Source: Thiomonas sp. X19
GTDB taxonomy: Bacteria; Pseudomonadota; Gammaproteobacteria; Burkholderiales; Burkholderiaceae_C
Reading direction: 5' to 3'
NCBI RefSeq assembly: GCF_900089495.1
Contig: NZ_LT605203.1
Location: 1,766,849-1,804,885 of the forward strand
Length of the DNA stretch: 38,037 bases
The position numbers were made by a program, and so were the translations under genes. Under the pieces are notes generated by a model. The model saw only the letters and a program-made list of their open reading frames with translations, did not search any database and was not told where the DNA came from. Shown in pieces: positions 1 through 38,037 of this stretch (the first letter of the stretch is position 1; each line of letters starts with the position of its first letter).

Positions 1-1
1 C

Positions 2-493
2 ACTGGGATCGTCTCGTCGTCCCATCTGGCTTCTCCACGTGGCCTGGCTGCCTCCGAATTCGAGTTCGGCCTGATCGTTAGCTGGAATGCGTTTTCGCGC
101 TGGGTGGTCCGCTGTATGGCGGCTGCAGGCTATCGCGATCTCACCATCACGGACGTATTGCTGCTGCATCACATCAACCACCGCGCCCGCAACAAGAAGT
201 TGGCCGACATCTGCTTTGTCCTCAACTATGAGGACGTCCATGTGGTGGCCTACGCCCTTAAGAAGTTGGTTGCCGCCGGCCTTGCACAGACCGAGAAGAT
301 CGGCAAGGAGGTGTTCTACAGCCCGACATCTGCGGGCGAAGATGCTGTGAACAAATACCGAGAGGTGCGGGAGCAGTGTTTGATCGCCAACCTGGATGTG
401 CAGATGAACCAGGATCTCGGTGAAGCCGCGCGCATGCTCCGGACCATGAGCGGCCTCTATGACCAAGCGGCGCGCGCTGCGAGTTCACTCTGA
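2..493 (+). CDS. MarR-like winged-helix regulator (5' end outside window)
   Basis: The frame is open from base 2 to the TGA at 491-493, so the true start probably lies to the left of the window; in-frame GTG (104) and ATG (116) codons are probably internal. The visible protein has a helix-rich N-terminus followed by a typical winged-helix core: LTITDVLLLHHI, KLADICFVLNYEDVH, then ALKKLVAAGLAQ and a wing (KIGKEVFYSPT), and a C-terminal helix likely used for dimerisation. This order matches predicted MarR-type DNA-binding proteins. It sits 78 bp upstream of the 5-oxoprolinase gene on the same strand, so it may regulate that gene; this is inferred from position only. Ligand and operator are unknown. 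Confidence 0.7.
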   Translation, partial: TGIVSSSHLASPRGLAASEFEFGLIVSWNAFSRWVVRCMAAAGYRDLTITDVLLLHHINHRARNKKLADICFVLNYEDVHVVAYALKKLVAAGLAQTEKIGKEVFYSPTSAGEDAVNKYREVREQCLIANLDVQMNQDLGEAARMLRTMSGLYDQAARAASSL

Positions 494-571
494 AGCTGTG
501 CGGCATAGAGCGTCGCGATGCACGCCACCAAATAGACAACATCAATCAGAGACAACATCCCTTAGGCAATC

Positions 572-4279
<3,708 letters not shown>

Positions 4280-4294
4280 AGACAGGCCCAACCT

Positions 4295-4313
4295 GCCGCG
4301 CAAGAGGCGCGGC
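4295..4313. terminator. GC-rich hairpin between convergent genes
   Basis: A 7-bp perfect stem (GCCGCGC / GCGCGGC) with a 5-nt loop lies in the 59-bp gap between the converging ends of the 5-oxoprolinase and mltD. There is no T-tract on either side, so it is at best a weak or factor-assisted bidirectional terminator. Confidence 0.35.
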
Positions 4314-4338
4314 TGCAGAGCGGAGCCGGAGGCGGCGC

Positions 4339-5967
4339 TTAGCGCTGCGCCACCTTCAAGTCATGCCGGAACGAGGTGTGGATGGAGTAGCGCAGCGAGC
4401 GCTTGGTCGTGTGTGTGATTTTGCGTCGATCGGCCACCCGCACGATGCGGCGTTTGTCACGCTGCGCCAGAATGATCTCATGCTGCTTGAACACCGGCCG
4501 GCGCGAATACACCACGATGATGGAGCGTGGCCGAAACCGCCCGCCTTCGGCAATGTGGTTCCACTGCGCCACCTCGGCCGGGCTCAAGCCATAGCGGTGC
4601 GCCACGGTGAAGGGCGTGTCGTTCGGTCCGGCGATCAGGCGCTGCCTGCGCCCTGGGGGAATGTCCGGCGCCAAGGCCAGCACGGCGTTTTCCACCGCAT
4701 GCTTGCTGACGTTCTGGTCGTCCTGCGGCGGTTTTGGAATCAGCAGCGTCGAGCCCGCCTTCACCAGCGTGCGCAGCGGAATGTTGTTGACATCGCGCAG
4801 CGTGGCCTCGGTCAGGCGCAGGTTGCGTGCCAACTGGAACGGGGTGGCGGTGGAGCGCACGACATAGGTGGTCCAGGTGGACAGCGGACCCTGGTAATCG
4901 GCAACTGCCTGCTCGAACGCCGTGGCGTTGTCGTAGGGCAGCAGAATCTTCGGCTTGGTCGCGGCCAGGATCACGGGCTTGTTGTAGGAAGGGTTGAGCG
5001 AGCGGAATTCGCGCACTGTCATGTTGGCGAGTTTGGCCGCCAGATCCACGTCGATGTCCTGGGTGATGATGACGGGTTTGAAATAGGGGTGATCGGGCAC
5101 GTCCGGCAGGGTGATGCCGTACTTCGCCGGGTCGGCGATGATGTCTTTCACCGCTTGCAACTTCGGGTAATAGTTGCGCGTCTCGATCGGCATGTTCAGC
5201 GCGCCATAACTCACCGGAAGGCCCTTGGCCTGGTTGTAGGTCATGGCGCGCTGCACCCCACCTTCGCCCCAGTTGTAGGCCGCCAGAGCGAGTTGCCAGT
5301 TGCCGAACATGGTGTGCAACTTGGTGAGGTAGTCCAGCGCGGCCTTGGTCGAGGCCATGACGTCGCGCCGATCGTCCTGGAACAGGGTTTGCTTCAGCTT
5401 GAAATGCTTGCCCGTGGAGGGGATGAACTGCCACATGCCCGAGGCCTGGGCCGAGGACATGGCATCGGGGTTGAAGGCGCTTTCGACGAAAGGCAGCAGT
5501 GCAAGCTCGGTGGGCAAGTGACGGCGCTCGACTTCCTGCACGATGTAGTAGAGGTATTTGCGCGAGCGCTCGGTCATGCGGGCGACATAGTCGGGCCGGG
5601 TGCTGTACCACTGCACGGCCTGGTTGACGTAGGGGACCATGGCCGGGCCGTCCATGTCGGGAATGGCGAAGCCGGCGCGAATGCGCTGCCAGATGTTGGT
5701 GTAGAGCACATCGGCATGGTCGGCTGCCTGTTTGGCGGCCTGCATTTCCATCGCATCGTCGCGGGCGATTTGCGCCACGTCCGGCGGCGTGGCCAGCGGT
5801 GCTTGCTGGATGGCGGAGGGGTTTTGTCCGAGTGCCGTGGCCGAGGCGTCGGTCGACCAGGAAGAGGAGGCTGAGGAATTGGATGATGGCGGGACGGCGG
5901 CGCAACCGGCTGCCATCACAACCACGGCAGCCAGGGCCCAGAATTTCAGTCGTCTCAATCGGTGCAT
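4339..5967 (-). CDS. mltD: Membrane-bound lytic murein transglycosylase D
   Basis: Lipoprotein enzyme that cleaves the glycan strands of peptidoglycan in the periplasm. The N-terminus is a signal peptide with lipobox MAAGC (Cys about residue 22). The SLT domain lies near residues 160-260, with the catalytic Glu expected in LLPFVESAFNP, followed by ASGMWQFIPSTG and ALAAYNWGEGGVQRA. Two LysM-like peptidoglycan-binding stretches follow (about 375-415 and 450-490). The last 50 residues are strongly basic (RRPVFKQHE, RRIVRVADRRK), which is not part of the usual domain set. At 542 residues it is longer than E. coli MltD (about 450). It starts 10 bp after the gloB stop on the same strand, so the two are probably cotranscribed, as in the gloB-mltD neighbourhood of enterics. 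Confidence 0.92.
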   Translation of the reverse strand: MHRLRRLKFWALAAVVVMAAGCAAVPPSSNSSASSSWSTDASATALGQNPSAIQQAPLATPPDVAQIARDDAMEMQAAKQAADHADVLYTNIWQRIRAGFAIPDMDGPAMVPYVNQAVQWYSTRPDYVARMTERSRKYLYYIVQEVERRHLPTELALLPFVESAFNPDAMSSAQASGMWQFIPSTGKHFKLKQTLFQDDRRDVMASTKAALDYLTKLHTMFGNWQLALAAYNWGEGGVQRAMTYNQAKGLPVSYGALNMPIETRNYYPKLQAVKDIIADPAKYGITLPDVPDHPYFKPVIITQDIDVDLAAKLANMTVREFRSLNPSYNKPVILAATKPKILLPYDNATAFEQAVADYQGPLSTWTTYVVRSTATPFQLARNLRLTEATLRDVNNIPLRTLVKAGSTLLIPKPPQDDQNVSKHAVENAVLALAPDIPPGRRQRLIAGPNDTPFTVAHRYGLSPAEVAQWNHIAEGGRFRPRSIIVVYSRRPVFKQHEIILAQRDKRRIVRVADRRKITHTTKRSLRYSIHTSFRHDLKVAQR

Positions 5968-5977
5968 CCTGTCGTCC

Positions 5978-6754
5978 TCAGAAATCGTTTTTCCACTGCC
6001 GCATCAGTGTGAAAGCTTCGATGCGGTCGGCCGGCTTGTGCCCAGCATGCGCCGTGAGCTGGGCCTGGACTTCGGGCTCGCTGACGCGCAAGAAGGGGTT
6101 GACATGCAATTCCCGCTCCAGCGTGCTGGGCAGGGTCGGTTGGTGTTCTGCGCGCTGCCTGAGGCACCACTGCGTGTAATCCTGCATCGCCGTATTGCCG
6201 GGCTCGACGTGCCGCGCGAATTGTAAGTTGCCCAGGGTGTATTCATGGCTGCAGAACACGCGGCTATCGGCGGGCAGGCTGCTCAGACGGTCGAGCGAAT
6301 GCAGCATCTGGCTGGGCGTGCCCTCGAACAAGCGGCCGCATCCGGCCGAAAACAGGGTGTCGCCACAGAACAGCAAACGCTTGCCCGGACCACCATCGGC
6401 GAAGTAGGCGACGTGCCCGAGGGTGTGCCCCGGCACCTGCAGGATCTCGAACTCGAGATGAAAACCAGGCGGGGCGATGCGGTCGCCATCGTGCAGCGGG
6501 TGGGTCATGCCGGGGATGGTTTCGGCTGCCGGACCCCACACCGGAAGCTGCCTGGCGCGCAGCAGATCGACGATGCCGCCGGTGTGATCCGCATGGTGGT
6601 GGGTGACTAGAATGCCAGCGAGTTCCAACCCTTGCGCCTTGCAGGCCGCCTCGACCGGGCCGGCATCGCCCGGGTCCACCACCAGCGCGCGATGCGTGTC
6701 GTGGATCATCCAGATGTAGTTATCCCGAAAGGCTGGCAGCGCGACGATATGCAT
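5978..6754 (-). CDS. gloB: Hydroxyacylglutathione hydrolase (glyoxalase II)
   Basis: Second enzyme of glutathione-dependent methylglyoxal detoxification: hydrolyses S-lactoylglutathione to D-lactate and glutathione. It is a 258-residue metallo-beta-lactamase-fold protein. It starts [15 protein letters not shown], the conserved N-terminus of the family, and carries the THHHADHTGG metal site near residue 53, PGHTLGHVAY near 110, FCGDTLFSAGCGR near 128 and FCSHEYTLGNLQFA near 166. The frame is open far upstream, but the family N-terminus fixes the start at 6754. That ATG shares the palindrome ATGCAT with the start of the divergent methyltransferase. mltD follows 10 bp downstream. Confidence 0.95.
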   Translation of the reverse strand: MHIVALPAFRDNYIWMIHDTHRALVVDPGDAGPVEAACKAQGLELAGILVTHHHADHTGGIVDLLRARQLPVWGPAAETIPGMTHPLHDGDRIAPPGFHLEFEILQVPGHTLGHVAYFADGGPGKRLLFCGDTLFSAGCGRLFEGTPSQMLHSLDRLSSLPADSRVFCSHEYTLGNLQFARHVEPGNTAMQDYTQWCLRQRAEHQPTLPSTLERELHVNPFLRVSEPEVQAQLTAHAGHKPADRIEAFTLMRQWKNDF

Positions 6755-7711
6755 GTGAATCCCGAAGTCAGCGCGAGTATAAGTCTCGACTCGTGGTTGA
6801 AAACCCCGAGCGGGCGCTATGCGCTGAGCTGGGAGCAGGGGCAGCTGGACCGCGTCGTGGCAGACATCTTCGGCTTTCATGCGGTGCAGCTCGGGTTGGC
6901 TCCGCTGCATGCGCTGTCCCACAACCGCATGCCGCATCGCTGGCTGGTTCAGGGGGCACCCAACGGCCAGCAGTTGCTTCGCAACAGGCCGCTGCTCTGC
7001 CAGGATTTGCTCCAGGCCGAGCCATCGCCCATCTACACCGATCCGCAATTCATCACGGCTGCCGCGGCACAGCCCGGACCCGGCCAGGCTGCGGCCGAGC
7101 TGGCGCAAGTGGTGCCTGCCGGTCGCAGGACCGAGGCCCTGGTGTGCGAATTCACCGACCTGCCATTCGCCACGCAAAGCCTGGATCTGGTCGTGCTGCC
7201 GCATGCGCTTGAAGTGGTCTCCGACCCGCACGCCTGCCTGCGCGAAGTCGACCGCGTGATGGTCGCCGGCGGGCAAGTCGTGATTACCGGCTTCAATGCC
7301 TTGAGCCTGTGGGGCGCACGCCAGGCCCTTGGCCGCCTCGGCGGCCCGCTCTACCTGCCGCAGCAGGGCGAATTCATCTCGCCACGACGCGTGCGCGACT
7401 GGCTGCGCCTGCTCAGCTTCGAGGTCACGGCGGGGCGTTACGGCTGCTACCGCCCCGCTGCCTGCACCCAGCCCTGGCTGGACCGCTGGCGCTTCATGGA
7501 GAAGGCCGGCGACCGCTGGTGGCCCATGCTGGGCGCGGTGTACATGCTCGTGGCCACCAAGCGCGTGCGCTCCATGCGCCTGGTCGGCAAGGTGTGGAAG
7601 TCGCCGCGCGAAAAGGCTCGCGCCACGCAACCCGTTGCGCATGGACGCGACGCGCTGGGTTCGCTCCAGCATCCTGAATCAACCCCCCGACACCATGAGC
7701 ACATCCTCTGA
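6749..7711 (+). CDS. SAM-dependent methyltransferase (YafS-like)
   Basis: The 320-residue protein has the family N-terminus [19 protein letters not shown] and a class I methyltransferase core that is only partly canonical: [39 protein letters not shown], then [11 protein letters not shown]. The glycine-rich SAM loop expected in motif I is poorly preserved (residues about 105-125). Position supports the call: YafS-type methyltransferases sit between divergent gloB and rnhA-dnaQ in many proteobacteria. Substrate unknown. The chosen ATG at 6749 is antisense to the gloB start codon; a GTG at 6755 is an alternative. The 3' end overlaps rnhA by 17 bp in another frame, suggesting coupled translation. 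Confidence 0.8.
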
Positions 7712-8153
7712 CAAAACCGTCCATGCCTATACCGATGGCGCCTGCAAAGGCAACCCGGGTCCGGGTGGCTGGGGTGTGCTGCTGCAAGCCGCGGGCGCCC
7801 GCAAGGAGCTGTTCGGCGGCGAGGCGCTGACCACGAACAACCGCATGGAATTGATGGCCGCCATCATGGCACTCGAGTCGCTGCGCAAACCCTGCGAGGT
7901 GCAGTTGTTCACCGATTCGCAATATGTGCTCAAGGGCATGACCGAATGGCTGCCGGGCTGGAAGGCGCGCGGCTGGAAAACGGCGGACCGCAAGCCGGTG
8001 AAAAATGTCGATCTCTGGCAGCGGCTGGAGCAGGCGCTGGCGCCGCATACCGTGCAGTGGGTCTGGGTGCGTGGGCACAACGGCGACGCGGGTAACGAAG
8101 CCGCCGACGCCTTGGCCAATCGGGGTGTGGACAGCGTGTTACGCGCGGCCTGA
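7695..8153 (+). CDS. rnhA: Ribonuclease HI
   Basis: Degrades the RNA strand of RNA-DNA hybrids (R-loops, primers) in the cytoplasm. The 152-residue length is typical. All four acidic catalytic residues are visible: Asp in [14 protein letters not shown], Glu in NNRMELMAA, Asp in TDSQYVLKG, and Asp in GNEAADALA; the flexible-loop His is in [11 protein letters not shown]. The reading frame continues upstream through the methyltransferase gene, but homology begins at KTVHAYTDG, so the ATG at 7695 is the start. It overlaps the methyltransferase end by 17 bp and precedes dnaQ by 36 bp, the common rnhA-dnaQ order. Confidence 0.96.
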
Positions 8154-8189
8154 AACGGCCCTGATCGCTCGCTCTTTCAAGGACCCGCC

Positions 8190-8909
8190 ATGACACGTCA
8201 AATCGTTCTCGACACCGAAACCACCGGGCTCAATCCGGCATCCGGCGACCGCATCATCGAGGTGGCGGCGGTCGAACTGTTCAAGCGCCGCAGGTCCGGG
8301 GCGCATTTCCAGCGCTACGTCAACCCGCAGCGCCCCAGCCATCCGGACGCCTTGCGCGTGCATGGTCTGACCGAGGAATTTCTGGCGGACAAGCCCCTGT
8401 TCGGGCAGGTGGTGGCCGATCTGCTCGACTTCGTGCGCGACGCCGAAGTCATCATCCACAACGCCGCCTTCGACGTCGGTTTTCTCGACGCCGAGTTCGA
8501 TCGCCTGGGCCTGCCGCCCTTCGCCCAGCATTGCGGCAGCATCACCGATTCGCTCACCTTGGCGCGCACCCAATTCCCCGGCAAATTCAACAGTCTCGAC
8601 GCCCTGTGCAAGCGTTTCGGCGTGGACAACACCAGGCGGACCTTGCACGGAGCCTTGCTGGACGCCGAGCTTCTGGCCGAGGTTTATGTCTGGCTCACGC
8701 GAGGCCAGGACAGCCTCGTGATGGAACTCGACGGCCCCGAGCTGCTTGCCGAGTCCGATCCGGTCGACCTAAGCGGCTTTGTCCTTCCCGTGCAACTGGC
8801 CGACGACACCGAGTTGCAAGCCCACGCGGCCATTCTCCAAAGCCTCGACAAGGGTTGCGCATCCGGCTCGGTCTGGAGGCAAGACCCCGCCGGCCTTCAG
8901 TCCGCTTGA
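8190..8909 (+). CDS. dnaQ: DNA polymerase III epsilon subunit (3'-5' proofreading exonuclease)
   Basis: Proofreading exonuclease of the replicative polymerase core. It is a 239-residue DEDDh exonuclease: motif I LDTETTGLNP near residue 7, motif II HNAAFDVGFLDAEF near 90, and motif III HGALLDAELLAEVYV near 150, giving the Asp, Glu, Asp and Asp/His metal ligands. The C-terminal tail after about residue 180 should hold the segment that binds the alpha subunit. Start at ATG 8190 with a GGACC-like weak ribosome site. Probably cotranscribed with rnhA 36 bp upstream. Confidence 0.95.
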   Translation: MTRQIVLDTETTGLNPASGDRIIEVAAVELFKRRRSGAHFQRYVNPQRPSHPDALRVHGLTEEFLADKPLFGQVVADLLDFVRDAEVIIHNAAFDVGFLDAEFDRLGLPPFAQHCGSITDSLTLARTQFPGKFNSLDALCKRFGVDNTRRTLHGALLDAELLAEVYVWLTRGQDSLVMELDGPELLAESDPVDLSGFVLPVQLADDTELQAHAAILQSLDKGCASGSVWRQDPAGLQSA

Positions 8910-8958
8910 CAATGCCGACGCCGCCGTCAAGGTGCAGGTTTCGCGGGTTTGCAGCCAC

Positions 8959-8986
8959 CCACCGGGCTCATCCATGAGCCCGGTGG
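8959..8986. terminator. 13-bp perfect stem between dnaQ and pgsA
   Basis: CCACCGGGCTCAT at 8959-8971 is perfectly complementary to 8974-8986, leaving a tight turn around CC. It lies 49 bp after the dnaQ stop and 15 bp before the pgsA start. No T-run follows, so it may be a dnaQ terminator of low strength or a structured pgsA leader near the ribosome site; the sequence does not decide. Confidence 0.45.
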
Positions 8987-9001
8987 AATAATGCTTGCAC
9001 C

Positions 9002-9568
9002 ATGACAGTGCCGACCTTCCTGACCTGGCTGCGGGTGGCAGCCATTCCGCTCATCCTCGGTGTGTATGCGCTGCCGCATGGCTGGCTGGCGCCGCCGGAC
9101 CGCAACCTGATCGCCACGGTGCTCTTCATCCTGAGCGCCATCACCGACTGGTTCGACGGCTTCCTCGCACGCCGCTGGAACCAGACTTCCGCCTTCGGCG
9201 CCTTCCTCGACCCGGTGGCCGACAAGCTGATGGTGTCGGCCACGCTGCTGGTGCTGCTGGAACTCTCGCGCATCGGTGCGCTGGTGGCGCTCATCATCAT
9301 CGGCCGCGAAATCGCCATCTCCGCGCTGCGCGAATGGATGGCGCGCATCGGCCAGTCGCGCAAGGTGGCGGTGAACTGGCTGGGCAAGGTGAAGACGGCC
9401 ACGCAGATGGTGGCCATTCCATTCCTGCTCTACGACGGCCGCCTGTTCGGCCTCATTCCCACGTCCGTGTGGGGAACCTGGCTGCTGGACATTGCCGCGG
9501 CGCTCACGCTCTGGTCCATGCTGTATTACTTCAAGCTGGCGCTCGCCGGCATCAAGCTGTCGGAATGA
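9002..9568 (+). CDS. pgsA: CDP-diacylglycerol--glycerol-3-phosphate 3-phosphatidyltransferase
   Basis: Inner-membrane enzyme that makes phosphatidylglycerophosphate, the committed step to phosphatidylglycerol and cardiolipin. The 188-residue length and multiple membrane helices are typical. The CDP-alcohol phosphotransferase signature is intact: ITDWFDGFLARRW followed by FGAFLDPVADKLMV, giving the four metal-binding Asp residues. The N-terminus MTVPTFLTWLRVAAIPLI is the usual first helix. The stop codon overlaps the start of the next gene as ATGA (9565-9568), so the two are translationally coupled. Confidence 0.95.
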   Translation: MTVPTFLTWLRVAAIPLILGVYALPHGWLAPPDRNLIATVLFILSAITDWFDGFLARRWNQTSAFGAFLDPVADKLMVSATLLVLLELSRIGALVALIIIGREIAISALREWMARIGQSRKVAVNWLGKVKTATQMVAIPFLLYDGRLFGLIPTSVWGTWLLDIAAALTLWSMLYYFKLALAGIKLSE

Positions 9569-10473
9569 AAGCCGTACTGGACATCCCGCCTCGGGATGCA
9601 GCCGCGCCGTGGGCAAGCTTTGCCCTGCGCCTCATGCCCTGGGTCTTCGTCGTCATCTGGAGCACCGGCTTCATCGTCGCGCGCTATGGCATGCCGTATG
9701 CCCCGCCGCTGAAATTTCTCTGCCTGCGCTACGGCGCCTCGCTGGCCCTGTTGCTGCTCGTGGCTTCGGGTCTGCGCGTGCGCTGGCCACAGTCGCGCCG
9801 CCAGTGGCTGCATCTGGCCATCGTGGGTTTGCTGATGCAGGCCGGCTACCTCGGCGGGGTCTGGGCGGCTGTCAAGCATGGCATCGGTCCTGGGACGGTG
9901 GCGCTGATCGTCGGCCTGCAGCCCTTGCTCACGGCCCTGCTCGTGTCGCTGGCCGGTCACAGGGTGCGGGCGCTGCAGTGGTTCGGCCTGTTGCTGGGCT
10001 TCGCCGGGCTGGGCCTGGTGGTGGCGCGGCAACTGGAGCAGGGCACACTCTCGGGCACCAATCTGGGGCTGGCACTGTTCGCCCTGTGCTGCATCAGCGC
10101 CGGAACCCTGTGGCAAAAGCGCTATGTAGTCACCACGCCGGTGTGGACGGCGGCTGCGGTGCAGATTGGCGCGGCCTTGTTGGTCAGCCTGCCGTTCGCG
10201 GGGCTTGAGGCCGAGCCGGTGGTGTTCAATATGCAACTCATCGGTGCCCTGGCCTGGTCGGTGCTGGCCCTCACGCTGGGCGCGAGTTCCCTGCTTTACC
10301 TGTTGATTCAGCGCGGTGCGGCGGTGCAGGTCACCAGCCTCATCTACTGGGTGCCACCCGTCACGGCGCTCATGAGCTGGTGGTTGTTCGACGAGCGCCT
10401 GGGGCCAACCACCTGGACCGGCATGGCGCTGGTGGCCGCCGGGGTGCTGGCGGTGACGCGTTCCAGGGCGTGA
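9565..10473 (+). CDS. EamA/DMT-family inner-membrane transporter
   Basis: A 302-residue protein with about ten hydrophobic segments arranged as two EamA repeats. The first begins PWVFVVIWSTGFIVARYG; the second ends SLIYWVPPVTALMSWWLF followed by DERLGP, a characteristic drug/metabolite transporter signature near the C-terminus. The family exports or takes up small molecules (amino acids, nucleotides, other metabolites); the substrate cannot be read from sequence. Start ATG 9565 overlaps the pgsA stop. The frame continues upstream through pgsA but without homology. Confidence 0.85.
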   Translation: MKAVLDIPPRDAAAPWASFALRLMPWVFVVIWSTGFIVARYGMPYAPPLKFLCLRYGASLALLLLVASGLRVRWPQSRRQWLHLAIVGLLMQAGYLGGVWAAVKHGIGPGTVALIVGLQPLLTALLVSLAGHRVRALQWFGLLLGFAGLGLVVARQLEQGTLSGTNLGLALFALCCISAGTLWQKRYVVTTPVWTAAAVQIGAALLVSLPFAGLEAEPVVFNMQLIGALAWSVLALTLGASSLLYLLIQRGAAVQVTSLIYWVPPVTALMSWWLFDERLGPTTWTGMALVAAGVLAVTRSRA

Positions 10474-10522
10474 CGCCGCATGTCGCGGACGTCATTCACG
10501 ATTTGACCGAGGAGATTGATCC

Positions 10523-11632
10523 ATGCCGTCCGATGCACAACACAAGCAGCCATCGAAACCCTTGCGCATTGCCGTGATTCCCGGCGATGGCATTGGTCTG
10601 GAGGTGATTCCCGAGGGGCTGCGGGTGCTCGCAGCCGCAGCGCAGCGTTTTGATCTCAAGCTGGACTTGCGCCATTTCGACTTCGCCTCGTGCGACTACT
10701 ACCTGCGCCACGGCCGCATGCTGCCGGACGACTGGAAGGAACAACTCACCAGCTTCGATGCCATCTTTTTCGGCGCTGTGGGCTGCCCCGAAAAGGTGCC
10801 AGACCATGTCTCCCTGTGGGGTTCACTGCTGCAATTCCGCCGCGAATTCGATCAGTACGTCAACCTGCGCCCGGCGCGTCTCATGCCCGGCCTGCGCTCG
10901 CCACTCGCGGGTTTGGCGCCGGGCGATGTCGACCTGCTCATCGTGCGCGAGAACACCGAGGGCGAATACTCCAATGCCGGCGGGCGCATGTTCGCCGGCA
11001 CCGCGCGCGAAATGGCGTTGCAGGAAACCGTGATGACGCGTCACGGTGTGGACCGCGTGCTGCACTTCGCCTTCGAGCAGGCGGCAAAGCGCCCGCGCCG
11101 GCTGTTGACCTCGGCCACCAAGTCCAACGGCATCTCCATCACCATGCCCTTCTGGGACGAGCGCGTGCATGCGGTGGCGGCCGAACACACGCTGGTGCGC
11201 TGGAACCAGTTCCACATCGACGCGCTGTGCGCCCGCCTGGTGCAGCGTCCGCAGGACTTCGACGTCATCGTCGGCAGCAATTTGTTCGGCGACATCCTGA
11301 GCGACCTCGCCCCGGCGCTGTGCGGCACGCTCGGCATCGCGCCTTCGGCCAATCTCAATCCCGAGCGCAAATTTCCATCGCTGTTCGAGCCGGTGCATGG
11401 CTCGGCTCCGGACATCGCCGGGCGAGGCATCGCCAACCCCATTGGCCAGATCTGGAGCGCGGCGCTGATGCTCGATTTTCTCGACCATCCCGAGGCCGCT
11501 GCCGCCATTGTTGCCGCCATTGAAGCCGTGCTCGCGCCCGGCAGCGGTGCGCCGCTTACGCCAGACCTCGGGGGCAAGAACAGGACGCAGGATCTGGGCA
11601 ATGCCATTGCGCAGGCCGTGCGCTGCAGTTAA
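10523..11632 (+). CDS. Tartrate dehydrogenase/decarboxylase or D-malate dehydrogenase
   Basis: A 369-residue member of the isocitrate/isopropylmalate dehydrogenase family, NAD-dependent beta-decarboxylating enzymes. It has the family N-terminus IAVIPGDGIGLEVIPEGL and the subfamily segment GCPEKVPDHVSLWGSLL, which is typical of tartrate/D-malate enzymes rather than LeuB. Also present are VRENTEGEYSNAGGR, a catalytic Lys in TSATKSNGIS, metal-binding Asp residues in NLFGDILSDLAP, and EPVHGSAPDIAGRGIANP. Tartrate and D-malate activities are hard to separate by sequence. A GAGGAGA ribosome site lies 7 bp before ATG 10523. It begins 49 bp after the transporter gene on the same strand. Confidence 0.85.
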   Translation: MPSDAQHKQPSKPLRIAVIPGDGIGLEVIPEGLRVLAAAAQRFDLKLDLRHFDFASCDYYLRHGRMLPDDWKEQLTSFDAIFFGAVGCPEKVPDHVSLWGSLLQFRREFDQYVNLRPARLMPGLRSPLAGLAPGDVDLLIVRENTEGEYSNAGGRMFAGTAREMALQETVMTRHGVDRVLHFAFEQAAKRPRRLLTSATKSNGISITMPFWDERVHAVAAEHTLVRWNQFHIDALCARLVQRPQDFDVIVGSNLFGDILSDLAPALCGTLGIAPSANLNPERKFPSLFEPVHGSAPDIAGRGIANPIGQIWSAALMLDFLDHPEAAAAIVAAIEAVLAPGSGAPLTPDLGGKNRTQDLGNAIAQAVRCS

Positions 11633-11638
11633 TCTGAA

Positions 11639-11667
11639 TTGACACGGTGGAGTGGCATCGTTCTAAT
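11639..11667 (+). promoter_or_regulatory. Sigma70-type promoter of the HU gene
   Basis: TTGACA (11639-11644), a 17-bp spacer, and TCTAAT (11662-11667) form a near-consensus promoter. Transcription would start near 11674, leaving a leader of about 150 bases before the HU start codon. It lies just after the dehydrogenase stop (11632). Confidence 0.7.
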
Positions 11668-11823
11668 GCAATCGGCGGCTGCTCTTAAAATCACGGCGGC
11701 TGCTAACCCAGCGATCACCCATCACCATTGCGCCTGCGTGCGCCTTGCGCTTACAGCGTCGGCTTGCGCCGTTTCGAAAGCCGGCACATCCTGTCTTTGA
11801 ACCATCCTTCCGAGGGGGCTAGA

Positions 11824-12096
11824 GTGAATAAAACAGAATTGATCGAACACATCGCCAAAAAATCCGACATCTCCAAGGCCGCTGCCACGCGCGCGCTTGA
11901 CTCGATGATCGAGGGTGTGAAGGTCACGCTCAAAAAAGGTGGCACGGTCACCCTCATCGGTTTCGGCACCTTTGCCGTCACCAAGCGTCCGGCTCGTACC
12001 GGTCGTAATCCGCGCACCGGCGCAGCCATCAAGATCAAGGCCGCCAAGGTTCCGAAGTTCCGTCCGGGCAAGGGCTTGAAGGACGCGTTGAACTGA
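11824..12096 (+). CDS. hupB: DNA-binding protein HU
   Basis: Small basic histone-like protein that bends and compacts DNA. The 90-residue length is standard. The N-terminus [19 protein letters not shown], the core LIGFGTFAV and the DNA-arm signature [10 protein letters not shown] followed by [15 protein letters not shown] are all present. The start is a GTG at 11824 preceded by GAGGGGG; no ATG fits. It is expressed from the promoter at 11639 and lies 72 bp upstream of tRNA-Val, with an intrinsic terminator after the tRNA, so mRNA and tRNA may share one transcript. It could equally be called HU-beta; paralogue naming cannot be settled here. Confidence 0.93.
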
Positions 12097-12168
12097 ACCG
12101 TGGATTGGCAAGCCATGTTCGCTGAACGCGGTCATGCAGCCCACCAGCCGCTTGGCTGCCAAGGTTTC

Positions 12169-12244
12169 GGGTGCTTAGCTCAGTTGGTAGAGCGGCGCCC
12201 TTACAAGGCGTAGGTCGGGGGTTCGAACCCCTCAGCACCCACCA
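12169..12244 (+). tRNA. tRNA-Val (anticodon TAC)
   Basis: Cloverleaf elements are all visible: acceptor GGGTGCT pairing with AGCACCC, D-arm AGCTCAGTTGGTAGAGC, anticodon arm with loop CTTACAA (TAC, valine), T-arm GGGGGTTCGAACCCC, and an encoded CCA end. Confidence 0.97.
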
Positions 12245-12282
12245 GATCGAGCTGGCCTGTCACGCAGTTTGATCGGCATACC

Positions 12283-12316
12283 AAGGCGAACAACGGTTGT
12301 TCGCCTTTTCTTTTTT
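12283..12316 (+). terminator. Intrinsic terminator after HU/tRNA-Val
   Basis: An 11-bp perfect stem (AAGGCGAACAA at 12283-12293 with 12297-12307) closed by a CGG loop is followed by TTCTTTTTT. This is a textbook rho-independent terminator, 39 bp after tRNA-Val and 50 bp before ppiD. Confidence 0.9.
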
Positions 12317-12365
12317 GACGTTCCCATTCATAGCTGCGAGTTGATCGCACACGACGAGCCACCCC

Positions 12366-14303
12366 ATGTTTGATTTCGTCCGCAAGCACACCAAGCTGCT
12401 GCAGGTTCTTTTGTTCCTGCTCATCTTCCCGTCCTTCGTGTTGTTCGGCATCCAGGGCTATGACAGCTTCAACAACAACGGCAGTCTCGCGGCCAAGGTC
12501 GATGGCATTCCCATCAGCATGCAGCAACTCGACAACGCCCAGCGCAGCGAGATTGCGCGCATGCAGCAGACGCTGGGCGCGTCGGCCGACATCAAGAGCC
12601 TGGACACGCCCGAGGCCAAGCTGCGCACCCTCGACGGCCTGATCCGGCAGACCTTGCTGCAGGTGGCTGTGCGCAAACAGCACCTGGCGGTGAGCGACAG
12701 CCAGGTGCAGCAGGCCATTCTGCAAATTCCCCAGATCGCCGCGCTGCGCAAACCCGATGGCAGCTTTGACGAGGAGGCTTATCGGCAACTCATCGCGGCG
12801 CAAGGCATGACCACGGCGCAGTTCGAAGGCCAGGTGCGCGAGCAACTGCTGCAGCAGCAGGCCGTGGACGGCATCGCCGAGCCGGTGATTGAAAGCAAAA
12901 CCATCGCCGGCCAGCTTTACGACTGGCAAAACCAGAAGCGCCAGGTGCGTCTGGCGCTGTTCAACACGCAGGATTACACATCCCAGGTGCAGCCAAGCGC
13001 CGCGCAAATCGAAGCGTTTTACAAGGACCACACCGCGCTGTTCCAGTCGCCGCAAAGTGCCGACATTCAGTATGTGGTGCTGAGCCTGAACGCCGTGCGC
13101 CAGGGCATCGTCATCACCCCGGCGCAGGCGCAGGCTTATTACACCCAGCACATCGCCGAGTTCAGTACACCGCAGGAGCGCAAGGCCAGCCACATCCTGA
13201 TCACGCTGCCGCCCAACCCCACTCCGGCGCAGGTGCAGGCGGCCAAGACGAAAGCGGAGGCCATCCTGGCCGAGGTACGCAAGGATCCTGCCCAGTTCGC
13301 CGAAATTGCCAAGCGCGACTCGCAAGACCCTGGCTCCTCGGCGCAAGGCGGCAACCTCGGTTATTTCACGCAAAACGCCATGGTCAAGTCCTTCGCTGAC
13401 GCCGTGTTCGCCATGAAGAAGGTGGGTGACATTGTTGGGCCTGTGCTGTCCCCATACGGCTTTCACATCATCGAGCTGACGGGCATCAAGCCGGCCGAGC
13501 AAAAGCCGTTTGCACAGGTTCAAAGCAGCATTCAGGCGCAATTGCAGAATCAGGAGGCACAGAAGCGTTTTCCCGAGATGGCCGACAAGTTCAGCAGTCT
13601 CGTTTACGAAGACAGTCGCAGTTTTGCTCAGGTCGCCGCAAAGTATCACCTCGAGGTGCAGACTGCCGAGGGTGTCAGCCCAACGCCCAAGGCGTCAGGC
13701 GACAGCAGGACCGATCCGCTCGCCAATGCCGCCTTCCTCAAGGCCGTCTTCAGCAGCAACAGCATCCGCGACAAACGCAACATCTCTGCGGTCGAGATAG
13801 CGCCCAACACCCTGGCCTCGGCCCGTATCTTGAAATATCAGCCGGCAAGCACGCTGACGTTCGCCCAGGCGCAGGACAAGGTGCGCGCTTTACTGGTCGC
13901 ACAGCAGGCCGCCGCATTGGCCGTCAAGGCCGGCGAACAGGCACTGGCTGCCGCCCGACAAGGCAAGGCCATGCCGGCATGGGGTGCGCCGGTTGAAATT
14001 TCCCAATCCCAAACACCGGCCACGGCCGGTGTCCCCGCTGCGGCGGTCGCGGCAGCCTTCCAGCTTCCAGTGGCAAAGCTGCCGGCATTGACAGGCCTGA
14101 CGCTGCCGGGGCAGGCTGGCTACGCCATCGTCTCGGTCGACAGTGTGAGCAAGGCCAAACCTGATGCCGAGCAACTGCGCGCGCAGCAAGGCGCCATGAG
14201 TCAGTTGCTGTCCCAAGGCGTGACCGAGGCCTATATCGACAGTCTGAAAAAACGCTACGGCGTCGAGATGCTGTACAAAGTTCCGCCTCTGGCCAATTCC
14301 TGA
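12366..14303 (+). CDS. ppiD: Periplasmic folding chaperone / peptidyl-prolyl isomerase PpiD
   Basis: Inner-membrane-anchored chaperone that assists proteins leaving the Sec translocon. The 645-residue protein has a cytoplasmic N-terminus MFDFVRKHTK, one membrane helix (LLQVLLFLLIFPSFVLFGI), a SurA-like N-domain (about 35-160), and a parvulin PpiC domain at about 270-375 with KASHILITLPP, SQDPGSSAQGGNLGYF and GPVLSPYGFHIIEL. A C-terminal SurA-N-like half follows. Length and order match PpiD. Many PpiD proteins have weak isomerase activity, so the chaperone role is the safer description. The gene has its own space behind the terminator at 12283. Confidence 0.93.
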   Translation: MFDFVRKHTKLLQVLLFLLIFPSFVLFGIQGYDSFNNNGSLAAKVDGIPISMQQLDNAQRSEIARMQQTLGASADIKSLDTPEAKLRTLDGLIRQTLLQVAVRKQHLAVSDSQVQQAILQIPQIAALRKPDGSFDEEAYRQLIAAQGMTTAQFEGQVREQLLQQQAVDGIAEPVIESKTIAGQLYDWQNQKRQVRLALFNTQDYTSQVQPSAAQIEAFYKDHTALFQSPQSADIQYVVLSLNAVRQGIVITPAQAQAYYTQHIAEFSTPQERKASHILITLPPNPTPAQVQAAKTKAEAILAEVRKDPAQFAEIAKRDSQDPGSSAQGGNLGYFTQNAMVKSFADAVFAMKKVGDIVGPVLSPYGFHIIELTGIKPAEQKPFAQVQSSIQAQLQNQEAQKRFPEMADKFSSLVYEDSRSFAQVAAKYHLEVQTAEGVSPTPKASGDSRTDPLANAAFLKAVFSSNSIRDKRNISAVEIAPNTLASARILKYQPASTLTFAQAQDKVRALLVAQQAAALAVKAGEQALAAARQGKAMPAWGAPVEISQSQTPATAGVPAAAVAAAFQLPVAKLPALTGLTLPGQAGYAIVSVDSVSKAKPDAEQLRAQQGAMSQLLSQGVTEAYIDSLKKRYGVEMLYKVPPLANS

Positions 14304-14342
14304 AACAGCTTCGCGAGGGCACGGTCGCATCCATGTCCTGCC

Positions 14343-14348
14343 TATAAT
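14343..14348 (+). promoter_or_regulatory. Possible -10 box of tRNA-His
   Basis: A consensus TATAAT lies 17 bp upstream of tRNA-His, with a TG two bases before it. No good -35 box is seen at the right spacing, so the call rests on the -10 match and its position. Confidence 0.4.
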
Positions 14349-14364
14349 GACAAGTTGTTCTGCG

Positions 14365-14440
14365 GTGGCTGTAGCTCAGTTGGTAGAGTCCAGGATTGTG
14401 ATTCCTGTTGTCGTGGGTTCGAGTCCCATCAGCCACCCCA
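14365..14440 (+). tRNA. tRNA-His (anticodon GTG), integration target
   Basis: Acceptor GTGGCTG pairs with CAGCCAC; the D-arm is AGCTCAGTTGGTAGAG; the anticodon loop TTGTGAT gives GTG (histidine); the T-arm is GTGGGTTCGAGTCCCAT; CCA is encoded. The extra 5' G (-1) typical of tRNA-His is available at 14364. The integrase gene of the adjacent element runs antisense through it, which marks the tRNA as the attachment site. Confidence 0.97.
14376..14440. other. Probable att site within tRNA-His
   Basis: The integrase reading frame ends inside the tRNA (stop complementary to 14376-14378), and everything to the right is accessory. Tyrosine integrases encoded next to a tRNA normally recombine in its anticodon-to-3' part, so the crossover block should lie in about 14390-14440. 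The matching repeat at the far end is not in the window, so exact limits cannot be given. Confidence 0.6.
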
Positions 14441-15596
14441 AAGATTTCTTCTGAACTTGCGCGGACTTACCAACATCGCGCTGCGTTGATTCTGCGCCAA
14501 GTTCTGGCACTTGTTCCAGATTTGAGACAGAGACCCGGTCGGCCCAGGCGGCCAGATGACCGGGACTCAGGTGGGTGTAACGCTCCACCATCGCCAGACT
14601 GGCCCATCCCCCAAGTTCCTTCAGCACCATGGCAGGTGTGCCCGCCATCGTGTGCCAACTTGCCCAAGTATGGCGCAGATCGTGGAAGCGTAGCTCGGGC
14701 ACTCCCGCCCTGATGCATGCCTTGCGCCAGGCGTGATTGCAGATCTTCCCCGTGGGCGCATCGGCCGTTTTCGTGTCGCGGCGGTAGACCGGAAACACCC
14801 AGCGCCGGTGCTGGCCTCTCTGCTCGCGGAGAACGTCCAACGCATCGGCGTTTAGCGGCACCGGAATGTTCTTACCGGCCTTGGCCTGGTCGGCGTGAAT
14901 CCAGGCCGTGCCGCGCTCCATGTCGACCTGAGTCCAGGTCAGCATGCGCACGTTGGTTTCACGCAGGCCTGTTGACAGGGCGAAGCGGGCCATCTGGCGC
15001 AGATGCGCGGGCAGCTCGGCCAGCAAGATGTCGGCCTGCTCAGGCGTGAGCCAGGTCATGCGTTTGGCGGGCTGCGGTTGCTTGATGATCGGCGGCACGC
15101 GGTCGATCCATCCCCGCTTGTGCGCGTAGTGCAGGATTTTGGACAGCTCGGCCATGTGCAGGTTGACGGTGCCGGCCGCCGCTGGCTTGGGCGCAGGCGG
15201 TTTCTCGCCTGCGGCGATGGCACGCTCGATGGCACGCCGGTTCACCGGACAGTCGCGGCGCGCGGCCATGATCTGCCGCACGCGCTGCGCGTCGATGTCC
15301 TTGAGCGCCACGCCCTGGAGTCCGCCCTGGTAGGTCAGCCACGTCAACTTGAGCTTGATGTCCTCGATGGAGCGCCGATGGCCGAACTCCTGCAGCCAGG
15401 CCACGACGGCAGCATCCCAGGTTACGGACGGGGCTTGTCCAAGTCGCTTGACCCGCCAGAGGTCACTCGCAACCTGGGCGGCATATTCCTCCGCCTGCGC
15501 TCTTTCTGTGGTGCCAGCGCTTCGCTTAATGCGCTCGCCATCGACGGTGATGTCGATGTACCAAGTAAGGCTCTGTCCACGCCGATAGACACGCAT
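14376..15596 (-). CDS. int: Tyrosine site-specific integrase
   Basis: Catalyses integration and excision at the tRNA-His site. From the ATG at 15596 (MRVYRRGQSLTWYID) the protein has 406 residues; an upstream in-frame codon at 15644 is less likely. The N-terminal SAM-like core-binding domain is followed by the catalytic domain with Arg in LSTGLRETNVRMLTW, HDLRHTWASW (HxxR), a Trp in the GGWASLAMVERYTHLSPG segment, and the nucleophile Tyr in that same segment. The final residues (GLEPTTTGITILDSTN) are encoded by the complement of tRNA-His, so the C-terminus depends on the integration site. It overlaps the upstream HTH gene by 175 bp. Confidence 0.93.
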   Translation of the reverse strand: MRVYRRGQSLTWYIDITVDGERIKRSAGTTERAQAEEYAAQVASDLWRVKRLGQAPSVTWDAAVVAWLQEFGHRRSIEDIKLKLTWLTYQGGLQGVALKDIDAQRVRQIMAARRDCPVNRRAIERAIAAGEKPPAPKPAAAGTVNLHMAELSKILHYAHKRGWIDRVPPIIKQPQPAKRMTWLTPEQADILLAELPAHLRQMARFALSTGLRETNVRMLTWTQVDMERGTAWIHADQAKAGKNIPVPLNADALDVLREQRGQHRRWVFPVYRRDTKTADAPTGKICNHAWRKACIRAGVPELRFHDLRHTWASWHTMAGTPAMVLKELGGWASLAMVERYTHLSPGHLAAWADRVSVSNLEQVPELGAESTQRDVGKSAQVQKKSLGWLMGLEPTTTGITILDSTN

Positions 15597-15787
15597 GGTG
15601 CGTTCTCCTGCTTTTTCCCGTTGAGATATTGTGTGCGAACCCATTCGATCACGTCATCATCGATCAACGTGTAGCTGCGCCCCAGCTTTGCCGCCGGCAG
15701 ACCGTGATGGCGGATGTGGTTCACCACAGTTTCGGGGCAGATGTGCAGCATTTCGGCGGCCTGGATCAAGGTGAGCGTGTTAGCCAT
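15422..15787 (-). CDS. Small HTH protein, excisionase-like
   Basis: A 121-residue protein whose first 55 residues form a winged HTH of the MerR/excisionase kind: LIQAAEMLHICPETVVNHI, then HGLPAAKLGRSYTLIDDDVIEWV. Such proteins bend DNA at att sites or regulate the integrase. The remaining 65 residues are low in recognisable structure and overlap the start of int out of frame, so a shorter functional product is possible. Its start overlaps the repC end by 8 bp, placing it in the same transcript between repC and int. Role in excision is inferred. Confidence 0.7.
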   Translation of the reverse strand: MANTLTLIQAAEMLHICPETVVNHIRHHGLPAAKLGRSYTLIDDDVIEWVRTQYLNGKKQENAPCVSIGVDRALLGTSTSPSMASALSEALAPQKERRRRNMPPRLRVTSGGSSDLDKPRP

Positions 15788-17135
15788 GCGTTACCCAGGT
15801 GCTTGAATGCCCCGCATACGCGTCAGACTCGTCTGTGGAGGATTTTCGAGTCGTCGGTAGTGTCGAGGTGACAGTCCGCGCAATCAACCCCGTCAGGAGG
15901 CTGTTCTTCGACGTTGGCCTTCCGCATATGGAGCCAGCGAAGATGTGCGGGCGATTTTCCTCGTCGCCAGCAACAGTGCCAGTTTCAGCAACGGATGTCT
16001 GATCGCCATCGTGTTGTCGGCCAAAAGCCAGAGCGCCGGCAGGTGCGGGGCATGCTGCGGTGACCAGCCCCGGCAGGGGCGGGTTCGGTGCAGGGGTTGG
16101 GTGTGTCGGAGAGGCGGGCGAGCCATCAGCGCAGCCCGGCTCTCTCTCCCCCCTTTCATGGGGGAGCTTTATACGCCCCCGGTTTTCCGAGGGAGAGGCG
16201 TAGTCAAGAACACGGGTTGGCGTAGCCAAGAACACGGGTTCCGGGCTGAATTCAATGTTTTTTCGCTCAATGCGTACAAGCTGGCGGTCGATTCCGACGC
16301 TCCACTCGTCCGTCGGTAGCTCGGCCAGCGCCTTGCGCAACTGCTGGCGGCGCTCCCTTGCTGTCGCCCCTTTTGCGTCCTCGCCCCAGACGTGCCTTGC
16401 GAGCGTGTCCAGCCCAATCGGGGGGCAGGTGCCGTACCCGGGGCGCCAGCAGGCGAGCCAGTGGTACAGCACCTGGCCGACTGGCGACAGATTGCGGAAG
16501 ACCTGCATGCGCACGCGGCCGAACGAACCCTCACCGAGCATGGCCCGCGTGAGTCTGTAGTTCAGGGTCACGCTGACCGCGTTGCGGCCTTCCCAGGCGC
16601 CGCCTTTAATCAGGTGGGTGAACGCGCCGCACGCGCCGCTTGTGGCGGTGGTGACGATGCTGGACAAGCGCACGAAGCTGTCCCGGATCATCTGGTGCGC
16701 CCGTCCGTCTTCCGGGTCGCGCCCGATCTCCCGGCAAAGGGCCGCCAAGGTCGTTTCCAGGGTAAACGTGAGTTTGTCGGCGGCGGCGTTTGGCTGATTT
16801 TTAGGGGGAGTGGCAAGCAGGTCCTCGATGTCCACGCTCTGTTTCAAATCGGCATGCCGGTCCGCGTCGCGCAGGGCCAGGGCCGCGCACGCCAGCAGCA
16901 CGCCCAGATCCTGCGCGTCGATCTCCGGGCCGTTGAGAATGATCTCGCCGCCGTTCCAGGATTGACGCAGGTTCTCGATGTACCCCCTACGCGCCGGCTT
17001 GCCGTCCTTGCCCTTCTTGAGGCGGACGACTGGCTTGACCAGCCCCGACAAACCTAACGGCATGTCCTGCCGCGCAATGCCCGCACGCGCATCCATCGCC
17101 CGGCGCGCTGCTGGTGAGAGGTCAGATCGCGCCAT
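15780..17135 (-). CDS. repC: IncQ-type replication initiator RepC, with long C-terminal extension
   Basis: RSF1010-type RepC binds origin iterons and opens the origin for RepA. Residues about 60-280 follow the RepC pattern: ILNGPEIDAQDLGVLLACAA, a helix-rich segment, LNYRLTRAMLGEG, then LYHWLACWRPG, PIGLDTLARHVWG and ARERRQQLRKALAEL, which align by eye with the RSF1010 segments ending SIDTLCGYVW and KRRQRVREALPEL. RSF1010 RepC has about 283 residues; this one has 451. The extra 150 residues are Pro/Gly-rich, without visible domain, and include two abutting 22-bp direct repeats, so part of the tail may be origin sequence or open by chance. It overlaps repA by 14 bp upstream and the HTH gene by 8 bp downstream. 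Confidence 0.8.
   Translation of the reverse strand: MARSDLSPAARRAMDARAGIARQDMPLGLSGLVKPVVRLKKGKDGKPARRGYIENLRQSWNGGEIILNGPEIDAQDLGVLLACAALALRDADRHADLKQSVDIEDLLATPPKNQPNAAADKLTFTLETTLAALCREIGRDPEDGRAHQMIRDSFVRLSSIVTTATSGACGAFTHLIKGGAWEGRNAVSVTLNYRLTRAMLGEGSFGRVRMQVFRNLSPVGQVLYHWLACWRPGYGTCPPIGLDTLARHVWGEDAKGATARERRQQLRKALAELPTDEWSVGIDRQLVRIERKNIEFSPEPVFLATPTRVLDYASPSENRGRIKLPHERGEREPGCADGSPASPTHPTPAPNPPLPGLVTAACPAPAGALAFGRQHDGDQTSVAETGTVAGDEENRPHIFAGSICGRPTSKNSLLTGLIARTVTSTLPTTRKSSTDESDAYAGHSSTWVTHG
16197..16240. repeat. Two abutting 22-bp direct repeats (iteron-like)
   Basis: Copies at 16197-16218 and 16219-16240 differ at one base (GGCGTAGTCAAGAA versus GGCGTAGCCAAGAA, both continuing CACGGGTT). 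The unit is not a multiple of three, so the copies are read in different frames within the repC tail. The unit length resembles IncQ iterons, but only two copies are visible, fewer than in known IncQ origins. An imperfect inverted repeat (16174-16200) and a 7-bp GC hairpin (16146-16166) lie just to the left. Confidence 0.6.
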
Positions 17136-18006
17136 TGCGCCGCTCCTTCATAGCTCGGTGGTCCGCGATGCCCGGTTTTTGCAGCGCATAGGCCATGAGC
17201 CGCCCGCCGGGCTGCTTTCTGAGCCACTTGGAGTCGATCGGCTTACCGTTGTTGGCCTTGACCTGCGCCAGACGGATGTAAAAACGCCGTTCGAGGTCGT
17301 CGGCAATGCCGTACTCGTCCGCCTCCGACGCGCTCATGACGGTCAGGTTGAGCTGCAGGCGCACCGCGGTGGTCAGGCTGGACGCCCCGCGCGACCGCTC
17401 CCAGTCGTCCCCGTCCTTGGATTTGCCGATGTGGTGCAGAACCAGGATGGCGCATCCCGTGGCCCGCGCGATGCCGCCCAGGGCGCGCATGAGCGTCGTC
17501 ATGTCGCCGTTGTTGTTCTCGTCGCAGTCGTGCAAGAACGCCAGGGGATCGAGAATGACCAGCCGGCGCCCCTCAGCGAGGGCCCGCAGCTTGGCGTAGA
17601 ACGGCCCATGCCCGATAACTCCGCCGGGCTGCCGCTGGATCACTCGCAGGTCATCCTGCTCGTCGGTCCAGCTCTGCACGTCGAGCTCTGCATCGATTTG
17701 CGCGAGATCGTCGAGGCTCAGCGCCGCCCGTAACTCGTTCAATCGATACTGGACCACCTTGGGAATGTCTTCGCCCATGACGATGGCAACAGGACCACTG
17801 GCCGGGGCCGGCCAGAGCGCATCGCCCATGCCCGTACAAGCGGCCTTGCCCAGTGCGACAGAGATGCCGATATGCAGGGCCAGAAAGCTTTTGCCGACCG
17901 CGCCTTGCCCGACGATGAGGCCAACGGTGCCCGCGAGCATGCCGGGGAGCACAAAGTCCAGGTGGGGCGGTACTGCCGCTTCGGCGAATGTGACGCGTTG
18001 GGCCAT
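17122..18006 (-). CDS. repA: IncQ-type replicative helicase RepA (RecA-like)
   Basis: Hexameric RecA-fold 5'-3' helicase that unwinds the IncQ origin. From ATG 18006 (MAQRVTFAEA) it has 294 residues, close to RSF1010 RepA. It shares the RepA pattern: LDFVLPGMLAGTVGLIVGQG then the Walker A GQGAVGKSFLALHI near residue 33, acidic GEDIPKVVQYRLNELRA, Walker B EGRRLVILDPLAFLHD, sensor VLHHIGKSK, SRGASSLTTAVR, and the C-terminal RRFYIRLAQVKANNGKPI. The longer open frame upstream of 18006 has no homology. Its end overlaps repC by 14 bp, preserving the IncQ repA-repC order. No RepB/RepB' primase gene is seen nearby. Confidence 0.87.
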   Translation of the reverse strand: MAQRVTFAEAAVPPHLDFVLPGMLAGTVGLIVGQGAVGKSFLALHIGISVALGKAACTGMGDALWPAPASGPVAIVMGEDIPKVVQYRLNELRAALSLDDLAQIDAELDVQSWTDEQDDLRVIQRQPGGVIGHGPFYAKLRALAEGRRLVILDPLAFLHDCDENNNGDMTTLMRALGGIARATGCAILVLHHIGKSKDGDDWERSRGASSLTTAVRLQLNLTVMSASEADEYGIADDLERRFYIRLAQVKANNGKPIDSKWLRKQPGGRLMAYALQKPGIADHRAMKERRNGAI

Positions 18007-18007
18007 G

Positions 18008-18343
18008 TCACACCCCCTGCGCGTCAGCGATCGCTGCCGACGCGAGCAACTGGCGAGCGCGTTCGTCGCGCTCGGCCTTGCGGGAGTCGATCCAGGCCCG
18101 TATTTCCGACTCCGGCCAGGCCATCTCGAAGCCTTGGCCGCGCTGCCCCAGGTGCAGGGGCATGGGGAATTTGCCCTCGCGTACAAGCTTGTAAATCGTC
18201 GTGCGGCTCAGGGCGGTGGCTGCGCATACAGCAGTGAAGCGCATCAGCGGATCGAAACCCTCGGGCAGCTTGGCCCGGCGCGCTGCGCCGCGTGCGGTGC
18301 CGGTCGATGCATTCGACGAGGCGGTTTGGGTATGCATTGGCAT
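18008..18343 (-). CDS. AlpA-like HTH regulator
   Basis: A 111-residue protein starting at ATG 18343, which is preceded by a good ribosome site (AAAGGAA, 7 bp away); the open frame further upstream is ignored. After a Ser/Ala-rich N-terminal 40 residues it has an AlpA-type HTH: LMRFTAVCAATALSRTTIYK, then LVREGKFPMPLHLGQRG and WPESEIRAWIDSRKAERD. AlpA-type proteins regulate excision or integrase genes in phages and islands. It ends 1 bp before the repA start, so it probably belongs to the replication operon and may regulate it. Confidence 0.82.
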   Translation of the reverse strand: MPMHTQTASSNASTGTARGAARRAKLPEGFDPLMRFTAVCAATALSRTTIYKLVREGKFPMPLHLGQRGQGFEMAWPESEIRAWIDSRKAERDERARQLLASAAIADAQGV

Positions 18344-18505
18344 AAAAATTCCTTTCAGGTAGAAGGCCGCAATCGGCGTGCCTTCCCAGATTCGGGCGCG
18401 TGTTGCACGAGGTTGGCGCAACTGGCGTGATGTGTTTGACTGGAACGGGCGCGCGCAGCGATGCGCGAGGCGCAAGCTGCAAGCACTGCCGCGCTCGTGG
18501 GGGCT

Positions 18506-18718
18506 CTATTCGCGCTGCGCGCCGGCAGTCGATGGACTGACGGGCGGACTGGCGGGATCGATGGCACGCATCAGATCCGCCACTCGCCAGCGGGTGAGCC
18601 CGCCGATCCGCACGGGTGGGGGCAGCACGCCGGCGCCGACAGCGCGCCAGAACGTGGAACGGCCCATCGACAGCATGCCGGCGCCTTCCACGGCAGTGAC
18701 CAGAATCTTGTCGGTCAT
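18506..18718 (-). CDS. Small HTH DNA-binding protein (AlpA/MerR-like)
   Basis: A 70-residue protein of the short AlpA/excisionase HTH class: VTAVEGAGMLSMGRSTFWRA, then VGAGVLPPPVRIGGLTRWRVADLMRAI. Its start overlaps the stop of the upstream 195-residue gene by 4 bp (ATGA), so the two are translationally coupled. A second AlpA-like gene follows after a 162-bp gap with short GC-rich inverted segments but no convincing terminator. Target unknown. Confidence 0.75.
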   Translation of the reverse strand: MTDKILVTAVEGAGMLSMGRSTFWRAVGAGVLPPPVRIGGLTRWRVADLMRAIDPASPPVSPSTAGAQRE

Positions 18719-19302
18719 GACGCCTGCTCCTCGCCACAGTCAGCGAACAGAGCAAAAAGCTGGGCGTGGTTGCAAGCCACGGCATTCACCTCGCCGTTAA
18801 CCGTGTCCGCCAGACTCCCGGCCTGGTAGCTCAGCGTGTTGAGCACACTCGCCAGATCGCCAAGCAGGCCCCAAAGCTCTCCACTGGCCTGCTCTCGCGC
18901 AGCAATGACCGCCCGTCGCGCCAGCTTCGCCGTCGCGGACAGACTCTCCGCTTCGCTCTGTACGATCGCATCGATCTCGGTGATCGTCCGCGCCAGGCGG
19001 GCGGCGTCATGGCCTTTGGGCTGCCGGGTCTCCAAGGGGCGATCGCGGCGGTCGAGTTCGGCGTTTGCATCGCTGGCCGCCTCGCCTTCGTCGTTGTACC
19101 CGCTCCCCCCGCCGATCTCCTCATCGAGTGAGTCGGTCAGGCGCCAGGCCCATTGCCCGGATGGGGCGCGGTACACGCTGGCCGTCAGACCATCGCGCTT
19201 GATCGCGAAGCTGTCCGAAAAATCGGGTGAGGGGATGTTGCTGCTGGCCGCCTGGTGGCGGGCCGAAGAAGACCCATTGCGGGCCTCTGCAGGGTGCGTC
19301 AT
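18715..19302 (-). CDS. Unknown 195-residue protein, first gene of the replication operon
   Basis: No family recognised. After a polar N-terminus (about 35 residues) there is a beta-like stretch FAIKRDGLTASVYRAPSG then QWAWRLTDSL, an acidic linker rich in Asp/Glu/Ala, and a largely helical C-terminal half (ARLARTITEIDAIVQSEAES, SGELWGLLGDLASVLNTLS). It ends CGEEQAS. It is the first gene after the C4-like RNA leader, and its ribosome site (AGAGGAG, 19311-19317) lies inside the downstream target of that RNA, so its translation is the most likely direct object of control. Function cannot be inferred further. Confidence 0.7.
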   Translation of the reverse strand: MTHPAEARNGSSSARHQAASSNIPSPDFSDSFAIKRDGLTASVYRAPSGQWAWRLTDSLDEEIGGGSGYNDEGEAASDANAELDRRDRPLETRQPKGHDAARLARTITEIDAIVQSEAESLSATAKLARRAVIAAREQASGELWGLLGDLASVLNTLSYQAGSLADTVNGEVNAVACNHAQLFALFADCGEEQAS

Positions 19303-19311
19303 GGTGAAACT

Positions 19312-19350
19312 CCTCTGTGCGGTGTCGAACCGCCGCCCGCTGTCAAACGG
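19312..19350 (-). promoter_or_regulatory. Downstream target (b'-like) of the C4-like RNA, overlapping the ribosome site
   Basis: In the minus-strand transcript, GTTTGACAG (19348-19340) and GCACAGAGGA (19320-19311) are complementary to the central RNA. GCACAGAGGA pairs perfectly over 10 bases with the hairpin loop region of that RNA and includes the start of the AGAGGAG ribosome site of the 195-residue gene. Confidence 0.65.
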
Positions 19351-19352
19351 GT

Positions 19353-19440
19353 GGGGCGGAACCTGACGGGTTGACAGACCGGCACAGAGGAACCGGCGAG
19401 CCTTGCGGCTCCCCGCCAGGCCCGCCCCATAAGGGAGCTA
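19353..19440 (-). ncRNA. C4/CI-type antisense RNA in the operon leader
   Basis: C4 RNA of phages P1/P7 and CI RNA of P4 are processed from the leader of the transcript they repress and pair with flanking sites. Here the minus-strand RNA shows a closing stem GGGGCGG/CCGCCCC (19428-19422 with 19359-19353), an inner hairpin GAGCC-GCAA-GGCUC with flanking GGCG/CGCC pairing, and a second hairpin CCGG-(10-nt loop)-CCGG whose loop exposes CCUCUGUG. The next bases, CUGUCAACCC, are single-stranded. Both unpaired segments are complementary to sites on either side (19500-19527 and 19312-19350). The core of 76 nt is close to known C4/CI sizes. Family assignment is from recall of the motif, not from a model search. 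Confidence 0.72.
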
Positions 19441-19499
19441 CCTGACGCGCAAAACAAAGGCCGCGATCATCGCATGGACGGCGCGGCCTGCTGCTTGCG

Positions 19500-19527
19500 C
19501 CTCTGTGTTTTCCGGGCTGTCAAACCC
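19500..19527 (-). promoter_or_regulatory. Upstream target (a'-like) of the C4-like RNA
   Basis: Near the 5' end of the predicted transcript, GGGTTTGACAG (19527-19517) and CACAGAGG (19507-19500) repeat the two blocks found before the 195-residue gene and are complementary to the loop and tail of the central RNA. CACAGAGG pairs perfectly; GGGTTTGACAG pairs with one bulged base. Confidence 0.65.
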
Positions 19528-19549
19528 GTATCTCTTTCGAGATGGCGCA

Positions 19550-19578
19550 AGTATTCGGCAATGGGCGCGGGGTGTCAA
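19550..19578 (-). promoter_or_regulatory. Promoter of the replication/integration operon leader
   Basis: On the minus strand a perfect TTGACA (19578-19573), a 17-bp spacer and AATACT (19555-19550) predict a start near 19542, only 15 bases upstream of the a'-like target. The 230 bp between this promoter and the end of the helicase gene (19579-19809) show no gene and only a small palindrome (CCGATAGCATCGG near 19787). Confidence 0.62.
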
Positions 19579-19809
19579 GCGGTGTTGCGGGCTGATTCGG
19601 GTGCGAGGCAGCGTGTAATCGGTCGGGGAGGTGGTCGCGGGAGCGCCCGAGCCGTGACTCTTTGTGTTCAATCCGTCTCGCCTCGGAGCATCAGTGACTC
19701 GCCCCGAACGTCACATCTTCGGCCTTTGCCGCCGTTGGGGCAGCTTGTGGCGACGGCCGGTATGCCACAGCCAGCGGTCGCCGATAGCATCGGTTTCAGC
19801 ACTCGCAGC

Positions 19810-20871
19810 TCACGCAGTCACCGGATGGCGCACCCCAGCGGTCTCAATGAACCTCTTGAGCAGCGACTCCGGCATAAGGTGGAGGTCCCCGCGGGCTCGC
19901 GAACAGGCGACGTACAGCTTGTTTCTCGACAGCGCGGCTAGGCTCGCAAGCCCTCCCTCTTCGTATTTCCTCCAGGCCACCATCGTCATGACAACGCAGA
20001 CGTCTTGATAGTGATCCTGCCCCTTGGATGCACCCCACGTTTGCGAATGGCACGAGTACTTCTCTTGCTCCTTGAAGAAAAGCTTCACGGTGTCGCTGCT
20101 GGCATACAGCTGTGCGGCCGTGTTCGCGTCGCGGACGATGGACACAGACGTGGCGCGATCTATCGCGGGATGAATGTCCACACCAATTTGTGTCCTGATG
20201 AACTCACAGACCGTCGAGCTGCAGCGATGACTGTTCAGAAGTGATGTTGTATCGATCGTGAGCCCAGCACCGCGTAGGCTGACTTTGAAGCGCTCGTAGC
20301 TGTCGTGGAGTCCCTTGTTAACGGCGCCGTCAACGCTTGTTGAGTAGGTATGCTGGAAGAAATCTCCAACTAGAAGAACTTCCACGTCAGCTGCGACGAT
20401 CTGCTTTAGCAAATTGAAATCGTGGCCTCCGAAGTCCTGCACCTCGTCGACAAAGACCTTGTCGTAGTACCGCGCGATGCGGCGTTGCAGTACAGTTATA
20501 CAGCCTTTGACGTCGAGCAGCTTTGCCATGCGAGCGTGATAGACGCGACCTCTTGAGGTCACGTAGCGAGCCGGGTTGGTGAGCTTCAGCCGCGAGGTGT
20601 GATCAGCGGGCCGCTCGAAGCAAATGCCTTTCGTCTTCATCTCTTCCAGCAGCAGCGGCCGATAGCAGAACGAGCTCAAGAAAGTGAAATAGGTATTGAC
20701 CGTGATGTTCTCAGGGATGTAGCCAAATTTCGCAATCACCCGGCGACGGATTTCCACGCAGTTGTTTTCGGTGTACGTAATCAGTAGCACTCGCTTTTGG
20801 AGGTCGAGCTCATTGACCAAGCTGGTGGTCTTGCCCGAGCCCGCCACCGCGAAAACTACTCGTTTATCCAT
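19810..20871 (-). CDS. Short UvrD-like helicase, GajB-like partner of the OLD nuclease
   Basis: Superfamily 1A helicase with all main motifs: Walker A VAGSGKTTSL at about residue 10, Ia LLITYTENNCVEIRRRV, II VFVDEVQDFG near 140, III VLLVGDFFQHTYS, an Arg-bearing LLNSHRCSST, V-like SKGQDHYQDVCVV, and VI KLYVACSRARGDLHLM near the C-terminus. At 353 residues it is much shorter than Bacillus GajB (about 494): it starts almost directly at Walker A and has little room for the 1B and 2B subdomains. It overlaps the OLD-family gene by 16 bp, the same order as gajA-gajB. In Gabija GajB assembles with GajA and is thought to sense or process DNA ends during infection. The gene is last in the defence operon. 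Confidence 0.78.
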   Translation of the reverse strand: MDKRVVFAVAGSGKTTSLVNELDLQKRVLLITYTENNCVEIRRRVIAKFGYIPENITVNTYFTFLSSFCYRPLLLEEMKTKGICFERPADHTSRLKLTNPARYVTSRGRVYHARMAKLLDVKGCITVLQRRIARYYDKVFVDEVQDFGGHDFNLLKQIVAADVEVLLVGDFFQHTYSTSVDGAVNKGLHDSYERFKVSLRGAGLTIDTTSLLNSHRCSSTVCEFIRTQIGVDIHPAIDRATSVSIVRDANTAAQLYASSDTVKLFFKEQEKYSCHSQTWGASKGQDHYQDVCVVMTMVAWRKYEEGGLASLAALSRNKLYVACSRARGDLHLMPESLLKRFIETAGVRHPVTA

Positions 20872-22421
20872 TTAATGGCCTCTTGAATATAGGCGGGCGC
20901 CACGAGCTCGGCTTCCTTCTTCTGCAGAAGCTCGAACGCGGCATCTGCCTTATTAGCCAGCATGTAATCAAGCGCAGTTAGCTTGCGCCGAGGTGTAGCG
21001 AAGGCATCGTCGCAGAGCGCCTTGTTGTCATCGTAGAGACAGATTTCAAACGTCTTGCGTCGAGTTGCATCGCGATCGGCGAAGACCCTCGCGGTCTCCG
21101 TTACGTGCTCTGCATAGTTGTCAACGCAGTTCTTCTGATAATCGCCGTCGTTGTCGCGAATGACGGCCGTTCTCACGTGCAGCAGCTTGGCAAGGTCAAG
21201 GTAGCGCTTGAAGCTTGTCCCGCCAACGGAAATTACGTGCACGCCGTCACGCTTCAGCGAGGAACCCGAGTGCTTCGTATAGAGGGCGTCCAGGAGAATG
21301 AACTCGGCGTCACCCTCGACTAATATCACCTTCTTGGACAACGAAAATTCCAGCACACTGTTGTCCGGCGCCTTCATAAAGAATTTGGCGGTGTCCTCGG
21401 GAAGCTTGTTCAGCCTGGCGTGTTTGCCGCCGGCACCCAGCAGGACCGCCTTGCGCAAGTCCAGGCGTGACGAGATGAGGCTGCTGTGTGTCGCGATGAA
21501 CAGCTGCTTGTTCGACGACTGAGCGATGCGCTCGATGAGCTTGTTCATCGTCACGTGGCTGAGATGGTTCTCCGGCTCCTCCAGCAGCAGCACATCCAAG
21601 CGGCTGTCTCCACCACGCTTGCGCAGCGCGAACTCGGTCTTGATGAAGCACTGGCGTCCCTTGCCTTTGCTCTCAATCGGAATGTCGTCTTCCGTGATTA
21701 CCAGATCGGCTTCAAGGTTTGACTTGGCGCTCGTGCGCACTGCGAACTTATAGTCGTCAAGTTTGTCGTTCAGTTCGGCAAGATGGGTAGTTCGGAACGC
21801 GCCCTTGTTCTGCCGATAAGCGTTCTCGAGCTTGCTTCGGTGGGCCACGTCCGCCTGGAGAGCGAAGACAGACCGGGTGTACTCGCGTGCAGCATAGTCG
21901 CTGTCGATTCTGGAGCTGTCGATGGCCAAGTGTCGCACATGCCGCTTGACGCTCGAATAGGCGTCGCCGGCGAACGTCATGAAGTGCACGCCGTAGTACT
22001 CGTAGGGGAAGTTCGTCGGGTCCTCCGCCAGGGCCTCGGCGATCTCCTTGCTGAACTCGTCCATTGGCTTGAAGGTCATCTTCAGACCATCTCGCTCGAG
22101 GCGCTTCGAGTTGTTCTTCCCGTTCAGCTCTGGTCTTACACCTGCCGACAGGTAGACCTCGACGAATAGCTCTGGCAGGCGCTCGATAGTGCGCGCGCCG
22201 GCTTGGAATGCCTTCACTCCACCTGCGTTGAGCAGCGTCTCGATGCCAACGGTCTCAACCTTGCTGCGGCTTGCGCTCATCACGAGCTCGAGCGCAAGCA
22301 GTATGGAACTCTTGCCGGCTTCATTGTCCCCAATCAGGAGGTTCAGGTCAGGATCAAACTCGAGCTCAACGTTATCGAACTTCTTGAAGTTCGATAGAAC
22401 CATTCTTTCAATCGTAGGCAT
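20856..22421 (-). CDS. OLD-family ATPase/TOPRIM nuclease, GajA-like
   Basis: The 521-residue protein starts at ATG 22421 (MPTIERMVLSNFKKF) with GGGAG 5 bp upstream. The N-terminal ABC-type ATPase has Walker A GDNEAGKSSILL at residues 31-42, Walker B VLLLEEPENHLSH, and an H-loop LFIATHSSLISS. The C-terminal TOPRIM domain has Glu in VILVEGDAEFILLDALY, then VISVGGTSFKRYLDLA and VIRDNDGD with the acidic metal ligands. This layout, followed directly by a UvrD-like gene, defines class 2 OLD or Gabija systems, in which GajA cuts DNA when nucleotide levels fall. It is close to GajA in length (about 578). The pair looks less GC-rich than its neighbours, suggesting separate acquisition. Confidence 0.82.
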   Translation of the reverse strand: MPTIERMVLSNFKKFDNVELEFDPDLNLLIGDNEAGKSSILLALELVMSASRSKVETVGIETLLNAGGVKAFQAGARTIERLPELFVEVYLSAGVRPELNGKNNSKRLERDGLKMTFKPMDEFSKEIAEALAEDPTNFPYEYYGVHFMTFAGDAYSSVKRHVRHLAIDSSRIDSDYAAREYTRSVFALQADVAHRSKLENAYRQNKGAFRTTHLAELNDKLDDYKFAVRTSAKSNLEADLVITEDDIPIESKGKGRQCFIKTEFALRKRGGDSRLDVLLLEEPENHLSHVTMNKLIERIAQSSNKQLFIATHSSLISSRLDLRKAVLLGAGGKHARLNKLPEDTAKFFMKAPDNSVLEFSLSKKVILVEGDAEFILLDALYTKHSGSSLKRDGVHVISVGGTSFKRYLDLAKLLHVRTAVIRDNDGDYQKNCVDNYAEHVTETARVFADRDATRRKTFEICLYDDNKALCDDAFATPRRKLTALDYMLANKADAAFELLQKKEAELVAPAYIQEAIKWINE

Positions 22422-22490
22422 TTCTACTCCCTGGCACAGCGCCATTTGCTCGCAAACCAACCTCGATGGCCGCGGCCCACGGAATGCGCT

Positions 22491-23411
22491 TCATGCCACC
22501 CCTTCGTTCTGGCGTGCAGGCATGGTGTGGCGGCAGCGCCCGCAGGCCCAGAAACGGGTTCCGTTGGTGGAGTTCGTTTTCAGGGTCATCTTGGAACCGC
22601 AGTTCACACAGGTGGCACGCCAGAAGTCGCCTTCCGTTGCAACGGCCAGCAGATGCTGCTGCACCTCGGCGGGTTGGGTCTGAATGTGACGAAGCAAACG
22701 GGCTCCGTCGAACAACGTGAGGTCGTGCCTGCTGGCCAACTCTTGTGCTGCCGGCATGAACGTAGACGAGGTGAAGTAAATGGCCGTAGCGACTCGATGA
22801 TCTGTTTTCAGACCGAGGAACTCGCGAATCTGCACTTCACCAACTTTCTTCCCCGACCAGTTCTTGCACTGCACGATGCCGGTCAACTGCGCCTTGGATG
22901 CATCGCTGTAGAGTCGAATATCGATGCCACCATCGGCGCCAAACGCTTGCGACGACGTGATGTGTCCTTCGTGTTGCAACAAAGCTTCGCACAGGGTTTC
23001 AAAGCACCGCCACTCGATCAGGTCGAACACAGCGTGTGACCAGACGATGGGACGTGCAGGTGTGTCGGGTGTGCGCTCGGCTGGACGCCAGCGGTTGCGA
23101 ATGTCGTCGTCGATCAGCACGCCGCTAGGCTGATCGGCAGGGCGTGGTGGCGCGGTCCGACGGCTTCCAAAGACCGGTTCCACAGGCGTCCAGTCCAAAC
23201 CCTTGCCCCGGTTGGACGGCAGGACGTGCAGGCCCAAGAAGAACGCCCCGAGGGCAACAGCCAGCCACGCCCAAGGGCGGAAGACCTCGAACATGATCGT
23301 CAGCGGGCTGCTCCGAAGAAAGGTCAGCGCAACCAGCACCCCCACGCCGATGGCGAGTAGCGTCAACCCCATCTCGCCGAGGCTCTTGGACTTGCGGCGG
23401 CGTGCCATCAT
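22491..23411 (-). CDS. Membrane-anchored Mrr-like restriction endonuclease with zinc ribbon
   Basis: A 306-residue protein with three parts. The basic N-terminus RRRKSKS is followed by two membrane helices at about 15-32 and 46-64. A PD-(D/E)XK Mrr-like domain (about 130-245) has FETLCEALLQHEGH, GADGGIDIRLYS with the metal Asp, and GIVQCKNWSGKKVGEVQIREF with Q-x-K. A C-terminal four-cysteine zinc ribbon follows, CVNCGSKM and CGRCRHTMPAR. Mrr-type enzymes cut modified DNA. The membrane anchor would place the nuclease at the inner membrane, perhaps on incoming DNA (inference). Its start codon overlaps the Res stop by one base (TGATG), so it is an integral member of the RM operon. ATG 23408 is an equally possible start. 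Confidence 0.82.
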   Translation of the reverse strand: MMARRRKSKSLGEMGLTLLAIGVGVLVALTFLRSSPLTIMFEVFRPWAWLAVALGAFFLGLHVLPSNRGKGLDWTPVEPVFGSRRTAPPRPADQPSGVLIDDDIRNRWRPAERTPDTPARPIVWSHAVFDLIEWRCFETLCEALLQHEGHITSSQAFGADGGIDIRLYSDASKAQLTGIVQCKNWSGKKVGEVQIREFLGLKTDHRVATAIYFTSSTFMPAAQELASRHDLTLFDGARLLRHIQTQPAEVQQHLLAVATEGDFWRATCVNCGSKMTLKTNSTNGTRFWACGRCRHTMPARQNEGVA

Positions 23412-26083
23412 CAGCCACCAATCTTTGCAGCGAGTTGCCCGGCCACATCCCGCCCCTGTTCATCACGCTTCACAGCGAACAGGAACAGGCAGCGACCACC
23501 GCTGCTGCGCTCCCACTGGTCACCGGCCTGCTTTTTCTCGCGCGAGTCATCGTTGGTCTCGTAGGGCTCGCCCTTGTACTCGACGATCAGCACGCGGCCA
23601 TCCTGCAGCTCGGTCACGAAGTCCGGGTAGAAGTAGTCCGTGGCGGTTGGGAACCAGAACGAACACCTGGGTTGGCGCTCGATGTTGCGCACCCAGTATC
23701 TCACCTGCGGATGGGCGTCGATCAGCCGGGCGCATTGGAACTCTTCGGAGTCCCGTCCGCTGGGGGTCTTCTCCCGAAGATCATGGATCACCGGGTAGAA
23801 GTGCTTCTCGAATTGGTAGCTGCCCCGGTAGACGTTCCTTGCGGGATATTGACCGGCCTCGAAGCGAAAACTGTGCGGCGCCGCTTGTTCCGCCGGCGGC
23901 ACGCTCATCTCCGGCAGCCGAAGCTGGAATCCCTGCGCCACCGCGTGTTGGCGAAGCCGCTCGATCTCGCGCTCAATCGCTTGCGCAAGCTGGAACCGCG
24001 CCCGCACCAGGGCGGTCAGGGTCATGCTCCGGTCGTGGAGCAGGTGCTGCACCATGCGCAGCAGATAGGTCTGCAGTTGCGGCTGGGATACATCGGGCTG
24101 GCGTAATTCCCGATCCAACCACGCCACCAGGTCCTGCTCGGACACATGGCTGGGCGCATCGTCAAGATGCAACTGCGCGGTGTCGATCTTGCGGTATTCG
24201 ACGCGGGCGGCGTTCACGTCGATCTGGAAGGTGTTCACCGTCTCGACGATGTTGAACCCGGCCAGTTGCGCGGCCTGGTTGGACAGGTTCCAGTCGCCCA
24301 GCCCGGTCAGTGTCTCCCGCTCCACGGTTTCCAGGTGGCCGTCCAGGTTCAGGCAGAGCTGCGGGATGGGGACGAAGGTCTCACCCAGTTGTGCCGGGGC
24401 GCGCATTGCCTGGCGCATGGCGCGGAAGTCGTCGAACTGATCGCGCACCTTGTCCCGTTCCTTGGCGGACACGGTGTTCTCGACGAAGGCTTGCGTCTGG
24501 GCCAAGGTGTCGGCGCTGACATCACCACGCAGGATGACGGTCACCCCCTGTGTGGTCGGGCGGATCTCCACGGCTTGCCGTACCTGTTCGGGCCAGTGCT
24601 GGGTGTCCGGGACTTGCGAAACCTGGAAGGTGAAGTCGGGAATTGCCTGCGGAACCCGGCCTTGTCCCCCTTGCAAATCGAGCCAGCCCTGCGGCAGCAA
24701 GGCCGCTGCGGCCTCGAAACGCTCGAAGCCCATGTTCTGCACCATGCGGTCCTTGAGCGTGGACGCAGCCTGGGCGAAGTTCTCGGCAATGATGTGGGCA
24801 TAGGCCTTGTTCAAGGCCTCCTGCTGCCGGGAACGGGCATAGGGCATGCGCAGCACGCGCCCGAGCAACTGTTCCACGTCCTTGGCCGAGTTCACGGATT
24901 GCAGGGAAGCCAGCACATAAGCAAAGGAGCAATCCCAGCCTTCCTTGAGCGCTTCCACCGTGATGACGTACCGAATCTGACACGCGCGGTCGAACAGGTC
25001 GATGCCGTCGAGTTCCTTTTGCGCGCCGGTGGCCACGGCAATCTGGTCCTCGGGGATGTGCTGGTCATCAAGCAGGTATTGGCGCACCACGTCGACCGTG
25101 GCCTCGTTGCCCCTGGGCGCTGCCTGGATCAGGACGATGGGGCGGATGTAGTCGGGCTCCGTCTGCGCGGTGGTCTCCAGCTGATCACGGGTGCGGATGG
25201 CATCGGCCACACAGTCGCGCCAGCCCTGCGGATGTTCGGCCAGCACGATGGGCAGCTTGATCATCTGCTCGGCCTTCAGTTCTTGGGCGCTGACGTGGTG
25301 CAGCACGTTGTTGCCGGGAACGGGGGTGGCAGTGAGTTCGATGATGCAGCTTGGATTCACCCGCCCCAGCGTCTGGAAGAAGCGCTCAGTCCGGTTGTTG
25401 TGCGCCTCGTCCACAATGACCACCGGGCACTGCAGGTGCAGCCAGTTCGCCACGGAGTACTTCACCCGCCCAACGTCTTTCTCGGTCAGGTAGGGCTGGC
25501 TCACCAGGTCGGCGGCGGTCACCTTCTCCAGCCCCTGCGTGAGGTGCGCCGGCAGGTTGTCGAAGTGCGGCGCCAGTTCCTCGAAGAAGGCGTAGACGTT
25601 GCGTTGGGCGGTATTGCTGACGTTGAAGGACTGAATGGTGGCCACCACCACGATGGCCGCTTTTCCCACGTCCTGTGGGCTGATGGTCTGCAGGCTGTCA
25701 AGGTCGCACACCTGGACGCGGTCGCCGAAGGAATGGGCGAGCGCCTGGCGGTATGGGTGCCGCACGTTGGCCAGGGCGTCCAGCGCCTGGGTGCGGATGG
25801 TGTCGGAGGGGGTGAGCCACAGCGCCACGGGCGCGTCAGTGTCGAGCAGGGTGCGCGATGTCGCGGCGATGCAGTGCGCGGCCAGCAGGGTTTTGCCGCC
25901 GCCGGTCGGGATGCGCAGGCACACGGCGGGGGTGTCGCCGAAGATCGGCTGGTAAGGAACGGCACGCTCTTGTCCGGCCAGGGTGGCGGCGAATGCCGTG
26001 GCCACGGGCTGGCTGCGGCAGCGCTGCAAAAACGCGGTGAGCGCATCAAGGGTTTGCTGCTGGTAGGTCTTGAGGGCGAGCAT
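23411..26083 (-). CDS. Type III-like restriction subunit (Res), DEAD-box helicase
   Basis: An 890-residue ATPase/endonuclease subunit. The SF2 helicase core has Walker A RIPTGGGKTLLAAH near residue 58, Walker B VIVDEAHNNR near 215, and motif III ELTATPVPGNN. The C-terminal helicase part has VITVEALKEGWDCSFAYVLA and QLLGRVLRMPYA. A nuclease-type core is seen near the end: SFWFPTATDYFYPDFVTEL, GRVLIVEYKGE (PD-ExK arrangement), as in type III Res. Length and domain order match. It lies 5 bp after the methyltransferase gene and overlaps the Mrr gene by one base, so mod-res-mrr form one coupled unit. Confidence 0.87.
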   Translation of the reverse strand: MLALKTYQQQTLDALTAFLQRCRSQPVATAFAATLAGQERAVPYQPIFGDTPAVCLRIPTGGGKTLLAAHCIAATSRTLLDTDAPVALWLTPSDTIRTQALDALANVRHPYRQALAHSFGDRVQVCDLDSLQTISPQDVGKAAIVVVATIQSFNVSNTAQRNVYAFFEELAPHFDNLPAHLTQGLEKVTAADLVSQPYLTEKDVGRVKYSVANWLHLQCPVVIVDEAHNNRTERFFQTLGRVNPSCIIELTATPVPGNNVLHHVSAQELKAEQMIKLPIVLAEHPQGWRDCVADAIRTRDQLETTAQTEPDYIRPIVLIQAAPRGNEATVDVVRQYLLDDQHIPEDQIAVATGAQKELDGIDLFDRACQIRYVITVEALKEGWDCSFAYVLASLQSVNSAKDVEQLLGRVLRMPYARSRQQEALNKAYAHIIAENFAQAASTLKDRMVQNMGFERFEAAAALLPQGWLDLQGGQGRVPQAIPDFTFQVSQVPDTQHWPEQVRQAVEIRPTTQGVTVILRGDVSADTLAQTQAFVENTVSAKERDKVRDQFDDFRAMRQAMRAPAQLGETFVPIPQLCLNLDGHLETVERETLTGLGDWNLSNQAAQLAGFNIVETVNTFQIDVNAARVEYRKIDTAQLHLDDAPSHVSEQDLVAWLDRELRQPDVSQPQLQTYLLRMVQHLLHDRSMTLTALVRARFQLAQAIEREIERLRQHAVAQGFQLRLPEMSVPPAEQAAPHSFRFEAGQYPARNVYRGSYQFEKHFYPVIHDLREKTPSGRDSEEFQCARLIDAHPQVRYWVRNIERQPRCSFWFPTATDYFYPDFVTELQDGRVLIVEYKGEPYETNDDSREKKQAGDQWERSSGGRCLFLFAVKRDEQGRDVAGQLAAKIGG

Positions 26084-26088
26084 GACGG

Positions 26089-27603
26089 TCAGCGCATCTT
26101 GATGTCGTAGGGAATCTGCTTGAAGGTGATGCCCTCTGCCGCGAGCCGCGCCGGGCCGAGGCGGCTGCTTTCGCCGTAGATGACCTTCGGGCCGGCATGC
26201 GCGGCCAACACATTCAGATGCTGCAGAACGGGCTGGGTGAGCACATTGCCGCCTGCGGGCCTGCGGTCGCCCAGAATGCCGTTGTAGAGCAAGTAGAAGG
26301 CCGTGCCATTGTGGATGCCCAGCAAGGGCGAGTCGAAGGCATGTGCACCCGGCTCGCCCACTTCGAGATGCCAGACATAGGCGGCGAGCGTCGCAAAGCG
26401 AACTCCAGCGTTGATGTGACCGTGGGCGTCGAAGGCGGTTTCACCCAGGCTGTAGAAACGGAAACCGCCGCCGCCTTTCCAGTTCACGGCTTCGCTGATG
26501 CCACCTTGCTCGCCGTCGATGACCTTTTGCAGGCGCGGGATGCAATGGGTGCGGGCATGCTCGCCCATTTCGATGCCGATCCAGCGACGTCCCATCTTGT
26601 GGGCTACAGCGGAGGTGGTGCCCCCACCAAGAAAGCTATCCAAAATCAAGTCATCTTGGTTGGATGCGATTTCCAGAATTCTTTGCAACAATCTTTCAGG
26701 CTTTGGCGTACCGAACGGGTCATCCGGCAAGAGCAGCACAGCTTCTTTTTTGGCATCTTGGGTGTGTCCGACATCTTCCCATGCCCAGTAAGTTTGCGGG
26801 ACTCGGCCCTGTTTGACCTCATTTAAGAACCGTTTGAGGGCGGGCACATTCATCCCATCCTTGCCCCACCAAATCCGACCGTCCGCGTCGAGAGCGACCA
26901 ACTTTTCATGCGAGATAGCCCAATAGCGTCCGGGCGGAGGCCCCGCAATCACTCGCCCACCCGGAGTAGTTACCGCATACGTACCGAGGCTGTACGGATT
27001 ACGTGCTGACAAGTTGTCTGGCCGCCACCTTCCCCGAGGATCGCTGTCTGGATTCTTGTAAACCACATCCTGGTCCGCACTACGTGACATCGGATTGGGA
27101 ATCCATTCGGCAGCTGCCTTGGCATAGACCAGGATGTAATCGTGATCAACCGAAAAATGCCGAGCACTGGACTTCGGCGCATAGTTCTTTCGCCAGATCA
27201 CTGAGGCTACAAAATTCCCGCGCCCGAACACCTCATCCATTAACACCTTGAGGTAGTGCGCCTCGTTGTCGTCGATGGTCACCCAGATCGAGCCGTCCTC
27301 GGCCAGCAGATCGCGCAGCAGCACCAAGCGCGGATACATCATCGATAGCCACTGGCTGTGCTCCAGCTTGTCGTCGTAATGCTCGAACGCGCTCTGGGTG
27401 TTGTACGGCGGGTCGATGAAGATGCACTTGACCTGACCCGCGTAGAACGGGATCATCGCCTTGAGGGCCAGAAGGTTGTCGCCCTGGATCAGCAGGTTGT
27501 CGGCAGCGTCGCCGTAGGTCTGTTCCTGGTGAAGCAGGTGATAGGGCACGTCGCGCGACGTTTCCTTGGCTTGGTTTTTGTTGACCCAATCGAGAAAAGG
27601 CAT
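26089..27603 (-). CDS. Type III-like DNA methyltransferase (Mod)
   Basis: Beta-class N6-adenine/N4-cytosine methyltransferase: the catalytic motif CIFIDPPYNTQSAFEHYDD near residue 85 precedes the SAM motif LILDSFLGGGTTSAVAHKMG near 320, the order seen in type III Mod. It also has the typical WVTIDDNEAHYLKVLMDEVF and RRWIGIEMGEHA. At 504 residues it is shorter than usual type III Mod proteins (600-650), chiefly because of a compact target-recognition region (about 150-290). With Res immediately downstream it should modify one strand of a short asymmetric site and protect the host. No recognition sequence can be inferred. No clear ribosome site precedes 27603. Confidence 0.87.
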   Translation of the reverse strand: MPFLDWVNKNQAKETSRDVPYHLLHQEQTYGDAADNLLIQGDNLLALKAMIPFYAGQVKCIFIDPPYNTQSAFEHYDDKLEHSQWLSMMYPRLVLLRDLLAEDGSIWVTIDDNEAHYLKVLMDEVFGRGNFVASVIWRKNYAPKSSARHFSVDHDYILVYAKAAAEWIPNPMSRSADQDVVYKNPDSDPRGRWRPDNLSARNPYSLGTYAVTTPGGRVIAGPPPGRYWAISHEKLVALDADGRIWWGKDGMNVPALKRFLNEVKQGRVPQTYWAWEDVGHTQDAKKEAVLLLPDDPFGTPKPERLLQRILEIASNQDDLILDSFLGGGTTSAVAHKMGRRWIGIEMGEHARTHCIPRLQKVIDGEQGGISEAVNWKGGGGFRFYSLGETAFDAHGHINAGVRFATLAAYVWHLEVGEPGAHAFDSPLLGIHNGTAFYLLYNGILGDRRPAGGNVLTQPVLQHLNVLAAHAGPKVIYGESSRLGPARLAAEGITFKQIPYDIKMR

Positions 27604-27645
27604 GGAGTGTTGTCTTGTGTTGGGTTGACGCGTGGTCGCCGATGC

Positions 27646-28152
27646 TTACGCTGCGAGCAAGCGCAGCAATTCATCAAGTGTTGGCTCGATGCCTCGCCCG
27701 GCATACAGAGCATCAACACCGAAGTGCGTCGCGTAATTGTGCGGATTGAGCGCATCACCCTGGACGAATGGCGACAGCCGGGTCTTCAAGTCTTTGGTCA
27801 AGCCGTTTGCGGATTGGCCGATGGCGCGCAGCAGCATGGCCTCAAAGCAAGGCTCTGACTTCAACACCTGAATGCGCTTTTCCCGTGCACGCTTTTGCAC
27901 TGCCGCGCTCCATCCGGCATCGGTATCAAGCAGCGCGGCAACATGATCGAACTGATGAATGCGCTGGCGGATGGCGTAGTCCACCACATGCCCCGCGCCT
28001 TTGCCATGTGCGCAACGCACGGTCACCCGCAAGCCGCTGCCGCGCTGCACATACAGCGCCTTGACGTGTTGCAGAAAGGCCTGTTCGGTTTCGCCCTCAC
28101 CGACAAGGAGTAGGGTACGGTATTGCGGGCGAATTGGATGCCGCGGCGCCAT
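27646..28152 (-). CDS. rloB: RloB-like protein (TOPRIM-like fold)
   Basis: A 168-residue protein with the RloB pattern: TLLLVGEGETEQAFLQHVKALY at the N-terminus, HGKGAGHVVDYA, the acidic pair in VAALLDTDAGW near residue 90, then ILKSEPCFEAMLLR (read here as IQVLKSEPCFEAMLLRAIG). Glu and Asp-x-Asp in this order are those of TOPRIM-like nucleases. RloB was named for its linkage to R-M genes and to the ATPase RloA. ATG 28152 overlaps the RloA stop as TGATG; a GTG one codon upstream is possible. The gene sits 42 bp before mod. Nuclease activity is inferred, not shown. Confidence 0.75.
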   Translation of the reverse strand: MAPRHPIRPQYRTLLLVGEGETEQAFLQHVKALYVQRGSGLRVTVRCAHGKGAGHVVDYAIRQRIHQFDHVAALLDTDAGWSAAVQKRAREKRIQVLKSEPCFEAMLLRAIGQSANGLTKDLKTRLSPFVQGDALNPHNYATHFGVDALYAGRGIEPTLDELLRLLAA

Positions 28153-29345
28153 CACAGATTGGGCACCGCGCCAAACGCACCGGCCATGTATTTGGCGTAC
28201 AAACTGACATCACTGCGCACGCCGCTGATCTGATCGAGCCGCGAGGCAGCGCTTTCACAATCGGGATTCTTCTCCACCAGCATGATCTGCTGCTTGTCCA
28301 GTAAGTTCAACACCTCGATGGCGTGGCTGGTGAACACTAACTGGGCGTTGTGCGGATTGGTTCGCCGGCTGGCAAACAGATCGAGAATCGCCGCCAGCAT
28401 GTGAGGGTGCAAGTCACTCTCGAATTCATCAATCACGGCCAAACCGCCCTTGCTCAACGTGGGCAGCAAGAAAGAGAGCAAGGAGAATGCACTCTTGGTG
28501 CCGTTGGATTCCAGGAAAAAAGGCAGCTCGAAATTCTGACCGTGGCTGGCATGGCGGCCATAGGGCATCCACACCTTTTGCTTGATGTCGGGGTTCAAAA
28601 GGTTCTGCGCGACTTCGGACTCGCGGATACTCAGGCCCGACAGACCCAGATCCCAGGTGCAGAGCAGGCGCTCCATCTGCTCGCGTAGGGGCGGGTTCTC
28701 GTAAAAGCTCTTACCGGCCTGCAGCACGGCCAGATCGCCCGTCTGGACACGGCCCACCATGTTCACGTTGCTGCTGACGATGGGCGTGGCGAGTTTGAGC
28801 GCCATTGGCACGCCGTACTGCGCAGCCCAGGCAATCAGTGAGACATTTGGCCGCGCTTCCACCGCCTTGCTCGGGTCGAGGCCAAATTCTTGTTGTCGCA
28901 CGCTGTATGCAGCTTTGTCCTCATGCCAATCTCGGATGAACACATAACGAAAGCGGTCATGTTTGCGGTACAGCGCTTCGTGCAGGACACGTTGGGGTGT
29001 GCAGCGCAGCGCGTAGCGCCACAATTCACCGTCGATCTCGGCTGTACATTCCAGCTCCACCGGCTCGGCGCTGTTGGCGAAATGCGGCGACACCGGGATG
29101 GGCGTTCCCGGCTGCGTTTGCTGGAACGAGGCACTCAGAAACCAGCCCAGAAACGCCAAAGGTTTGAGCAATGCAGTCTTGCCCGAAGCGTTCGCGCCGA
29201 TGACGCCCAATACTTTGGACACACGTTGACCGGATGCGCTGGTCGCCATCCAGTCCGTGTCGGGCGCGCGCTGGTTGACGGCAAGATCGACCTCCACGCG
29301 ATCCAGGAACGACTGGAAATTGGTTGCCGCGTAGCTATGTAGCAT
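28152..29345 (-). CDS. rloA: RloA-like AAA/ABC ATPase
   Basis: A 397-residue ATPase from ATG 29345 (MLHSYAATNFQSF), preceded by AGGAG 8 bp away; the longer frame upstream is not homologous. It has Walker A VIGANASGKTALLKPL near residue 50, a long insertion, signature-like ESNGTKSAFSLLSFLLP, Walker B LAVIDEFESDLHPHML near 320, and an H-loop LVFTSHAIEVLNLL, the architecture of AAA_21/RloA-type SMC-like ATPases. Together with the TOPRIM-like RloB it forms an ATPase-plus-effector pair comparable in design to PARIS (AriA/AriB) and OLD systems. First gene of the defence operon, with tandem palindromes 23 bp upstream of its start. Confidence 0.8.
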   Translation of the reverse strand: MLHSYAATNFQSFLDRVEVDLAVNQRAPDTDWMATSASGQRVSKVLGVIGANASGKTALLKPLAFLGWFLSASFQQTQPGTPIPVSPHFANSAEPVELECTAEIDGELWRYALRCTPQRVLHEALYRKHDRFRYVFIRDWHEDKAAYSVRQQEFGLDPSKAVEARPNVSLIAWAAQYGVPMALKLATPIVSSNVNMVGRVQTGDLAVLQAGKSFYENPPLREQMERLLCTWDLGLSGLSIRESEVAQNLLNPDIKQKVWMPYGRHASHGQNFELPFFLESNGTKSAFSLLSFLLPTLSKGGLAVIDEFESDLHPHMLAAILDLFASRRTNPHNAQLVFTSHAIEVLNLLDKQQIMLVEKNPDCESAASRLDQISGVRSDVSLYAKYMAGAFGAVPNL

Positions 29346-29367
29346 GGGGCGGACTCCTATTGTCGTA

Positions 29368-29389
29368 TTCGTACGAAATTTCGTGCGAA
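29368..29389. promoter_or_regulatory. Tandem 10-bp palindromes upstream of the defence operon
   Basis: TTCGTACGAA (29368-29377, perfect palindrome) and TTCGTGCGAA (29380-29389, one central mismatch) are separated by 2 bp, and the whole block is itself nearly palindromic. They lie 23-44 bp before rloA, where a promoter is expected (minus-strand TTCGCA, 16 bp, TACGAC is a weak candidate overlapping them). This looks like an operator for a dimeric repressor; no cognate regulator is obvious. Confidence 0.6.
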
Positions 29390-29413
29390 ATGAGTGTAGT
29401 GTACTTGGCGCTG

Positions 29414-29439
29414 GCGGGGCGTGTTCTGCACAGCCCCGC
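29414..29439. terminator. Hairpin between relaxase and defence operons
   Basis: GCGGGGC (29414-29420) pairs with GCCCCGC (29433-29439) around a 12-nt loop. T-rich sequence follows only on the plus strand, so its role as terminator of the minus-strand transfer operon is doubtful. Confidence 0.3.
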
Positions 29440-29737
29440 TTTCGTTGCCGCAACGTGAACCAGCCGTAGGCCTGGCGTTCACGGGGCAGGGGCTCGGTGG
29501 TGCGCACCCGACAGCGTGTTCGAGCGGATCACAGGAGATGGCACAACGGCGATCAATGAACGAGCTGCCCGTAAGCACATCGGGGCGGTCGTTCTCGAGC
29601 GTTCGCAAGTGATTGATTGTGCTTGCGATAGTTTTTCTCGGCTTCCCAAGCGCGGCCCCGCGTTAGCGTCCCCGGCCACGTTGCCGATCACTTGCTTGGG
29701 CCTGCGCAATCGCTGCTCGATCGACGTCAAACTGTGT
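29440..29737. other. Gene-free interval
   Basis: About 300 bp between the relaxase stop and the defence-operon promoter region. Frames are open in several directions but none has plausible coding character or a ribosome site. No repeats or strong terminators are seen. Confidence 0.5.
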
Positions 29738-32197
29738 TCACCGCCCCATCCCTTGCTCCCGCTTGCGCTGTCTCTCGATCGAGGCCATGAAACCGCCGAG
29801 GCCGGCGGCCACACCGTCGCCGCGACGGGTGACGACTCGATCCACGACTTCGGCAATCAGCGTGTGCCCATTGACTCCTTGGCGCGTGGCCCGGTCATGC
29901 GCCGCAATAAACGCCTTGACCGGCCCGCTGCTGCAGTCGCCGTCCAACCAATGTTCCATCGCTTGTTCCATCGCTTGCGCGTGGCTGGTCGATGCAGGCG
30001 CAGTTGCTTGTTTTTCGGGCGCCGCAGGCCGCGCTTGCTCCGGTGCGGCTTGGGTCGGGGCCGGCGCGGAGTTGCCCACAGGTTTTGTGGATACGCTTGC
30101 GCCGCTTTGGTGCCCGCGCTCCCGAGCCAACATTTCTTGCATTGATTCATACGCGGCCCGCCCTAGCTCTGTCAGCTTGTCGCGCTCATCGATAAGCACC
30201 GTCCGAGCGGGATCGGTGAGCACGGCCCGCTCTTTGGCCGAGAGTGGTGTCCCGCGCCCAGCCGCTTCAAGCGCCCGCCAGCCTTCGCCGGACAAGCGTC
30301 CCAAAATGCCTTGGCCAGCCATGGGTGAGATCGACGCGGGTCGAGAAGCATGTCGCTCCGAGGCGGAGACGGAAGGCTTGACCGCAGCCAGCTTCTGCTT
30401 GGCTTGCGCATCGGCAACGATCGCCTGCAGATCGTCATCGGTCACGGTGATGCCGAGCCGCACCGCCTGGCGGGCGGCGCGTTCGCGGAACTCGCTGCTG
30501 CCGGTAATGGCGACCTTGCCGCCATACTTCTGCGCGGCGATGCGCAGTGCAGCTTCCAGGCTGTCGTCCGCCTTGTCGTGCATGACGATGCGCGGCCCGG
30601 TGTCGGTGAACTTCTCCCGATCATCCTTTCCCCGATAGATCACCAGTTGACGCTTGTGGTCGATCTCGGCGTGCAGTGCGGCCACGGTGAGATTGCGCAA
30701 TGGGTCGAGTTCTTCGCCCTCGATGCCATCTTGTTGCGGATACGCCTTGCTCTTGCGCTGCTCGCGGTAACGGATCCCGCGCAGCGCAGCCTGGGCGGCT
30801 TCGTCGCCCTGCTCGGCCTGCTGCTCAAGCCACGTGCGCCAGACCTGGGCGCGCGGGACCTTGGCCGCGATCTCTTTGCGCTCTGCGGCCTGGCGCTTCT
30901 GCAGTTCCTCGCGCCGTGCCGCAGCCACCCCCGCCTGATAAGCAATTGCCACCTGTGGGAGCATGCCGTCGCGCTTGTGTTCGGCAATGGCCGTCGCGCG
31001 CATCCGGCGCAATTCCGCTGTCAGCATTTGCCGCTCGGCCCGGTGCCGTTCGGTCAGCGCTTTGCGCAGGGCGGGGCGCCTTGCCCGCAATGCAGCTTGC
31101 TCATGCTTGAACCGCTCGGCCAGCTCCTTGCGCGCGGCCTGACGCTCAAGTCGCCGGTCTGTCCTGTCTGCGCGATCCCCGCGCACGCTCGGGCCGTGGA
31201 GCTGCCCCTTGCCGCCATCGAGCACGCGTTGATAGGTCAGGCTTGGTTCGGTCTGAGTTGCGTCGGGTGGCCGGTACGGCCCCAGCTTCCTTTCCAGCTC
31301 TGCCTTGCTTGCCCAGCGTCCAAGCTGTGACGCCTTGGCGGCCAGCACGCGGCCATCGTCCAGCGTCGTTGTGACGATCATCCCGGAGCCTTTGGGCTGG
31401 ATGATGCAGCCATACTGCGCCGCGGCTTGGTGGATGGTGTCCCACGTTGCGCCAGGGTTGGCCAGCGTTGCCTTGATCGCTCTGCCGGGGCTGCCTGCGA
31501 CCCATCGCTGGAACGCGTCGGCCCCGATGTTTTGCTCGGCGCGGTGCGCCTTGTCGCTGACCCGCATGTCGGAGTCTTTGAGAAGACCGCGCTGCGCCCG
31601 CTCAGTGCGGCTCATGCGGACAATGTCCAGTTCCGGCTTCTGGCCGGGTCCTTCACGCTGCACGGCGATCCACGGCCCGTTGTCGTGCCGCCAGCCTTGC
31701 ACGCCCTCGATCTCCCGCATGGCCTTGTCCAGCTTGAGCCAGTCCCAACCCGGCACCTTCTGGATGCGGTGCGTGTCGGGATGCACCCGGTTGACGACCA
31801 GGTGCACATGGTCGTTGTCGGTGTCCTTGTGAATGGCCCAGATGGCTTGATGCTCGGCCATGCCCACGGATCGCATCACGTGGTCTGCGGCCTGCGCAAC
31901 CTGCTGGCGTGTGGGGTGCTCACCCTCTTTCCACGAGAACTCGATGTGATACGCCGGGTGTCCAGTCTGCCGCCTGGCCTGCACGGCTGCCGCCGTGCTG
32001 TCGAGGATGGCAATGGCGCTCATGCGATCCTCGTGCGCGTCGAGTGGGCAATCCAGATTGATCGTGCCCATGTCCGGTGCGCCAAAGCGCTCACGCAATG
32101 CGACCTGATCGTCGCGGTCCCGGGCGACGTAGCGCACCACGTCGCCGAAGCCTTTCCCACTTCCGGCGCTCGTCTTGCGGATGACTTTACCGAGCAT
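29738..32197 (-). CDS. MOBP-type relaxase with LPD7-like domain
   Basis: Nicks the transfer origin and pilots the strand into the recipient. The 819-residue protein starts MLGKVIRKTSAGSGKGFGDV followed by VRYVARD; the Tyr there (about residue 23) is the expected nucleophile. Motif III is IHKDTDNDHVHLVVNRVHPD near 140, very like RK2 TraI and pTF-FC2 MobA. A long basic coiled-coil middle (about 360-500, rich in Arg/Glu) follows. Near 520-620 (LHAEIDHKRQLVIYRGKDD, KYGGKVAITGSSEFRERAAR) is an LPD7-like domain. The C-terminus is Ala/Gln-rich then helical (about 760-819). It overlaps the MobC-like gene by 11 bp. oriT was not located. Confidence 0.87.
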   Translation of the reverse strand: MLGKVIRKTSAGSGKGFGDVVRYVARDRDDQVALRERFGAPDMGTINLDCPLDAHEDRMSAIAILDSTAAAVQARRQTGHPAYHIEFSWKEGEHPTRQQVAQAADHVMRSVGMAEHQAIWAIHKDTDNDHVHLVVNRVHPDTHRIQKVPGWDWLKLDKAMREIEGVQGWRHDNGPWIAVQREGPGQKPELDIVRMSRTERAQRGLLKDSDMRVSDKAHRAEQNIGADAFQRWVAGSPGRAIKATLANPGATWDTIHQAAAQYGCIIQPKGSGMIVTTTLDDGRVLAAKASQLGRWASKAELERKLGPYRPPDATQTEPSLTYQRVLDGGKGQLHGPSVRGDRADRTDRRLERQAARKELAERFKHEQAALRARRPALRKALTERHRAERQMLTAELRRMRATAIAEHKRDGMLPQVAIAYQAGVAAARREELQKRQAAERKEIAAKVPRAQVWRTWLEQQAEQGDEAAQAALRGIRYREQRKSKAYPQQDGIEGEELDPLRNLTVAALHAEIDHKRQLVIYRGKDDREKFTDTGPRIVMHDKADDSLEAALRIAAQKYGGKVAITGSSEFRERAARQAVRLGITVTDDDLQAIVADAQAKQKLAAVKPSVSASERHASRPASISPMAGQGILGRLSGEGWRALEAAGRGTPLSAKERAVLTDPARTVLIDERDKLTELGRAAYESMQEMLARERGHQSGASVSTKPVGNSAPAPTQAAPEQARPAAPEKQATAPASTSHAQAMEQAMEHWLDGDCSSGPVKAFIAAHDRATRQGVNGHTLIAEVVDRVVTRRGDGVAAGLGGFMASIERQRKREQGMGR

Positions 32198-32492
32198 CCA
32201 GAACGTCCTGAATGGACTTTGCCGCGACGATGAAAGCCCGCATGACCGATTCGAACTGATCGCGGTCGCTGACTGACCAGGTGCGCTGCATCACGAGATG
32301 CTTCTGCAGACCGCCCAGCTTGCGCAGCTCGGCGTGCAACGCTGCGAGGCGGCGCACTTGCATGTCTTCGGCCAGTGCGCGACCACGCAGAAATTCCGCA
32401 ACAGTCAATAAGGATGCGTCGGCCATGAGCCGAACCGCATTCGCATCGTCCGGGCGAAAGCGCACCGTGAATCGACTGCCTCCGTCACGCAT
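32187..32492 (-). CDS. MobC/TraJ-like relaxosome accessory protein
   Basis: A 101-residue protein from ATG 32492, with GAGG 9 bp upstream; a TTG two codons earlier is less likely. It opens FTVRFRPDDANAVRLMADAS then LLTVAEFLRGRALAE, a ribbon-helix-helix layout typical of MobC/TraJ proteins that bind oriT and recruit the relaxase. A helical C-terminal part follows (LRKLGGLQKHLVMQR, FESVMRAFIVAAKSI). It overlaps the relaxase start by 11 bp and the TraL/ParA-like stop by 8 bp. Confidence 0.75.
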   Translation of the reverse strand: MRDGGSRFTVRFRPDDANAVRLMADASLLTVAEFLRGRALAEDMQVRRLAALHAELRKLGGLQKHLVMQRTWSVSDRDQFESVMRAFIVAAKSIQDVLDAR

Positions 32493-33258
32493 CGCCAAGC
32501 GCCTCGATCTGGCTCATGGAAGCATCGCTTTTCCGAAGCCAGGCAGTGAGGGCCAGTCTGTACCCCCAGGGCAGCCAACCGTTCCAGGGACTGTTCGAGA
32601 ATGGGCCAACTTCACCCGATCCGGTCGAGCTCGCCATCCCAGCAATGGGTAGCTTCCTGCCCAACATCTCGACAAGGCGCGGGCTCATCGTGGGCAGCGC
32701 CACATCGACCCAACCAGCGGCCGTCAGGCGTTGGCGCAGCGGGCTTGCATCCCATGCGGCAAAGTCATCGGGGCTGCCAAGGTGCTGATTGCGAACAACG
32801 GCCCCGCGACGGAACAACGTGGGGAAATTTTTGACGCGGTAGTCGAGCGCGGCGATGCTCTCTGGGCGGGGGCCGATGACCCAGACCGGAATCATGTTGT
32901 ATGGCTCCGCGTACTCATCCGCCAAGCTTTCCCCGGCGATAAATGCGCGCATGCCAATCTGCGCCGGCAGGTTGATGACGCAACGCACGTCATCCTTGAA
33001 ACCCAGCAAAGGGTCCATTGATTGCGCAAGATCGAGCCAGCCGTCTTTCTCCCCGAGTGCAACGAGTTCGCTCAGACACACGCGGTGATCGCGTTCGACG
33101 CCGCCCTTCCCACAAACGTCCGGGTTTGACTGGTCTGCATCGATGGCCGCGATGCGCACATCTTCACGCGCGGCATAGAAATAGGACAGCAAGGCGCGGG
33201 CGGTCAGCGTCTTGCCTACGCCGCCTTTGTCGCCGTCAATGAGGAAAGTTTTCAGCAT
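32485..33258 (-). CDS. ParA/MinD-like ATPase, TraL-type
   Basis: A 257-residue P-loop ATPase with the deviant Walker A IDGDKGGVGKTLTARALLSY at the N-terminus and AAIDADQSNPDVCG (switch I-like) near residue 37. Later motifs are weak. Proteins of this type occur as TraL in IncP and MobD in pTF-FC2 mobilisation operons, beside the relaxase, and their exact role is unclear; partition is an alternative, but no ParB or parS is visible. The gene has a good AAAGGAAA ribosome site. It lies between the TraK-like gene (29 bp upstream) and the MobC-like gene. Confidence 0.72.
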   Translation of the reverse strand: MLKTFLIDGDKGGVGKTLTARALLSYFYAAREDVRIAAIDADQSNPDVCGKGGVERDHRVCLSELVALGEKDGWLDLAQSMDPLLGFKDDVRCVINLPAQIGMRAFIAGESLADEYAEPYNMIPVWVIGPRPESIAALDYRVKNFPTLFRRGAVVRNQHLGSPDDFAAWDASPLRQRLTAAGWVDVALPTMSPRLVEMLGRKLPIAGMASSTGSGEVGPFSNSPWNGWLPWGYRLALTAWLRKSDASMSQIEALGDA

Positions 33259-33287
33259 GGTGTTTCCTTTCAGGGTGGTGGTGTGAT

Positions 33288-33722
33288 TCAGGTGTTTTCG
33301 CCGATGAACTTGCCGCGTGCTGATGGCCTCGGATCGGTGCCATTCGTCGCCAAGTCGGAGGCGACGTGATCGCCTGGCGAAGGTTGTTTGCGCGTGGACG
33401 CGGAGGGCGATTCGACAAGGGGAGCAGCAGCGACACGTCCCCCGTTTTTCTTAGGCCTTTTTTGCACCAGACCAGTCTCGTGGAGCGCTGCCAGAACAGT
33501 AGAAGGGCGTGCGTCCAACGGAGCTGCCAATAGTTCGGAGATGCGGCTTGCAGACAGTCCGTGCGCGAGAAGTCTCTGGATCTCGCCCGCATGGGACTTG
33601 ACGTATTGCAGGACGACACTCCCTTTCTCTCGACCCAGTAGGGATTCGAGTACCGCATCGGCGGCAACCAGCTTCTTGAGGCGCTTATCCCCCGGGGTGT
33701 TGTCAGGGTTCTGGGTGCTCAT
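33288..33722 (-). CDS. Small basic protein, possibly TraK-like
   Basis: A 144-residue protein with a helical core SVVLQYVKSHAGEIQRLLAH, GLSASRISELLAAPLDARPS and TVLAALHETGLVQKRPKKN, followed by a Pro/Ser/Lys-rich tail. The pattern of a Gly-Leu-Ser turn, Ile-Ser-Glu-Leu-Leu helix and following stf-like helix resembles the oriT-binding TraK family of IncP, and TraK-TraL is also the IncP gene order, but the resemblance is weak. An HTH DNA-binding role is inferred. An AAAGGATC site precedes ATG 33722. Confidence 0.5.
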   Translation of the reverse strand: MSTQNPDNTPGDKRLKKLVAADAVLESLLGREKGSVVLQYVKSHAGEIQRLLAHGLSASRISELLAAPLDARPSTVLAALHETGLVQKRPKKNGGRVAAAPLVESPSASTRKQPSPGDHVASDLATNGTDPRPSARGKFIGENT

Positions 33723-33752
33723 GTTTAGATCCTTTCGGTGGCGGCGCCACGC

Positions 33753-33926
33753 TCAAATTGCTGCGACAAACCAACGGTGCGGAGAGGCAAACAACACGGC
33801 TTGCCGTGCGGGTGTCGGGCGCAGCCTGACCAGCGCGCCAATGACAGAGAAACGTGATCGCAGATCGCGTTTGGCTGCCAATGGCATACCCTGTACAACC
33901 AAAACATCCACAGTCCGTTCGCTCAT
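33753..33926 (-). CDS. Unknown 57-residue protein
   Basis: An open frame from ATG 33926 (MSERTVDVLVVQGMPLAAKR) fits exactly between its neighbours (25 bp and 30 bp gaps), which is the main support. It is basic, with helix-like DLRSRFSVIGALVRLR, and ends HRWFVAAI. The ribosome site is weak. Function unknown. Confidence 0.4.
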   Translation of the reverse strand: MSERTVDVLVVQGMPLAAKRDLRSRFSVIGALVRLRPTPARQAVLFASPHRWFVAAI

Positions 33927-33951
33927 ATCTTGTTGTCTGCTTGCGGTTGCA

Positions 33952-34221
33952 TCAGGGTGCAGAATCGGCAGCGTTGCCAAGCGTCTCATGTGCCCTGAGT
34001 TGCTCAAGATGCCAAGCAAACGCCATGGTTGACGCAAAGAATCCGAGCCACAGAATCAGCGGAATTCCCGTTGGGAAGCCGATCTGCCAAAGCCCTGCAA
34101 TCCATGCGGCATTGACCAGCTTGATCAGACCGATCAAGACAGCTTTCTTGTCGTGCTTGATGTTCCACGCCAAGCGACTTCTGAACTCAGCAAGCAACTC
34201 ATCGCGCATCTGATTTCTCAT
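33952..34221 (-). CDS. Small inner-membrane protein
   Basis: An 89-residue protein with a charged N-terminus (MRNQMRDELLAEFRSRLAWN) and two probable membrane helices, about 28-48 (AVLIGLIKLVNAAWIAGLW) and 50-70 (GIPLILWLGFFASTMAFAW). Its GGAG ribosome site lies in the last codons of trbL and the gap is 3 bp, so it is coupled to trbL. No family recognised; position suggests a transfer-related role. Confidence 0.6.
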   Translation of the reverse strand: MRNQMRDELLAEFRSRLAWNIKHDKKAVLIGLIKLVNAAWIAGLWQIGFPTGIPLILWLGFFASTMAFAWHLEQLRAHETLGNAADSAP

Positions 34222-34224
34222 GGC

Positions 34225-35916
34225 TTACTCCGAATGACCGATTCGAATCTGGATACCGCCGCCACCGCCTTCGTGGCGCGCAATGTCGTCCTTGGTCCCT
34301 GCAGCGCGTCCGAGCCCGTCTTTCATCACGTTCCATGGGGATTTCCCTTCGTCCCCCTTCTCGCCTGCATGCGTTCCTGCGTCACTGGCTCCCGATCCAG
34401 TCGGCAAGTTCGGTGCACCGAGCGCGTCCGCGCCACCAGTTGCAGGAGCCGTCGGACTGGCACCGGAAGAAGCCGCTGAAGCGCCTGCGCCGCTTTGCCC
34501 ATCCTGTTTGAGCCGCGCAGACAGCGGACTGGCGGGGCCAGTCTGCAACTGCCCTTGCGTGAGCTTGTCGGTCATCATGGATTGCGCTTTCGTGCCGGTC
34601 GTTGCAGTGTTTGGCGTCACAGTGCCTTTGCTCGCCCCAGCGCCTGAATTGCCCATGCGCCCTGCGTCCGCAACGCCTTTGGAAGGCGCACCAGAGGCAG
34701 GAGCAGGTCCGCCCGGTGCGCTCCCTGCTCCGCCAACGCTGCCCATCGAACGAGCGCCTGGCTTCGATCCGCCGATGCCGCCTGGTGAGCCGCCGCCAGC
34801 GCCGGTCATGGCCCCGAGAGACGCGAGCTTGTCGGCACCACCAATCCCACCAGCAGCGGCGCCCGAACCACCGGAGCCCGCGCCCACGAGCCCGGCCAGC
34901 TTGTTCAATCCGCCCTGCGCGGCGCCAACGGCGCCGGCGTAGCCTGCAACGGCTGCAGCTCCGGCACCAGCCACGCCGGCGGCGACGCCAGCCGCACCAC
35001 CCGCGACGTTGCCCAGCGTCATGCTCGGACTGCCATTCATCATGGATGCAGCCAGCCCCGGAACCTGCATGCCCATCACGCCGTAGATCAGCATCGCCGT
35101 GCCGACCGAGAGCAAATCCATCGGCGGCAGGGATTTTTTGCTCGTCATCCAATGGTTGATGTAGGCGATCTCATTGCTGATGAGGTTTCCACCAAGCCCC
35201 GCGATGGCATAGATGATCAGCAGCTTGATTCCTACGCTGACCATGTAGCCGATGTACGTCTCTCCGAAGGTGCTGGTCAGTCCCGATCCAGTGAATCCCA
35301 GCAGCACAAGACCTGCGCCGCCAACGAGGTAACTTTCGATCAGCGTCATCAAAAGCTGCAACGCGACCAGGCTGAAACCGATCAGCGCCATGACCGACGT
35401 CAGGGCGACGATCATTGCCAGCAGAAAGTTGCTCCCCACGTGCAGGATCCCGCCCGGCTGCGCCTCGAACGCGGCCCAAAGCTTGTCGATCACGGAGAAG
35501 GCTTGTCCGATGATTCCCGAGGGGGTCATCGCCGCCGCACTCGCGCCCCCGATTCCTTGCCCCATTTTGGTGAAGCTCTGCAGGATCATCGGCATCCAGG
35601 TCGGCGCCTCCTTGATGATCGTGTAGAAGAACGCCAGGGAAGACACCTTGAGCGTCATGCCGGCGAAGAAGTCGGACAGGTCGTTCTTCTTGAGGACATT
35701 CTTGATGCCCCACCAGGCCAGATCGAGGCCGGCCAGGCCCGTAAAGATGCTGAAGGCGTAGCCCTGCGCCGTGGTCATCCATCCGCCCGAGGCGGTCTGG
35801 AAGTTCGTGGCGATGGCGTCGAGGTAGCCAGCGCTGTTCGCCGGTGCCGCGTGCGCCGTCGCGCCTGCAAGCAGCAGGACGAGCACGCCGCCCCACTTGA
35901 TGGATGTTTTTCTCAT
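34225..35916 (-). CDS. trbL: P-type conjugative transfer protein TrbL (VirB6-like)
   Basis: Polytopic inner-membrane component of the type IV secretion channel. The 563-residue protein has a signal-like start (GVLVLLLAGATAHA). TrbL core segments follow: GLAGLDLAWWGIKNVLKKND, then SFTKMGQGIGGASAAAMTPS. After that come five or six membrane helices, including LLAMIVALTSVMALIGFSLV, the LLMTLIESYLVGGAGLVLLG stretch and IKLLIIYAIAGLGGNLI. From about residue 310 the tail is Gly/Ala/Ser-rich and of low complexity, ending GGGGGIQIRIGHSE, a known property of TrbL/VirB6 proteins. A GGGGG ribosome site lies before ATG 35916. Neighbours TrbJ and EexN-like agree with the trbJ-K-L order. Confidence 0.9.
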   Translation of the reverse strand: MRKTSIKWGGVLVLLLAGATAHAAPANSAGYLDAIATNFQTASGGWMTTAQGYAFSIFTGLAGLDLAWWGIKNVLKKNDLSDFFAGMTLKVSSLAFFYTIIKEAPTWMPMILQSFTKMGQGIGGASAAAMTPSGIIGQAFSVIDKLWAAFEAQPGGILHVGSNFLLAMIVALTSVMALIGFSLVALQLLMTLIESYLVGGAGLVLLGFTGSGLTSTFGETYIGYMVSVGIKLLIIYAIAGLGGNLISNEIAYINHWMTSKKSLPPMDLLSVGTAMLIYGVMGMQVPGLAASMMNGSPSMTLGNVAGGAAGVAAGVAGAGAAAVAGYAGAVGAAQGGLNKLAGLVGAGSGGSGAAAGGIGGADKLASLGAMTGAGGGSPGGIGGSKPGARSMGSVGGAGSAPGGPAPASGAPSKGVADAGRMGNSGAGASKGTVTPNTATTGTKAQSMMTDKLTQGQLQTGPASPLSARLKQDGQSGAGASAASSGASPTAPATGGADALGAPNLPTGSGASDAGTHAGEKGDEGKSPWNVMKDGLGRAAGTKDDIARHEGGGGGIQIRIGHSE

Positions 35917-35928
35917 GGCAACCCCCGA

Positions 35929-36234
35929 TCAGAAAGCCCCAGGGCCGGGTTTGGCACTGTTTTGTTCGTCGTAGAAGGAGTTCGATGCGGCATCGCAGGC
36001 GGGATCCCACGTCTTGGCCTGATCGGCCCGGTGTGGCGGCTGATAGGGATTGATGTATCCCTCGTTGTTGTTGCACCACTTCACTTCGGCGGCGCGCTCT
36101 TTGAGGTGCGCGCTGAACCATGCCTTGTCGTGCCCGGAATAAGGGCTCGGGCCGGTGGAACCGGAGCCGTGCGAGCACGCACCCAGGGCGGACAGAGACA
36201 GCAAGCAGGCGAACAGGCGGAAGGTGGGTTTCAT
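35929..36234 (-). CDS. Entry-exclusion lipoprotein (EexN/TrbK-like)
   Basis: A 101-residue lipoprotein: signal peptide MKPTFRLFACLLSLSALGAC with lipobox LGAC (Cys about 20). The mature part has the EexN pattern of a helix ending in ER then WCNNN (HLKERAAEVKWCNNNEG) and a second Cys in DPACDAASNSFYDE. Such proteins block redundant transfer between cells already carrying the element. It lies between trbJ and trbL, the position of trbK in IncP plasmids. GGAG precedes the start. Confidence 0.75.
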   Translation of the reverse strand: MKPTFRLFACLLSLSALGACSHGSGSTGPSPYSGHDKAWFSAHLKERAAEVKWCNNNEGYINPYQPPHRADQAKTWDPACDAASNSFYDEQNSAKPGPGAF

Positions 36235-36269
36235 CAGAAGCTCCTATGGATGAGGGACGTGGCGACGAC

Positions 36270-36962
36270 TCAGAATCCGCCAGGTTGGATGGGGGCGTTG
36301 AGGGTTGCGGCTGCGCCTTGCGTTGGATCGTTCTTGCTATGGGCAATGAGGCTCAGTGCATTGAGCTGCGCCTGGTTGCCCGCGTCGATGTCCGCCTGCA
36401 GGCTCTGCATCTGGTTGACCATCAGCCCGGAAATCTGGTTGCCGGCCTGCAGCACCTGCATGCGCCCTGATGCCGACTGGCTGGCGTTCTGGATCGCCTG
36501 TAGGGCAGACTGGGTGGTCTGGAAATTCGCGCTGCTGAGCTGGTATTGCTGCAGCGTGCCGGCAATCTGATGATCGAGGTTGTCCGTCCACTGCGACAGG
36601 CTCTGCGCATAGTTGGCGAGCACGGCGTTCGGCGCTCCGTACTGCTGCTGGATTGCGGCCACGGTGTTTTGCGACGCGTAGCTCAGCCCCTGGGCATTGC
36701 CGACGAGCTGGACCAGTTGCTGAAGCGGAGCCGCCGCGTTGGTCCAGAGCTGCTGCGGCATGTTCTGCAGGTTGCGCGCCTGGTTGAACACCATCTGGAA
36801 CTGCGCCTGGAGCTGCTGCGCCTGCGTGGCGTATTGCTCGACCAGCGTCAGTTCCTGCACGATCTGCTCGGGGAACGTGGCCCCGGCGATCATGCCCGTG
36901 GCGTGCGCTGGCGTCGTGATGATGGCCGCGAGTGCGGCGAGGGTGAGAATGCGTTTCTTCAT
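36270..36962 (-). CDS. trbJ: P-type conjugative transfer protein TrbJ (VirB5-like)
   Basis: A periplasmic or pilus-associated component. The 230-residue protein from ATG 36962 (MKKRILTLAALAAIITTPAHA, cleavable signal) has an AGGAG site 9 bp upstream. The mature sequence opens GATFPEQIVQELTLVEQYAT and then QAQQLQAQFQMVFNQARNLQ, followed by long Gln/Ala-rich helices, typical of TrbJ. The longer open frame upstream is a shadow of the next gene. It starts 14 bp after the stop of the 61-residue gene. Confidence 0.88.
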   Translation of the reverse strand: MKKRILTLAALAAIITTPAHATGMIAGATFPEQIVQELTLVEQYATQAQQLQAQFQMVFNQARNLQNMPQQLWTNAAAPLQQLVQLVGNAQGLSYASQNTVAAIQQQYGAPNAVLANYAQSLSQWTDNLDHQIAGTLQQYQLSSANFQTTQSALQAIQNASQSASGRMQVLQAGNQISGLMVNQMQSLQADIDAGNQAQLNALSLIAHSKNDPTQGAAATLNAPIQPGGF

Positions 36963-36976
36963 GGTTTTGCTCCTGG

Positions 36977-37162
36977 TCACAGGCTGCTGGCGAACTGGCC
37001 GAGTCGCTCGATTGCCTCGCCGATCGTTTCCTTCCCTTCGGCGAGCAGTTCCAGGTGTGCCTGGAGGATTCCACAGGCGATACCCCAGCCACGGCGTTCG
37101 CCAATGATTTCGACGGCATCGTTGATGGGGCCGTGGTCCTGGAATTGCAGGGTGTCGGTCAT
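36977..37162 (-). CDS. Unknown 61-residue acidic protein
   Basis: MTDTLQFQDHGPINDAVEII, then GERRGWGIACGILQAHLELL and AEGKETIGEAIERLGQFASS; two predicted helices, no membrane segment, cytoplasmic. An AGGAGA ribosome site sits 7 bp before ATG 37162 and the gene lies just before trbJ. Its leader (37163-37208) is a near copy of that of the next gene upstream. Function unknown; position suggests a transfer-operon regulator or chaperone. Confidence 0.62.
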   Translation of the reverse strand: MTDTLQFQDHGPINDAVEIIGERRGWGIACGILQAHLELLAEGKETIGEAIERLGQFASSL

Positions 37163-37208
37163 CGTGCTTCTCCTGATGTGGTTGAGTTCTGCCGTTCAGC
37201 GCCGGGCG
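37163..37208 (-). repeat. Leader repeat copy 2
   Basis: On the minus strand CCCGGCGCTGAACGGCAG and AACTCAACCAC, then CAGGAGA before the ATG at 37162. It matches the leader at 37547-37592 at roughly three quarters of positions, including the ribosome site. Confidence 0.6.
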
Positions 37209-37210
37209 CC

Positions 37211-37546
37211 TCACCAGGCGCGCAGCAGGCCGCCGAGGGACCTGAGGCTGCGACTAGTTTCGAGGTCCAATCCCGCGCTCGGCGCTCGGCCACGTCGGCG
37301 GTCGTCCAACTGGCAGCGGATGCAGAGGATGAATCTTTCGCGCGCTGCGGCCCCGTTGGTGCCGTTAGGGTCCAAGTCGTTAGGGTCCATGGTCAGGATG
37401 CTGATCCAGGGGCTGCTGGGGTGGTAGCCTTTCGCCTCTAGCAATGCCCGGATTTCGTCTCGTTGCTGAACGCTGTTCACCCCTGCCGTTTGGTGAGGGT
37501 CCCCCCGGAGGGATTCGTTGGTTGTCGGGGTCGTGGTGTCGCGCAT
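37211..37546 (-). CDS. Unknown 111-residue protein
   Basis: From ATG 37546 (MRDTTTPTTNESLRGDPHQT), with AGGAG upstream, the protein has a polar N-terminus, VQQRDEIRALLEAKGYHPSS, PWISILTMDPNDLDPNG, ARERFILCIRCQLDDRRR, and a basic C-terminus ending GGLLRAW. Single Cys pair CIRC. No family recognised. It is the first gene visible in the transfer operon and is preceded by the repeated leader. Confidence 0.55.
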   Translation of the reverse strand: MRDTTTPTTNESLRGDPHQTAGVNSVQQRDEIRALLEAKGYHPSSPWISILTMDPNDLDPNGTNGAAARERFILCIRCQLDDRRRGRAPSAGLDLETSRSLRSLGGLLRAW

Positions 37547-37592
37547 GGCTGCTCTCCTGTGGTGGTTGGGTTCTGCCGTTTGGAGCCGGGTC
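37547..37592 (-). repeat. Leader repeat copy 1
   Basis: On the minus strand CCCGGCTCCAAACGGCAG and AACCCAACCAC, then CAGGAGA before the ATG at 37546. The core CCAAACGGCAG recurs at 37483-37493 and, in opposite orientation, at 37720-37730. Confidence 0.6.
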
Positions 37593-37735
37593 ACAGGCCG
37601 AGCTTCCAAGCCGGTGCCGCGCAGCGGCATGAGGGGTTGCGACGGGCGTGCCACGCGCAGCGCAGCGAGCATGGCGCGACCGTTGCTGTCCCCGAAAGGC
37701 GCGGGAAGTCGCCCCGGCTCCAAACGGCAGAACCC
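37567..37735. repeat. 23-bp perfect inverted repeat spaced 123 bp
   Basis: The arms 37567-37589 and 37713-37735 are perfect reverse complements (core TTCTGCCGTTTGGAGCCGGG / CCCGGCTCCAAACGGCAGAA). One arm is the leader repeat before the 111-residue gene; the other lies farther upstream in the predicted 5' region. In the transcript they could form a long stem. Confidence 0.7.
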
Positions 37736-38037
37736 CGCACAGGGCTGGTGCGAACCACGGACCCGACAACCCGGCGCGGCCCTTGGGCCGTGCCGGCCCT
37801 CGCCCGCCTCAGGCGGGCGCTGTTCGCATGCATTGCTGTTTTTTGCCGTCGCTGTGCGGGCGCGTCTTTTCATGCTGATCGGTGAAATCGGCGCGAAGGC
37901 CAAATCCTTGCTGCGGGTTTTGCGAGGGGACAAATGAGAACTGTTCTTGTGACATGGCGCGTAAGCACGCATCACAAATTTCCACATCGTGAAATTTTCG
38001 TCATCAAAATTGGTGTCCCGCCTGTAAGCAAAATGAA
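37736..38037. other. Structured, gene-free leader region and AT-rich block
   Basis: Two GC hairpins, CGGCCC-TT-GGGCCG (37777-37790) and CGCCCGCC-TCA-GGCGGGCG (37801-37819), lie upstream of the 111-residue gene. From about 37925 the sequence becomes AT-rich with no convincing ORF. It may hold the transfer-operon promoter, but no box is strong enough to name. Confidence 0.4.

Follow-up and report, generated by a model that had tools for sequence, protein, structure and literature searches.

Organization of the locus

The window, that is, the whole stretch of 38,037 nucleotides of Thiomonas sp. X19 DNA that was analysed here, contains, except for its last 0.5 kb, an element of 24.2 kb that lies between identical 49-bp repeats (Table 1). 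On the minus strand of the element a leader precedes an operon encoding a 195-residue protein, a small helix-turn-helix (HTH) protein, an AlpA-type regulator, RepA, RepC, an excisionase-like protein and an integrase. Read from 19578 to 19302, the leader contains in succession a promoter-like site, TTTGACAG, CACAGAGG, a terminator-like hairpin, a C4 antisense RNA, TTTGACAG again, CACAGAGG joined with the ribosome-binding site (RBS), and the start of the 195-residue gene. An earlier note on this DNA had claimed the order of promoter, upstream target, structured RNA and downstream target, and this order is indeed present; the terminator-like hairpin at 19489-19451 before C4, which gives the leader the layout of the prophage IsrK and P4 seqA-CI regions, goes beyond that note.

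Table 1. Positions in the window of the leader, operon and carrier features
Feature	Position	Strand	Basis
Promoter-like site of the operon, TTGACA-17-AATACT, sigma-70-like	19550..19578	-	consensus scan, 10/12
Upstream target a1, TTTGACAG, complement of C4 linker	19517..19524	-	sequence
Upstream target b1, CACAGAGG, complement of C4 loop	19500..19507	-	sequence
Terminator-like hairpin and T tract between upstream targets and C4, IsrK-type position	19451..19489	-	prediction
C4 antisense RNA (Rfam RF01695)	19347..19434	-	covariance model, 66.0 bits (gathering 45)
C4 recognition loop, CCTCTGTG	19383..19390	-	C4 model and sequence
C4 recognition linker, CTGTCAA	19371..19377	-	C4 model and sequence
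Downstream target a2, TTTGACAG	19340..19347	-	sequence
Downstream target b2, CACAGAGG (19319-19312), overlapping RBS CACAGAGGAG	19310..19319	-	sequence
195-residue leader gene	18715..19302	-	ORF
70-residue HTH_17-like protein; start overlaps leader gene stop	18506..18718	-	matches below Pfam cut-off
AlpA-type HTH regulator/excisionase-like protein	18008..18343	-	PF05930, 53 bits (cut-off 21)
RepA-like AAA_25 ATPase (start read from sequence)	17122..18006	-	PF13481, 110.1 bits
RepC, IncQ-type replication initiator family	15780..17135	-	PF06504, 57 bits (cut-off 22.8)
Two tandem 22-bp repeats (iteron-like)	16197..16240	-	just after RepC domain
Excisionase-like HTH_17 protein	15422..15787	-	PF12728, 39.8 bits (cut-off 27)
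Tyrosine integrase, overlapping tRNA-His 3' end	14376..15644	-	PF00589, 104.7 bits
49-bp direct repeat, attachment-site candidate, at tRNA-His 3' end	14396..14444	.	identical partner 517 nt past window end
TraI/MobA(P) relaxase	29738..32197	-	NF041893, 375.2 bits (cut-off 250)
TrbL	34225..35916	-	TIGR02783, 180.4 bits (cut-off 128.85)
101-residue lipoprotein-like ORF between trbJ and trbL, TrbK position	35929..36234	-	position and sequence only
ORF containing TrbJ	36270..37214	-	TIGR02780, 105.6 bits (cut-off 100.55)

The leader RNA and its targets

The structured RNA, which had been named as of the C4 type with the Rfam model as the proposed check, belongs to RF01695 by the covariance model (E 8.2e-11), with a score well above the threshold where the lack of a hit would have counted against the claim. 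Its loop and its linker each have exact complements in the upstream and in the downstream pair of targets, so that the matching blocks claimed for both sides are found letter for letter. The downstream pair extends to the RBS, with b2 running into AGAGGAG, which lies 7 nt 5' of the ATG of the 195-residue gene. Upstream, a1 forms the loop of a short CGGG/CCCG hairpin, both in sub-threshold Rfam alignments of isrK and c4-a1b1 and in the predicted fold.

It is noted that the loop motif, as CACAGAGG or CCTCTGTG, has these three occurrences and no others on the two strands of the window, TTGACAG alone being commoner (7 places). When the ordered pair, TTGACAG and then CACAGAGG within at most 25 nt, was looked for in dinucleotide shuffles, it appeared in none of 20000 for the 160-nt upstream flank and in 10 of 20000 for the 60-nt downstream flank, and a chance origin of the target pairs was considered and rejected on these counts and the few occurrences of the loop motif. 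The promoter-like site is the only one found by the consensus scan in 18600-19850, where shuffles give a mean of 0.1. It is thereby confirmed that what the earlier note had observed is real, lies above chance and was correctly named.

The hairpin between the upstream targets and C4 has 8 pairs by our own rule, and a stricter rule reduces it to an inner 5-pair hairpin at 19474-19462. With it, the predicted arrangement is of the isrK type, in which a target-bearing hairpin and then a terminator come before a C4-like RNA. At a relaxed threshold over 19200-19700, the models of isrK (RF01394; 26.4 bits against a cut-off of 50, E 0.00094 for the 501 bases) and c4-a1b1 (RF03163; 23.4 against 46.7 bits) both cover the upstream part of the leader below their cut-offs. 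As far as can be read from the letters, the upstream part has the arrangement of IsrK and of the a1/b1 targets, yet by the model test it is a member of neither family.

Folding prediction for the uncut RNA pairs the stretch just before C4 (about 19463-19436) with the RBS and the start codon (19319-19299), so that the RBS may be closed in cis with no need of C4 in trans. Such pairing is predicted in both elements of this genome that carry a C4 (see below) and partly at locus L014, and is absent at locus L009. Together with the order of the leader, which equals that of isrK-orf45, this pairing would suit a mode in which the short terminated RNA is the main regulator, activating in trans a read-through mRNA that has folded itself into an inactive form, while C4 has a mainly structural part. 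This mode is quite unlikely, as the isrK match lies well below the cut-off and C4 persists as an 87-nt structure of its own, in which loop and linker track the letters of both targets.

Genes of the operon

The 195-residue protein has no Pfam or PHROG match. The gene list claimed before (an unknown protein, two HTH proteins, RepA, RepC, an excisionase-like protein and an integrase) is borne out by family matches, except that for the 70-residue HTH protein the matches are weak (PF12728, 21.6 bits with a cut-off of 27; PHROG 66, 21.4 bits). The PHROG matches of the operon genes are of integration and replication types only. The leader gene and the HTH gene, AlpA and RepA, RepA and RepC, RepC and the excisionase gene, and the excisionase and integrase genes overlap or abut, and a gap of 162 nt separates the 70-residue HTH gene from the AlpA gene. 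By consensus scan no promoter- or terminator-like site is found in 14300-19310; the 162-nt gap could hold a promoter invisible to such a scan.

The operon, for which an IncQ-like replicon and an integrase had been proposed, does encode an initiator of the RepC family and an integrase, and it has tandem iteron-like repeats (2 x 22 bp) near repC. IncQ iterons are about 20-22 bp long. The RepC is 30-34% identical to plasmid IncQ RepC proteins over a third of its length, and general Pfam scans recognised no primase family (cf. IncQ RepB) among the ORFs scanned. Tandem 22-bp repeats occur at 6 of 8 other repC loci scanned; those of the window lie inside the repC reading frame, past the conserved domain.

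Note also that a third RepC locus of the genome (L143, C3:3081175) encodes a RepC 90% identical to that of the window over 336 residues and has nearly identical 22-bp repeats and a diverged RepA; no C4 is found in the 18 kb around it. Replication cross-talk within one genome is possible between the two.

The carrier element

The relaxase, TrbJ and TrbL, all above their NCBIfam cut-offs, are genes of the IncP island/GIsul2 type. A NikA-like protein is above the Pfam cut-off, with its NCBIfam match below cut-off, and a ParA-like ORF falls just below the Pfam cut-off. No other secretion-system gene is recognised among the scanned ORFs of the window, outside of which the last 0.5 kb of the element lies. 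Since relaxase, TrbJ and TrbL are present and no other such gene is recognised, the conjugation-type element claimed before looks mobilizable rather than self-transmissible. A prophage or a phage satellite was considered as the carrier and rejected, because relaxase and Trb genes are present instead and the PHROG matches of the operon are of integration and replication types only.

Adjoining the leader, at 19810-29507, lies a defence cargo with a Gabija-like pair (best matches of 362 bits for GajA and 173 bits for GajB), a type III restriction gene with its methylase gene, and a pair that resembles AbiLi/AbiLii (AbiL-like). A third copy of the tRNA-His repeat, with 34 bp identical, lies 12.5 kb beyond the window element (L119, C3:1805450-1817925), which suggests that a second segment has accreted at the same site.

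A second C4 element in the same genome

The genome has a second C4 (56.6 bits), about 459 kb from that of the window, which precedes a 72-75% identical copy of the 195-residue gene and a copy of the 70-residue HTH gene that is 86% identical to that of the window. After the HTH gene come an AlpA-like ORF, read from the sequence, and a DUF3987 protein with DNA primase matches, and these two occupy the place of RepA/RepC. The second element is about 29.6 kb long and bounded by repeats, of 133 bp (96%) and of 44 bp. It encodes an integrase of its own and a relaxase that shares 56% identity with that of the window; its isrK match is weaker than that of the window (24.4 bits, E 0.35). It also carries type I restriction-modification genes and a reverse transcriptase that strongly matches defence group UG19 (L052 8441-10501, 592 bits).

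The leaders of the two elements are largely alike, and the letters that differ include those of recognition. In both copies of target a, TTTGACAG of the window is replaced by TTTGGAAG in the second element, with the linker changing from CTGTCAA to CTTCCAA; in target b, CACAGAGG is replaced by GCAAAGG, with the loop changing from CCTCTGTG to CCTTTGC. As a result, the complements of loop and linker to their own targets are 7-9 nt long, as compared with 3-4 nt when the two elements are crossed. The other differences are in the terminator hairpin, in a 2-nt gap and in two changes in the C4 stems. Judged by duplex energy, the window C4 prefers its own targets when the whole region or the loop is considered; its linker alone has no preference for its own downstream target (-8.7 own; -8.7, -9.7 and -11.0 crossed), and one crossed whole-region energy equals the own one (C4 of L002 on the target of L009, -34.8; own, -34.6). 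Heteroimmune variants should show this pattern, in which the RNA and the two copies of each target have changed in step.

The second element also bears on how far the control by C4 would extend. It can be argued that C4 controls the 195-residue gene only, perhaps a regulatory protein, with the replication genes responding indirectly or not at all: the gap of 162 nt follows the 70-residue HTH gene in the window, and in the second element it is the AlpA-like ORF and DUF3987, not RepA/RepC, that come after the shared leader, leader gene and HTH gene. We hold this restricted control to be rather unlikely, considering that the consensus scan shows no promoter-like site inside the operon and that a replication-type gene lies downstream of the module in both elements. 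The reading that we prefer is that C4 represses the whole operon.

Pairing of C4 RNAs with their own flanks

C4 was matched at E <= 0.001 in 14 of 100 relatives, and matches were also found in 24 of 369 genomes of the class, the own genome being included in both surveys, and in 1 of 12 RepA-bearing genomes; the surveys of the 100 relatives and the 369 class genomes used stricter filters, by which weak C4s are lost. In all there were 83 C4 places (20 in the own genome and the relatives, 9 in the RepA-bearing genomes and 54 further ones in the class), for 58 of which DNA was obtained; after L016 and L112 were dropped for short flanks, 56 loci entered the pairing test, in which the longest exact complement of the C4 loop or linker to its own flanks is compared with that to permuted flanks (10000 permutations).

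The mean longest complement to own and to permuted flanks was 7.07 and 5.38 for loop and upstream flank (z 13.7), 7.34 and 5.04 for loop and downstream flank (z 17.7), 7.20 and 5.51 for linker and upstream flank (z 13.5) and 6.88 and 5.02 for linker and downstream flank (z 14.4), the z values being overstated because the C4 loci are related. None of the 10000 permutations reached the observed mean in any of the four comparisons, so that the 56 loci prefer their own flanks over swapped ones, in line with the blocks claimed for the window. In the same order of comparisons, the own flank was best or tied at 24, 28, 23 and 22 of the 56 loci and strictly best at 10, 15, 6 and 6, the latter being few because short words recur.

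At 39 of the 56 loci the downstream loop match is at least 7 nt long, and at 38 of these 39 an ATG stands 3-16 nt behind it. A terminator-like hairpin is present in the 75 nt before C4 at 45 of the 56 loci, as compared with 10.2 expected from shuffles; it is missing by our rule at the other 11, of which 7 are from one genome.

C4 matches can be crowded within a genome. Four on the same strand lie within 1.4 kb (G715:C9:1700-3092, partly in L115) in a genome of 1.5 Mb, and genomes G372 and G728 have nine and ten matches, respectively. The loops of the nine C4s of G372 (L076-L084) differ from each other, as if many immunity groups coexist.

Occurrence and relatives

RepC (PF06504) is encoded in 7 of the 38 genomes with a C4 match (14 + 24 searched, including G019, matched only below cut-off), and the window's copy is the only one within 10 kb of a C4. 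Two other cases of RepC with C4 concern different contigs of the same genus, and in one case RepC and C4 are 35 kb apart. C4 before RepC as a common pairing is thus rejected, with one of the seven RepC genomes having both within 10 kb. Among the 12 RepA-bearing genomes, the one with a C4 does not have it near its RepA, and no C4 over cut-off is present in 15 partly overlapping RepA/RepC stretches or in the 7.6 kb of the nearest RepA/RepC relative in a scan of genome contigs (L003).

The protein of the leader gene has 22 matches among about 5.8 billion proteins, itself and the second copy in its own genome included. By genome, with the own one counted, it is matched in 2 of 399 of the order, 4 of 299 of the family and 3 of 28 of the genus; in these scans all matches outside the own genome are weak and partial. 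The gene has no plasmid match, and it has no relative in two viral-contig scans, which are able to find only relatives sharing short conserved peptides; one leader DNA pattern and the RepA protein also have no match in viral contigs. When the leader DNA was compared with plasmids and with phages, one record was obtained from each, with 20% and 30% of the query covered.

As C4 is known mainly from phages and prophages, one may ask whether the leader is a decayed remnant of phage origin that no longer controls the replication and integration operon. This is very improbable: none of the target letters has decayed, the two viral-contig scans, with the limit on detectable relatives just mentioned, show no relative of the leader gene, and letters have changed together in the RNA and the targets between the two elements of the genome. 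Such joint change points to continued selection.

Records of C4 outside of phages exist. C4 antisense RNA is listed for Proteobacteria and phages in the portion available to us of PMC2864571; C4 on islands or plasmid-like replicons appears in table rows for Xylella, one of them with isrK beside C4 (in the accessible part of PMC12189769), and on Mycetohabitans chromids (excerpt of PMC12696581). A literature search that left out most subscription papers gave no description of the union of C4 with a mobilizable island.

Proposed mechanism

Our model starts from what is observed, namely the identity of the RNA, the exact target pairs, the overlap with the RBS, the terminator-like hairpin, and the letters changed together between the two elements. 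Based on these, we propose, with a probability of roughly three in four, that the leader forms a complete immunity RNA module of the phage type, carried by a mobilizable element that resembles IncP islands, and that C4 represses the operon. We infer the transcription, termination, processing, repression, immunity and switch between integrated and replicating states that the model contains, as follows.

Transcription from the promoter at 19578 would have two outcomes. In the first, it would end at the hairpin of 19489-19451, and the product would be a short IsrK/seqA-like RNA with a1 and b1 as decoy targets. In the other, it would read through, giving C4 plus the operon mRNA, and C4 would then be excised from the read-through RNA, presumably by RNase P, as is inferred from P1/P7. 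After its excision, the loop and linker of C4 would pair with a2 and b2 on the mRNA and mask the RBS of the 195-residue gene. The untranslated operon would be subject to polarity, with RepA, RepC, the excisionase-like protein and the integrase kept low and the element quiet in the chromosome. Moreover, a relative that enters with identical targets would be silenced by C4 in trans, and relatives with changed letters would be expected to escape.

In the model the main mode is that of P1/P7 C4, to which the upstream target and the terminator would add a control of the P4/IsrK type, with the short RNA as a possible decoy. The earlier note had proposed a P4-like circuit. The layout of such a circuit is present, and since the downstream target sits on the RBS, the translation-blocking and polarity mode of P1/P7 C4 fits at least as well as that of P4 CI. 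If instead only the P4 CI mode operated, C4 would act on the nascent upstream target to bring about premature transcription termination, with pairing at the RBS being secondary. The upstream target and the terminator-like hairpin do precede C4, and the accessible text of PMC4825925 describes P4 seqA/CI/seqC in this way and suggests the same for STnc1160; the position of the downstream target on the RBS speaks against it, and we consider this mode alone unlikely. As a whole, the earlier interpretation is supported.

The RNA family and the type of island are each already known. New are the union of C4 with the island, the occurrence of one leader in front of RepA/RepC in the window and of DUF3987 in the second element, and the concerted change of letters from one element to the other. 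The IME review PMC5704250, as far as its text was available, heads its section on maintenance after excision 'An Unexplored World', and the word 'antisense' is absent from that text; a candidate control element of phage type for IME maintenance is here visible in the sequence. The two islands of one genome, in which loop, linker and four target segments have changed together, are a natural compensatory experiment, by which the decision of islands to stay, to replicate or to tolerate relatives becomes testable with simple reporters. Immunity groups of islands would moreover be predictable from sequence alone. More widely, there is about an even chance that IncP-island-like elements took over C4 as an RNA immunity and incompatibility system, which would silence the operon for replication, excision and integration, exclude islands of the same specificity and drive the letters to diversify, so that two such islands can share a genome.

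Comparison with known systems

In phages P1 and P7, which are heteroimmune, C4 is part of the immunity system (anti-repressor control). With P1/P7 C4 (RF01695) the window RNA shares the structure above the model cut-off, the pairing by loop and linker, and the downstream target on the RBS; it differs in fronting the replication, excision and integration operon of a mobilizable island. Processing by RNase P and a specificity set by few letters are described for C4 in the accessible text of the Acinetobacter C4 paper (PMC5320573).

With P4 CI and its seqA/seqC, the leader shares an antisense RNA between two targets before replication genes, the order in P4 being upstream target, CI RNA, downstream target and then the replication genes (available portion of PMC4825925). 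By contrast, P4 is a phage satellite, and the window element has relaxase and Trb genes and other replication proteins. For IsrK/STnc1160 of the Salmonella prophage Gifsy-1, the same partial text gives a promoter, a short terminated RNA, a read-through RNA with a processed second RNA, and a small leader ORF. The window leader has the promoter, a predicted short terminated RNA, the read-through layout and the small leader ORF in common with it; it differs in an isrK model score below the cut-off and in downstream genes that, by the scans made, are not of the anti-repressor or anti-terminator kind.

An antisense RNA beside repA of a RepA/RepC locus is also shared with R1162-like plasmids (RF00043), R1162 being an IncQ plasmid. 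That RNA belongs to another family, which is over cut-off beside a related locus (L029, 1 of 15 stretches) and not in the window.

The carrier resembles the IncP islands and GIsul2, for which the accessible text of PMC5704250 gives a MobP/TraI relaxase (IncP island), TrbJ and TrbL separated by a small gene, a tyrosine integrase, RepA and/or RepC, and insertion at guaA. The window element shares the relaxase, TrbJ, TrbL, the small gene between trbJ and trbL, the tyrosine integrase and RepA/RepC. It differs in lying at tRNA-His rather than at the guaA 3' end, and it adds the C4 leader and the defence cargo.
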